Assembly: GCA_022539475.1 (NCBI GenBank)
Contig: VCMS01000085.1
Span: forward strand, 1 to 64,000
Source of the DNA: Gracilaria domingensis
Lineage: Eukaryota; Rhodophyta; Florideophyceae; Gracilariales; Gracilariaceae
Direction of reading: 5' to 3'
Length of the DNA: 64,000 nucleotides
In this document: in pieces, positions 1 through 64,000 of the stretch
Layout of the letters: every line of letters begins with the position of its first letter
Position numbering within the stretch: position 1 is the first letter of the stretch
Program-made: the position numbers and the translations under genes
Notes under the pieces: model-generated
What the model saw: only the letters and a program-made list of their open reading frames with translations
Told to the model about the DNA's origin: nothing
Database searches by the model: none

Positions 1-3000
1 GGAATCCCGCACCCGATGAACAGCATCAGGTAGTGCGTAGCCCTCTGGTACCATGTACATGTGGTATCTAACCAGCAAATCCATAGACTCGGGCCTATCC
101 CCCTTTTCCTTCCCACTTGCTCCAGCATGTGTCTCATCACCACGGCCCACGAATACAGAGTACGATGGGATGATTATCTTCTTCGCTGGATACACCTCCG
201 ACATCATTCGCAACTGTTGGTTGTTCATCCCCACCAGTTGATGGCTTCCAGCGCTCACCCAGAGAGGGAAGCCCTCTTTCGCAGAGGCCATTACAAAGTA
301 TCCGGTGTTACCAGTATTCATTGTTCCTTCGTAACCAGACCAGTGAAGTCGCTGTGCAGCGTCTGGCGCTTGCACTTCTTCGTGGTCCACAGAAATCGAC
401 CACCAGTTTTCGGAGTGTACATCTTCACAGCTTCCCTTTCATTGTCCCATAGTCCCAAAGCCGCAGCAATTGTACCCATTCGAACATCAAGTAAAGCACG
501 CGACCTTACAACCCACCTGAGCTCCTCATTATCCTCCGGCTTCTCCACCGTACCCCAACGTGTCGACATCACTCTCCCCTCAAATGGTCCATCGCTACCG
601 TCCTTCCATCCTTCATCATCGTTGATTATTTGAACAAACGACTTCTGTTCCTCTCCTTTCCGTATATCCGGCATCGCTCCATACTCATTCTCGAAGAAGT
701 CCACCAACTTCCCCGACACATCTCCGAACTCCCGAACTTCTTCCAACTCCTCCCATTTAGGGACAGCATTATCCGTCGCAAAGCCATCAAGCACGCAATA
801 TCCATTCTGCCTTAGCTCAGCTTGCATTCGGGCGAAGAACATTTGCCCAAATTCGTCATGCTCCTTCGCAGCAACCCACAGCACCTCTTCATCATCCATA
901 CCTGTCGGTCGAGTACGAGGATACTGCATACCAAATGTCTCCGCCCGTAGGCGATGTTCAGACCTTGCAGCGTGCCAAAACACAAGATGGTGTACATCTC
1001 TGAGATTCGAGACACTTAGCAGCTCCGACCTATGTCCCTTCGGCAAGTGAATGACTCTGAGCCAGGCGTCCTTGTGCTCAATTACGTTCTTCCCTTGCCA
1101 TTCCTGCGGTCTCAGCCTGGCATACCCGCACCATGATGGGTTCGGTGGGCCATCATATGGGTCACCTCGAACAAGTCCGTGCTCCTCAGATTCTGGAAGA
1201 GCTGTAGGTAATTCGTCATCAAATGACCCCCCACCTGTCTCTTGCTGATCGTCTGGCGCAGCATCTTTCTCGACGGTGACAACCCGTGGAACTGTCACAG
1301 AAAGAAGCTCATCGTCATCCACAAATGCAGAACTGCCTGCGTTCTCTGCATTCGCTCCCTCTCCCAATGCCACGAACTGAACCTTCATCGACCTTCCTCT
1401 CAGCACATGTTCATTTAGTTGAGACATCAGGTCATCCGGTGTCATGCTGTTCAGAGTAGATCTCATCTGTTGTGTGAAAGTCTTTCTCCGTTTCTTCCTC
1501 GGCGGAGCCCGCTGTTCTTCTTCAGAGCTATCCAGAACTTCTATGGCACCTCGATTTCGGCCGTGCTCGATTTCCCTATAACTCACCTGCGCCCGTTCTC
1601 GTGCACTTCTTCGCGGCTCCCCTTCTTCACTGGCAGATGTTGCAGCAGCAGCAGCGGGAGTGCTCCTCTTCGTCACGGACTGCTTCACTGGTGCGGGGGC
1701 GGAATTACCTTGAGCATCGTCCGCAATCGATTCTGAACGGAAGTCGCGGCAGTTCTAATTGAGTTCGTCCTGCTCCGAACACGCGGCAATGTGTTGAAGT
1801 TCACAACTTGTCCCAAAAGGAACTGATACACAGCTGCGTTGTTGTCTGGGTCTTCAACGTCATCTTCATTCGATGGAGCAGAAAGACTGACTTCGCGTTT
1901 CAGGAACACTTCCATGGACTCTTCCTCGTTCAGTTCATTCCTCACTGCTCTAGCCGCGCGGAACAGAGACACTGCTCTTTCATAAAAGAAACCTCGAACC
2001 TCCTCAAAGCTTTTCCATTGCTTTGTCTTCGTCGACTTGCCCTTCAATAGAAACATCTGAAGACAATCAAGAATGAAGGAAAACTCCTCGGCATCCAAAA
2101 CATATAGCGGAGTATGGGACAGATGTGTGAGACCTATGTCACTCACAGTCTCACATATATCCTCGAAATGGGCCAGCATTCCCTCACGAGACATGAGTTG
2201 CAGGGCGACATTGGCATATCTCAGATACTGACGCTCTTGCACAGTCCCAATCAGTTGGCTCTCCTTCAACACTTCTGTCACTTCTGCAGGATCCACGTCT
2301 GCCGGCGTCACCCCCTCAACATCTTCAATTAGAATGGCGACCACACTAACTATAGAGTGTATCTTGTCTGCAAACATCATCCTTCGCATGGTACTCGTCG
2401 ACTCATTGAGGTACGAAGCAACACATAACAATTCCTTCATCCAATGGGCCTCCCATCTCTTCGTATCAGCAGATTGCAACGCCAAAACTTGGCTAATCGC
2501 TTCCACTTCGGTGCACCAGTCGCTGCCAAATATTGTATAGCTTTCAGACGATGCAAACCATCTACAATGAAGCACTTCTTCGTTAGGCGTCCCTTGTCAG
2601 TATCCCTCTCTCCGTAGTAGCATCTTGTAAGGCCACCACTGGAGAACCCATCGACTGCAATATCCCCCGCTCCTCCATACTCTTCACAAGGGCTTCAACG
2701 TGGCGTTTACTTACTCCACGGAGTAAATTGGGCGGAGTGTCCACCAGAGTGATGTCAACAGTAACAACAACCATCCGGTACTGATTGAGGTTCACCTTTG
2801 GTACCTTCTGACGAATTCGTCTGTACATCTTGCTCCGAGTAGGTGTCCCTTGTGTTCCAGACCGCTCGCCAGAAACACTTGAACGTGCCATTCTTGCGGA
2901 CAGAAGCACAACGTCATCGTCCTGCTGCTCCGCAGTTTCTGGTGCAGTTTGGGGTACAGATGGACCAGCTCCTTGCGCGGATTGCGCATCCGCGTCTGGA

Positions 3001-3706
3001 AGGGGACCTTTCATGATCTCATCTTCCTCCTCTTGCACAGCCGTCCCCTGCTGAACCGTCTGTTTCGACGCAGAAGTTCCCCTTGTGTCGACGGTCTGAT
3101 TCATCGCAGGAGAAGCCCTTTTCGACGCAGTGGGCTTCGTAGCGGAGGTAGACTTTGTTTGACCTGTCCGCTTTGTAGCTGGGGATGCTCTCGTCTCCAT
3201 AGACCGCTTCGTAATAGACGACGGACCTGCCCGCGGAGGTGCTACTGATGCGCTACCTCTCGGTGTTGATGAACTTCAATTGGCTCCGTGCGGCTTGTCG
3301 GCGTCATCACCTGACTCATAGCGCTCACCGTTCCTCGCTTCGACGCCGGAATGCTGGCTGCCACCGGTTCCATCATTTTCTCATCCCAAGGAGCGGCCGT
3401 CCGGAGATCCTGGATATATTGTGGAAGATCCAGGCCCTCCGCCCGGTAAGGGTAGAACGTCTGACCGCTTCGACTGATGAGAATATTATGAACCACCACA
3501 AGACCTGGGTCCAATTGCTTCCCGTGCAACTCGCGGCGTAGAACACTTCCAATTCCATGCAACAACGCTTCCCCGACTATCACCTTTCCTTCATCCTCAA
3601 TATCCATCTGCAGAGAAACCCGCATTCCACCTTGCAATAATCGAGTGCTCCGCCGAGTGCGAGGAGTCACGCTTTGCGTACGCTTTCGAACACGAGTTGG
3701 CTTCAT
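1..3706 (-). pseudogene. ParB-like domain plus Fe(II)/2-oxoglutarate dioxygenase fusion protein, copy A, C-terminus outside window
   Basis: The gene reads leftwards from ATG at 3,706. In order it shows a conserved N-terminal segment, a Ser/Thr/Lys-rich linker, a ParB-like module (VSKRHVEALVKSMEERGILQ near 2,690, then FIVDGLHRLKA near 2,560), a helical region, a basic nuclear-import-like stretch (PRKKRRK), and a C-terminal double-stranded beta-helix dioxygenase with the HxD iron ligand pair in LHSDF (about 345), a distal His in GDETHAGASG (about 125) and a candidate 2-oxoglutarate Arg in VRYHMY. The coding sequence is in five open segments (3,706-3,242, 3,200-2,583, 2,575-1,685, 1,688-318, and below 318), so at least four frameshifts separate them. 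Copy A keeps the HR pair of the ParB motif (GLHRLKA) that copy B has lost. The substrate of the oxygenase is unknown; family assignment rests on motifs only. Confidence 0.7.
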
Positions 3707-3765
3707 GTTGAACAGCTATTGCAGTGAAAGGTGTATATCAACAATACGCTCGCTCTGGACGATAC

Positions 3766-5117
3766 AACAACGGAGGCGAGCCTTTAAATGGCGACTTACG
3801 CTGGGCACCCCCGCTTTCGGCAGCTCCTCCCAGCGCACTGCCAGTCTCGTCCGTGTCCTGTCCGTGGCCGCTCGCACACTGATTGTACGCTTTAGAGTCG
3901 TGGAGTTCGCGCAATGATGACTTACGCGAGCAATGGTCGCGTTCTTTAATCATGCTCTTCAAATGCTTTGCATAGTAGTCAAGAGTACACTCATTCACTT
4001 CCATGTACAGCCTACTCCCGCAAATACACGTGGACAGCGGCGCCAACGTACCGGCGGCCGGGTGTAGCGAAATCACTGCGCGGCGGCGTCTTTTGGGAGG
4101 TCCCAGGAAGGCGCCAGAATGTGGCCAGAACGTGCCCGGGGGGGGGAGTCGGCCGTGTTAGGGTAGCTACCCTAACACGACCGGACCCCACCGCCCGCGG
4201 GCATAAAATCGCACATTTTTCAAAAAATCGCCCAAAACGTGCCCGCGGGCGGGGGGGGGGGGGGTCGGTCGTGTTAGGGTAGGTACCCTAACACGACCGA
4301 CCCCCCCCGCCCGCGGGCACGTTCTGGCCACATTTTGACACCCTCCAGAGACCCAAAACACTCCTCCCGGCACTTCCTGTACCCACTGCGTCACCTTAGT
4401 GCACCATCCCGTCATCTTCACCCTCCAGACACTCCCTAATTTCCGGGATGGTGCACTGAGGTGACCATCCCGTCTTCTCCACCCTCCAGACACTCCCTAA
4501 TTTCCGGGATGGTGCACTGAGGTGACGAAATCACTGCCGGAAGTGCCGGGAGGAGTGTTTTGGGAGGTCTCCGGAGGGTGTCAAAAAATCGTCCAAATCG
4601 TGCCCGCGGGCGGGGGGGGTCGGTCGTGTTAGGGTACCTACCCTAACACGACTGGACCCCCCGCCCGCGGGCACATTTTAGACGATTTTTTGAAAAATAT
4701 GCGATTTTATGCCCGCGGGCGGGGGTTCCGGTCGTGTTAGGGTACCTACCCTAACACGACCGACCCCCCCGCCCGCGAGCACGTTCTGGTCACATTCCGG
4801 CGCCTTCCGGAGACCTCCCAAAACACTCCTCCCGGCACTTCCGGCAGTGATTTCGCTGCACACGCTGTGCACATATATCAAACTAGAGAAAACCACCGCT
4901 TCACACCCACTTGATCCGCGACTTTTAGCACAATACGGGACCGTTGCAATAGCTCCGAATCGCGACGTGGCCGACACGCGACGCTATCGCTCTGACACGC
5001 GACGCTATCGCTCCGAGCGGACACGGACACGGACGAGACTGGCAGTGCGCTGGGAGGAGCTGCCGAAAGCGGGGGTGCCCAGCGTAAGTCGCCATTTAAA
5101 GGCTCGCCTCCGTTGTT
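3766..5117. repeat. Inverted promoter arms (3,766-3,858 and 5,025-5,117), copy A
   Basis: The segment around AGGCGAGCCTTTAAATGGCG at 3,774 reappears as its reverse complement at about 5,090-5,110, and the match runs on through GGGTGCCC, GCTGCCGAAAGC and the CGGACACGGAC tract. Both divergent genes therefore start next to the same sequence in mirror image. The same arms are present in copy B (20,484-20,580 and 21,643-21,742). Confidence 0.8.
4066..4857. repeat. Nested fold-back palindrome with G-runs and TTAGGGTA/TACCCTAA cores, copy A
   Basis: The region opens with AGCGAAATCACTGC at 4,066-4,079 and closes with its exact reverse complement at 4,844-4,857. Inside are four near-perfect palindromes built on TCGTGTTAGGGTA facing TACCCTAACACGA, centred near 4,168, 4,283, 4,640 and 4,745. 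They are flanked by G-runs and C-runs of 6 to 14 bases and by CGCCCGCGGGCACG. An extra internal copy of the outer arm starts at about 4,526. Copy B has the same unit once, as a single fold-back of 230 bp, so copy A looks like an internal amplification of it. Extruded hairpins or G-quadruplexes are possible. Confidence 0.85.
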
Positions 5118-5129
5118 TGCGCTGAAGCG

Positions 5130-7192
5130 ATGGATTCCACCGATGTTGGAGAGGAGATACATCCTATCGACATGAGTGCTCCGCCTCCGGCGTTCCATGC
5201 ATATGTCAGACTTTTCTTGGTTCTTCGCGATGCTTTGGCAAGCAGCGATGGAGGCCCTGATCGGCCACGGGACGTAGGGTTTAGAGGGTTAATAGAGTTC
5301 TGCGCCGAGAACTATAAGGATATCCCGGAGGCAAGAAAGATGTTTGAGGAGGCCACTAACTCCAAGAACCTGCAGAACTTGACACTGCAACAGCTGCAAA
5401 AGAGTGTTGTGAATAACAAACCTGTGGAACAACGATATCTTGTAACGAAGCTTCTTGACAAGAAGGACGGGGATGAGGACCAGAGACTGCGCGATGTTTT
5501 CCTTCTCTCTATGGATATGGGTATATACCTACCGGTGCGATGCCTGGTTGGTTATTTCATGACCAGGAGAAAGCAGGTTCTGAAGACGACAGTGTTCATC
5601 CCACCAACAGCTGTGAACCCATTTGAGGTCGTTATATATCATACTTCGGCCACATAATGGGAGAGAACGACAACATCCGAATGATGAAGAAGAAACAACC
5701 GAAAAAGAAACGAAAAGTGAACCATGCACCATCTGTGTACATACCCACTTTTACGTCGTTCTCCAAAGACAACTGTGATCGACTGGGATTCGCTATCAGT
5801 GAGGTCGTATGGGCATGGAGTTGTTTTGCGGCTCATCTTGGATACACGAACGTTCAGCACATGGTGAAACCATACATTTACATGAATATTCAGACGTTGA
5901 AGTATACAGCGCTAGAGACACGGGAGTCTGGTTATGCCCCGCCGAGCCAGAGTACTCGATTCAACACAAAGGATGTGCCACAGAGCAGTACTAGTGGATC
6001 GGTGGAGACCTTGAGTGATGAATGCGATACAAACCTGCGAATACTGGCTAAGGAGTTTTTGACAGACCTCGAAACCATATGCACCCACGATAGCCTCTAT
6101 AGCTTACGGGCTGATCAGATGAGGAACTGGATAGAGTTTTCGGAGATACGGATGGATACCGTATCTAGCTCTGACTCCGGTGAGTTGCCTGCTCGATTTC
6201 AGAAGTTTTCGGAGTTGCTATGGAAACCGATACAGGATATGCGTCATGCGGCAGGGTTCCATGTCGGCATTCACGCGAAACCTGATATTGAACTGACGAA
6301 AACCCCTAAAACTTCCGGTAATGCCGAACCTTCTTCGACCAAGTCTGCCCCACCCCCACCTCGTCGAGAGTATATGAACCTCGTGAGCTCCCATAGCGAC
6401 GAGTTCGAGAAGCCGGTGAATCTTGCGGAGCATGAATCTCGGGTTGCCGGTTACAACATCCAAAAGACTGGTATTGAGCCGCCCATGAAGGGGATATCCA
6501 GTCTCCTTCGAATGAATATGGACAAGGTGTGGAAGGGGATGAGAAAGTCACACTTTGTAGCGTACAACTGTGACATGACGGACCTGAGGCACACACACGA
6601 AACGTTTGTGAATCAGAGTGAGATTTTATGGGGTGAGGCACAGCTTGTCCTAACAGACCCTCCCTTTAACACTCGAAGGAAGAGGAACAAACGGAATAGT
6701 GGTCACGATGTCTTCAGTGAGGAAGACATGATCCGTACGGCTGACTTAATAAGTTCCGCGCTTCGGTCAGGTGGGCACTTCATTATATTCTGTGCCATGG
6801 CACAGTTTCATGTTTGGCACAGGATACTTTCGGAAACGGCGAGTACGAAAGATGAAGCTGGAAGCGAAGGTAAACCAGAACTCATGCCTTCGTTTAAAGC
6901 GGATGCGAATCCACTGGTGTTCATCCGGGATCGCAGTAATGTTGGAGGGAATCCACGGAAGTTTGGGATACAGCCCGTAACGGAGTACGCCGTTCATGGG
7001 GTGAAGCGTGGATTGCGACCATCGGAGGAAGCCAGTCTTACTCCATTTGAGAAGAACCATTTCATTCCTTCTACTTTCCCAGCTAACAGGAATGTAATTG
7101 ACCGGGTGCCAAAACCGAGAGCGGGGGAGTGTTTGACATGGAAGGTACATGATCCAGGTAGTTCAGTACCAGGTGGGCAGTACATAAGGTAG
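5130..7192 (+). pseudogene. DNA amino-methyltransferase (N6/N4, beta-class), copy A, C-terminally deleted
   Basis: The gene starts at ATG 5,130, as in copy B (21,756). Two short length differences near 5,625-5,640 shift the frame, so the visible frames are 5,130-5,657 and 5,657-7,192. The second keeps the nuclear-import motif PKKKRKV (about 5,700) and the catalytic motif IV as LTDPPFNTRRKRN (about 6,650), followed by a GGHFIIFCAMAQFHVW strand typical of the amino-methyltransferase core. The internal element deletion at 7,188 ends the frame at once after GQYIR. Motif I (cofactor binding), which in this permuted class lies after motif IV, and the SET domain are therefore gone. Catalytic activity is not expected. 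Confidence 0.75.
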
Positions 7193-10100
7193 TTTGATCG
7201 AACAACATGGACAGTTCCCTGTAGCGCAGAAGCCGGAACCATCCCGTACCAAGGAGTTAACTCTACGATAGTCTCCGCTTTGGAATGACGAGGGAATGGA
7301 AGAGTGTGGTTCTTTTCATCGTTTGTAGCCCACCGTAAAGATATGCATTTCAATATGTGGTCGATGTTTGTTGCGGGGGGTAAAACCTCGAAATACCGGA
7401 CGAATGCCACCTCTGGTGCGGTAAGTGCAGAATCAAGGAGAGATATTCGAATCAGAGCGACTACCTGGGCAACCCAAGTCTCTGAATCTTCTCCGCTTAC
7501 CAATACAGTGGAAAACTTTGGCTTTCTACTCGGACCAAATGCTGGAGAAGCGAAGACACGTTGGGTGATGGGGTATTTGGGTCGTCCCAGCTTAAGTGCC
7601 TTAGAAGACGAATCGAAGTGTTCAAGAGTCGGAACGAAACCGCCTTTCACGAGGGCCGAATTCACCAGAGTTATCCTTGTCTTTTCTGGGAAGTATGTAA
7701 TAGAGTGCTCATCCAGTGTTTCTTTCACGAGACTGAGGAAAGGAGGAAGGGCCTGTTCACCAATTTGATCAAGAATCGACCTTGTGTCCCTACTTGAGAA
7801 CATCTCTCTAACAGCAGTCCATGTTTTTGAATTGGACATACTTGAAACACAATGTTGAAGAGCTCGTAAAGTGAAAGAACGCCCTCTTATTGCAAACCGA
7901 GGAAGCTGTGTGGAAGTTCCTGGTAAACCTAGATTACGCTGGTAAGGAGTATTGCCATTCCATTGCTTTCTAACATGTCCGTGCTCAATGGAGCGAATAG
8001 TCTCCTCCACAGCCGTTGCTGTTCTTCTGGACGTCTTTTTGCAGTGTCTTTTAAATAGCAGGTGTGCATGTTCGTATATGCCTGCGTCGTAGTACTTGAT
8101 ACTTCCCAGACGGCGAATATCGTCCACGAGATGATCGAGAAGATGAAACTTCAGAGTTCCCAGTCTGGAGGGATGAAAATCCGCCAGAGTCTTTGTTGCG
8201 AAACGCTTGAAGGCTTCAATCTCCGAACTAAGACACAGGAGAGAGCTGTCAGTCCAATACTGGTCACGATTGTATCTGAATAAGGTCGAAAGCAAGTCCG
8301 AGTACTGATAGAAGGCGGTTGTGATTGGGGCAACGTCCTGTTCTCCACAGCATATGTCAAAGAATGCTCCTATGAAGGGGAAGACCATATCAAGTGCTTT
8401 GTAGTTTTTGGCCTCCAGCATTCCACGGAGACCGTCTTTCGTAAAGATACCATTCAAAGATTTGCCTTTCTCTTGCGTGGACAAATCGATACGTAAACCT
8501 TTGGCAGGAGAATCGCGTTCTATGGCAGCTAGAATTGCGTTTGCAAGGTTGAGGAGTTGGGTGCGTATCGTTCGAAATGAACGCGATGCAGATGTTCCTA
8601 TTGTGGTGCACAGGGTGTCTGACTGCAGTCTCTCGATTGTGGCTGTTTTTATCAACTTTGAGATGCCGAGATGCAAGTTGTGTAATGGTTCGAATGAGAA
8701 CAGACTGTATGGAGACAATCCCAGGATCATTCCAAGGCTTACGGAAGTTTCGAGGAACGAAGGAATGAGAGATATGGAATTTGAACGCATCAGAGTATCC
8801 GCTTGAGATCTCCTCTCCCTCGCACGACGTGGACGTCTTTCCGCCTCGTCTTTTTGTGCATGTTGCAAGATAGCTGTGTATGTCTTTCGGATGCTTTTCG
8901 TGTGCTTTTGAGAACGTCCGTTGAATGAGGTGGGAATAGGACTGCATAAAGATGAGCGAGGGGCTTTGCATCTATGACACGGGCTTTCCGTTTTGGTCCC
9001 ATGAAGAATGGACAGAATGTCCTTAGCCTCAGCAATATCCGCACAATAACTTGCAAGCAGAGGATGGCACACTCGACTTAGTTTGTCTTCGCCGATGAAC
9101 TGAAAACCTTTCTGCGTGAGATTCAGAATGGGCTCCAGGACTTGACGAAGAGATTCTTGAAGGATTTTCATCCTATACTCGCGTAGAGACTTGCTAGAAA
9201 CGAATTGCATTGCGTCTGCTTCAGATGCGGAAACCTTGATCAGTGTGGTAGGGAAGTATGCCACTACTGTGAGGTCATCACGGATACACTTACGGCGAAG
9301 CTTGTCGGAGAATTTGACAAACATGAGGTGAAGAGGATAGGCGGTAACCGATGTTTGCTTTAGAGTTGTTGAAGACTTATCGGTGTATACCTGCAGAAGA
9401 CGTACGAAAGGTTCACTGTAACTTATTTCTTGGGAGTACCACACTATTCTACTATCCAAAGAGCCCATGACCATTTCCTTAAGTTTTGAGGTGGCGTCTC
9501 TTGCGAGAGAGCCGGACATGGGGTGAGATATTTTCGTGAAGTGGGTCTGAGGTATAGGATGGAAGACTGTGTTTTCGTTACTAGCCAATTGGAGCTGTTT
9601 CACAAGTGTCTGAACAAGGTCTCTCGTGTAGAGGGTGGCGCTGAACTTACATCCTTCTGGCGAGACAGTTCTTCGATTGAAACCGTCCTTTGAGGCGTAT
9701 CGTTCGAAAATGGCGTTCTTCAGTTCTGTACAGCGCTTGGAACTTGTTATGGTCTCGTTGACTCGCTTTTGCGAGAATCGCGGGTCCCAAAGTAGCCCAA
9801 TTAGCTCGTCAGCCTGACGATGACCAAGGTTGGAAGCTACTGAAGCCAGACAAACGGTGAGATAATCCATATGCAAATCACCGAGGGTTTCCTCAGAAGG
9901 CACTGGGCGGGAACTGCTTCCGTGTTCTCGCTCTAATGACGCGGGACCCGGGGAAGGAGAAACACAATGCGAAGTGTCCGGAATGGGAGGGGCGCACGGA
10001 GTGGGGTCGAAGATGTCCTCGGACACCGGAGGCTCGGGAAGGCGACAAGGGGCAGTGACCGTTTCGGAAGATGCGGGCGCGGGTGCGGAAAGCTTGAGAC

Positions 10101-10347
10101 GCTTGCTTCTCCGAATGGGCCGGCTATTGTCGTCTTCCAGCGCTGCTTTCAGACGAAACGGGCAATGGTTGACATGCTGTTGAAGATATAAGACTCCTCG
10201 GCGAGTAACGAAGGGGCACCCACGCTTCTTATGTGTACAGTAGTAGACCATGGAAAGAAGAAATGAACGAGAAACGACGACAAAGACTGCAAGGGAAGGT
10301 TGTAAGAAGGGAGAAGGAGGTCGAGCGACAGTCAAGATCGACGTCAT
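6994..10347 (-). CDS. CACTA/Plavaka-like transposase, copy A (long open frame, altered C-terminus)
   Basis: An uninterrupted frame of 1,117 codons runs from ATG 10,347; ATG 10,251, just before the zinc finger, is an alternative start. The N-terminus has a C2HC-type finger (CTHKKRGCPF...HVNHC), followed by a Ser/Pro-rich linker with a basic RRSKRLKL stretch. The core shows features of the Plavaka/CACTA DDE family: YTDKSSTTLKQTSVTAYPLH with a candidate catalytic Asp, a C-x2-C knuckle in PCHRCKAP, LHNLHLGISK, and a late acidic site in YYDAGIYEHAHLLFKRHCKK. The last residues read into antisense methyltransferase sequence because of the internal deletion, replacing a native tail of about 29 residues seen in copy B. 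A TATA-like AATATATTC lies about 25 bp before ATG 10,347. This is the best-preserved transposase in the window; family assignment is by motif order, not by search. Confidence 0.75.
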   Translation of the reverse strand: MTSILTVARPPSPFLQPSLAVFVVVSRSFLLSMVYYCTHKKRGCPFVTRRGVLYLQQHVNHCPFRLKAALEDDNSRPIRRSKRLKLSAPAPASSETVTAPCRLPEPPVSEDIFDPTPCAPPIPDTSHCVSPSPGPASLEREHGSSSRPVPSEETLGDLHMDYLTVCLASVASNLGHRQADELIGLLWDPRFSQKRVNETITSSKRCTELKNAIFERYASKDGFNRRTVSPEGCKFSATLYTRDLVQTLVKQLQLASNENTVFHPIPQTHFTKISHPMSGSLARDATSKLKEMVMGSLDSRIVWYSQEISYSEPFVRLLQVYTDKSSTTLKQTSVTAYPLHLMFVKFSDKLRRKCIRDDLTVVAYFPTTLIKVSASEADAMQFVSSKSLREYRMKILQESLRQVLEPILNLTQKGFQFIGEDKLSRVCHPLLASYCADIAEAKDILSILHGTKTESPCHRCKAPRSSLCSPIPTSFNGRSQKHTKSIRKTYTAILQHAQKDEAERRPRRARERRSQADTLMRSNSISLIPSFLETSVSLGMILGLSPYSLFSFEPLHNLHLGISKLIKTATIERLQSDTLCTTIGTSASRSFRTIRTQLLNLANAILAAIERDSPAKGLRIDLSTQEKGKSLNGIFTKDGLRGMLEAKNYKALDMVFPFIGAFFDICCGEQDVAPITTAFYQYSDLLSTLFRYNRDQYWTDSSLLCLSSEIEAFKRFATKTLADFHPSRLGTLKFHLLDHLVDDIRRLGSIKYYDAGIYEHAHLLFKRHCKKTSRRTATAVEETIRSIEHGHVRKQWNGNTPYQRNLGLPGTSTQLPRFAIRGRSFTLRALQHCVSSMSNSKTWTAVREMFSSRDTRSILDQIGEQALPPFLSLVKETLDEHSITYFPEKTRITLVNSALVKGGFVPTLEHFDSSSKALKLGRPKYPITQRVFASPAFGPSRKPKFSTVLVSGEDSETWVAQVVALIRISLLDSALTAPEVAFVRYFEVLPPATNIDHILKCISLRWATNDEKNHTLPFPRHSKAETIVELTPWYGMVPASALQGTVHVVRSNYLMYCPPGTELPGSCTFHVKHSPALGFGTRSITFLLAGKVEGMKWFFSNGVRLASSDGRNPRFTP

Positions 10348-10660
10348 GCTGAGAACGGAGAATATATTTTGAGTTTAAATCACGTGCTTTTGTTCAAAAA
10401 GGAACGTAGGTACACGTCGACCTCAACACAAGGGTGTACTTCTCGTATTATCTACCACCGGTTATAAACCTGTGGTTTCGCAACGTTGTAGGCTGTACAC
10501 TTGTCCAATCTCGCACAGAAAAATAAATCTCTTCCCTCCGCCGCCGCCGCCGCCCGTCCGACGTCCGACCTTCTGTTACCGTCGTGATCCGTGCCATCCT
10601 CGCGTTCTACTCCGCTCCGTCGTACTTTTTTCCGCCCTCGCACTCGCTACGAAGTAGCGT

Positions 10661-10747
10661 GCGGAGAAAGAGAATGAGTACGCTTCATCTCTGCTTAATG
10701 GATTCCATTAAGCGGACATGAAGCGTACCTCATTCTCTTTCTCCGCT
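10661..10747. repeat. Imperfect hairpin upstream of transposase, copy A
   Basis: GCGGAGAAAGAGAATGA at 10,661 pairs with CATTCTCTTTCTCCGC ending at 10,747. Inner segments GTACGCTTCAT/ATGAAGCGTAC and TTAATGGA/TCCATTAA also pair. Partial versions occur near 31,160 (copy B) and 48,785-48,850 (copy C). It lies between the transposase start and the terminal repeats and may bind transposase or act in regulation. Confidence 0.7.
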
Positions 10748-10937
10748 CTCGTCGGACGCCTCCATAAAGCGGACAGCATCCGTATCTCACGGATGTATTC
10801 CGTGCAGTCTTTCCGTGCAGTCTTTTCGTACGTGCTTCCATATCCTTCTACGTATCTTTGTTCTAAACTAACCAATCCTCACCACGTCTCTTCGCGCTCT
10901 GCGACATGTAAACGGCAGGAAAAAGGCTTTGGGTTAC

Positions 10938-11825
10938 TTTTGCGAGTTACTAGGTCCCTCGACTTTTCCAGCGCAACGTTTCTGTTTTGGTTTATCAATG
11001 GTACGTTCCATCGCATTTCAAATGTATCCAACGGAGCATTGACTAATTTATGGATCCTTTCTGCTTGCGTATACAGGTAAACGACCAATTTCATTTCCTC
11101 TCTCAAGATCGATGTCTGACTGTTCGGGATAGGCGATTCTGGTGCTTGGTTGGGACATAGGCTGCTCTTTCGTTTATCGCATCTTGCGGTATGTTTGCTG
11201 CATGGGCATTCTTGGTGTCCTTGCTTGTGAGTTCTCGCTTCGACACCTTTCGCGCTTTACGATGATGGTAGGCTGGTAATCTAACCGATCCCTTTCCTTC
11301 TTCTTTTTCCTTTTGCGAGTTACTAGGTCCCTCGACTTTTCTAGCTCAACGTTTCTGTTTTGGTTTATCAATGGTACGTTCCATCGCATTTCAAATGTAT
11401 CCAACGGAGCATTGACTAACTTATGGATACTTTCTGCTTGCGTATACAGGTAAACGACCAATTTCATTTCGTCTCTCAAGATCGATGTCTGACTGTTCGG
11501 GATAGGCGATTCTGGTGCTTGGTTGGGACATAGGCTGCTCTTTCGTTTATCGCATCTTGAGGTATGTTTGCTGCATGGGCATTCTTGGTGTCCTTGGTTG
11601 TGAGTTCTCGCTTCGACACCTTTCGCGCTTTACGATGATGGTAGGCTGGTAATCTAACCGATCCCTTTCCTTCTTCTTCTTCCCTTTGCGAGTTACTAGG
11701 TCCCTCGACTTTTCTAGCTCAACGTTTCTGTTTTGTTTTATCAATGGTAGGTTCTATCGCATTTCAAATGCATCCAACGGAGAATTGACTAACTTATGGA
11801 TACTTTCTGCTTGCGTATACAGGTA
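10938..11825. repeat. Tandem repeat of about 373 bp, 2.4 copies, subterminal in copy A
   Basis: Units begin with TTTGCGAGTTACTAGGTCCC at about 10,938, 11,311 and 11,684, giving an even period of about 373 bp; the third unit stops near 11,825. Each full unit contains CTCAAGATCGATGTCTGACTG, GGTTGGGACATAGGCTGCTC and CATGGGCATTCTTGGTGTCC. Copy C carries one partial unit (48,490-48,640), and copy B has one unit portion (about 32,190-32,335) preceded by a different short-period array. Subterminal repeats are usual in CACTA-group elements, where they bind transposase. Confidence 0.85.
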
Positions 11826-11868
11826 TATGACTTTTGATGCGGACGTAGCTCACGAGTTGCAGGTGCAG

Positions 11869-12021
11869 GTTCCTCAAGTAGGGAACCATGCATCTGGGCA
11901 TGGTTCCCTACATGAGGAACGGAGACGATGAGGCGCTTCGCGCCTCATCCTCTCGGAGTGCGTATTTGTTCTACCGTTACAGCACTATGGTGGAGGTGCA
12001 GTCTGCGGCATCTGCCGCAGA
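11869..12021. repeat. Cluster of three hairpins near the right end, copy A
   Basis: Three stem-loops follow one another: 11,869-11,920 (arms GGGAACCATGC/GCATGGTTCCC extended by GTTCCTCA/TGAGGAAC), 11,927-11,949 (GATGAGGCG/CGCCTCATC) and 12,002-12,021 (TCTGCGGCA/TGCCGCAGA). The cluster recurs in copy B (32,402-32,530) and copy C (48,310-48,450), so it belongs to the element. Confidence 0.8.
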
Positions 12022-12129
12022 TTGCGCCTACACCCGCTCCATCATGGGGAAATGGTACATGTAATATAGCGAAGTAGTGGTTAGCAGAAGCGGTCGATAG
12101 AAGAATAGATACGAATAAAACGGTATGAT

Positions 12130-12451
12130 TTCATAATGGGCATCATCTGTACTAGCACCAGTATTCCATGCGTTGCAGGGTATCATTCCGCAGAAGGTAT
12201 CGTGTAATGTGCACCTTAATGGAAACTGAACCTAGACTTCGCGAAATACCGTTCAAGTAGCCCTCGACTAAAGAACTAGCATGAGTGGAAAAACCACCCG
12301 TATTTACTGCACAGCGATTCTGGACGACCCAAGCAATTATCTGCAAATTTTGAAATAATTGATCTCGATATTTTTTCAAAAAATTTACTGGACGACCCTT
12401 GCCAATTTCTGGACGACCCTCGCCAAAAACTAGCATCTGCAAGAGACAGAC
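12130..12451. repeat. Right terminal segment of transposon copy A with GGGTCGTCCAG repeats
   Basis: Read inward from the end, the segment starts GTCTGTCTCTTGCAGATGCT and contains three spaced copies of GGTCGTCCAG within about 150 bp, separated by A/T-rich stretches. It is nearly identical in copies B and C. A frame of about 100 codons crosses it in all three copies but has no recognisable domain and is probably fortuitous. No matching inverted terminal repeat was found at the other end of copy B. Confidence 0.7.
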
Positions 12452-13255
12452 GTAAGTGAACACGGTATGCAGCGATCAAACAGTGCGAAGACCCCGCTAC
12501 CACACCCATGTGACATCGGAAGACGGAAACTTGGAGAATAGGAGCTTTCTTCTCCTCTGCACGGAAAGTACAGTAAATTGGTCGGGCAATTAATGTACAC
12601 GGCAGTGGCTTCAAGACCGGACATAATGTTCGCTGCCTCCATGTTGGCTAGACAGATGCACGATCCGACGTTAAGGCATCTCGGACTCGCAAAGAGGGTA
12701 CTTCGGTACCTCAGTGGAACACGTGAAAAGTTCATTTTGTTCCCGACAACTTCAAGGGCTCCCCTAGAAGCCTATTGTGATTCGGATTGGGCAAGATGCA
12801 AAGATACCAGAAAATCGACTACTGGGATGCTAGTGAAAGTTAACGATGTCCCGATTATGTGGACAACAAAGAAGCAAACTTTGATAGCCCTGTCATCTGG
12901 AGAAGCTGAATATATTGCATTGTCACATGCAGGCGAGACCATAGTTTGGTTACGCCGTTTGTTTTGGGAGCTATTTACCGAGATGGTTGTCGATGAAGAG
13001 CCTGAAGATATGTACTGCGTCAACGTCTTTACTGACAGTTCAACAGCAGAATCTATCGCGACGAGCGATAAGATATCAGAGCGGAACAAGCACATAGCTC
13101 CGAAGTTCCATCATGTGAAAGAACTAATCAACACCGGAGTCGTGCGGTTAGGTTGTATAAGAAGTCGTCTTCAGCCCTCTGATGTATTGACCAAACCTCT
13201 GCGAGCAGAGGATATGGAGAGACTAATAATCTTGCTGGGATTATTTGATAGATGA
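12452..13255 (+). mobile_element. Ty1/copia LTR retrotransposon fossil, 3' pol part only
   Basis: The visible part covers the end of reverse transcriptase and the RNase H domain, recognisable from LVGQLMYTAVASRPDIMFA, YCDSDWARCKDTRKSTTG and KKQTLIALSSGEAEYIAL and from the copia-type end QPSDVLTKPL. It is incomplete: gag, protease, integrase and most of reverse transcriptase are absent, because the right end of transposon copy A abuts it. This suggests that the DNA transposon inserted into an existing copia element. A 3' LTR would lie just after 13,255, but no second copy is present for comparison. Moderately old and broken. Confidence 0.85.
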
Positions 13256-14441
13256 TTACTCTATTCTCTCAGAATGTTGTTCTAACGTTTGCTTTTGTTT
13301 TTCATATCTTGCGTACAATTTGCGTTTAGCATTTTCTTCAGAACAGGGAGTAGTTATAGAATGAAATCTCTATACCTTTTCTCCTTTAGGCAGATTTTAT
13401 CCCATAAGGTTTTGCTGCTTTGAAGGTTTTTAAGGGTAGACGATCTAGACTAATAAGATAACCGAGCACGCAGAGACCTTTGTTCGATACTACGTTCACA
13501 GTTCCCTGCGAGGGACGGTGCGAGTGGCTGTAATCGACGAACGCTGGAACGGAGCACGACAGCCTTCCGTTCCAGCGGTACACGTCGCAATAAAAGGATC
13601 GGCCGGTGGTTTGCCGTACTTCTGGCCGGTCAGGGAAAGGAGGGTTCCACACATACGCGTACTTCTCCCAGTTTTCCCGCCAATAGAGAAACATCGTAGG
13701 CCGTGACCCCGCTTCTTTTCATACAAACTACTTCAACGTTGTTAAATAAAAGTTATCCCCCTCCCCATTACCCCAGCTTTGAGGTTAGATCACATGCATT
13801 TTCGGTGTTCTAGACCTTATGGGTGTGGGTACAAAGTTTTTGAAGATAGTTAAGCATTAAATATACTTTATCTAAATGACCTGTTCCTATTACATTACTT
13901 ATATTGTTCGTCCTTCTGCGGTTCGAATATGCCCTTTATGCCCCTTTAAAACCTACATCCTTTATCACTAATACCTGGCTAAGTTTTTGCTAGATAGAAA
14001 TGGATCATACCATATCATTATTAAAGTGCACGATACTAGTATGGAAACAAGTACAAAATTGTGATACTTCTGAGGAAGTAAGCCTTTGTAATACTTGGCG
14101 CACGCGTATAAAGTAAGGTAAACCATTAAGGGGAATCAACCTGTAATGGAGGTTGTCTTACTCTTCTTGATTTCTAAGCTCATGTTCAAGATATTCATAG
14201 TTTTCTCTACCTACTTGAATCCGTACATATAATTTATGACTAAATCATCCTTTCTTTATGGCAAATCGATGCAAAAGCTTCTCGTACTAGTAGCGTTTTG
14301 AAACAGTACTACATTACCCGTATATGGTCGTTAGTCGACTCTTTTTATACAACGAAACACCTTGTGAACATCAATCACATCCTTCTCATTCGTATAACCG
14401 CACCCATTCGCAAAACGAACCCTTTTGAAAGCTCTCAAAAC
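13256..14441. other. No gene recognised; A/T-rich spacer, possibly including a copia LTR
   Basis: The stretch follows the copia RNase H end and precedes the HAD-like gene. Short frames around 13,390-13,730 have no recognisable motif and no counterpart elsewhere in the window. Part of 13,260-13,750 may be the copia 3' LTR. Confidence 0.4.
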
Positions 14442-15314
14442 ATGTATAACTCAGAAGTTAGAGCCCAAGACGTAACCCCTCAGCAGCTGGCTAACGAAAT
14501 ATCCGAAAATGGCTAGGTCGTGATTAGTGATATTGACGGTACTCTGAAAAGAGCTGGGGACAACATTCCTGCCGAAACAGTCAACTGTATGAAGTACATC
14601 AATTCACGCGTTGGTTTTGGAATTGCTACTGGGCGAGATATAGAGGATGCCGAGAGTTTCATGGAGCACCTGGGTGGCTATACTTTTTGCATCTCTGGAA
14701 ATCAAGGCGCACGGGTGAGGTTATCCAATGGTACTGATATTGATCAAGATCTTGACTGGGAAGGCTACGAAAGATGTGCAGCCGAACTTGAGAGACTTGC
14801 ACTCTCATTAAATGAATCGCACGGACTTCACGAAGAGCGTCAACAAGCAGTTGTGAGCACTAGAAAAGACAGTGGACTCCCTAACTTCACATACAATGGA
14901 CTCTCGAAGTGGAAAAAAGAAGTTAACCCCGGTATTTCAAAAGTGTTGACATCTTTTCCGAACCTGGTTGCGTACCCTCAAGATGAAAACTGTGACATAG
15001 GCGACATTCGTCTCACGAAAAACAGTGGGGCGCTGGCCTTGGTTGAAAACGACCCCCAGTTCGAAACACGTTTAATCGTTGCTTTCGGGAATTCCTACAA
15101 TGATGGTCGTCTATATGAAATGGCAACCCTGGCAGTTCATGTCAACGGAGACGACCCTCCAGGAGCGGTAACATATCTTGTTGATGGTGTAGAGGACGTG
15201 CATGAGACCATCAGAAGGGTGGCAGAGCTGTACGAGTACACAAAATGCAAGTGTCAATGGTTTAGAAATGCTCTCGGAATTTGTTTCAAGTGCTACGATG
15301 TCTCTAATATTTAG
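14442..15314 (+). pseudogene. HAD-superfamily (Cof/type IIB-like) phosphatase homologue with an in-frame stop
   Basis: From ATG 14,442 the protein would have about 290 residues. Motif I is present as VVISDIDGTLKRAG, motif II as GIATGRD, and motif IV as VAFGNSYNDGRLYEMA, with the usual GDSxND reduced to GNSYND. The architecture resembles sugar-phosphate phosphatases of the Cof, trehalose-phosphatase or phosphomannomutase type; substrate not inferable. TAG at 14,514-14,516 sits directly before motif I, where the paralogue at 15,370-16,205 has Tyr, so the copy is either a pseudogene or restarts at the GTG at 14,520. The last 20 residues are Cys-rich (KCKCQWFRNALGICFKC). It converges on its paralogue with a 55-bp gap. 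Confidence 0.75.
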
Positions 15315-15369
15315 TTAGGATATGGAATCTCATTAATAAAAAGATCGTATATATCTCAATACTCTTTTA

Positions 15370-16205
15370 TCATTCTTGGTGTGTTTCATCGTGCTGCTTT
15401 TTCTCGTAGCCGTACAACAGAGCTTCCAACATACTTGTCGAATGCACATCCTCCACGTTTTCGAACAGGTTATGTACTTCACGCGGGACACACTCTTCTT
15501 TGACGTGAACGACGTCCACGCCTACCTCATGCAAAGGACCGTCGCTCAAAGCACTTCCGAACGTCACAACGTCATCCGTATCAATAAATCTCGGTTTACT
15601 ATCCACAAGATTTGCTGCTCCGCTTTCTTTTTTGTATCGCTTGTCCACAATCTCGCAACTTTTATCGCCGGGATAGATAAAAAACGCATCCATCTTCTGT
15701 AACAGATCCTCAATAGCAGAATCCACTTCTTCTCTCCACTGCCACAGATTCTTGTACACGAAATTGGGAAGGCCACTATCACTTCTGGTCTCCACAAACC
15801 CCTTCTCATCATCATTCACAATAACATGCCTCCTATTCAAATCCTTTGCAAGGAACAGTAGTCCGTCAACGGTGTGGTCAAGAGTGTGGTCATGGAATGT
15901 AGCCTTCATTCTCTGTCGTCAGAGAAACGGAGTAAAGCTCCATGATTCGCCGACACACGAAACTTATAGTCTCCGAGTCCTTCCATTTTCCCCTCCACGT
16001 CGCCCACATCACCCCCTGTAACAAGCCTGAAACCAACACGTTCGTCAATGAACTTCATACACTTCACAACTTCTTCGGGAATTGACTCTCCCTCTCTTCT
16101 CAACGTTCCATCAACGGAACTTAATATACCGTAACCATTTGCATATATGAGCTTAGACAAGGTATTGGGTGAAATTTCTGCCAAGTCTCCCTGTTCCTCT
16201 GCCAT
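15370..16205 (-). pseudogene. HAD-superfamily phosphatase paralogue, frameshifted and missing the catalytic Asp
   Basis: This inverted paralogue of the gene at 14,442 is chosen to start at ATG 16,205; in-frame Met codons lie further upstream. Matching blocks include VDGTLRREGESIPEEVVKCM, VGFRLVTGGDVGD, SGLPNFVYKNLWQW and FGSALSDGPLHEVG. The first Asp of motif I is replaced (SSVDGTL instead of SDIDGTL), which would remove the nucleophile of HAD phosphatases. The frame shifts at 15,906-15,909 (overlapping TGA and ATG), between FSDDRE and MKATFHDH. Both features argue for decay, or for a binding-only protein if the frameshift is tolerated. Transposon copy B begins just upstream of its 5' end. 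Confidence 0.72.
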
Positions 16206-16540
16206 TTTTTCTGATACAGTCATCATACTGTCACAAATCAAGCATAGACAGGTACTGCAGAGACATCTCATCTTCATGCTTCTCTTGAAACCGACCTCAA
16301 GTGCAGTTTCAGAAGTGGTATAACGCTTCATGTTCAATTGCGATATTGAATGCCATATCAGTGGTGCCACCAATGATGTTAACGATACCGAGCATGTTCC
16401 AATTAGACGCAACCGGACGAAAGACATATGAGACTTGTTCAATTACCAGCCTGCCGCACCTTTTCCATGTTCATATGTGTACCCTTACCATAATATACTA
16501 TTCTTAATACTCGCAAGACACTCATAATTTACTAATCATC

Positions 16541-19500
16541 TCATCCAGTTCGAGGCGCTCGCAGCCTCATTATTGGCAAATCTTCATCACTACTGCTCTC
16601 GAGCACTTCGGTTCTACCGGCCTCCGCTTCCAAACCAATCTCCACGACCACTTGGTCTTCTTCCATGTCAACCCCCACCCTGCCTATCAGACAACAGTTC
16701 ATCCTCCGCCTCCTCCCCCTCGTCACCATTGACAAACGTGGGTCGGAAATCCCGTACCCGATGAACTGCATCAGGTAGTGCATAGCCCTCTGGGACCATG
16801 TACATGTGGTATCTAATCAGCAAATCAATGGACTCAGGCCTATGCACCTTGTCCTTCCCACTTGCTCCAGCATGTATCACATCACCACGGCCCACGAGTA
16901 TAGAGTACGGTGAGATGGTTATCTTCTTCGCCAGATACACCTCCGACATCACTTGCAACTGTTGGTTGTTCATCCCCACCAGTTGATGGCTTCCTGCGCT
17001 TACCCAAAGAGGGAAGCCCTCTTTCGCAGAGGCCATTACAAAGTATCCGGTGTTACCAGTATTCATTGTTCCCTTCGTAACCAGACCAGTGAAGTCGCTG
17101 TGCAGCGTCTGGCGCTTGCACTTCTTCGTGGTCCACAGAAATCGACCACCAGTTTTCAGAGTGTACATCTTCACAGCTTCCCTTTCATTGTCTCATAGTC
17201 CCAAATCCGCCGCAATTGTACCCATTCGAACATCAAGTAAAGCACGCGCGCTTACAACCCACCTGAGCTCCTCATTATCCTCCGGCTTCTCCACCGTACC
17301 CCACCGTGTCGACATCACTCCCCCTCAAATGTTCCATCGCTCCCGTCCTTCCATCCTTCATCATCGTTGATGATTTGAACAAACGACTTCTGTTCCTCCC
17401 CTTTCCGTGTATCCGGCATTGCTCCATACTCATTCTCGAAGAAGTCTACCAACTCCCCTGACACATCTCCGAACTCCCGAACTTCTTCCAACTCATCCTA
17501 TTTAGGGACACCATTATCCGTCGCAAAGCCATCAAGCACGCAAAATCTATTCTGCCTTAGCTCAGCTTGCATTCGGGCTAAGAATATTTGCCCAAATTCG
17601 TCATGCTCCGTCGCAGCAACCCAAAGCACCTCTTCATCATTCATACCTGTCAGGCGAGTGCAAAGATACTGCATACCAAATGTCTCCGCCCGTAGGCGAT
17701 GTTCAGCCCTTGCAGCATGCCAAAAGACAAGATGGTGTACATCTCTGAGATTCGAGACACTCAGCAGCTCCGACCTATGTCCCTTCGGCAAGTGAATGAC
17801 TCTGAGCCAGGCGTCCTTGTGCTCAATTACGTTCTTCCCTTGCCATTCCTGCGGTCTCAGCCTGGCATACCCGCACCATGATGGGTTCGGTGGGCCATCA
17901 TATGGGTCTCTTCGAACAAGTCCGTGCTTCTCAGATTCCGGAAGAGCCGTAGGTAACTCGTCATCGAATGACCCCCCACCTGTCTCTTGCTGATCGTCTG
18001 GCGCAGCATCTTTCTCGACGGTGACAACCCGTGGAACTGTCACAGAAAGAAGCTCATCGTCATCCACAAATGCAGAACTGCCTGCGTTCTCTGCATTCGC
18101 TCCCTCTCCCAATGCCACGAACTGAAATTTCATCGACCTTCCTCTCAGCACATGTTCATTTAGTTGAGACATCAGGTCATCCCGTGTCATGCTGTTTAGA
18201 GTGGATCTAATCTGTTCTGTGAAAGTCTTTCTCTGTTTCTTCCTCGGCGGAGCTCGCTGTTCATCTTCAAAGCTGTCAAGAACTTCTATGGCACCTCGAC
18301 TTCGGCCGCGCTCAATTTTCTTATAACTCACCTGCGCCCGTTCACGTGCACTTCTTCGCGGCTCCTCTTCTTCAATGGCAGATGTTGCAGCAGCGGCAGC
18401 GGAAATACTCCTCTTCGTCACGGACTGCTGCACTGGTGCGGGGGGCGGATTTACCTTGAGCATTGTTCGTAATCGATTCTGAACGGAAGTTGTGGCAGTT
18501 ATAATTGAGTTCGTCCTGCTCCGAACGCGCGGCAATGTATTGAAGCTCACAACCTGTCCCAAGAGGAACTGATACACAGATGCGTTGTTGTCTCGGTCTT
18601 CAATGTCATCTTCATTCGATGGAGCAGAAAGACTGACTTTGCGTTTCAGGAACACTTCCATCGACTCTTCCTCGTTCAGTTCATTCCTGACTGTTCGAGC
18701 CGCGCGGAACATAGACACTGCTCTATCATAAAAGAAACCTCGAACCTCCTCAATTCTTTTCCATTGCTTTGTCTTCGTCGACTTGCCCTTCAATAGAAAT
18801 ATCTGAAGACAATCAAGAATGAAGGAAAACTCCTCGGCATTCAAAACATATAGCGGAGTATGGGACAGATGTGTAAGACCTATTTCACTCACACTCTCAC
18901 ATATATCCTCGAAATGGGCCAGCATTCCCTCACGAGACATGAGTTGCAGGGCGAAATTGGCATTTCTCAGATACTGACGCACTTGCGAAGTCCCAATCAG
19001 TTGGCTCTCCTTCAACACATCTGTCAATTTTGCAGGATCCACGTCTGCCGGCGTCACCCGCTCAACATCTTCAATTAGGATGGCGACCACACTAACTATA
19101 GAGTGTATCTTGTCTGCAAACATCATCCTTCGCATGGCACTCGTCGACTCATTGGGGTACGAAGCAACACATAACAATTCCTTCATCCCAACGGGCCTCC
19201 GATCTCTTCATATCAGCAGATTGCAACGTCAAAACTTGGCTAATCTCTTCCGCTTTGGTGCACCAGTCGCTGCCAAAATTTTATAGCTTTCAGAAAATGC
19301 AAACCATCTACAATGAAGCACTTCTTCGTTAGGCGTCCCTTGTCAGTATCCCTCTCTCCCGTAGTAGCATCTTGTAAGGCCACCACTGGAGAACCCATCG
19401 ACTGCAATATCCCCCGCTCCTCCATACTATTCACAAGGGATTCAACGTGGCGTTTACTTACTACACGGAGTGAATTGGGTGGAGCGTCCACGAAAGTGAT

Positions 19501-20422
19501 GTCAACTGTAACAACAACCATCTGGTAGTGATTAAGGTTCAGATTTGGGACCTTCTGAAGAATTCCTCTGTACGTCTTGCTCGCCAGAAACACTTGAACG
19601 TGCCATTCTTGGGGACAGAAGCACAACTTCATCGTCCTGCTGCTCCGCAGTTTGCGGTGCAGTTTGTGGTACAGATGGACCAGCTTCTTTTGTGGATTGC
19701 GCATCTGCGTCTGGAAGAGAACGTTTTATGATCTCATCTTTCTCTTCTTGCACAGCCTTCCCGTGCTGAACCGTCTGTTTCGACGCAGAAGATCCCCTTG
19801 TGTCGACGGTCTGATTCATCGCAGGAGATGCTTTTCTCGACCCAGTCGGCTTCGTAGCGGATGTAGACTTTGTTTGGCCTGTCACCATCGTAGCTCGCGA
19901 TGATCTCGTCTCCATAGTCCTCTTGTTAACAGACGACGGACCTGCCCGCGGAGGTGGTACTGATGCGCTACCTCTCGGTGTTGATGAACTTCGAATTGGC
20001 TCCGTGCGGCTTGTCGGCGTCATCACCTCACTCATAGCGCTCACCGTTCGTCGCTTGGACGCCGGAATGCTGGCTGCCACCGGTTCCATCATTTTCTCAT
20101 CCCAAGGAGCGGCCGTCTGGAGATCCTGGATGTATTGTGAAAGATCCAGGCCCTCCGCACGGTATGGATAGAACGTCTGACCGCTTTGACTGATGAGAAT
20201 ATTATGAACCACCACACGACCTGGGTCCAATTGCTTCCCGTTCAACTCGCGGCGTAGAACACTTCCAATTCCATGCAACAACGCTTCCCCGACTATCACC
20301 TTTCCTTCGTTCTCAATATCCATCTGCAGAGAAACCCGCATTCCACCTTGCAATGACCGAGTGCTCCGCCGTGTGCGAGGAGTGACGATTTGCGTACGCT
20401 TTCGAACACGGATCGGCTTCAT
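16541..20422 (-). pseudogene. ParB-like domain plus Fe(II)/2-oxoglutarate dioxygenase fusion protein, copy B
   Basis: ATG at 20,422 to a stop at 16,541 corresponds to about 1,290 codons across several frames. Residues 1-130 form a conserved domain of unknown type (GEALLHGIGSVLRREL, then GQTFYPYRAEGLDL). A Ser/Thr/Lys-rich linker follows, then the ParB-like module (KRHVESLVNSMEERGILQSM, FIVDGLHFLKA; about 19,300-19,520), a helical segment, a second linker with RRSARERAQ and basic clusters, and the C-terminal dioxygenase: TLHSDFTG (about 17,100), GRGDVIHAGASG (about 16,880) and LLIRYHMYMVPEG (about 16,810), giving the HxD...H...R pattern. The tail is acidic (ESSSDEDLP). At least five breaks are visible, including a stop near 17,500 where copy A has Trp, and the Arg of the ParB GxHR motif is Phe. 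Likely role: DNA-targeted oxidation or demethylation, an inference from the family and the methyltransferase neighbour. Confidence 0.72.
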
Positions 20423-20615
20423 GTTGAACAGCTATTGCATTGAAAGGTGTAGATCCACAATACGCTAGCTCTGAACGATACAAGAACGGAGCCGAGGCTT
20501 TAAATGGCGACTTACGCGGGGCACCCCCGCTTTCGGCAGCTACTCCCAGCGCACTTCCAGTATCGTCCGTGTCCTGTCCGCGGCCGCTCGCTTGCTGATT
20601 GTACGCTTTAGAGTC

Positions 20616-21067
20616 CCTGTGAGATAAGGTGATGCGCATTGGATGTCCATCGGATGAAAAATTGGGACATCTATGGGATATCAGTTGGATATCTTCTGCG
20701 CATCCAGGATATCCGAATTATATGCCGTGGTACCCCGTTGGATGCGCCTAATTGATGCCCATCACATGTCCTTGGGATGTACAAAAACTATTCCAAAGAT
20801 ATTCAAATGATGCCCGAAGAGATGTCCCATGGATGTCCGGAAATCCGCTGTACATCATTTAGACATCACAAAATCCAATGGACATCTCTTCGTACATCAT
20901 ATGCGTATCAGGCGGTTATTATTTGGATATACTTCATGCATCATCTGAGCATCATTTACGTATATCATATGAACATCCTAAGGAGATCAAATGAACATCT
21001 TCAGGTTTCGTAATTCTAACATGGTTTATCTGGGGGATATCATCCAGACATCAATACACCTCTCCGG
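20616..21067. mobile_element. Short non-coding insertion (MITE-like) with 5-bp target duplication
   Basis: GAGTC stands at 20,611-20,615 and again at 21,068-21,072, while copy A has a single GAGTC at the equivalent place (TTTAGAGTCGTGGAG), so the insertion is exactly delimited at 452 bp. The interior is A/T-rich and full of short half-sites of the type GGATGTCC, GGATATCC and GACATC spaced about 20-25 bp apart in both orientations. The ends are only weakly inverted (CCTGTGAGA against CCCGGAGAG). It encodes nothing recognisable. It inserted into copy B after A and B diverged. Confidence 0.8.
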
Positions 21068-21240
21068 GAGTCGTGGCGTACGCGCAACGATGACTCACGC
21101 GAGCAATGGTCGCGCTCTCTAATCGTGCTCTTCAAGTGCTTATAACACTAGCATAGTAGTCAAGAGTACACTCATTCATGTACAGCCGACTCCGGCCAAT
21201 ACACGTGAACAGCGGCGCCAGCGTACCGGCGGGCGGTTAA

Positions 21241-21470
21241 AGCGAAATCACTGCGGAAAGTACCTGGGGGCGTGTTTTTGGCGGTCTCTGGAGGGTGCCA
21301 GAATGTGGCCAGAACGTGCCCGCGGGCGGGGGGGGGTCCGGTCGTGTTAGGGTACCTACCCTAACACTACCGACCCCCTTTCCGCCCGCGGGCACGTTCT
21401 GGCCACATTCTGGCACCCTTCGGAGACCGCCAAAAACACGTCCCCCGGTACTTTCCGCAGTGATTTCGCT
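21241..21470. repeat. 230-bp fold-back palindrome with G-runs and TTAGGGTA core, copy B
   Basis: AGCGAAATCACTGC at 21,241 is matched by GCAGTGATTTCGCT ending at 21,470, and nearly the whole length pairs: CGGAAAGTACC/GGTACTTTCCG, GCCAGAATGTGGCCAGAACG with its complement, CCCGCGGGCGGGGG with its complement, and the GTGTTAGGGTA/TACCCTAACAC core near 21,355. It lies at the same place as the larger nested version in copy A, so it was present in their common ancestor. Confidence 0.9.
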
Positions 21471-21755
21471 GCACACGCCGTGCACATATATTAAACTAGA
21501 CAAAACTAGCGCTTCACATCCACTTGACCTGCGAGTATTAGCACAATACGCGATCTTTGCAGTAGCTCCGAGTCTCGACTAGGCCGACACGCGACACTAT
21601 CGCACCCGCTCAAAGCGACACGGACACCGACCTCAGAAGCGAGCGGACACGGACACGAACAAGACTGGCAGTGCGCTGGGAGGAGCTGCTGAAAGCGGGT
21701 TTGCCCAGCGTAAGTCGTCATTTAAAGGCTTGCCTTTGTTGTTTGCGCTGAAGCG

Positions 21756-24700
21756 ATGGATTCCACCGATGACGGAGAGGAGATACATCCTATCGACATG
21801 AGTGCTCCGCCTCCGGCGTTCCATGCATATGTCAGACTTTTCTTGGTTCTTCGCGATGCTTTGGCAAACAGCGATGGAGGCCCTGATCGGCCACGAGACG
21901 TGGGGTTTAGAGGGCTAATAGAGTTCTGCGCCGAGAACTATAAGGATATTCCGGAGGCAAGGAAGATGTTTGAGGAGGCCACTAACTCCAAGAACCTGCA
22001 GAGCTTGACACTGCAGCAGCTGCGAAAGAGTGTTGTGATTAACAAACATGTGGAGCAACGATATCTTGTAACGAAGCTTCTTGACAAGAAGGACGAGGAT
22101 GAAGACCAGAGACTCCGCGATCATTTCCTTCTCCCTATGGATATGGGTATATACCTACCGGTGCGATGCCTGGTTGGTTATTTCATGACCAGGAAAAAGC
22201 AGGTTCTGAAGACGACAGTGTTCATCCCACCAACAGCTGTGAACCCATTTCAGGTCGGTATATACTTATCATACCTTGGCCACGTAATTGGAGAGAACGG
22301 CAACATCAGAATGATGAAGAAGAAACAACCGAAAAAGAAACGAAAAGTGAACCATGCATCATCTGTGTACATACCCACTTTTACGTCGTTCTCCAAAGAC
22401 AACTGTGATCCACTGAGATTCGCTACCAGTGAGGTCGTATGGGCATGGGGTTGTTTTGCGGCTCATCTTGGATACACGAACGTTCAGCACATGGTGAAAC
22501 CATACATTTACATGAATATGCAGACGTTGAAGTATACAGCGCTAGAGACACAGGAGTCTGGTTATGCCCCGCCAAGCCAGAGTACTCGATTCAACACACA
22601 GGATGTGCCACAGAGCAGTACTAGTGGATCGGTGAAGACCTTGAGTGATGAATGCGATACAAACCTCCGAATACTGGCTAACGAAGTTTTGACAGACCTC
22701 GAAACCATATACACCCACGATAGCCTCTATAGCTTGCGGGTTGATCAGATGAGGAACTGGATAGAGTTTTCGGAGATACGGATGGATACCGTATCTGGTT
22801 CTGACTCTGGTGAGTTGCCTGCTCGATTTCAGAAGTTTTCGGAGTTGCTATGGAAACTGATACAGGATATGCGTCATGCGGCAGGGTTCTATGTCGGCAT
22901 TCACGCGAAACCTGATATTGAACTGACGAAAACCCCTAAAACTTCCGGTAATGCCGAACCTTCTTCGACCAAGTCCGCCCCACCCCCACCTCGTCGAGAG
23001 TATATGGACCTCATGAGCTCCGATAGCGACGACTTCGAGAAGCCGGTGAATCGTGCAAAGCATGAATCTCGGGTTGCCGGGTACAACATCCAAAAGACTG
23101 GTATTAGCCGCCCATGAAAGAGATATCCAGTTTCCTTCGAATGAATATGGACAAGGTGTGGAAGGGGATGAGAAAGTTGCACTTTGTAGCGTACAACTGT
23201 GACATGAAAGACCTGAGACACACAGATGAAACTTTTGTGAATCAGAGTGAGGTTTTATGGGGTGAGGCACAGCTTGTCCTAACCGACCCTCCCTTTAACA
23301 CTCGAAGGAAGAGGAGCAAACGGAATAGTGCTCACGATGTCTTCGGTGAGGATGACATGATCAGTACCACAGACTTAATAACTTCCGCGCTTCGGCCAGG
23401 TGGGCACTTCATTATATTCTGTGCCAAGGCACAGTTTCATGTTTGGCAAAGGATACTCTCGGAGACGGCGAGTACGAGAGATGACACTGGAAGCGAAAGT
23501 AAGCCCGAACTCATGCCTTCGTTTGAAGTGGATGGGAATCCACTGCTGTTCATTCGGGATCGAAGTAATGTTGGCGGGAATCCACGGAAGTTTGGGATAC
23601 AGCCCGTAACGAAGTAGGCCGTTCATGAGGTGAAGCGTGGATTGCGACCATCGGAGGAAGCCAGTCTTACTCCATTTGAGGAGAACAATTTCATTCCTTC
23701 TCCTTTCCCCGCAAACAGGAATGTAATTGACCAGGTGCAGAAACCGAGAGCGGGGGAGTGGTTGATATGGAAGGTAAATGAGCGAGGTAGTTCAGTACCA
23801 AGTGCGCACTACATAAGACCGGAGCAGAAGTCCAGGGAGGTGATGAAAGAGTTGATATGTCGGTTCACAAGACCGGGTGATCTTGTCATGGACATGTTCG
23901 GAGGAACGTTTTCTACGGGTATGGCGTGCCTATCGCTGACAAGAAATAGGAAGTTCTTGGGCTGCGAGAACAATAGGCCATGTTTCAGCCATGCGAAGCA
24001 CCATATAACGACTCTCATGGCCGAAGTTCTTCGCGGGGGGAAGAATGATATCGTGGTTGAACAGGAGGTGGTGGATGCTGCTTCAGCGACTTATGAACGG
24101 GTTCCACATCGGGACCGAGGTCGGGTTAAATGGGAAGCTCCATTTGGATACCCCCAGTACCAAGTGATGCCTGCACATATTACTCAGTTCCTAGGAAGAT
24201 ACTGGAAAAACTGGGAGTTTGTCCACAAGTGTGGACATCATACTGTATATCTTTCGGACGAGAAGTACCGAGGAGCTCTGAATCTAATGGATATCCATAT
24301 GCTGTTGACTGTTGAAGCCAATCGCTTTCGCTCACATGTAGCATCTTCTAAGATTCGACATCCCCGTGCTGGTATGGGGGCTGTTCACGGAACATAGGAT
24401 ATTGGCTGGGGAACCTTTCTGTCATGTTTATGGAACTTTGGTATACACGGATCTGACTAACCAAAAGGAAAGACACTTAACGTATGGAAGTAGCTGTTTC
24501 GGAGCAACTCCTGCGCGGTACAAGTTGTTTTCTATGATGGTCACTGTGACTGGTTCGGAGTCTCTGCACCTGAGGAACAGACCAGGACAGGCTCAGAATA
24601 GAAAGGAGAGCGAATTCTACATTTTCCCGGGGCCTTTTTGTATCGGAGGCTACATTAACGACGCCGGATATCATGCCGGGGATCCTGATTTATCGCAGCC

Positions 24701-24866
24701 CCGGTGGAACAGGACTCGAAGTGCCAATGTGCAGATGGCGGAAGCGAAGTCCGTGATAGAGTTTACGTCCGACCTTTCTAACTATGCTCTACTTCGTTGT
24801 AGAGCAGTAAGAGATATTGAGAGGGGCGAAGAGTTGTATTTCAACTGCGGAGAGCAGTACGCCTGA
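21756..24866 (+). pseudogene. DNA amino-methyltransferase (N6/N4 class) fused to SET domain, copy B
   Basis: The span corresponds to about 1,036 codons. Residues 1-190 are of unknown type; PKKKRKV near residue 195 is a classical nuclear-import signal. Motif IV LTDPPFNTRRKR is near residue 510. The cofactor-binding motif I, PGDLVMDMFGGTFSTGMACL, is near residue 711 and is preceded by YIRPEQKSREVMKELICRFT. The order IV then I, with DPPF, is the bacterial beta-class amino-methyltransferase layout (PF01555-like). A SET domain follows (about 860-1,035): HPRAGMG, HRILAGEPFCHVYGTLV, GGYINDAGYHAG, NRTRSANVQ, RDIERGEELYFNCGEQY. Breaks: a one-base loss near 23,105, TAG at 23,615, and one extra G in the G-run near 24,380 at the methyltransferase/SET junction. 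The final SET Tyr is Cys (FNCGEQY). Likely role: DNA adenine or cytosine-N4 methylation coupled to histone or other lysine methylation in the nucleus. Confidence 0.8.
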
Positions 24867-25142
24867 GACAGGGCTCCGACACTGGAGCAATAGATGAGCG
24901 CAGTACCGAATAGAAAGTAACTATGTTGTGAATGTTGCAGCTGCCTGCAATACGCATTGTACATGTACACTGGAGCTCTTCATCAATTTGTAACGGCGAT
25001 ATTTGCGACCCATTGCGAACCTCAAATTCGAAAAAAGCAGGAACTGCGGAGTCTCCCGGAATATCTGAACCATGCACTCCCTTCCGCCTCCCCCGCCCGC
25101 CCCCAAAGTATTTCGTTTCCTTACTCCATTTCTCTCCACAAC

Positions 25143-25934
25143 ATGGGTATAACGCCGAGAAAGCGAAATAGTGCGCAGCAGAACAAGAGTGGACAGAAGA
25201 AGAGAAGAGCATCGGATGATACGAATCAGGCTGCAAGCACCGCACTTCCTAAACGGAAGTCGTCTACAACGAAGGAGAGAATCAGTGGGCATCCTTCCAC
25301 AGTACTCTCTCGCCCATCTCACAGGGGAGTGTCGCCCGGGATTGCGTCAAGAATTAGTGGATCAGCGAAAGATGTCGTGCCTTCAACTGCCGATAATGCA
25401 AATCGTGCATCTGTGTCTGCTCCCCAAGAAAAGGAGTTAACTCGGCCCAGCGGGTCAGGACAGGAGGGCATGACAACTAGAACTGAAGAGGTTCGTATGA
25501 CACCAAAACCTTCACGTCCCCCGCCGATATCGAAGACCGGAGCTACTGCGGCACGGGTTACGCCGCCCAGTGGATCTGGACAACAAGGGACAGTGACGAG
25601 AAGTCGTGAGAACCCTAATATGTAAAGATCGTCACGTGCCTCCCTTTCTTTTAGAACTGGGGCCGCTATGAATCTTATTATGCCTCGCAATGGGTCCGGA
25701 CAAGGGAGAAAGACGATGAGAAATCGAGAGACGACTGATAGGCGAGTTACTTCTCGACCTTCCCCTCTTTCCAGAACGGGGGCCGTTGCAGCTCGTACGA
25801 GGCCCAATTCTTCTGATATACGATGCCATGGAGGAGGAAAGACACGGGAGTTGGAGCTCGGAGCCGTGCCAAGGGTGGACACAGAACGCCTGCAGCCTCT
25901 CGTGTCTAAGGGTATGGCACATGAGGATAGTTAA
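25143..25934 (+). pseudogene. Basic, Ser/Pro-rich protein with tandem peptide repeats, element cargo
   Basis: From ATG 25,143 a lysine/arginine-rich start (MGITPRKRNSAQQNKSGQKK) leads into repeats of about 40 residues with the core RPxPxSxTGAxAAR followed by PSGSGQxGxxTR. About three units lie between 25,430 and 25,800. TAA at 25,623-25,625 interrupts the frame, which continues in phase to 25,934. No known domain was recognised. The composition suggests a disordered, possibly DNA- or chromatin-binding protein. The gene lies 277 bp after the methyltransferase-SET gene on the same strand and is wholly absent from copy A because of the deletion. Confidence 0.5.
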
Positions 25935-26056
25935 CATAATCATTAATTTCCTATCGAATACAATTTTCCGATAACGAAATAACACCGAATCCTGCAGCAT
26001 TACCGGGGCTTGTCGCCGAAGAGGCTAGGTAAATACCGGAAGATATCCACACTGGT

Positions 26057-27573
26057 GTGAAATCAACCTCTATGAACAGACGTGATCTTTTAAATGAACT
26101 GAATTGCTTGAAAGAAAAGGTTAAGACGCTACAAGAGGACTTGATGGTTCGGGGAATTCTAGTGAAGGTCGCCCAAGAGCAGAGTACGGCTTTGAAAAGG
26201 AGACTTGAGGAGAAGGATCTAGTCATTGAAGGGCTAAAGGGTCCACTGAAACAGCAGGGAGATAGGAGCACACGTGCTAGTGAACCTGGGCAGACAGGTC
26301 GAAAGAAGCATAAAATTGAGGTGTGCGACGAGTTTCGAGGGGTTGCTCGAGCAGTGTATCACAACATGCTGACGTGGGCAAGGATAGAAACAAGTGAGCT
26401 ATGGCTCGAAGGTGAGTCGCTCACCCGAAATTGGGGTAACCGTGCCGAGAAGGTGGATGACGCAACTGAGAGTGGGGAAGGGCTTATTGAGCCGGACGAA
26501 GGTGGTTCATACATGGTTCCTAAAAACCCCTTGGAGCTCTTGAGCAGTTTTGGCATATTCACACCGTCGGTAGAGGCGGCCCAGATGCTTTGCTAAAGAA
26601 AATGGTTGAAAGCGAGTTGAAGGAGTTGAGCTGGGAAGGTATTACAAAAGCATATCTTACCGACAGGTGTATACTGGAACTTTGTGCAGATATGTGCCTT
26701 AGACAGAGAATGACGCAGACCATGAGTGACGTTGAGGGCGTTCGGAAGAGAAATACGAGGGATAAACTATTTCTGCTCCTGGGGTACGATCTGATTTGGA
26801 GAAGAACAAAGCTGGTAGAAGAGAATGCTGACGAACTCACAATGCAGTTGAAGGAAGCGCAGGTGAAAATACTGCGTCTTGACAAAAATGGTGTACCGAA
26901 CACTTCATGGTGGAGAAAAGCCCCATTTGTTCGTCTAAAGTACTCCAATGCGGACAATGTCGAGGATATGCCGACCGAAGATCAAGACTTGTTCTTTCGA
27001 AACCGTGTCGGGGTACAAGTACTGAAGGAGTTTATTCGGTATGATGTGAAAGACAAGGATACGGGCACCTTTTTAGATGGCACAATACTGTTGCTCGCAC
27101 GTTTGGACGCTTGGGTGTTGACGGTTGTGAGCCTTCTAAGTACGGATGTGTCAAGGGGTGGCCACAGACAGAAACTGTTTACAAAGAAGTTGGCCCCACT
27201 GCTACCTCTGTGTTTAAAGAATGTTGTGGCGGATGTTAGGCAACATGTCTTGAGGACCAATTCCAGCGAGTTTCATAATTATGGAACGACAACGGAAGAT
27301 TGGTCTAAGATTCTTGGTAATGACATGAGAGAGGCTACATTTGGACATCGAATGCCGTCGAACAGAAGACTTTACCTCACTGTGAATGAAAAATTTTTTA
27401 TTGACAGTGTGAGCCGAAGATTGGGATATAGTAGCGATTGTTTCGTTGGTGAATGCGATGAAAGAAATATAGAGTTCAAGGAAATGGACATAAACGATTT
27501 CGGAAGTAGCACAGTATCACAAGGAAAGGCACCACAAGGTGAAAATGTAGAGGATGGAGCCCTTAATGTTTAA
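26057..27573 (+). pseudogene. Unrecognised coiled-coil accessory protein of the element, frameshifted
   Basis: The first frame (26,057-26,596) starts with a coiled-coil-like heptad region (NRRDLLNELNCLKEKVKTLQ and following 60 residues), then a basic stretch (GRKKHKIE). The second frame (26,590-27,573) continues the same protein: a poly-A/T tract near 26,590 shifts the phase at QML/KKMV. The second part contains a helical region and ends acidic. Together about 500 residues. I recognise no family. It converges on the transposase, whose stop lies at 27,570, so the two 3' ends overlap by a few bases. Most simply a transposition or DNA-binding helper, comparable in position to second proteins of CACTA elements, but this is only positional inference. 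Confidence 0.5.
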
Positions 27574-30500
27574 GGCTGTACAAAATCAACATGCTCAGTT
27601 GGTCCTTCATCTGAATCGTGATAGAATCGATTGATGTAGAATCGGTGTTGAAACCATTGAAGTGGAGGACAAAAAGGTGGAGCAGGGTAGTTTGAGAGAA
27701 CAACATGGACAGTTCCCTGTAGTGCAGAAGCCGGAACCATCGCATACCAAGGAGTTAACTCTACGATAGTCTCCGTTTTTGAATGACGAGGGAACAGAAG
27801 AGTATGGTTCTTTCCATCGTTTGTAGCCCACCGTAAAGATATGCATTTCAATATTTGGTCGATGTTTGTTGCAAAGGGTAAAACTTCGAAATACGGGGCG
27901 AATGTCACCTCTGGTGCGGTAAGTGCAGAATCAATGAGAGATATTCGAATCAGAGCGACTATCTGGGCAACCCAAGTCTCTGAATCTTCTCCGCTTACCA
28001 ACACAGTGGAAAACGTTGGCTTTCCATTGGGACCAAATGCTGAGAAGCGAAGACTCGTTGGATGATGGGGTATTCGGGTCGTCCCAGCTTAAGTGCCTTA
28101 GAAGACGAATCGAAGCGTTCAAGAGTCGGAACAAAACCGCCTTTCACGAGGGCCGAATTCACCAGAATTATCCTTGTCTTTTCTGAGAGGTATGTAATAG
28201 AGTGTTCATCCAGTGTTTCTTTCACGAGACTGAGGAAAGGAGGAAGGGCCTGTTCACCAATTTGGTCAAGAATCGACCTTGTGTCCCTACTTGAGAACAT
28301 CTCTCTAACAGCAGTCCATGTTTTTGAACTGGACATACTTGAAACACAATGTTGAAGAGCTCGTAAAGTGAAAGAACGCCCTCTCATTGCAAATCGAGAG
28401 AGCTGTGAGGAAGTTCCTGGTAAACCTGGATTACGCTGGTAAGGAGTATTGACATTCCATTGCTTTCTAACATGTACGTGCTCAATGGAGCGAATAGTCT
28501 CCTCCACAGCCGTTGCTGTTCTTCTGGGCGTCTTTTTGTAGTGTCTATTAAATAGCAGGTGTGCATGTACCTATATGCCGGCATCGTAGTACTTGATACT
28601 TCCCAGACGGCGAATATCGTCTACGAGATGATCGAAAAGATGAAACTTCAGAGTTCCTAGTCTGGAGGGATGAAAATCCGCCAGAGTCTTTGTTGCGGAA
28701 CGCTTGAAGGCTTCAATCTCCGAACTAAGACACAGGAGAGAGCTTTCAGTCCAATACTGGTCACGATTGTATCTGAATAAGGTCGAAAGCAAGTCCGAGT
28801 ACTGATAGAAGGCGGTTGTGATTGGGGCAACGTCCTGTTCTCTACAGCATATGTCAAAGAATGCTCCTATGAAGGGGAAGACCATATCAAGTGCTTTGTA
28901 GTTTTTGGCCTCCAGCATTCCACGGAGACCGTCTTTCGTGAAGATACCATTCAAAGATTTGCCTTTCTCCTGCGTGGAGAAATCGATATGTAAACCTTTG
29001 GCAGGAGAATCGCGTTCTATGGCAGCTAGAATTGCGTTTGCATGGTTGAGAAGTTGGGTGCGTATCGTTCGAAATGAACGCGATGCAGATGTTCCTATTG
29101 TGGTGCACAGGGTGTCTGACTGCAGTCTCTCGATTGTGGCTGTTTTTATCAGCTTCGAGATGCCGAGATGCAAGTTGTGTAATGATTCGAATGAGAACAG
29201 ACTGTAGGGAGACAATCTTGGGATCATTCCAAGGCTTACGGAAGTTTCGAGGAACGAAGGAATGAGAGATATGGAATTTGAACGCATCAGAGTATCCGCT
29301 TGAGATCTCCTCTCCCTCGCACGACGTGGACGTCTTTGCGACTCATCTTTTTGTGCATGTTTCAAGATAGCTGTGTATGTCTTTCGGATGCTTTTCGTGT
29401 GATTTTGAGAACGTCCGTTGAATGAGGTGGGAATAGGACTGCATAAAGATGAGCGAGGGGCTTTGCATCTATGACACGGTCTTTCCGTTTTGGTCCCATG
29501 AAGAATGGACAGAATGTCCTTAGCCTCAGCAATATCCGCACAATAACTTGCAAGCAGAGGATGGCACACTCGACTTAGTTTGTCTTCGCCGATGAACTGA
29601 AAACCTTTCTGCGTGAGATTTAGAATGGGCTCCAGGACTTGACGAAGAGATTCTTGAAGGATTTGCATCCTGGACTCGCGTAGAGACTTGCTAGAAACGA
29701 ATGGCATTGCGTCTGCTTCAGATGCGGAAACCTCGATCAGTGTGGTAGGGAAGTATGCCACTACTGTGAGGTCATCACGGATGCACTTACGGCGTAGCTC
29801 GTCGGAGAATTTGACAAACATGAGGTGAAGAGGATAGGCGGTAACCGATGTTTGCTTTAGAGTTGTTGAAGACTTATCGGTGTATACCTGCAGAAGACCT
29901 ACGAAAGATTCACTGTAACTTATTTCTTGGGAGTACCACACTATTCTACTATCCAAAGAGCCCATGACCATTTCCTTAAGTTTTGAGGTGGCGTCTCTTG
30001 CGAGAGAGCCGGACATGGGGTGAGATATTTTCGTGGAGTGGGTCTGAAGTATAGGGTGGAAGACTGTGTTTTCGTTATTAGCCAATTGGAGCTGTTTCAC
30101 AAGTGTCTGAACAAGGTCTCTCGTATAGAGGCTGGCGTTGAACTTACATCCTTCTGGCGAGACAGTTCTTCGATTGAAACCGTCTTTTGAGGCGTATCGT
30201 TCGAAAATGGCGTTCTTTAGTTCTATACAGCGCTTGGAACTTGTTATGGTCTCGTTGAATCGCTTTTGCGAGAATCGCCGGTCCCGAAGTAGCCCAATTA
30301 GCTCTTCTGCTTCACGATGACGGAGATTGGAAGCTACCGAAGCCAGACAAGCCTTGAGATAATCCATATGCAAATCACCGAGGGCCTCCTCAGAAGGCAC
30401 TGAGCGAGAACTGCTTCCGTGTTCTCGCTCTAATGCCGCGGGACCCTGGGAAATAGGAACACAATTCGAAGTGTCCGGAATAAGAGGAGCGCACGGAGTG

Positions 30501-30880
30501 GGGTCAACGATGTCCTCGGACACCGGAAGCTCGGGAAGGCGACAAGGAAAAGTGACCGTTTCGGAAGATGCGGGCGCGGGCTCAGAAAGCTTGAGACGCG
30601 TGTTTCTTCAAATGGGCCGCCTATTGTCGTCTTCCAGTGCGGCTTTCAGAAAAAACGGGCAATGGTTGACATGCTGTTGAAGAGGTAACACTCCTCGGCG
30701 AGTAACGAACTGGCACCCACGCTTCTCATGTGTACAGTAGTAGACCATGGGAAGAAGAAATGAAAGAGAAACGACGACGAAGACGGCAAAAGAAGGTCGT
30801 CCGAGAGAAGAAGAAGGTCGGGCGACATTCAAGATGGACGTCAAGCTGAGAACGGAGAATATAATTTGAGTGTGAATCAC
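27570..30880 (-). pseudogene. CACTA/Plavaka-like transposase, copy B, disrupted
   Basis: Over 90% similar by eye to the copy A protein across its length, with the same finger (CTHEKRGCQF...HVNHC), YTDKSSTTLKQTSVTAYPLH, HRCKAPRSSL and LHNLHLGISK. ATG 30,748 immediately before the finger is the likely start, since the upstream Met of copy A is Leu here. The frame is broken between 30,608 and 30,523, between 28,571 and 28,507 and near 28,000. The native C-terminus, lost in copy A, is seen here (SDEGPTEHVDFVQP). Not functional as it stands. Confidence 0.8.
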
Positions 30881-31640
30881 CTGCTCTCGTTCAAATAGGA
30901 ACGTAGGTACACGTCAACCTCAACACAAGGGTGTACTTATCTTATTATCTACCACTAGTTATAAACCTGTGGTTTCGCAACGTTGTACGCTGTACACCTG
31001 TCCAATCTCGCCCAGAAAAATAAATCTCTTCCCTCCACCGCCGCCGCTCGGCAGACGTCCGACCTTCTGTTACCGTCGTGATCGGTGCCATCCACACCCT
31101 TGCATTCTACTCCACTCCGTCGTACTTTTTTCCGCCCTCGCACTCGCTACGAAGTAGAGGGCGGAGAAGAGAATGAGGTACGCTTCAAGCGCATGAAGTT
31201 CATGTCCGCTTAATATACCCCTCCATAAAGCGGACATCATCCGTATCTCACGGATGTATTCCGTGCAGTCTTTTCGTACGTTCTTCCATATACTTCTACG
31301 TATCTTTGCTCTACACTAACCCATCCTCAACACGTTTTTTCGCGCTGTGCGAGATGTAAACGGCAAAAAATAAGCTTTGGGTTACCGGGTTCCGGTTTTC
31401 ACCCTCCAACTCGTTCCATTTGTTCAACTACGTTCTTCTTACGATATGTTTCATCTTTTTCTACGTCTTGCTACTCACATTGACTTGGATGAAGGTAACC
31501 ACTCTTTGATGTGCGTCCCTTGTATTTCTTCCGACTCAGTCGTCATAAACGTCGGACGTTTATGACGACTGTAAGTACGCGACCAGTTTCATTTCGTTTC
31601 TTAAGATCGATCTCTGACTGTTCGTGTAACCTATCACGCT
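30881..31640. other. Upstream and subterminal non-coding segment of copy B
   Basis: This corresponds to 10,348-10,937 of copy A: TATA-like AATATAATT close to the transposase start, a conserved block with AAACCTGTGGTTTCGCAACG, a CCGCCGCCG tract near 31,040, and the partial hairpin near 31,150-31,230. No gene is supported. Confidence 0.55.
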
Positions 31641-32105
31641 GTATTGCCGATCTTGGTTCACTTTGTTGCGCCATACGCTCTAGCTTCTCGCGTCTTGCGC
31701 TAATTTTGGTTTGTTGGCGATCTTGGTTGACTTGGTTGTGCCATAGACTCTTGTTTCTTCTCGCGTCTTGCGCTACTCTTGGTGTATTGGCGATATTGGT
31801 TCACTGGCTTGCGCGATAGGTTCATCATTGGCGATCTTGGTTGCTTAGGTTGCGCCATAGGATCGTCTCTCTTTTCTCGCGTCTTGAGTTTCTTTTGATG
31901 CATTGGCGATATGGTTTGACTTTGTTGCCTCATAGGCTCGCGTCTCCTCTCGCGCCTTACATTGATCTTCCTGTATTGGCGATCTTGGTTGACTGGCTTG
32001 CGGGATATTCTGATACTTGGTTGCGACATAGGCTGCTCTCTCGTTTATCGCATCTTTCGCTATTTTTGCTGCATGGGCATTCTTGGTGTCCTTGCTTGTG
32101 AGTTC
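31640..32105. repeat. Degenerate tandem array of about 70-75 bp, subterminal in copy B
   Basis: Six or so units share the pattern GGCGATCTTGGTTGACTTGG, then TTGCGCCATAGGCTC and TTTCTCGCGTCTTGCGC. Unit starts are at about 31,648, 31,719, 31,790, 31,831, 31,906 and 31,979. The last unit grades into the GGTTGCGACATAGGCTGCTC block found inside the 373-bp repeat of copy A, so the A and B arrays appear to be alternative expansions of the same ancestral sequence. Confidence 0.75.
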
Positions 32106-32401
32106 TCGCTTCGCCATCTTTCAAAGTTTACGATGAATCGATTGTTGCTAATCTAACCGATCCCTTTCCTTCTTCTTATTCCTTTTGCGATTTACTAGGT
32201 CTCTAGACTTTTCTAGCGCAACGTTTCTGTTTTGCTTCATCAATGGTACGTTCCATCGTATTTGAAATGTATCCAATGGAGCATCGGCTAACTTATGAAT
32301 TCTTTGTGTTTGCATATACAGGTAAATAACTTCTGATGCGCACGTAGCTCACGAGTTACAGGTGAATTGAACGTGCAACGCGTATGCATCTGGGCATGGT
32401 T

Positions 32402-32530
32402 CCTTACTTGACGAACCGAGACGATGAGGCGCTTCGCGCCTCATCCTCTCGGTTCCTCAAGTAAGGATATGTGTTCTAGCGATACCGCACTTTGGTGCAG
32501 GTGCACTCTGCGGCAGCTACCGCAGATTGC
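32402..32530. repeat. Hairpin cluster near the right end, copy B
   Basis: CCTTACTTGACGAACCGAGA pairs with TCTCGGTTCCTCAAGTAAGG (one mismatch) around an inner GATGAGGCG/CGCCTCATC stem (32,402-32,465). A CTGCGG/CCGCAG stem follows near 32,508-32,526. Same features as at 11,869-12,021 and 48,310-48,450. Confidence 0.75.
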
Positions 32531-32956
32531 GCCCACTCCCGCTCCATCATGGCGAAATGGTACATGTAATATAGCGAAATAGTGGTTAGCAAAAGCGGTT
32601 GATAGGAGAATAGATACGAATAACACTTAATGATTTCACAATGGACATCATCTGTACTAGCACCACTATTCCATGCGTTGCAGGGTATCATTCCGCAGAA
32701 GGTATCGTGTAATGTGCACCTTCATGGAAACTGAACCTAGACTTCGCGAAATACCTTTCAGGTAGCCCTCGACTAAAGGAATAGCACGAGTGAAAAACCC
32801 ACCAGTATTTACTGCACAGCGATTCTGGACGACCCAAGCAATTATCTCCAAAATTTGAAATAATTGATCTCGAATTTTTTTAAAAAAATTTACTGGACGA
32901 CCTTTGCCAATTTCTGTACGACCCTCGCCAAAAACTAGCTTCTGCAAGAGACAGAC

Positions 32957-33415
32957 GCTTGGCGACTCCGCTCGCGCTCGACGAACGGCCCCGACTGTCT
33001 CGTTTCGGCCGTCGTGAGTGCTGTCGACGGCCTTATCGACCGTGCTGCCACCGAGCCGTCGGACCGCCCCCTCTGTGACTCCACGACCCCTCTCGAGCAC
33101 ATCGGATCCATTACCCGCGCGCTGCCTAGAACCGGCCTTGGGCTAAACCTGCGTCAGGTCCCGACCGGCGACCGCGACTTCTCCAGAATAGTGAGGGCAG
33201 CTAACCGACGACGAGATGGTTATGTTCTCGTCCGGCTACAAAGTGGCAACGACGTCGACCACGGGGTCACTATCGATGACCGCCGCCGGCTCATCTTGGA
33301 TAGTGCAGAAGAGTATCCGCTTCGCCTCAGCGAAGGGACCCTCCACCTTTGCGCGGGAGGATCCAACGCTCGCGTTACCGAAATGCGCGAGCTATATCGC
33401 CAACGCCGTAGTTAG
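32957..33415 (+). pseudogene. 5'-truncated open frame, possible papain-like peptidase fragment
   Basis: The frame is open from the transposon B end at 32,957 to the stop at 33,413-33,415 (about 150 residues), so copy B probably inserted into it. The C-terminal part, DGYVLVRLQSGNDVDHGVTI, then RRLILDSAEEYPLRLS, has a His followed by a D/N about 15 residues later in alternating strands. This recalls the second half of papain-like or OTU-like domains, but the Cys half is missing. G/C-rich composition differs from the neighbours. The identification is weak. Confidence 0.35.
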
Positions 33416-33649
33416 TTCCTCTTCCGACAACTATCGTAGCTCGGCTTGTCGTTAAGTACATTCATCGTACTTTTCCCAGTGCGTAAACTTGGCCTCCTCT
33501 TTTCTGCTTTCAACATTCTCCAGTTCCCAATTCTGTTCTCTTCTGCAAGTCTCCAGCGCCTTACATGTGCGACAGAGTACACAACTTCTGGTGCGCCCCC
33601 GCTAGTGCCAGGAATGGCCCTCTCCACACGACTCGTGTTCTTCTCACTA

Positions 33650-36600
33650 CCATCCTTAATCCTGGAGGTGACCAGGGCGGAGCTTGTACAGCACTAACCT
33701 GCGGGCGTGTATGGCGTTCCTGGTCACTCTGCCCTGTTCCGATACCAGATCGTAGCGCGGATGACCAGCCTTCGTGATTTTGCATGGGCCGTAGAAGAAC
33801 GATTCGAAGGACGGCCACTTCTTGCGGGGACTTAAGGCCTGGCCGTGAGCGACTAGTACTTCGTCGCCAACGACAAAAGTCTTCACTTCCTTCCTCACTT
33901 CCCGAGGGATGAACCCCCGAGCCACTCGCATCGCGCGCTTTCCGGCCTCGCCCAGCAGTTCCAGGGTTCTCTGCTCCGGCGTGGCATCTGAAAGCAATGC
34001 CACGGTGTCATTCGCGAGCATTCCAGGCTTCACGCCATACATTAGTTCGAATGGCGAAGCCACCACACCCCGAGAACGCCGATGGTACTCGTATATCACC
34101 CTTGGCAGAGCCTCCTCTCAATCCATCCATGGGCGCATCACCATCTTCTTGATCCCTCTCTTGATCGAACCCACCATCCGGTCGGTGCTCCCATCAGACA
34201 TGGGGGCGTACGGCAACACGGGCTTCCACGCTATTCCTTTCTCCTTCATGTAGTCCTCCACGACGTGCGATAGGAAAGAGCTGGCGTTATCAGAAACTAT
34301 CGCTGCAGGGGGACCGAACGGTTGAATGATCTCTTCCTCTACAAATTTGATAACGGTGTCTGACACCGAGTTCTCAGTGGCCATTGCGATCGGCCAGCTC
34401 GTCAAGTACTCCACGGCGATGAGTACAAAGCGCTTCCCCCCTTCGGACCGCTTGTACGGCCCGCCAAAATCAATGGAGAACCTCTCGAACAACCCGTGAC
34501 GAGGGTTCGAAGCGTCGTTCTGTATATCGCGAGGTTCTGGGCGCGTTGACAATCGTCGCGCCCCTTGAAGTAGTCCTTAACGTCCTCGTACACCGACGGC
34601 TACCAGAACCTTTCGCGTATCATCTTTCTCGTAGCAGCCTCATCCCAGTGCCCTATCTTGTCATGAAACACCTGGAAGACTTCCAGCCTTCCCGCTCGAG
34701 TGGGGATAGCCGTAAGTCCCTCCGGCTCACGTCTGAACAATGTGTTGTTCCAGAGCTCCAACTTCTTCGCATTGCGACGAACGGCGAGTCGGAAGCGAGG
34801 GTTATTCTCCTGAATCGGCACCCTGGCGAGGAACCGTGCGATGTTGAGAAGATACGGCTCCAGCTCGGCTAGGGTTGGCTCTTCCCATGCAACAGCGGTG
34901 ACAATCTCCGCGACATCGTCACCCGACTCTGCGTCCTTCTCGAAATAGATCCTCGACAGGTAGTCAGGTCCTCCGTTCTCCAACCCCGGGCGGTACCTCA
35001 CTCGATAATTGTACTCTGCCATGAACTCCATCCAGCGTGCCAGCCTTCCCTGGATATCTCTCTTCTGGAAGGCATACTGTAACGATTTGTGGTCCGTAAC
35101 CACCTCGAAGACGTCCTCGGACGGTAAATAGACGCGAAACTTCTTCAACGCGACTACTACAGCGAGCGGTTCTCTCTCGCACGCGCTGTATTTCCTCTCC
35201 GCCTTCGTCATCGTACGGAATCGTAGTGTACTGGGTGTAACTTCCCGTCCTCCTTCTTCTGGCACAAGACGGCACCTAACGAGACTGAGGACGCGTCCGT
35301 CTCGACGATGAACGGTTTGGAGAAGTCAGGGTAAGCTAGCACCGGAGGTGTGGTCAGCTTCTCCTTTAAGTCGTCGAAGGCGTCCTGCATCTCTTCCGTC
35401 CACGTGAACCTTCCACTTTTCGTCGAGGTGGCAGCGTGGAGTACCGCCGAACTCTCCGCGAAATTCCTGATGAAGCGACGATAGTACCCGGCTAGCCCAA
35501 GGAAGCTTCTCAACTCTGACGCATCCCTTGGAATAGGGGCATTCTTTATGACCGAAACCTTGTTTTCGTCGACATAGACTCCGTCTCCATCCAGTACATG
35601 TCCCAAGAGTTTGATATTTGACTGGGCGAAGCTGCACTTCGTCACCTTAACCTTGAGACTTGCCTTCTGTATACGTTCGAACACCCCTCGGTAATGATTC
35701 AGGTGATCCTCCAACGTCTTCGAGAAGATCACCACGTCATCAATGTACACCCTGACGAACGGAAGTCTCCGGAGAACCTCGTCCATCATTGTCTAGAAGG
35801 TCCACGGAGCGTTCATGAGCCCGTAAGGCATTACGTCAAACTTGTACGTGCCGTAGCGACACCTGTACGTCGTCATTTTCTTTTGCTTCTCCGCCATTCG
35901 GATCTGCCAGTATCCACAAAAGGGATCTAGGGTGGTGAACACCTTTGCGCCACCCAAGTCGTCGAAGATCTCCTCGATTTTTGGCAACGGCCAACGGTCT
36001 GGCTTCATGACACGGTTCAGCTGACGATAGTCAACGCAGAAGCTGGGCCTGCCGTACTTCTTCGTCGCGATGACCATCGGGAAAGACCAGGCTGACGACG
36101 AGGGAGTGATGATGCCCGTTTCTAATAGCTCATCAACTTCTTTTCTCAGGATTTCGTTGTGCCTCGGCGGCATTCGACGGGAACGGGAGTGAATCGGAGT
36201 ATCATCCGTCAACTCGAAAGAGTGAGTGACGGGGGCATTGGATGGGCGTAGCTCGCCAGTATCCCATGCAATGATGTTAGTCTCTTTCAATGTGTCCGTT
36301 AGCCCTTCCTGCACTTCCGCGGGAAGGTGCTTCATCTTCGCAGAGAGGATAGCCGACTGCGTATCCTTCTGCTTCTCCGAAGCTTCAGAAGGAGAGTCTT
36401 TCTCCTCCTCTATGGTTTCAAGGTCTGGTTGATACGGTTCTTCGTCCAAGATGGCGAGAACCAACCCGGTATCTTCGCTGGATTCCTCCTCGGAAGACGA
36501 AGAGGAACTGTACTGCGGGTATTCTTCTTCCGCAGACTCGTCGGGGGACGTGGAGTCCTCACTATCCATGTGGGCTCCGTCAACTCTCGGCGGTTCGTTC

Positions 36601-38540
36601 GACAGTTCCAGGACAACTTCATCGTTCTCAACGGGCAACTGAACATGCTGACGGCCAAGGTCCAGTCGCGCCCGGAGGGTTTCTAGCGTCGGGCATTCAA
36701 TGATGACGTCGAACGGCATGTCCTGTACGACGAGAAAGTCTACTGGGACTCCATTCTCTCCGAAGGCAACTGGTATTTCCTTCACATACCCTAGCACTGT
36801 GGCTGCAGTCCCATGAGCGACGGTGAATCTTCTGTTCGTAGGGGAGGGAATCAGAGCCAGGAGGTCACAAATCCTCGCATATGTGAGGTTCGGGACCCCA
36901 CCCGAATCTAACAACGTGTTTGTGTGAGTCCCATGAAGCTTGACGGGGACAACCTTCAAGCGACGGAGAACGTTGACCCCCTGTATGACGGAGGCGTGAC
37001 TCGCTGGTAGACTGCCGGCAAGAAGGCGCCTCAGGAGCTTTCTGGCCTCCTCAGCATCTCCACGAAGAAGCTGACTGAAGGTCAGGCCACAGGGAGCCGT
37101 CGCCAGCACAGCCAGGAGGTTATACTTGCCCACCTGGTCCTGGATGCTAACGGATGTCTTCCTGCCCTTCCTGCTCTTCTTCGGCTTCTTTCTCGGCTTC
37201 GATCGCACCACCGGGCGCCGCATCTTACTAGTGAGGACTTCAACGTCCATGGCGCTTTGGCGGCGCTGTTCGGGGACGGCTTCAGCTTCCGCATTCCTCT
37301 TCGCGGCGCCGACAACATCCTCTCCAGCGTTCTCCTGGACCAGGGCAATGTGATCGCCCTGGTCGTTCTTCTTCAACTTCAATTCTTCTGCGGACTCGGA
37401 CCTCACGTTCTCGAATCCAGAAGAGTTTTCTTTCTTCGACTTTGACCAACAAGTGGCCTCAGCGTGACCGAAATTCCTACAACGAGGACGCTTCGTGTCC
37501 TTGTGCGGGTTAGAGGGGCAGCGACTCGCACCATGGCCAGGTTTGGGACAGTAGCTGCACGTCCTCTGACGTTCCCTGTCCGCCGCCGAGGCGTTTCCCG
37601 AGTCAAACTTCTTCTTGACAAGGAACGTCAACTCGGCGAACTGCCCCAACGAGCTGGTCGAATTTGCTCTCAAGCTGTTGAGCAGTCCCAGAGCGGGCAT
37701 CCGGACGAGAAAGAATCCGAACTTGGCCCAAAATTGGGCCAGGAGCGGTTTCACGCGCGGCAGAGAATGCCTTCCGGCCGACATCGTACTCGGTAATGGC
37801 CTTCTTCAGCGACTGATAGTCACTAGGGGCTCGATACATTACGAACTGAGCCATTTCTGAAATCCTAGCGACGGAGTTCTGGAGTAGACCGGACGAAGCC
37901 TTATCGTTGAACCCTGCCTTCTGGTACAAGGAGTCCAGCTTTTCAAGGGAGGCGGTTACGTCCTTCCGGTCCAACACCGCCGCCACTACCAGCCTAACGT
38001 CTTCTTCCGGCTGGTTTTTCATGGCGAACTCGGCCAAAAAGCGACCGTTTACATCTGCATAACGACCAGCCTGCTCCGTGAGGCTGCCGTCGTTCGCAAC
38101 ATTCTCATAGTAGAAGTCAAATGCTGCACCCTCCAAGTGAAAAAAGAGTTGCAAGGCCTTATCCGATTCCGACTTTCCGCGCATTACGACATTTTCGTAC
38201 GCGAAAAAAAAGCGCCCAACATCTGAAGAAGACTTAGCGTCAAACACAACACGAGTAGTGCTAGAGGACGCCGCTGTAACATCTGACGACACGCTAGAAT
38301 GAAACGAATCAATTGAACTGCACGAAGATGAGGAAGAAACGGGCCTCCTCGAGAGTACCATGAAAGCTGCACATTGAAACAATGGCCAGCTACCCTTCTT
38401 CTTTTCACTTGTTCTCTGCCTTCCCCCTCTTCGTCGTCGCACTCGCGACGACGAGAGGGGTTTTTGCGAGCTCCGCACACGTGTGGTGCAGCGTGCACCA
38501 CACGTGTGCGACATTAACTTGTGCCTTTTTTGGGACATTT
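33650..38540 (-). mobile_element. Ty3/gypsy LTR retrotransposon fossil, minus strand
   Basis: Parts in order on the minus strand: gag (about 38,540-37,600), CCHC knuckle (CSYCPKPGHGASRC, about 37,550), protease with LLDSGGVPNLT (about 36,880), reverse transcriptase (about 36,200-35,400), RNase H (about 35,350-34,950), integrase (zinc-binding part about 34,600, catalytic core about 34,550-34,130) and integrase C-terminus to about 33,660. Nearly full coding content but broken by several interruptions; no clear LTR pair was found on either side. The frames are still long, so it is relatively young compared with the other fossils here. Confidence 0.88.
38474..38510. repeat. Perfect 17-bp-arm palindrome
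   Basis: CGCACACGTGTGGTGCA is followed by GCG and its exact reverse complement. The arms contain CACGTG (E-box type). It lies in the upstream part of the gypsy gag region and could form a stem-loop in the element's RNA leader. Confidence 0.85.
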
Positions 38541-40750
38541 CCCTGGTGGTGCCGCTGGTGGTGTGTTCGTTGTTGATACTGTAAACAACTTGGTCAGTTA
38601 CTGTTAAGCGATGTTACCAATTGTAGCAAACAAAATAGAATTAAACTTATATTTGGCAAAATAAGCAAAACGTTCAACAAAGAAACGAAGTTTGTTTATC
38701 TTGACTACCCTATACGTGCTTGCTAGATACTCAGGACTCTTATTAATCAGAACGTGGGGAGAGAGAAACAAGACGATGGGTCTCGCGACTCCCCAAGCCC
38801 TCTTATAAGCAACATAAAGTATTCTTAGACTAGTGCTAGCCAATATTTTTAATAGACAACATTGTGTGACGTGCCAACCGCCACCATAACTCATAACTCT
38901 CAATTTTGTGGTGCGGCATCACAATATTTCCAAAACAAGGGCCAGAAACTGACCCAATTATGAGGTCTTCGCTTCACCACGAGCGTCTCTAAAATATGTA
39001 AGTAATTAAATAAGTTAGTTAAATTAGTAACCAATTAGAGAAATGTATACAAAACCATCAACACCAACATGGTAGATTTGTAGCGTCTCATGCACCTTCG
39101 TATGGTCCTTTTCGTAGAAAATCTATTAGGTCAAATTAATTTTGTTACAAGCAATGTGTTGTATACCTGTTGGTTTCACACCAAACTTATGTAAGAAGAA
39201 GAAAAGTAATAGAACCCAGACAATGGAGCTTCCAGCCTTGACACTAAACTGAAAGATCATGAAAGAAAGTTAGCTTCGAGTAAATTACATAAGCGCATTT
39301 TTACGGAGTTTTTCCTTTAGTCGGAAGAACAAGTGAAGAAATAAATTGTGTTTTTTTTTGGAAGACATTTTCAATGATGCTAGAAAAAAGACTAAACATG
39401 TTGAGAAGAAGTGTAGAGAGAGTAAATGATATCACATCTCTAATGAAAGGTTTTTTAACTGATAAAAAGGAATCGCTTATTACTTTAGTTTTGCGTATTT
39501 TTGAAGAGCAAAGCGATGCGAGTGGCGCAATTATCGCTGCACTGCAAAGGACTTGCATTTCTGAACCGGCAATTATGGGACATGGGTTTGTTTGGGACAA
39601 TCTCCCGCCATTTCCTCTTCAACCCAAACAACTAGTCTTCCATGACATCTCCTGCCGCAGCTGATCCTTACAATTGTAATGGAGCACTTCGGCGGCATTC
39701 CTGATATTTCGAAGTTCCCAGCCTCACTGCCCACATCGTAGCTCACCAGATATAAGCAAAAAGTTTTCAAATGGCTACAAAATTAATGAGTTTGAAATTA
39801 AACCAATAGCATTCGGACTTCAGTACACGTCTGTTTCAATCAACATGGTTTGCTACACCACTTTCCCTCAGCCGCCAGATCAAGTCATTTCTTTCATTCT
39901 CATTGGCTAATTCTTATGTCTAGCTCTAGACATAAGAAGTTTGTCCCAAAAGGGTTAAGCTTCGAAGCATTTCACATTTATGTTAAGTTCTGGAGGACGA
40001 AGAGCCAACATGAAAAGCACACATTTAATTCAATTGAATTTGTGCACCACCCTTGTTTTTGTACTTTGGGGTTTCAAGGCAGCCGAAAAGAATTTATTTG
40101 TAGGTCAAGCGCTACTCCGCTCACCGCCGCCGCTGCTCGTCCTCCGCAGGGCGCACGGTCCGGGGGCGCGGCGGCAGCTCGGAGCCGCGCGCCGACCTTC
40201 GCCTTCTTCTCGCGTGCCTTGGGATCTGCTTTTTGCCTTTGGACGGCTTGGGCGCCGGGCTGCAGCTCGGAGCCGCAGTTCGGACGCTCGGGTTGCGCGA
40301 CGGCAGCTCCGAGCCGCAGCGCGGACGGCAGAAGTACACGGCGGCAACTGGGATCCTTTGCAACGTGCGTAAGTTCCCTTTTTCCGTCCAAACACCCCCG
40401 CCTCCCTTCCAGGATGCAGTGAGCTCCGAGAGTGCAAGAACTACACACTCACACGGCCGCGAACATTAATTCAAACAATGGGACGAAGCACCAGTAGCTT
40501 GGGTGTGCCATCTTTCCCGACCTTTCATGGCGACTTGCCGCTGCTCCGGATTTAACGAGATGGATCTAGCCCTTGTACCCGGAGTCCGAGTGATATCTCT
40601 GCATATACAGCAACTCGCGATCAGACTTGCAGAAACCTCTGGAACAAACACCTAACACGACGCAGTCGAAAGTGACCGTTTCAAGTTTATAGAAGCAGAA
40701 GCAGCCTGGGCCATACCTTAACCTTGCATGTAAGTTTTCAAACGAACATC
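38541..40750. other. No gene recognised; A/T-rich then G/C-rich repeat-bearing stretch
   Basis: 38,541-40,090 is A/T-rich with only short frames lacking motifs. 40,100-40,350 is strongly G/C-rich and holds several copies of GCAGCTCGGAGCCGC and its inverse (near 40,167, 40,260 and 40,303), giving long fortuitous frames on both strands. Confidence 0.45.
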
Positions 40751-43541
40751 AGAAGACTACCCAAAGAGATCCAATGTGTCTACAACCGCTTGTGGCCAAA
40801 CGGTAACTGTGAAATGGAACGGTAAACAAACGCTCTCTAAAGGCCTGCACCATACGCGTGGATACACCCATTGCTCCCTAAGCCCCCGCTCCATCACACG
40901 TATAAAAACTGCTCTACCGAAAGCAGAGTTAGTTGGTTCCGCTCCTTCCCGCAGACTGCTATCATCAAAGTCTTCCTCAGAATCGCATCACTAGCACCAT
41001 CTTAAGAAATACTCTCCAAAGTAATGGCTTCCATACCCGCACCCTCCCAAGCACTCGATATCATCAACTGCACTCTTCCAAACCTCATCACAGCCTCAAA
41101 AGAAGTAATAAAGAATGAACTACAAGGCCGCAACCTTCTTTCGGATCCAGACAGCTCCTTGAGAAATGATCTCTTGCTTGCCGCTATTCAGGCTCGAGAG
41201 GCCGCACAAAACAATCTTCACTTGAAAACCGCGCAAATTGCCATGGAAAGAATTATGACCCTCACCGTCGATGAAATCTCCTCCATTGCATCCTCGAATC
41301 CACTGCATCTTCGTGACCTGATGAACCGTGCGCATCTATACGACTCGGACCTACCCGCGCCTCCCCCAACCCTAGACGCTGCGGCCCTCACTACAACGGC
41401 AATGACGTGGCGGCTAAAATCACTGGAGAAGCTCCAGCAAAACAAACAGTCTCTCCACATCCTGCTGTAGCTCTGCCGGACGATCCTGCCCCATTGCTAC
41501 CATCCGCAAATCTTGAAAATCTTCTGGACACTCATAACGTAACGGACCTCAATCCCAACGGTAGCAACCCAAGCGCAGAAGCTTCGTCCCCATTGAAGAG
41601 TGCCAAACCAGCAGTGACTGTGGGAGGCGTGGTCATAATCGACGAAAACCGAAAAGATACACCGAATCGCGCAACGTCCTTGGGACCATATCCCACGAAG
41701 GGCTCACAAAAACCGCCCCTCTGCGTGACGAAACTAGTGGGATGCAAACTGCTGCGGGGCCTTTGGCAGAAGGGAAGGTGCTTGGGATCAACGGTGGCCG
41801 AAGTAAACTGGTTCCGCGGCCAGAAAGAAGAGCTGATGGCTGCGGAAGCCGAAGCTTACTTCTTAGCTTGGATCCTGCATCACGCTCTCCAGGACTACGA
41901 GGATATGTCCATGGCACTCGAGCGCTGCTCCTGGATGGAGATCGCAATCCGAAGACTGTATGCGCTGATATATGTCGAGAACGCAATGCGAACCATGAAG
42001 ACGTCGAGAGCTGCAGCCTGGGCTGCGGGCATACCGATCTTGGAATCCAACCCGGGAACACCGGCACTGCTACCGGAGTTCGACATCACTCTCGCACAAA
42101 CCCTCTCCATGAACGCCAAAGCGCAGAACGCGTTCAAGTCAATGAGAAGTATACAGAACCGACCAAACCAGCAGAATCGAAACCATCGACGCGATCGACA
42201 GGACCATTCCAAAGAGAATGGAAAGGAGCAACAGCGCCAGTAACCGTGCGACAAAACAGAAACACCTACACCATGTCTCCTGCTTCGCTAAAGAAACGAA
42301 GAACCTCAGCACCAACTCTATTCCTGCTCCCCCTTATCCTCGACCATCCGCCCGAACTGTCATCAAAAGCCAACGCCGCAATTCTGTCCCTCAACCACAT
42401 GTTCTCTGTCGCCGGTCACAAGAAAAGAGAACCACGTGAAGCCATGCTCGTAAACAATCAAACCTCTCCTGCGTACATCTCTGCCTCACAATCTCTATGT
42501 CAACGTTCTATCATTGAACGTATCTAATCCACCCCGACCCTCCACGACGTTGCCACCCCACCGATCTTAGAAGCACCAAGCAAGCAGTCGGACTTGAACT
42601 ACATCTCTGCCAATTTTGACTCCGAAACTCTCCTACCCCCGCCCGAACGAGGCCAATTCGCCCACATAGTTCCGGACCTTCTCGACCTCCCTCTGAACCC
42701 TCAGAAACAGGAACGCTTCCCGTGGGAGAAGTATCTCCCAAATGAGTCCCGTCATCTGTTCTTATCCAACCCAATAATCTCCTTCACGCTCCCTATAATG
42801 AAGGCATTGATCACGAACACTCCGCCAAAGCCACGTCTCTGTTTTGAAAAGAGGAGCTATCCACACCTACTCGACCGAGTGGAAAATTCAAAAATGCTCT
42901 CCTGGTCTATCGTTGAATCCGAAACCCAAAACCTCAGCCGCCTCTCTGACTGCATCACGATGACGCTGTTCGCTGTGTCAAAGTCAAAGGAAAGACAGCG
43001 ACTCATCAGCTGGCCCGGGTGCCAGAACGATTTCATGCCGGACCCCCCACACACCCCGCTTCCAACGCCAGACCTTTTCAAGACCATTACCCAAACCAAC
43101 GCTCCCCTTCGATCAATATATCTCGACATAGCCAACATGTTCCACACAATTCATCTCCCCGAATGGCTCTCCCGGCTTTTTCCCATGCCAAAGGTTCATT
43201 TTGGCAACCTCCCCGGTAACCTACAACGAAGAATTCAGTCTCCCTGCGAGAAGTGACCCAAACGGAACACGCTGATACGACCATTGCAGCGCACGTTACC
43301 AATGGGCTTTAAATGGGCCGTCCACATTGCGCACCACCTAGTGTCCTCAGCTCTTCACGAAGCTTATTCCCAAACCCTTCCACGCTTGACGCCCAAAGGA
43401 GCCTTTCCAGCAAACCTTCCAGTTCTAGCGCGCAGCAGCCACGAACATATTATGACCAGTAACTACCTGCTCTTGCTTCACATCATCGACGACGTCAACT
43501 TTATCTTTGCCGGATGGAACCCAAGCCTCATTGTAGTGCAG
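40750..43541 (+). mobile_element. Retroelement fossil with gag-like and reverse-transcriptase parts (DIRS/tyrosine-recombinase type suspected)
   Basis: A gag-like region (about 41,024-42,243) is followed by reverse transcriptase (about 42,590-43,541), recognised from LPMGFKWAVHIAHH and the catalytic-box region LLHIIDDVNFIFAG, with YLDIANMFHTIHLPEW upstream. The sequence is cut at 43,541 by a gypsy LTR, so RNase H and everything downstream are missing here. Broken by a few interruptions. The DIRS-type assignment depends on the relic at 56.6-58.0 kb being the other part and is tentative. Confidence 0.6.
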
Positions 43542-43958
43542 TGAGAGGCACCGCCCTGACGGGTGCATAGTATTAGTTTATTCAGTTAGTGTGCACAGGG
43601 TGCACCTCGGGGTCCCACACGTGTAGGGTTGTGACAGTTGTCCTGTCGCCCTTCGGGACCCCCCTTATAGGTAGATAGTTTATTATTTTCGACACGTGGC
43701 TTGTGCCCGTGGGAGATGCACTTAAGCATCTCCCACCGGGCAGAGCTCACTGTGGTAAACCTCAAGCACCCCCTAGCCCATTCTTTTATCGTCTAGTTTC
43801 CTACAAGGGTCATCCTACCGTCACTACCAGTGCTGCGCGCATATCTCGCGCCCCGTTGTTAGCGTCCGTTGAGTGCTCATTCTTCCCCGCTTGGGTGCTG
43901 CGCAATTTGTTCCTTTATCAGAACATAGTACGTTGTCACGGCCTGTGGCTGTACTACA
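43542..43958 (+). repeat. 5' LTR of chromodomain gypsy element
   Basis: A TG...CA segment of 417 bp begins TGAGAGGCACCGCCC directly after reverse-transcriptase coding sequence and ends GTACTACA. Two bases later comes TGGTCTCCCGACCTAG at 43,961-43,976, which has the form of a tRNA primer-binding site. A GAGATGC/GCATCTC stem occurs inside. No second LTR copy is in the window, so the start is set by the break in coding sequence. Confidence 0.65.
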
Positions 43959-46800
43959 ACTGGTCTCCCGACCTAGAATAACCCTCTCAGGTCTTTTCTA
44001 GTTAATTCGACCCTTACGGGATTCGCTTCGTCGCTTTCGAATCATTTCTTCCCTCTCGAGCCTTTTTGACCCGTCGCGGATCATTTGGTTTCACCGCTCC
44101 GTCGCTTTTCCCCTCTAGGGTTTTCTCGAACTTGCCCGCATTTGGTTTCAACTTGTTGCAAGCCGGACGAAAAATCCTTTCCGCCTACCGTTATGGCCAC
44201 CCCACCGGGATCTTCTCATGGACACGCCGGTCCTGCTCCACCCCATCGGGATAACGGCACTGACGAAGTGCCGCCTGCTCCCGGTTCAGGGGCTCCGAGC
44301 ACCCGAAGTACCCATGGAGGGATCCTACCACCTGTGGAGGACCCGGATCGTATACTCCGTCAGTCCTCCCCGACCGACTTTCGGAACCGTCTTGAGGCCA
44401 TGCGTCAGCATGCCTCTCGAGAAGCGACTCCGCAGCCGCAGACCCCCAGGGTGACAGCGCCTGAAACCCTCGTTGGGACCCCGGAACGACCCGCAGGAAG
44501 TGAGGTTCAACACTTTACGGGAGAGATACTCACTGCCCTAAGGCCACTTGTGGAGTCTATGATGACACTCGAGGTCGAGCGGCGTATTGCTATTGCCACC
44601 AGTGTGCACACTGAGGTACAGCGCCGTCTCCAGCTCGCTCCCATTGGGTATGAGCAACCTGTCAACCGTCAACCGGCCGTTTCGGTATGGCAACAGACCA
44701 CTATCCCTGCCGAACATGAAGCAGATTCCAGACCCGGCAGGGACCCTAATACTGATAAACCTGACTTGGGCAGTCCCCTCCCAGGGAAGCAGAAGAGTAC
44801 CGGTCGCGATTCCCATGTGGGTCGTGACAAAGGGAGGAACCGGAAGTCCCTAAGCCGAAGTCGGAGCCGGAGGAAGTCATCCCTTTCGGGTCCTGACTTT
44901 TCCGACTCGGACGACTCTCACTCGAGCTCAGATATGCCCGAGTGGAGCGACTCGGATTGCTCCGACCCTGAGAGGGACGAATTGCGACTTGCGAAGCATT
45001 CTACCCACACACGGGAACTAATTGAAGGCGTTTAGCTCCAAGTTCTGTTCTTCGACACGCAGAGGTATCAAATGTATGCTTCTGTCTCTCCCCCTTAATC
45101 TAACTCCTGACAAATCTAACATGACCTAATCAGGACGTTGTCACCACCGTCCTGGAACATGGATGGGTTCGGAACCCATATGGGACAAGGACTGGTCCTA
45201 CACCTCTCGACTTGTCTCGTGCAGGTACCCTCATGTGGGATTCAATTACACTCGTTCCGCAAGTTAATCGAATCCCCATGTCACTCTGGGATCACCCTGT
45301 ACGGGATAATCGCCAATCACTAACTGCCTTATTATGTTCTCGACGACGTTTTCCGGTTGCGAGGAACACCCTTCTCTGTGAACGTGCTTGTCCACTACTT
45401 GTTCCTTAAAGGAAAACAATCCTGGCTGGGAGAGTTTGTTTTGTTCCTTGGACAACGTACACGTTTTCAGAGTCTTGAATACCCAACGGGACTCTTTCTA
45501 TGCTCTACTCTACTTCTATTGGAGTTGTGCGGGTTTCTGCGCACTTTTTCCTTTCCGGTGGTTCCGCTCACGCAGTGCGGTCGCCCAAGAAGGGGAGGGG
45601 TTGGTTGAACATGCGTTACGGTCGTGAAATAACCGAAACGGTTCAAGCCCCAATTTGGGAATCGAACCAATCTCAACCTGTTTTTCGTTGGTTCTTCGCA
45701 TTAGTTTCTGCTTGAAAAGGACACCCTTCTGGGATTTAATCGCTTTTCCATGTCTTTCTTGTCGGGCAACGCGGTTATTCTTTTCCGTTTTCCCTGATGG
45801 TCTTTCATTTTCTTTTATCTATGACGAACCCTTTTGGGACGCCTCAGGCATTACGTGTCTGAGCACGAGCAAGACTGGGATGATTTCACGCATCTCTTGG
45901 TCTTCGCGTACACCTCCCAGGTTCATGGAACCACAGGGATGACACCTTTTGACTTGTTGCTACCGCGACACCCACCTGGGATCGTCGTGGACATCCCAAC
46001 TACCGGTATCTCCCCAGCAGGGTCTGACAATCCGAATTCGGTCGCAGTGAAACGTCTGACACGTGCGCGTATTCGGTATCCCCTTTCGAAGGCCAAAGCG
46101 ACAATGGACCGTGTCCAGCGGCGCTACAAGGCCGACTCCGATTCCCGTGTACGGGCTCAGCTATCACTTTCCCCTGGGGACTACGTCTTTTTAGACCGGC
46201 CTCCACGGAAAGCTACGGAGACTGCGGAGGAAGAAGGTGTCTCCCGCAAGCTCCTTCTTAGGACAACTGGTCCCTTTCCGATTGTCAAAGCTACAGACAC
46301 AACCGTAACCATCTTGGACGGCAACCTGCACGACACGGTCTCCATCGACCGTATCACGAAAGCCCCACGGGGTCTTGACGCAGCCGAGTCACCAACGACA
46401 CTCCTGCACTCGCCTCAGCCCGCATCAGCACCATAGGGAACGCCGACGCCGGTTTCCGAGGCGTCTGACCCCACTGGGAACACTCCTTCTGAGTCACAGT
46501 CTACTGGCCCTAAACAGGTCTCGGTCGATCCTACGACCTTGCCTGAACCCTTTGGGATACCCCATCCAGACGTGGAGTTGCCGCCTGAACTCCTCGAGGA
46601 GGAAGGCGACGATTCCCGCGAACGGGTCGTAGAAAAAGTCCTTGACGAGGGAGTGGCCACGGATGGGTCCGCTGTGGTCAAAGTCCGATGGTACGGTTAC
46701 CCACCTTCGAGAGACTCCTGGGAGCCTCTCAACAACACTCTCTTTAACGATGTCGCCCGATTTCGCGCCCGCCGTGATCGCGCACGCTCACGCAACTGAA
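43542..46800 (+). mobile_element. Chromodomain-bearing Ty3/gypsy (chromovirus) fossil
   Basis: Parts: LTR 43,542-43,958, primer-binding site, gag-like region about 44,085-45,035, the C-terminal part of integrase about 45,834-46,436 (VHGTTGMTPFDLLLPRHP), and a chromodomain about 46,539-46,799 (VVKVRWYGYPPSRDSWEP). Protease, reverse transcriptase and RNase H are missing, so the element is internally deleted and broken. The inserted end at 43,542 interrupts the older retroelement. Confidence 0.8.
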
Positions 46801-47902
46801 CGCAAGCTCTTTCGAGGACTTTGGAGTGCTTTTCCCCTTTCGGGTACGAAGAATTTTGGCATAGTCTCCCACCAGCCATGGCGGCCAAAGCTTTTCCCGG
46901 CGGGATAGCGCTCGTTTGAAGTCCCTATGGGTCTCGCGGAGGCCTTCGGAGGGATTCGCGACGCTTTCAGAGAAGTTTGGACCCCTTTGGGATGATCTAG
47001 GACGACTTGGAACGCCCGCAGTACCGAGCGGGCGACCTTTTGAGGACTGGGCACACTCTGTGCAGCGCACGGCCTTGCTGGCATGCCCCGTTGCACGCGT
47101 GAAACGGCCACGATGGGCACGCGCGCGCCGTTGCACGCTCGAAATACCCAGGTAGGACACGCGCGCGCCATGCACAAGCGCGTGCACCGCCATGCGCCGT
47201 TGCAAGCGTGCCAAACGCCGCGTACCCCATGCCTGTCGGTAGCCGATTGGGTATACAGTATTGCCCGCAGGGATGCGTTCTGGCACGATCAAAAAATCCT
47301 AAATATTTTGATGTGCCGCGCACCCCAAATCGGGCATTGCGAGCCGCTGAAACGCCCGCGTTTCCGAGCTACGGGCAAAACAAAGAATCGCGCTTTTCGA
47401 CCACATCTGGGGGGGTACTTTCCGGCTCGAATTTTTTGATTCGCCTTTCAAGTAACCCTTTGGGAAATCAGCCGGTTTTAGCCTATTCACCTATCGAGGA
47501 CATACCTATCTGGCCGCCGCGCGTACTGTGCACCCCGCCGCCTTGATGGCACGTGCCGCGCGCACGCGCGCAGCACCGTGCACGCTCGCGCGTGCCACCA
47601 ACGTCGCTCCGGCTCACCCGGCCGAGAACTCTTGACGCTTGGAGTCCAAGCGCACTCCAAGAAGGGAAGGGGACCCAAGCAGGGCTCAATTTGCGACAAA
47701 AGCGCCGTGCCGCACGCTGCTCACCCCGCGCGCACCGCTGAGGTGCACGCGCTGGCCCTTGAGAGGGATGAACGCACAGCAACCGCGGGGCGCACACGCG
47801 TCCTGCAAAGGCAAAATGGAGAAGCTAAAGCTGTTTATTGACTCAAACGAGGTAAAGCGCGCTACGCGTCCCTACCACGGGTACGAAGACCGGGACGGGT
47901 CC
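46801..47902. other. No gene recognised; G/C-rich tail after the chromovirus
   Basis: The sequence contains repeated GCGCGCGCC and GTTGCACGC words (47,090-47,210 and 47,550-47,600) and overlapping frames on both strands with no motifs. Probably 3' untranslated or spacer sequence of the chromovirus or another decayed repeat. Confidence 0.4.
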
Positions 47903-48309
47903 GTCTGTCTCTTGCAAATGCTAGTTTTTGGCGAGGGTCGTCCAGTAAAGTTTTTGAAAAAATATCGACATCAATTTTTTCAAAATTTGAAGATAATTGC
48001 TTGGGTCGTCCAGAATCGCTGGGCAGTAAATACTGGTGGGTTTTCCACTCGTGCTAGTTCTTTAGTCGAGGGCTACCTGAACGGTATTTCGCGAAGTCTA
48101 GGTTCAGTTTCCATTAAGGTGCACATCACACGATACCTTCTGCGGAATGATACCCTGCAACGCATGGAATACTAGTGCTAGTACAGATGATGCCCATTAT
48201 GAAATCATACTGTTTTATTCGTATCTATTCTTCTATCGACCGCTTTTGCTAACCACTACTTCGCTATATTACATATACCATTTCTCCATGATGGTGCGGG
48301 TGTAGGCGC

Positions 48310-48450
48310 AATCTGCGCCAGCTGCCGCAGAGGGCGGTATCGGTAGAACAAATACGCACTCCGAGAGGATGAGGCGCGAAGCGCCTCATCCTCTCCGTTC
48401 CTCATGTAGGGAACCATGCCCAGATGCATGGTTCCCTACTTGAGGAACCT
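48310..48450. repeat. Hairpin cluster near the terminus, copy C
   Basis: Two strong stems: GAGGATGAGGCGC/GCGCCTCATCCTC around 48,365-48,393, and TAGGGAACCATGC/GCATGGTTCCCTA with TTCCTCA/TGAGGAA outer pairs at 48,397-48,448. A weaker CTGCCGCAG stem precedes them. This is the inverse-orientation counterpart of the clusters in copies A and B. Confidence 0.75.
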
Positions 48451-49186
48451 GCACCTGCAACTCGTGAGCTACGTACGCATCAAAAGTCATTTACCTGTAT
48501 ACGCAAGCAGAAAGTATCCATACGTTAGTCAATTCTCCGTTGGATACATTTGAAATGCGATGGAACGTACCATTGATAGAGCAAAACAGAAACGTTGCGC
48601 TAGAAAAGTCGAGGGACCTAGTAACTCGCGAAAGTAACCCAAAGCTTTTTTCCTGCCGTGTACATGTCGCAGAGCGCGAAGAGACGTGGTGAGGATTGGT
48701 TAGTTTAGAACAAAGATACGTAGAAGGATATGGAAGCACGTACGAAAGGACTGCACGGAATACATCCGTGAGATACGGATGATGTCCGCTTTATGGAGGC
48801 GTCCATTAGGCGGACATGAAGCGTACCTCATTCTCTTCCCCGCACTCTACTTTGTAGCCAGTGCGAGGGCGGAGAAAGGTACGACGGAGCGCCGCTCGTG
48901 ATCCGTGCCATCCACATCCTGGCGTTGTACTCCGGAGGAGTAGAACGCGCGACGGTAACGGTAGGTCGGACGCCGGATGCACGGCAACGGCGGCGGAGGG
49001 AAGAGATTTATTTTTCTGTGAAAGATTGGACAGGTGTACAGCGTACAACGTTGCGAAACCACAGGTTTATAACCGGTGGTAGATAATACGAGAAGTACAC
49101 CCTTGTGTTGAGGTCGACGTGTACCTACGTTCCTTTTTGAACGAAAGCACGTGATTTAAACTCAAAATATATTCTCCGTTCTCAGC

Positions 49187-52100
49187 ATGACGTCGATCTT
49201 GACTGTCGCTCGACCTCCTTCTCCCTTCGGACGCCCTTCCCTTGCAGTCTTTGTCGTCGTTTCGCGTTCATTTCTTCTTCCCATGGTCTACTACTGTACA
49301 CATAAGAATCGTGGGTGCCCCTTCGTTACTCGCCGAGGAGTCTTATCTCTTCAACAGCATGTCCACCATTGCCCGTTTCGTCTGAAAGCAGCGCTGGAAG
49401 ACGACAATAGCCGGCACATTCGGAGAAGCAAGCGTCTCAAGCTTTCCGCGCCTGCGCCCGCATCTTCCGAAACGGTCACTGCCCCTTGTCGCCTTCCAGA
49501 GCCTCCGGTGTCCGAGGACATCGTTGACCCCACTCCGTGCGCCCCTCCCATTCCGGACACTTCGCATTGTGTTTCTCCTTCCCCGGGTCCCGCGTCATTA
49601 GAGCGAGAACACGGAAGCAGTTCCCGCCCAGTGCCTTCTGAGGAGGCCCTCGGTGATTTGCATATGGATTATCTCACGGTTTGTCTCGCTTCATGAGCTC
49701 CCAATCTTGGTCATCGTGAAGCAGACGAGCTAATTGGGCTACTTCGGGACCCGCGATTCTCGCAAAAGCGATTCAACGAGACCATAACATGTTCCAAGCG
49801 CTGTACAGAACTGAAGAACGCCATTTTCGAACGATACGCCTCAAAGGACGGTTTCAATCGAAGAGCTGTCTCGCCAGAAGGATGTAAGTTCAACGCCACC
49901 CTCTACACGAGAGACCTCTTTCAGACACTTGTGAAACAGCTCCAATTGGCTAACAACGAAAACACATTCTTCCACCCTATACCTCAGACCCACTCCACGA
50001 AATATCTCACCCCATGTCCGGCTCTCTCGCAAGAGACGCCACCTCAAAACTTAAGGAAATGGTCATGGGCTCTTTGGATAGTAGGATAGTGTGGTACTCC
50101 CAAGAAATAAGTTACAGTGAATCTTTCGTAGGTCTTCTGCAGGTATACACCGATAAGTCTTCAACAACTCTAAAGCAAACATCGGTTACCGCCTATCCTC
50201 TTCACCTCATGTTTGTCAACTTCTCCGACGAGCTACGCCGTAAGTGCATCCGTGATGACCTCACAGTAGTGGCATACTTCCCTACCACACTGATCGAGGT
50301 TTTCGCATCTGAAGCAGACGCAATGCCATTCGTTTCTAGCAAGTCTCTACGCGAGTCCAGGATGCAAATCCTTCAAGAATCTCTTCGTCAAGTCCTGGAG
50401 CCCATTTTAAATCTCACGCAGAAAGTTTTCAGTTCATCGGCGAAGACAAACTAAGTCGAGTGTGCCATCCTCTGCTTGCAAGTTATTGTGCGGATATTCC
50501 TGAGGCTAAGGACATTCTGTCCATTCTTCATGGGACCAAAACGGAAAGACCGTGTCATAGATGCGAAGCCCCTCGCTCATCTTTATGCAGTCCTATTCCC
50601 ACCTCATTCAACGGACGTTCTCAAAAGCACACGAAAAGCATCCGAAAGACATACACAGCTATCTTGCAACATGCACAAAAAGACGAGGCGGAAAGACGTC
50701 CACGTCGTGCGAGGGAGAGGAGATCTCAAGCGGATACTCTGATGCGTTCAAATTCCATATCTCTCATTCCTTCGTTCCTCGAAACTTCCGTAAGCCTTGG
50801 AATGATCCCGGGATTGTCTCCATACAGTCTGTTCTCATTCGAACCATTACACAAATTGCATCTCGGCATCTCAAAGTTGATAAAAACAGCCACAATCGAG
50901 AGACTGCAGTCAGACACCCTGTGCACCACAATAGGAACATCTGCATCGCGTTCATTTCGAACGATACGCACCCAACTCCTCAACCTTGCAAACGCAATTC
51001 TAGCTGCCATAGAACGCGATTCTCCTGCCAAAGGTTTACGTATCGATTTGTCCACGCAGGAGAAAGGCAAATCTTTGAATGGTATCTTTACGAAAGACGG
51101 TCTCCGTGGAATGCTGGAGGCCAAAAACTACAAAGCACTTGATATGGTCTTCCCCTTCATAGGAGCATTCTTTGACATATGCTGTGGAGAACAGGACGTT
51201 GCCCCAATCACAACCGCCTTCTATCAGTACTCGGACTTGCTTTCGACCTTATTCAGATACAATCGTGACCAGTATTGGACTGACAGCTCTCTCCTGTGTC
51301 TTAGTTCGGAAATTGAAGCCTTCAAGCGTTCCGCAACAAAGACTCTGGCGGATTTTCATCCCTCCAGACTGGAAACTCTGAAGTTTCATCTTCTCGATCA
51401 TCTCGTGGACGATATTCGCCGTCTGGGAAGTATCAAGTACTACGACGCAGGCATATACGAACATGCACACCTGCTATTTAAGAGACACTGCAAAAAGACG
51501 TCCAGAAGAACAGCAACGGCTGTGGAGGAGACTATTCGCTCCATTGAGCACGGACATGTTAGAAAGCAATGGAATAGCAATACTCCTTACCAGCGTAATC
51601 CAGGTTTACCAGGAACTTCCACACAGCTTCTTCGATTTGCAATGAGAGGGCGTTCTTTCAATTTACGAGCTCTTCAACATTGTGTTTCAAGTATGTCCAG
51701 TTCAAAAACATGGACTGCTGTTAGAGAGATGTTCTCAAGTGCGGACACAAGGTCGATTCTTGATCAGATTGGTGAACAGGCCCTTCCTCCTTTCCTCAGT
51801 CTCGTGAAAGAAACACTGGATGAGCACTCTATTACATACTTCCCAGAAAAGACAAGGATAACTCTGGTGAATTCGGCCCTCGTGAAAGGCAGTTTTGTTC
51901 CGACTCTTGAACACTTCGATTCTTCTTCTAAGGCACTTAAGCTGGGACGACCCGAATACCCCATCATCCAACGAGTCTTCGCTTCTCCAGCATTTGGTTC
52001 CAGTAGGAAGCCAAAGTTTTCTACTGTATTGGTAAGCGGAGAAGATTCAGAGACTTGGGTTTCCTAGGTAGTCGCTCTGATTCGAATATCTCTCCTTGAT

Positions 52101-52258
52101 TCTGTGCTTACCGCACCAGAGGTGGCATCCGTGCGGTATTTCAAGGTTTTACCCCCCGCAACAAACATCGACCACATATTGAAATGCATATCTTTACGGT
52201 GGGCTACAAACGATGAAAAGAGCCACACTCTTCCGTTCCGTCTTCATTCAAAAACGGC
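49187..52258 (+). pseudogene. CACTA/Plavaka-like transposase, copy C, disrupted and truncated
   Basis: ATG 49,187 (MTSILTVARPP, as in copy A) or ATG 49,283 just before the zinc finger would start the protein. The frames 49,187-49,696, 50,014-50,454 and 50,460-52,067 cover it with breaks between them, including a stop after CLAS near 49,696, loss of phase near 50,000, a shift near 50,440, and TAG at about 52,065 where copy A reads Gln (WVAQVV). The last codons before 52,258 are native sequence; the C-terminal 50 or so residues are lost. Closest to copy A by eye. Confidence 0.82.
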
Positions 52259-52260
52259 GA

Positions 52261-55200
52261 TCAATGATCAAAATTCAACTGTTCCAGTTCCTTGACAGGG
52301 TCTGTATCTTCCGTTCCTGGTGGCAACGCTTTACCCTCGGTGGGTGCCAGCGATTCGGTAACTTCGCTCGCCGGGGTAACCGATGCGGTAAAAGCGGTTT
52401 CCGCTGATCCCTCCCCCTCCTTAGCATCGGTTATAACGAGAACATCCGCAACCGGTATCTTCGTCGGTACGATAGCAGCAGGGTGTGGGAGAGTGGTACC
52501 AAGGATTTGGTTTTTAGCTAACCACTGTCGGGTTGTGCCAAAGTAGGCGACCAAAACTCTGAATGGTTTGTCGGGTTCCACCGAGATTACTCCGCTCGCC
52601 AAAGCGAGTTGCTTCTGATCATACAATGATGGCAATGGTTGTACCACACGTAGACCAGACTGCTTAGTAGTTATGGTGACCCAAACTTGGGATTGCGCAG
52701 GGATTGCGATTGCATGAGCCACATGGAGCTTAGATGATACCGGGTCGACGGTTGGAACTTCCTGTGCAGCAGGGAGCGGGACGCGCTTGCGTGTAGCTCT
52801 CTTTAGCGGTTTCCTTACAATCGGTATTTCGGAACCATCATCCATGGTAACAACTCGAGCTCGAGGTCGAATCGCTTCAACAAAACGATCACAAAAGTCA
52901 CAACCGAGTATCACCGGTGCGGCAATGCTTTTGCAAACCATGAAATCCACTTTAACCATACAGGTTCCTAATCGTACCATGAGAGGTATGTACCCAAGAG
53001 TACGCAACGGGTTATTGTTGGCATCCGCGATGTCCAAACCTGGACCATGACGAATTTCATCCCGTAGCGCGGGTGGCACCAACTCAAGGTGAATCAGGTT
53101 CGGTGCAGCTCCTGTATCCAACACAGACAACTGTCGAACCATGAACTGCTTAGACAAGCCAAGATCGGCATAAACTTTGTAGTTTCTCTTGGCCATCACA
53201 AGAACTCTTTCCGGAAAACGGAGATTACGGGACCGTATCCACGGACGACGTAGAACCGAAAGGTGTTCTGAGCTCACGTCAGTTGTAGCCGCTATCCTTG
53301 AAAGGATTCTAACAGCTGGGGAGCGAAGCTGTGACGCCTCGGGCGCCTTCAACTTCGGCTCGGAAGGCGCCCCTCCCGTAGGGGAAACTCCCGAAGTCAG
53401 TTTTTCTGAACGGGGCTCACCGAATTCGGTGCGTGAACTCCGTTCGGGGGGCCTAACTGAACCCCATGCGTGGGTACTTCGCCTTGAACCTGGTTCGAAG
53501 GTGCCTGTGCCGGAACGGAGGGCTGAGCATAGACCGGAACCGGTAATCCCAGTTCAGCTCTGGCCTTATCATATTCCTTTCGTGGAACAGATTCCTTTTC
53601 CTCGGGCGTGAGGGCGTCGTAATACGCAATAATTTTCGGCCGGTGCGACGGCGGAAATACGCACTGCGTCGATACGTGACCTGGAAGGTAGCACTGGCAA
53701 CATATGACCGAGGCCGGTTTGTCGCGAGGGCGATTGTCCACTCGACGTTGTGGTGCTGTGTCCTTCCACCCTGGTCGGTTCAGACGCGACGAATTGTTAG
53801 CGTAAGGCAGCGGGGCTGCAGGCACCGGGACACTTTGGGCATACAATGCGGGGTCTTCTTCCGTGCTCGGAATCGAGGTTGACGGCAGGTCCGTAGATCC
53901 GTAAGAATCGGGGTTACTTCCGATGAAGTGGACGTTATCAGCATCACCGACAGCGGTTTCACGTCGCAAAACCGACATCGATGGTGACGAACTCTCCGCG
54001 AGTAGCGCTTTCGAGCGGCGCTGCCCCGGGTTGCGGGCTCGATACGTCTCTCCTTCCGCCTGGGCGTAATTAACCAACTCTAGGTACGTCATTCGGCGTT
54101 TTTCCTCGCGTCGGCGAGCGACCAACGACCGAATGGTGGGGTCCAAACCATCAACAAACATGGTACACCGCTCCTGTGCGGAATACACATTACCACATCG
54201 GTGAAACGCTTTGTTCAACCGCGTTGAATAAACCGTTTCAGATTCTCCACTCTTCTGTCTAGTGTCGCGAACAGCAAGAGTAGCGCTGTAAATCGCGTTG
54301 GAAGTCGCGTACGACCTGAGAAGGTAGTTCACGGCTTCCGGCCAACACGTGACTCCTTCTTCCGAGGCTCTCGAGGTTCCTCGAACTGAGTTGTACTGAT
54401 CTTCCGCAGTCCCTGTTAGGAAGTACGGCAGTGCCACATATGCATGTGCTTCAATCATACCGAGTATATCGGCCTCCTGGACGAACCTGGCAAGGAAATC
54501 CAAGATAAGGATAGGATCTGTCCCCGAGAACTTCCTTGTTTCAAGGGTAACATTCAACCTTCGAATGTAGTCCTTCACCTTACCGGTTCCTCGCGAGGAG
54601 CGATTCGAAGTAACATCTTCCAACCGATAATAGCCGTACGACAACAGCTTTGTGTAGAGCGGGTCCGTCGGCTTTAACTCTTTGAGTCCCAAGTGGCGCC
54701 GTCCTTTCACGCGTGATCTCATCACTGCCTGAGTAGACTGCGTCGCTTTCGACCGTGTCGAACGTGACCTATGACGGTTGTCATCACTATCAGATGAATC
54801 TGACGAACTGTCTTCAGTCATGCCGCTCGAGTCAGAGCGCGATGAATCCGAATCATAGTGAACTCGTTTTGAGTGTCGACGTTTCTGCTTCACCGAACGA
54901 TGGTCTTCATCCGCAGATGGATTTCCTTGAGGAACCTGTGCGTCCACAGCTTCATCCATACGGATTGTATCCTCCAGCGTTTCCAAGCGCGAACGAATCC
55001 GACCGATATCGGTGCGCATTTCCTCGACAAATGCCCGGTACTCCGTGACGAAGACGTCTGGGGTACCCAGATTTTCCATAATGGAATTCACGTCCCTTCT
55101 CAGAAGACGTAAGTCTCCTGAGACATCCCTCACCTGGGCATTATCAACCTGCGTCCTCAACGAGGTAACATCCTGTAGGAGTTCCACGTGAGCAGCGTGA

Positions 55201-56540
55201 TTAATATCCAAGCGGGATTCCAACCTAGCCAACTCGGCTACGGTAGCAGCGTTAGGGTTAACCATGGATGGTGTCTCAACGACGGGTTGAGCAGAACCCA
55301 CATTTTCCTTAGGTGCTTCCGTAACTGAGCGCGTTCTCCGGGGGCGGGGTACGACCTCAAGAGGTTGCGCCTCATCTGGGATAGACCGGGACGTCGGTGC
55401 AACGGGTGGAACCGCAGCTGACGACCGCGCTGAACCAGCTCGAGAACCTCGAGGCGGTTGCGGCATACTGAAAACCAGTAAGCAATCTGATCCAGATGAT
55501 CCAGTTAAACTCGTACACGAGTCTCCAAAGAACAAGAAAACTCAATAAACCTTCTCGGTAAACCACCTCGTCAGCGGTTCACGTTCAAAAGTTGTCAACC
55601 TCCAAAACTCTAAAGAGTCCCCTGATCGTTGTCAGAAAACGGTGATCCGTCAACAATCAAGTCAATTCCACGACAGTGACCTAAAACGGTTCTAGGTCGG
55701 GAGACCACTTTGTGGGGCAAACTCGGAAGAGTGAAACCCACCAGACTGTCCGAAGGTCCGCTCTCGTGAGAGATGGCAGACCAGTGACAGAGCCCTCTGT
55801 ACCACCGTAACTCGGTTGTAAGGCCGAAGTGGCAACTGGCTATACCTACAGAGGTGCTAGGCCACGTGGTGAGGAAACGATGAGAAACTCCAGAGATGGG
55901 GTGGTATCGGCAACGATGAAACACGACCAACGACAGGTGTAGTCCCGAGAGGGAAAGCAACAGAAAAAAACAACCAAACAACACCCACACGCCACGGGTA
56001 GGGCCTCCTCGGCACTGTGCCCGGAGCGGGGCGAGATCCTCCAACGGTAATGCACAGGTTTCCGTAAACACGGCAAAACTCTATACAGAGTGGGATCACT
56101 TCGTAATCTAGTCCTATACCTCCTCGGTACGACCCTCAGGTCCCGACATCATCGACAGATGTTCCTCAAAGGTACCGAGAGGGTAGGACCACCGTAACCA
56201 GACGTGGCTATACTCGCGAGAGTGATAACCTACGTAGGCGGTTGGCGCCAGAGCCTCACTCGTGTAGAGTCCACTCAAGAGAGCGCTACTCGACAAAGAG
56301 TTCACTTAGAAGTGCTCGGGTTGACTTTACAAAGGTGCTCGCGACGACGAGGTCGAGCTCACCTAAGTAGATCTAAACTAACTATGTACACGTGGTGCAC
56401 ACCCGCAGGGGTCCGTACACGTGGCTAGCCCAGTGTCAGGCACCTCAGGTGCACTACCTATTGTCCCGTAATATGCACACACACGGTGGTGTAGTACACG
56501 CGTCCACCTAGCGGTATTGACCAGAAATGGCAACCCTGAT
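52261..56540 (-). mobile_element. Ty3/gypsy fossil, gag and protease with 5' LTR, minus strand
   Basis: The gag region spans about 55,470-53,397, with a zinc knuckle of the form CQCYLPGHVSTQC, and the protease region about 53,352-52,261, with LDTGAAPNLIHLELV. A primer-binding-site-like sequence lies at 55,692-55,707, the reverse complement of the one at 43,961, and the LTR runs rightwards from 55,711 to an unresolved end before about 56,540. Reverse transcriptase, RNase H and integrase are absent because transposon copy C abuts at 52,258. Broken and partial; the gag frame is still long, suggesting moderate age. Confidence 0.8.
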
Positions 56541-56639
56541 TACAGGTAACTGTGGGAAAGCCATTCCAAAAGTAACCGCCAAAATTGGGTCCAACTCATA
56601 ACTCTTCGAGTGCATCCTCGTATCACTCCCCTGAGTATA

Positions 56640-58020
56640 AGAGGCGCATCATCCTGATAACCACGCAAAATGCGTTGCTCTACAAGAACAAACCCAAGAG
56701 GCCCTGAAGAGCGGTATAAGAAGTACAGAACTCGAGCACTTCGCCGCTGCGCATCGGTGGCGGACGGCTTTCACACACACTGGGGACCGCAACGAACACA
56801 TTAGCCTCCTAGAGAGAGCCACTGCCGTGTTAGCAGCCCGATGGGCAGTCTCGCAAAAAAATTGCGAAATGCAGAGCGCTGTTCTTAGGAGATTCCTTCG
56901 TGGTCGTCGCAGCCCTTACCAAAGGGCGATCATCGAGCATACCCCTCAACCGAATCGTAAGGAAGTTCGGAGCGGTATGCACGGCCGCCGAGGTGCACGC
57001 AATGTTGGGCTATATTCACACATTAACAAACCTAGCAGACAGTCCCACGCAAGAGTAGCGTAGCGGAATCAACCCCACACACTAGAGCATTCAATTACAA
57101 CCTCTCACAGGCAGCTGCTCTGCGCGTGCGAACCCTACAAGCAAACAACAGAAACCACACTGTAATACAATTAAATACAAATCTAGAGAGCGCTGACGCC
57201 CACCCCCTTCTTGCGAATCTAGATCAGGACCGTTCTAGAATCCCACGCCGGACGCAGAGTTTCTTTGCAAAGCATCGTTTTATGTCAAAGTCATTCATAC
57301 CAGCAACAGTGGACAAGTGCTGTAAAGCGTTGGAATACTTTACCACCAAGTTTTCAAACACTTTCAGCTCGTTCCACGTTCTTGATGAGACTATTGAGAC
57401 GCATATTTGACATGACTTTGATGAAGATCCTAGGGGAGGACGAAAGCAAGAAATAGCTACGCTTCTCTCCGGACTTTATATCGTTGACGCAAGAATCAAG
57501 AGCAGGCTTTGTTTTTCACACCGGAGTTTGAAGGGTTGGGAAAAATTCAGGCCCGTATTTGTGACTGACTATTTTGCCAAATAATAGAGTTTGACTGACT
57601 ACTTTAGCAGAACGACTAGTCCTTATGCTATTTTTTCCTTATTTTTAGAGCGTTGTGACTAGTCGATTTGTCATTTTTGTTGACTAGTGACTACTCAGTT
57701 TACAATTTTGATAGTCACAAATACGGCCCTGGAAAAATTGCATGTCTCACGTCCAGCCACACCATTCACAAAATATATTGCGTATGCTTTAACCATGCAG
57801 CTTATAAATCAAGATCATAGTGAATCCGCTCTGTGTCTCATCCTCTCGTGGGTCGGATATCTACGCATCACTGAAGCCCTATCTTTGTGAACATCGAACA
57901 TAGCCCTTCTGGGTGAGTCACGTCTTTCTGCATACGGTAATTTGGCAGCTGGTGTTGCCATCGAAGACACTAAAAGGGGCCCTTTGCAATTGTTCTTATT
58001 TATGACAAGCACTGCATTAC
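56640..58020 (+). mobile_element. Tyrosine-recombinase retroelement relic (RNase H plus recombinase)
   Basis: An RNase-H-like stretch (ISLLERATAVLAARWAV near 56,800; LGYIHTLTNLADSPT near 57,010) is followed by a recombinase N-terminal-like region (FMSKSFIPATVDKCCKALEY near 57,290; IATLLSGLYIVDARI near 57,460) and a recombinase catalytic-like segment with the RxxE pattern (LSWVGYLRITEALSL near 57,860). RNase H followed by tyrosine recombinase is the DIRS/Ngaro order. Old and broken, with several interruptions. It may be the downstream part of the element at 40.7-43.5 kb. Confidence 0.6.
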
Positions 58021-61000
58021 GATTTTGAAATGCTTTTGCAATAAGGTTTCGACAATACGCGAACAGTCATTCACTATAATCTATCAGAAGTATGCCAAAC
58101 AGTTGAGAAAAGTAGTATGACTGCTCAGTTTTTCACATCTTGGTTTTACTTTTCATTCAGTTCGCAGTCGAGGGGCTCTACATGAATTTATGACCAGAAA
58201 GCCAGCAAAACATATTGCTCTTATCAGAAGATAGAGATTTTTATCATCTTTACGTCATTACCTTACTTCTGAAAAGGCCTGGTTAATGAAGATGAACATC
58301 CAGGAAAGTGATTTGGAACAGATAACACAGCTTGCCGCTGCATTATCACAAACTGTCGAACGCTATCGCAGGTGTGCTTAGGAAAGCACACAGCTTTGCA
58401 GGGTTGGGAAGACCTGGTGCTATGCAGCACCAGGAGCCAGCATGGATAAGCTCCATGCTGGCGCGGCAGTGCCAGCAGGGCAAGAAAGCCTACAGACCCA
58501 AAGCTTGACCGATTAAAATAAGAAAAATTTATGTGTAGGCGCATAGGTGAAAATGATGGAAAAGTGCCAAAGTGCCCTGTTCACAAGGATTGCGAGCCGG
58601 TCAATGTTGCTCGTTTTTGGAGAGCCAAATGCTCACACTTGTACTATCTACCCTACCCCTCCGTGTCGTTCCCGCCCCCAAGAGATGAGGGAAATCACCA
58701 GACCTAATCGCGCTTCTCGCCTTCTTTTCTGTCATGTATTGTTAGCACTCCCAGGCTTGCAACACAAGTTTCTGCCTCGTCTCGCGCGAATCTGACGTCT
58801 ATGCGCCGTTCTGCGCCGTTCCTTTCACCACTGCATGCCGCTCACTAGAGTTGACAATCGGCCCGTTTTGTATGAGCAATACGAAGCTGATGGATTCGTT
58901 ATGCTGCACGAAGAGTGTTTACCGCTTCCTTTACTAGAAAACTCCGCGAACGCCTCATACAGTTTCTGTTTGTGCAGTTAAACATACACGGCTTCCACAT
59001 CATCACCCCCGCTACTTTACCCTCATAACAACACATATCAACACAGGGAAACAGCTCGTCTTCACGACATAGAACTTCGCAAACGACCAAACATGTAAAA
59101 CAGACGTTCAAACCTCAAACTGTTTGATTTCATTGATTGCTGAGAACCACACTTTCATAGTAACTAAACGCTTGCGTCAGTTTTGCGACACTCATCAACA
59201 TCACATTGACGCATGTCTAGTGCATGTGCGTGCAAGTTTTATTATTAGCAGAACAAGCGCCCTTCTTCTAGACACAAGCTGTGATACCTGTTGGGTGTGC
59301 CAAGAATCAAAGCTGAGGAACACGAAATGGAGTTGCATCATGATGAGTGTCCGAGATGTTTTAATAGTTTAAACTACAATTACACTGCGTCGTCAAGTCT
59401 AACGAAAGAGAGTAAAAGGGGCTCCACTCACAAGGAGAACAGCGAGGCGTGAAAGAGATTTCTCAAGACGAGTTGTGGCGGTGTGGAGCAGCGTTGCAGA
59501 ATGTTTGATTTGGAAGTTTGCAGAGCAAATGGCAACGTTACACAACTTAGGTTCTCCAAGATTTGGACGTGAGCCACCACCAGCGAAAGGCAGGAGACGT
59601 GTCAGAAGGCTTAGCGTGCGGAAGAGATAAAGGTGGGAAATCAAGTAGATTGGCAGGTGTGCGTGGCGGTATGCAGCAACGCGTAGACTTGTCAAGGCGA
59701 TTGGCGCGTTTGATATCCTGGTGACTGTGTGCATGTGGGCATTGAATTGGTGGTGAGGGGAGTCAGAAAAGCTAGATACGGTTTGAAAGATGTTGGATAC
59801 GTCAGCTGAGTAAAAGAAGGTGTGGCTTAAAATGTGAATGGTGAGGACTCGAAGGATGGCGTCATCGCAGGGGGAGATTAGAAACTGATAGGCTTGGAGC
59901 GATACAAGGTGATGGTTTTGGTTGCAAAGCGATAGAGGTCAAAATACGATCGGCGGCATGGAAGGCTGGCAAAGGTGGAGCACAGGAAGCAATGCATGTG
60001 AAAGAGAAATAGAGGCGAGGGGCGATTTGAATGGCGCAGAAGCAAAAGCGAAGCGTGGATGTATTGGATCGGTGGGGGCGGACACGAAAGGGAGGGAAGA
60101 AGTGGCTTAGGCATAGTCGCTGGGGCATAGCGCTTGAGGAAAGTTTTTGGATGGCAGGGTTGGAGCGGGGACGAAGAAATCGCAACGCATGTGCAGCGCT
60201 TTGTTTGTGGGGCGGGGGCGACCAATGGGAAAGCAGCGGTTGGCGAGGGCGCGATAAGACGCGCGAGAAAAGCGAATAAAGTTGTGCAGGCTTGGCGCAG
60301 CGGCGCCGCTTTTGAGCGCCCATGCACGGTGCAGTTTAATACATAAAAGTGCGTGTCATGCGGCGCCGGACGGCGGTGGGCTGACGCGCGCTGCGCGCAG
60401 CGCGCCACGCACACGCCGGCGGCCCCGTCACGTGGGCCCGTGCGCACGCAATTAATGCCGGGCCTCGTCGCATTCTGCGCCGCGCAGCCACTCGCGTCCC
60501 GGCCACTAACTGCCCGCCCTCTGGCCGCAACCGTCACACGCAACCACCCGGTCCACCGTCGAACGCATTTACACCAGAGAGAACGAGCGCCATTGTTTTG
60601 GAAACTGCACGACGTTGTCAACCACTGCCAAGTAATTATCGGTACGCTGTATATGCACACACTCGTTAAAAAGCGTCCCGTTGCCTTATCTCCGCATCTT
60701 GGCGGTTGACACAACCCAGGCTTTACCCGGAACTGTATCTGCCCCGCGCTCCATCACACAAAACGCGCCGCGCAACGCGAGCCCCCTACATGCCGCAGAA
60801 GCGCTTCCAATCCGCCTCCGCCGGTGTGGACTTCGGAAGCATGGCGGTAAGCACGCACCAAACAACCACTGACACGCGCGCATTCACGTCTGACGCCGTC
60901 TTTCCGTCCGTTACGTGGCATGAACCCAAGAAAAACGTAAGTGATTCGGAAACAGCACGCACGTACCACGCGCGCTACACGTGCTTGCCCCAAAGGCCTC

Positions 61001-63564
61001 GGCACTGAAACACAGCGGTGCCATTCTGTATTCGCGCACGCGTTGCGCACGCGCTGCGCACGCGTGAGGCACGTGTCCCTCGCAAGTGTGCACTTGCGTC
61101 TCAAACGCCTCCATTTGCGTGTCAGTTGCGCCATGCACGCCCCGCTCAGTCGCTCCCTCGCTGACGCCTGCGCAATCCCCGCCTCGCACCTAACAGGTCC
61201 CCTCGAGTTAATTCGACTTGTATTCTCCGCAACACCCCAAAACCCTTCTTGCGGCCATTATAATTCTCGTTAATCGCTCAACATCTTCTCTGTTTCTGCT
61301 CGCGAGCAGCTGCGCAGCCTCTGCCATCAACTTGTTGCTTTCTTGTTTCGACCTCGATGAAAACCCGCTCCTCATTCTGGAGAACATGCCTGGTAAACGT
61401 TTTTTAAAACGCACCACTGTTTCAGTCATAGCCTCCATATACAATATTCGCTGCCCTTCTTGTACGTCTTGTTATTCTCCTGCGTCAATAATTGCTCTAT
61501 CTCCTCATTTTCTATTGTATAAAAATCATCCGTACAAACTCTACCCTATAATCTTCCAGGTCAAAAACAACGAAGCATCGAAATATTGACCGCGTCACTG
61601 TCCGCCTTTGACCTACAGAACTTCCAAGTCTTTGGTTTCAAACACTTGTTACTGTTTAAAAGCATAAGAATTCACTTCTTCTACCTGTTTCCAAAATGTT
61701 CCCGCTGGGGCTGCGTGCCAACAAATCACTCAAATCATTTCTGGCTTAAGTGGCGATTCTAGTAAATTGGGGCACTACCATTATCGCACAAAGCTTGTCA
61801 TTGACAGCTTGGGCTTTACTTATGCCGTTGTACTGTAGACATATCTATCCCCCAATCCAGAAACCACACATGTGGAAAGCATAGCCGCACAACTCCATCT
61901 TCGACTCGAAAACCAACGAAGAAAATTCATTCAAAAGAAGCAAATATGCCCATTAGGCTTGACTTCCAAACAAACATTTTTCTACGACATTACTATAGCA
62001 TCGTGTCCGGACTCCCCCGCTACTTGCATCAGATGTGGTGTAACGGAGTCCGGTCGACTGTACTGGAATAGCGTCTCAAAGTACTGCAGGGCTTTAAGGT
62101 TTTAGGGGAACCTGCCACGTCACCTGAGTACTACTAGATGTCAGGTAGACAGCCGTAGGGCCGTGTATCTGCTCCGAAATTGCTATCACAAACCTTTTCT
62201 GTGTGATTTTGGCAACCCAAAAGAAAAAGGACCAAGTTGTAAGTTACTAAGTACAACAGTTTCTGTCAGATACCCTCGACTACTTGGTAACACCACCTCA
62301 CCTCAGCGTCACCATCCGTCACTCTTCTTCGCAGCTGGCAACCGCTCAACAGGAAGAAACTCCTCATAAGAGCAAATGCGTTCTTCACGGCTGTGCGAAG
62401 ACCACAAATAGTTCTAAATTCTCGTGCAATTGCCATCCACAAGAAAACACCTCGCATTGTCATGCTGCGTACACAGAAGCTGTTCACTCCCGCGACTGTC
62501 ACCGTTCAAATCCAGCTCCCCAAATCTGCTCGATACTCTCGAAGAAAACAGTCCTTTCTTCTAGCGTCTTCTCTTCGAAACTATTCAGCTCGAGGTTTTT
62601 CAACTGCCCGTCGAGCACTCGAGACAAGATTTCGGCAAGAATTGACTCCATCATTTTGGTAACGGCTCTCCACATTTTAAGCTTCGGGACCGAGCGAGCT
62701 CTTGTTTTGGAAAACTGAAAGGCTACGAGTGTCCTGATGTATTGCGAGACAGCGAAACTCCCTTTATTCTGTTTCTATGCATTAAACACACGTTTGCGGG
62801 CACAAAAAAAACAATTTGTTGAAACTGGCGTCCAAACTCGATTTCGCCTACCGTCGGTACACTTGGTAATTCTTTCTCAAAAGCCCTCGTAATTCACTTC
62901 GAACCCGAAGTCAGGATTGAGTTCCACCGCGATCTTCTCCAATTTATCGTTTCACGCTTCTTAGGACTTTACAGAAAGTGCAGCGATCTTATCAGTTCTT
63001 GCCAAGGTTATCCTTGAAGCGCAGATTTTTACAATCATTATCGATCGGAGATGTGGTGAATGGTGTTGAAAGCAATGCACTAGAAATCTTGCTTGGAGTG
63101 AAACTTAACCGGAAACTTCCACCTTATCCTGCGCCACGTACTTGGTAAGCAGTGTTCCAATTCACGTAGATTTTCCTGAAATCTTGCTCCGTGTGATTAA
63201 ACTTAGTAGGTGCTAACCATAGTGGTTTTGGCTAAAGCCATTCATCTTTAAATATTGATTAACCTAAGACACTTTTCTCATGGACACGTCGTCGTTAAGA
63301 CTTAAAAAGAACTGACAGGAGTGTTTCTTCCATCTCATTCACCCATCCTCAGTCCCAAGCCGTCTCTCGAGCCTCTCAAGGTTTCAGTCCGAAGGCATCT
63401 TCCCAATGAGATAGAATTTCCGCCTTCCCGAAACATCTTTTTAGCCCCTACCCGCGTCCCACGCCAAATAGAAGCCCTCTCTCATTTTCGACACTTTTTC
63501 GTAACCTAAAAGGCGAAGCTGTCTCGATCCTAGTACACATTGAGCAGCACTTCCTCTTCCAGAT

Positions 63565-63600
63565 TCCCCCCCCAGGTTCCCCCCCTGGGGGAAACCTGGA
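63565..63600. repeat. C-run/G-run hairpin
   Basis: CCCCCCCCAGGTTCCCCCCC is followed at once by TGGGGGAAACCTGG, pairing CCAGGTTCCCCC with GGGGGAAACCTGG. Strong local stem; function unknown. Confidence 0.7.
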
Positions 63601-63726
63601 GTAAGTGCTGCAGTTAACTGCGTATCTGCAGCATAGTCTAGATTTAAAGGTAGCATAGCAAGAAGGAGCAAGCCTACTGGCCTCCTGTGGTTCCGAAAGT
63701 TCTAATGAGAGGAAGAGCCCTGTCAA

Positions 63727-63751
63727 ATATATATATATATATATATATATT
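63727..63751. repeat. (AT)n microsatellite
   Basis: About 12 uninterrupted AT dinucleotides. A polymorphic length is expected. Confidence 0.95.
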
Positions 63752-64000
63752 TATGCAATGCCATAACACGAAGCGCAGCTCACCTTGTAGACTCCTTTTA
63801 GCAGGGGCGCAGGGAACCTCTTTAAGAAAAAAAGAGAACGTCAGAAACACGTGCCTGAGATACATGATCTCTCTCTGTTTAATTCCGGCATACTACAGTA
63901 CTACTGAGCGTTTCTGTTGAAAGAAACGTTCTCTCACCAGGAAGGCCAAAACCTAAAAGTTCCGGCCTCCGTTGGAGACCCGACCGCAGATCCGTTTTGC

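What the first reader, a model, noticed from the sequence alone, without database searches (positions are those of the whole stretch)
16541..32956. A giant DNA transposon carrying a DNA methyltransferase-SET protein and a ParB-dioxygenase protein
Seen: two copies (A and B) share the same gene order linking a CACTA/Plavaka-like transposase to a ParB/2-oxoglutarate-dioxygenase gene, a beta-class DNA amino-methyltransferase fused to SET, and two unknown genes. A deletion in copy A that joins the methyltransferase to the transposase, and terminal sequences shared by three copies, show this is one mobile unit. Known: Kyakuja-Dileera-Zisupton transposons of fungi are linked to TET/JBP dioxygenases, and DIRS elements can carry a Dam-like methylase. 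Inference: here writers for DNA and for lysine, and a possible eraser, travel together, a combination I do not know as a described transposon type. The element could mark its own chromatin, protect it from silencing, or control its own transposition.
Basis: partly seen in the sequence, partly recalled or inferred. Interest (0 to 1): 0.95.

Follow-up and report, generated by a model that had tools for sequence, protein, structure and literature searches.

The report
Giant red-algal transposon carrying chromatin enzymes
A very large jumping gene, present in many copies in what is almost certainly a red seaweed genome, carries its own enzymes that look able to put methyl groups on DNA and on proteins and perhaps to take them off, so it may control how its host packages and silences it.

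Summary
Window copy B is the remnant, 13655-32957, of a Plavaka-superfamily DNA transposon; two copies read end to end span 20.9 and 23.7 kb, with CGTCTG...CAGACG ends. The genome holds 570 left and 551 right ends (0 in the reversed-pattern control). The closest named proteins are from the red alga Gracilaria domingensis, not a fungus. Cargo: a single-frame DNA amino-methyltransferase-SET fusion (one relative, 41% identity over 98%); a ParB/Srx-like protein with a 2-oxoglutarate-dioxygenase-like motif set (no profile hit); two HAD genes; a Rossmann-like gene; unknown genes. Against copy B, dN/dS of methyltransferase, 2OG-like and HAD genes resembles the transposase's; among young copies HAD scatters around or above 1.

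Corrections: the two epigenetic genes lie in different halves, joined at a central array of giant palindromes, and halves look exchangeable. A 9.2-kb sister element keeps ends, palindromes and a transposase remnant but carries another left module, with a phytoene-desaturase-like fragment. Matching 2-bp target duplications were seen in 4 of 5 small but only 1 of 8 large copies. Control of its own silencing is the best mechanism, but nothing biochemical was tested.

The parts
13655..32957 (.). Element copy B (left 3.5-4.0 kb missing; right terminus intact)
   Evidence: Homology to other copies runs 13655-32957; the shared sequence goes on to the left in the other copies.
14520..15314 (+). HAD-IIB phosphatase-like gene 1 (D-x-D-G-T intact)
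   Evidence: ORF; the C163 copy hits Pfam Hydrolase_3 E 2e-10; 102 of 114 listed genome matches have no stop.
15370..16442 (-). HAD paralogue 2; the catalytic Asp is Ser (SSVDGTL) in the window copy and in the 5 other copies where the motif was found
   Evidence: Two ORFs; the C179 copy hits Hydrolase_3 E 1.4e-4; motif.
16544..20422 (-). ParB/Srx-like + 2-oxoglutarate-dioxygenase-like gene (about 1,300 aa in open copies; broken in B)
   Evidence: VDGLH box in ORF 19240-19704; HSDF, HAG and RYHMYM motifs in ORF 16668-17174. Family of relatives P0002-P0014.
20616..21067 (.). About 450-bp insertion in copy B, apparently flanked by GAGTC
   Evidence: Gap in the alignment to C163, C195 and C179; sequence read.
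21232..21479 (.). Central giant palindrome with core TGTTAGGGTANNTACCCTAACA, between the divergent ParB and methyltransferase genes
   Evidence: Folds at -147 kcal/mol, z -24.8; 5 cores in the window against 0.00 expected.
21756..24866 (+). DNA amino-methyltransferase (beta order: DPPF, then DMFGGTFSTG)-SET fusion; one 1,055-aa frame in open copies, broken in B
   Evidence: Pfam N6_N4_Mtase and SET; relative P0001 41% over 98%; open frames.
25143..27573 (+). Unknown gene(s): low-complexity N-part (about 500 aa) and C-part (about 330-350 aa) in a shifted, overlapping frame in the window copy and at least four or five others (L003-L007)
   Evidence: no Pfam hit.
27570..30880 (-). Plavaka transposase (1,100 aa open in other copies; frame broken in B)
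   Evidence: Pfam PF18759 E 2.6e-17; 37 of 65 listed genome matches have an 1,100-aa frame and no stop in the match.
31614..32364 (.). Subterminal tandem repeats, copy number varies between element copies
32943..32957 (.). Right terminus (reverse complement CGTCTGTCTCTTGCA)
   Evidence: Homology ends here in the copies that reach it, with different flanks.
1..12453 (.). Element copy A (cut by window start): ParB-2OG gene, four palindrome cores, methyltransferase N-part joined to transposase by a 3.8-kb deletion at 7188, right terminus 12453
47902..52260 (-). Element copy C: right terminus and transposase only
   Evidence: Inverted repeats I1-I6.

Best explanation
This is a giant, modular Plavaka-superfamily cut-and-paste transposon of a red alga (Gracilaria, most likely G. 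domingensis). Shown: matching imperfect 15-bp inverted ends, 2-bp target duplications in 5 of 13 copies examined, a transposase gene open over 1,100 codons in dozens of copies, a mid-element array of giant palindromes, and a long form whose two halves are transcribed away from that array: to the left ParB/Srx-2OG-like (then HAD, HAD and Rossmann-like genes), to the right methyltransferase-SET and unknown gene(s), with the transposase convergent. Inferred: the methyltransferase writes an amino-methyl mark on DNA (most likely N6-methyladenine, as its nearest relatives are DpnA/CcrM/YhdJ-type enzymes), the fused SET domain writes lysine methylation at the same place, and the ParB/Srx-2OG protein is loaded at the palindromic array beside its own promoter and oxidises a methyl group on DNA or histone. 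Together they would set the chromatin state of element copies, most likely countering host silencing so that the array stays open and the transposase is expressed. The palindromic centre would also be the point at which left and right modules are exchanged by breakage and recombination.
For: Ends: 570 left and 551 right at up to 2 mismatches, 0 in the reversed control. TSD: 5 of 10 end pairs share 2 bp (1/16 expected per pair), none of 3. Same gene order wherever the genes are present in the fetched copies (C65 lacks the left genes, C195 the right end); ParB divergent from the methyltransferase in the 13 of 55 cases where both are listed within 8 kb, 0 on the same strand. Single-frame methyltransferase-SET with a relative at 41% over 98%. 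ParB-2OG family: invariant H-x-D...H...R in 9 of 9 aligned sequences and D-G-x-H-R in 10 of 10; the best solved-structure profile match of the ParB part is SbnI exactly at VDGxHR (E 0.35). dN/dS against B: methyltransferase 0.39, 2OG part 0.42, HAD 0.44 and 0.50, transposase 0.41. Palindromes inside elements: 47 of the first 50 listed. Half discordance.
Against: No expression, enzyme activity or base-modification data. The 2OG part matched no Pfam, NCBIfam or solved-structure profile, and structure prediction could not be run. Only 1 of 6 large end pairs, and neither C179 nor C218, has a matching TSD. In the SET part, the ParB-containing piece and the unknown gene dN/dS against B is higher (0.60, 0.73, 0.71-0.81), and between young copies HAD gives 0.66-2.75. 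A captured host-like fragment in sister elements shows that cargo can be a mere passenger. One HAD paralogue has lost its catalytic Asp.
Confidence: 0.5

Rival explanations
1. Self-restraint: methyltransferase-SET deposits a repressive mark on the element's own copies and limits transposition, as amino-methylation and SETDB1 do for transposons in bdelloid rotifers.
For: N4CMT/SETDB1 precedent, 4mC at transposons (abstract and passages of PMC8885841); more than 500 ends of each kind survive in a 78-Mb genome.
Against: The precedent is a host enzyme, not a transposon gene; a transposon gene that only represses its own family is hard to maintain unless it protects from host damage. No data on the sign of the mark.
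Confidence: 0.2
2. Base hypermodification: the 2OG-like domain hydroxylates a base methyl, the ParB/Srx (SbnI-like, kinase-fold) domain and the HAD enzymes process it further, so element DNA is shielded from host nucleases or silencing, as in phages.
For: Gene set pairs a 2OG-like domain with a ParB/Srx domain whose best structural profile match is SbnI (E 0.35) and two HAD phosphatase-like genes; phage-type methyltransferase (PHROG 67, E 6e-22; 4e-26 for P0001).
Against: The SbnI match is not significant; that SbnI is a serine kinase is recalled; HAD2 lacks its nucleophile; no glycosyl- or other base-modifying transferase among the Pfam hits.
Confidence: 0.12
3. Passenger cargo: the genes were captured like the phytoene-desaturase-like fragment in the sister elements and have no function for the element.
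For: 32 of 42 listed matches cover nearly all of a captured module's probe; one copy read and, by size, many others lack the epigenetic genes; HAD dN/dS between young copies is 0.66-2.75.
Against: Methyltransferase dN/dS 0.36-0.46 against A, B, C195 and C65, 2OG part 0.42 and HAD 0.44 and 0.50 against B, long open frames, full-length relatives at 29-41% identity elsewhere with catalytic motifs kept.
Confidence: 0.13
4. Accidental neighbourhood: two or more repeats nested or joined at the palindromic region and amplified by segmental duplication, not transposition.
For: Large copies mostly lack matching TSDs (1 of 8); assembly gaps (N runs) of C218 and C179 fall in the centre.
Against: Termini at both ends with near-constant distances to the genes; one 20-kb copy with a 2-bp TSD; small versions with both ends and TSD in 4 of 5.
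Confidence: 0.05

Closest known systems
Plavaka transposons of fungi with TET/JBP dioxygenase genes (Kojima 2025, PMC12730594; abstract, passages and section 3.2 read)
   Same: Plavaka-type transposase; a DNA-modifying dioxygenase as a second gene; 2-3 bp target duplications; proposed escape from silencing.
   Different: Fungal, termini TGT..ACA or CATCA..TGATG against CGTCTG..CAGACG here; the words ParB and adenine do not occur in its main text, and in the passages seen SET genes are mentioned for HarbingerS and MuDR elements of oomycetes; the dioxygenase here is not recognisably TET/JBP by profile.
Plavaka giant repeats of Amoebidium (PMC11244446; passages and section 7 read)
   Same: [quoted passage not shown] the authors note hits in red algae.
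   Different: Described there as carrying many tyrosine recombinases; no methyltransferase-SET or ParB-2OG gene and no palindromic centre mentioned in the parts read.
HarbingerS and MuDR transposons with SET genes in oomycetes (as cited in PMC12730594, passage only)
   Same: A DNA transposon carrying a SET gene.
   Different: Other superfamilies; no fused DNA methyltransferase mentioned in the passage.
Bdelloid N4CMT and SETDB1 (PMC8885841; abstract and passages)
   Same: A bacterial-type DNA amino-methyltransferase working with a SET enzyme on transposons in a eukaryote.
   Different: Host genes, two separate proteins, and a chromodomain fusion instead of SET.
Phage and plasmid ParB-methylase and polyvalent proteins (PMC5512222; passages)
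   Same: ParB/Srx domains joined to adenine methylases in mobile elements, linked to counter-restriction.
   Different: Prokaryotic; here the two are divergent neighbouring genes, one fused to SET, the other to a 2OG-like domain.

Membership tests
Plavaka superfamily | Plavaka transposase domain | tested here: met
   PF18759 63.5 and 60.4 bits against cut-off 26.3.
Plavaka superfamily | 2- or 3-bp target site duplication | tested here: inconclusive
   2 bp in 5 of 10 end pairs (4 of 4 small, 1 of 6 large); none in C179, C218 or the small C65 copy. Together 4 of 5 small, 1 of 8 large.
Plavaka superfamily | Termini of fungal PlavakaA (TGT..ACA) or PlavakaB (CATCA..TGATG) | tested here: not met
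   Termini are CGTCTG..CAGACG; definition from PMC12730594. A Plavaka-type transposon, but in neither fungal terminal class.
Beta-class DNA amino-methyltransferase | N6_N4_Mtase domain with DPPY/F before the F-x-G-x-(G) motif | tested here: met
   E 1.4e-14; DPPF then DMFAGTFSTG (one copy, C195, reads DPPS); DPPY and FSG in P0001. That this order defines the beta class is recalled.
SET lysine methyltransferase | SET profile and catalytic NH-like and GEEL..Y motifs | tested here: met
   E 1.2e-7; YINDAGY and GEELYF(D/N)YGEQY in C211, C163, C195, C179 and C218; NCG in window copy B; second motif not found in C65. Substrate unknown.
ParB/sulfiredoxin superfamily | ParB-type nucleotide-binding box (here VDGxHR) and fold | tested here: inconclusive
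   D-G-x-H-R invariant in 10 of 10 (P0003, not in that alignment, reads VDDLHG); PHROG ParB E 0.0014-0.0018; SbnI E 0.35; no Pfam ParB hit.
2-oxoglutarate/Fe(II) dioxygenase | HxD...H iron triad plus distal Arg in a double-stranded beta helix | tested here: inconclusive
   H-x-D, H and R invariant in 9 of 9; no profile match; fold not predicted because the tool was off.
TET/JBP dioxygenase | Match to the TET/JBP family (Pfam Tet_JBP) | tested here: not met
   Not among the 7 Pfam families that any of the 15 scanned sequences matched at E up to 0.1 (three of the 15 lack the 2OG core); remote kinship not excluded.

The most novel reading that the evidence does not exclude
A new class of modular, self-marking transposon: exchangeable left and right gene modules meet at a parS-like array of giant palindromes that is at once the bidirectional promoter, the loading site of the element's own ParB-2OG protein and the recombination point. 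The right module writes a combined DNA-amino-methyl and histone mark through one fused enzyme, and the left module reads and oxidises it, so that element copies form a self-propagating chromatin domain in a red alga.
Probability: 0.25. Interest if true: 0.93.

Novelty: new variant of a known kind. Interest (0 to 1): 0.78.

Why it matters
It would be, as far as my searches show (listings from open-access PubMed Central full text only), the first described transposon encoding a DNA amino-methyltransferase fused to a SET domain, and it extends epigenetic-cargo Plavaka elements from fungi to red algae. It gives a natural system with many copies in which to ask whether a mobile element can write its own chromatin state, and whether amino-methylated DNA has a role in red algae. 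The palindromic centre with interchangeable halves suggests a way for transposons to shuffle cargo that can be tested on long reads.

Tried and rejected
Fungal host: rejected, the named relatives are Gracilaria. TET/JBP membership: no hit. Viral origin: scans of viral contigs with the ParB-2OG alignments found no relative, and the methyltransferase alignment gave short matches in three viral contigs only. tRNA and Rfam scans of the window: none. A sequence search of solved structures with the full ParB-2OG profile gave matches in its low-complexity middle. The Rossmann-like left gene could not be identified (best apbA_panE E 0.062). Reading the central palindrome as an independent repeat: not excluded (it also occurs beyond the element end in C195, and 3 of 50 listed sites had no element end near), but 47 of 50 listed sites lie inside elements. 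Co-occurrence counts from whole-genome hit lists are lower bounds, because each search scores only the best candidates and lists only the first end positions; I used the 28 HAD hits and 7 methyltransferase hits on contigs up to C71 (leaving out C68 and C69), of 114 and 55 listed. In alignment A6 I used 9 of the 11 extracted 2OG sequences (P0005, near P0004, and P0014 dropped). P0007 had been left out of the extraction because its sequence ends before the RYH motif; P0014, which has the motifs, would still show H, D, H and R. In A7 I used 10 of the 13 extracted ParB sequences (P0005, P0014 and L018 dropped; P0003, whose box is degenerate, was not extracted).

Full report
Where it is. The window is contig C85 of an unnamed 77.9-Mb, 680-contig genome. 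The element's ParB-2OG protein matches two proteins named Gracilaria domingensis at 92% and 88%, and one of these, P0002, matches window copy A at 98.2% and 99.5% over 385 and 212 residues, with lower values (64-90%) over other stretches. The host is therefore a Gracilaria red alga (Rhodophyta), most likely that species. That its genome is about 78 Mb is recalled, not looked up.

The unit. Homology between copies runs through window 13655-32957. The right border is the same in the copies that reach it, with different flanks. Copies C179, C195 and C218 continue 3.5-4.0 kb further left to a common border. The two ends are CGTCTGTGTTCTGCA and, inverted, CGTCTGTCTCTTGCA. C179 spans 20,928 and C218 23,746 bases, the latter with about 2.4 kb of unknown bases. 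Allowing two mismatches in 32 bases the genome has 570 left and 551 right ends, with none for the reversed control pattern. From 94 left and 91 right listed ends, 49 pairings came out (five right ends used twice), most at 9-11, 12-15 or 19-24 kb. Ten pairs were read at their flanks: 5 of 10 have a 2-bp duplication (4 of 4 of the 9-11 kb copies; 1 of 6 of the 19-24 kb copies). The large copies C179 and C218, and the small C65 copy, which abuts another partial copy, have none. In all that is 4 of 5 small and 1 of 8 large. So the small forms clearly transpose. The large form does so in at least one case, and most large copies examined have lost or never had matching flanks.

Genes of the long form, left to right: a coiled-coil-like ORF (by eye; no Pfam match above cut-off); a Rossmann-like gene (NCBIfam apbA_panE only E 0.062); HAD-IIB gene 1 (Hydrolase_3 E 2e-10); on the other strand HAD gene 2 (E 1.4e-4), with Ser in place of the nucleophile Asp in the six sequences where the motif was found; on the same strand the ParB/2OG-like gene (up to 1,308 codons open; 30 of 58 listed matches without a stop in the match); the palindromic centre; rightwards the methyltransferase-SET gene (25 of 55 listed matches without a stop, 9 of these in a 1,055-codon frame); one or two unknown genes; and, convergent, the 1,100-aa Plavaka transposase (37 of 65 listed with the full frame and no stop). 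The methyltransferase-SET, ParB-2OG and transposase frames are open end to end in such copies, without introns. The deposited Gracilaria models of the ParB protein leave out the 2OG core.

The methyltransferase-SET protein. DPPF precedes DMFAGTFSTG, the beta order (class rule recalled), and SET follows in the same frame. The nearest solved structures are DpnA-type and CcrM adenine methyltransferases (E 1.3e-8 to 4.4e-6), and SET matches KMT2A only weakly (E 0.08). The methyltransferase of P0001 matches 92 phage records, best at about 25% (YhdJ, DpnA). In a search of 5.8 billion proteins (6,205 candidates scored) the full query found one relative, P0001: 1,015 aa, 41% over 98%, both domains kept. 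This suggests that the fusion is old and under constraint outside this genome.

The ParB-2OG protein. Relatives of 972-1,268 aa, at 27-49% to P0004 (one at 85%), were found in unnamed ENA, LGN and JGI contigs. Nine aligned 2OG-like regions share invariant H-x-D, H and R together with G-G-R-F-L, P..S.F and R-Y-H. Ten aligned ParB-like regions share D-G-x-H-R. No Pfam or NCBIfam ParB or 2OG family scored; PHROG ParB-like families score 0.0014-0.0018; SbnI is the top solved-structure match of the ParB part at E 0.35; none for the 2OG part. I take the ParB/Srx part as likely and the dioxygenase as probable on motif only.

Selection. Codon counts (Nei-Gojobori, my script) between one reference frame and each other copy gave, against old copy B, dN/dS 0.39 methyltransferase, 0.60 SET part, 0.42 2OG part, 0.73 the ParB-containing piece, 0.44 and 0.50 HAD, 0.81 and 0.71 unknown gene, 0.41 transposase. 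Comparisons between young copies rest on few changes and scatter from 0 to above 1; for HAD they run 0.66-2.75, which does not show constraint. B is itself a dead copy, so its own neutral changes push its ratios up.

The centre. The divergent ParB and methyltransferase genes face a region of nested palindromes. In B 248 bases fold back at -147 kcal/mol against -47 +/- 4 in shuffles. The core TGTTAGGGTANNTACCCTAACA occurs 5 times in the window (0.00 expected) and at 1,167 sites in the genome (control 0). Of the first 50 listed sites 47 lie within 13 kb inward of a listed element end, while such zones cover 17% and 6% of the two contigs checked. In copies of about 10-11 kb the sites are 5.3-5.8 kb from the left and 4.8-6.0 kb from the right end; in longer copies the left distance is 8.1-8.8 or 10.6-11.3 kb. 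The element thus looks like a left module, a palindromic centre and a right module, each of a few discrete lengths.

Modules are exchanged (inferred). C163 and C211 are identical over 3,163 bases of methyltransferase-SET, yet differ at 46 of 2,730 in the left genes and by 3.4% in ParB-2OG. The 9.2-kb copy of C65 shares 468 bases of the left end and the transposase-side 3.9 kb with the long form (its transposase frame is broken), but its left interior has no match there and encodes a flavin amine-oxidoreductase N-terminus (Pfam E 1.6e-23) that I read, from memory of the sequence, as phytoene desaturase. This module is present in 32 near-full-length matches at 97-100% of the 42 listed, in four cases inside paired ends (C27, C32, C64, C65). 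Copy A in the window lacks 3.8 kb of the right module and copy C has only the transposase end.

How it probably works. Shown: mobile ends, transposase, central palindromes, gene set, some constraint. Inferred: that the fused enzyme marks DNA and histone of element copies, that the ParB-2OG protein acts at the palindromes, and that the result favours expression against silencing. Amino-methylation and SET enzymes act together on rotifer transposons, though in silencing (PMC8885841, abstract and passages), and fungal Plavaka elements carry dioxygenases thought to fight silencing (PMC12730594, abstract, passages and section 3.2). ParB-methylase pairs occur in bacterial mobile elements (PMC5512222, passages).

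Known or new. Giant Plavaka repeats exist in Amoebidium, with hits in red algae (PMC11244446, passages and section 7), and Plavaka with an epigenetic enzyme exists in fungi. The new points are the methyltransferase-SET fusion, the ParB-2OG protein, the red-algal host, and the palindromic centre with interchangeable halves. The listings of my searches showed no prior description in the open-access library; subscription papers were not searchable, and I recall without checking that recent red-algal genome papers mention Plavaka elements.

Noticed in passing
L015-L017 (C65:8070-17240): 9.2-kb sister element with the same ends and a transposase remnant but a captured host-like module with a flavin amine-oxidoreductase (phytoene-desaturase-like) N-terminus; 32 of 42 listed genome matches cover nearly the whole probe.
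   Followed up: partly
window 4137-4782 and 21232-21479: Arrays of giant palindromes, about 110 bp apart, with TTAGGG/CCCTAA cores; assembly gaps (N runs) in C218 and C179 fall in this region.
   Followed up: partly
window 26524-26600 and the same place in L003-L007: The unknown gene changes reading frame at the same point in the window copy and the copies of L003-L007 (...EGGQMLC stop overlapping ...GPDALLKKMVES), so it is either two genes with overlapping stop and start, a frameshift site, or a fixed mutation.
   Followed up: partly
window 15370-16442: HAD paralogue with the catalytic Asp replaced by Ser, facing an intact HAD gene: a possible pseudo-phosphatase partner.
   Followed up: no
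window 20616-21067: Insertion of about 450 bp in copy B, absent from C163, C195 and C179, apparently flanked by GAGTC: a small non-autonomous element.
   Followed up: no
window 34603-38613 (-): Retroelement with reverse transcriptase and RNase H matches and a weak integrase zinc-finger match, in broken frames.
   Followed up: no
L018-L020, L048 (C195): Copy whose right end is replaced by an inverted left end (3.36 kb at 95-96% to its own left part), again pointing to recombination between halves.
   Followed up: partly
P0002, P0003: Deposited Gracilaria domingensis proteins for the ParB-2OG gene carry misleading names (mediator subunit 15-like; cell-wall-anchored SasA), and their models skip the 2OG core.
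   Followed up: yes
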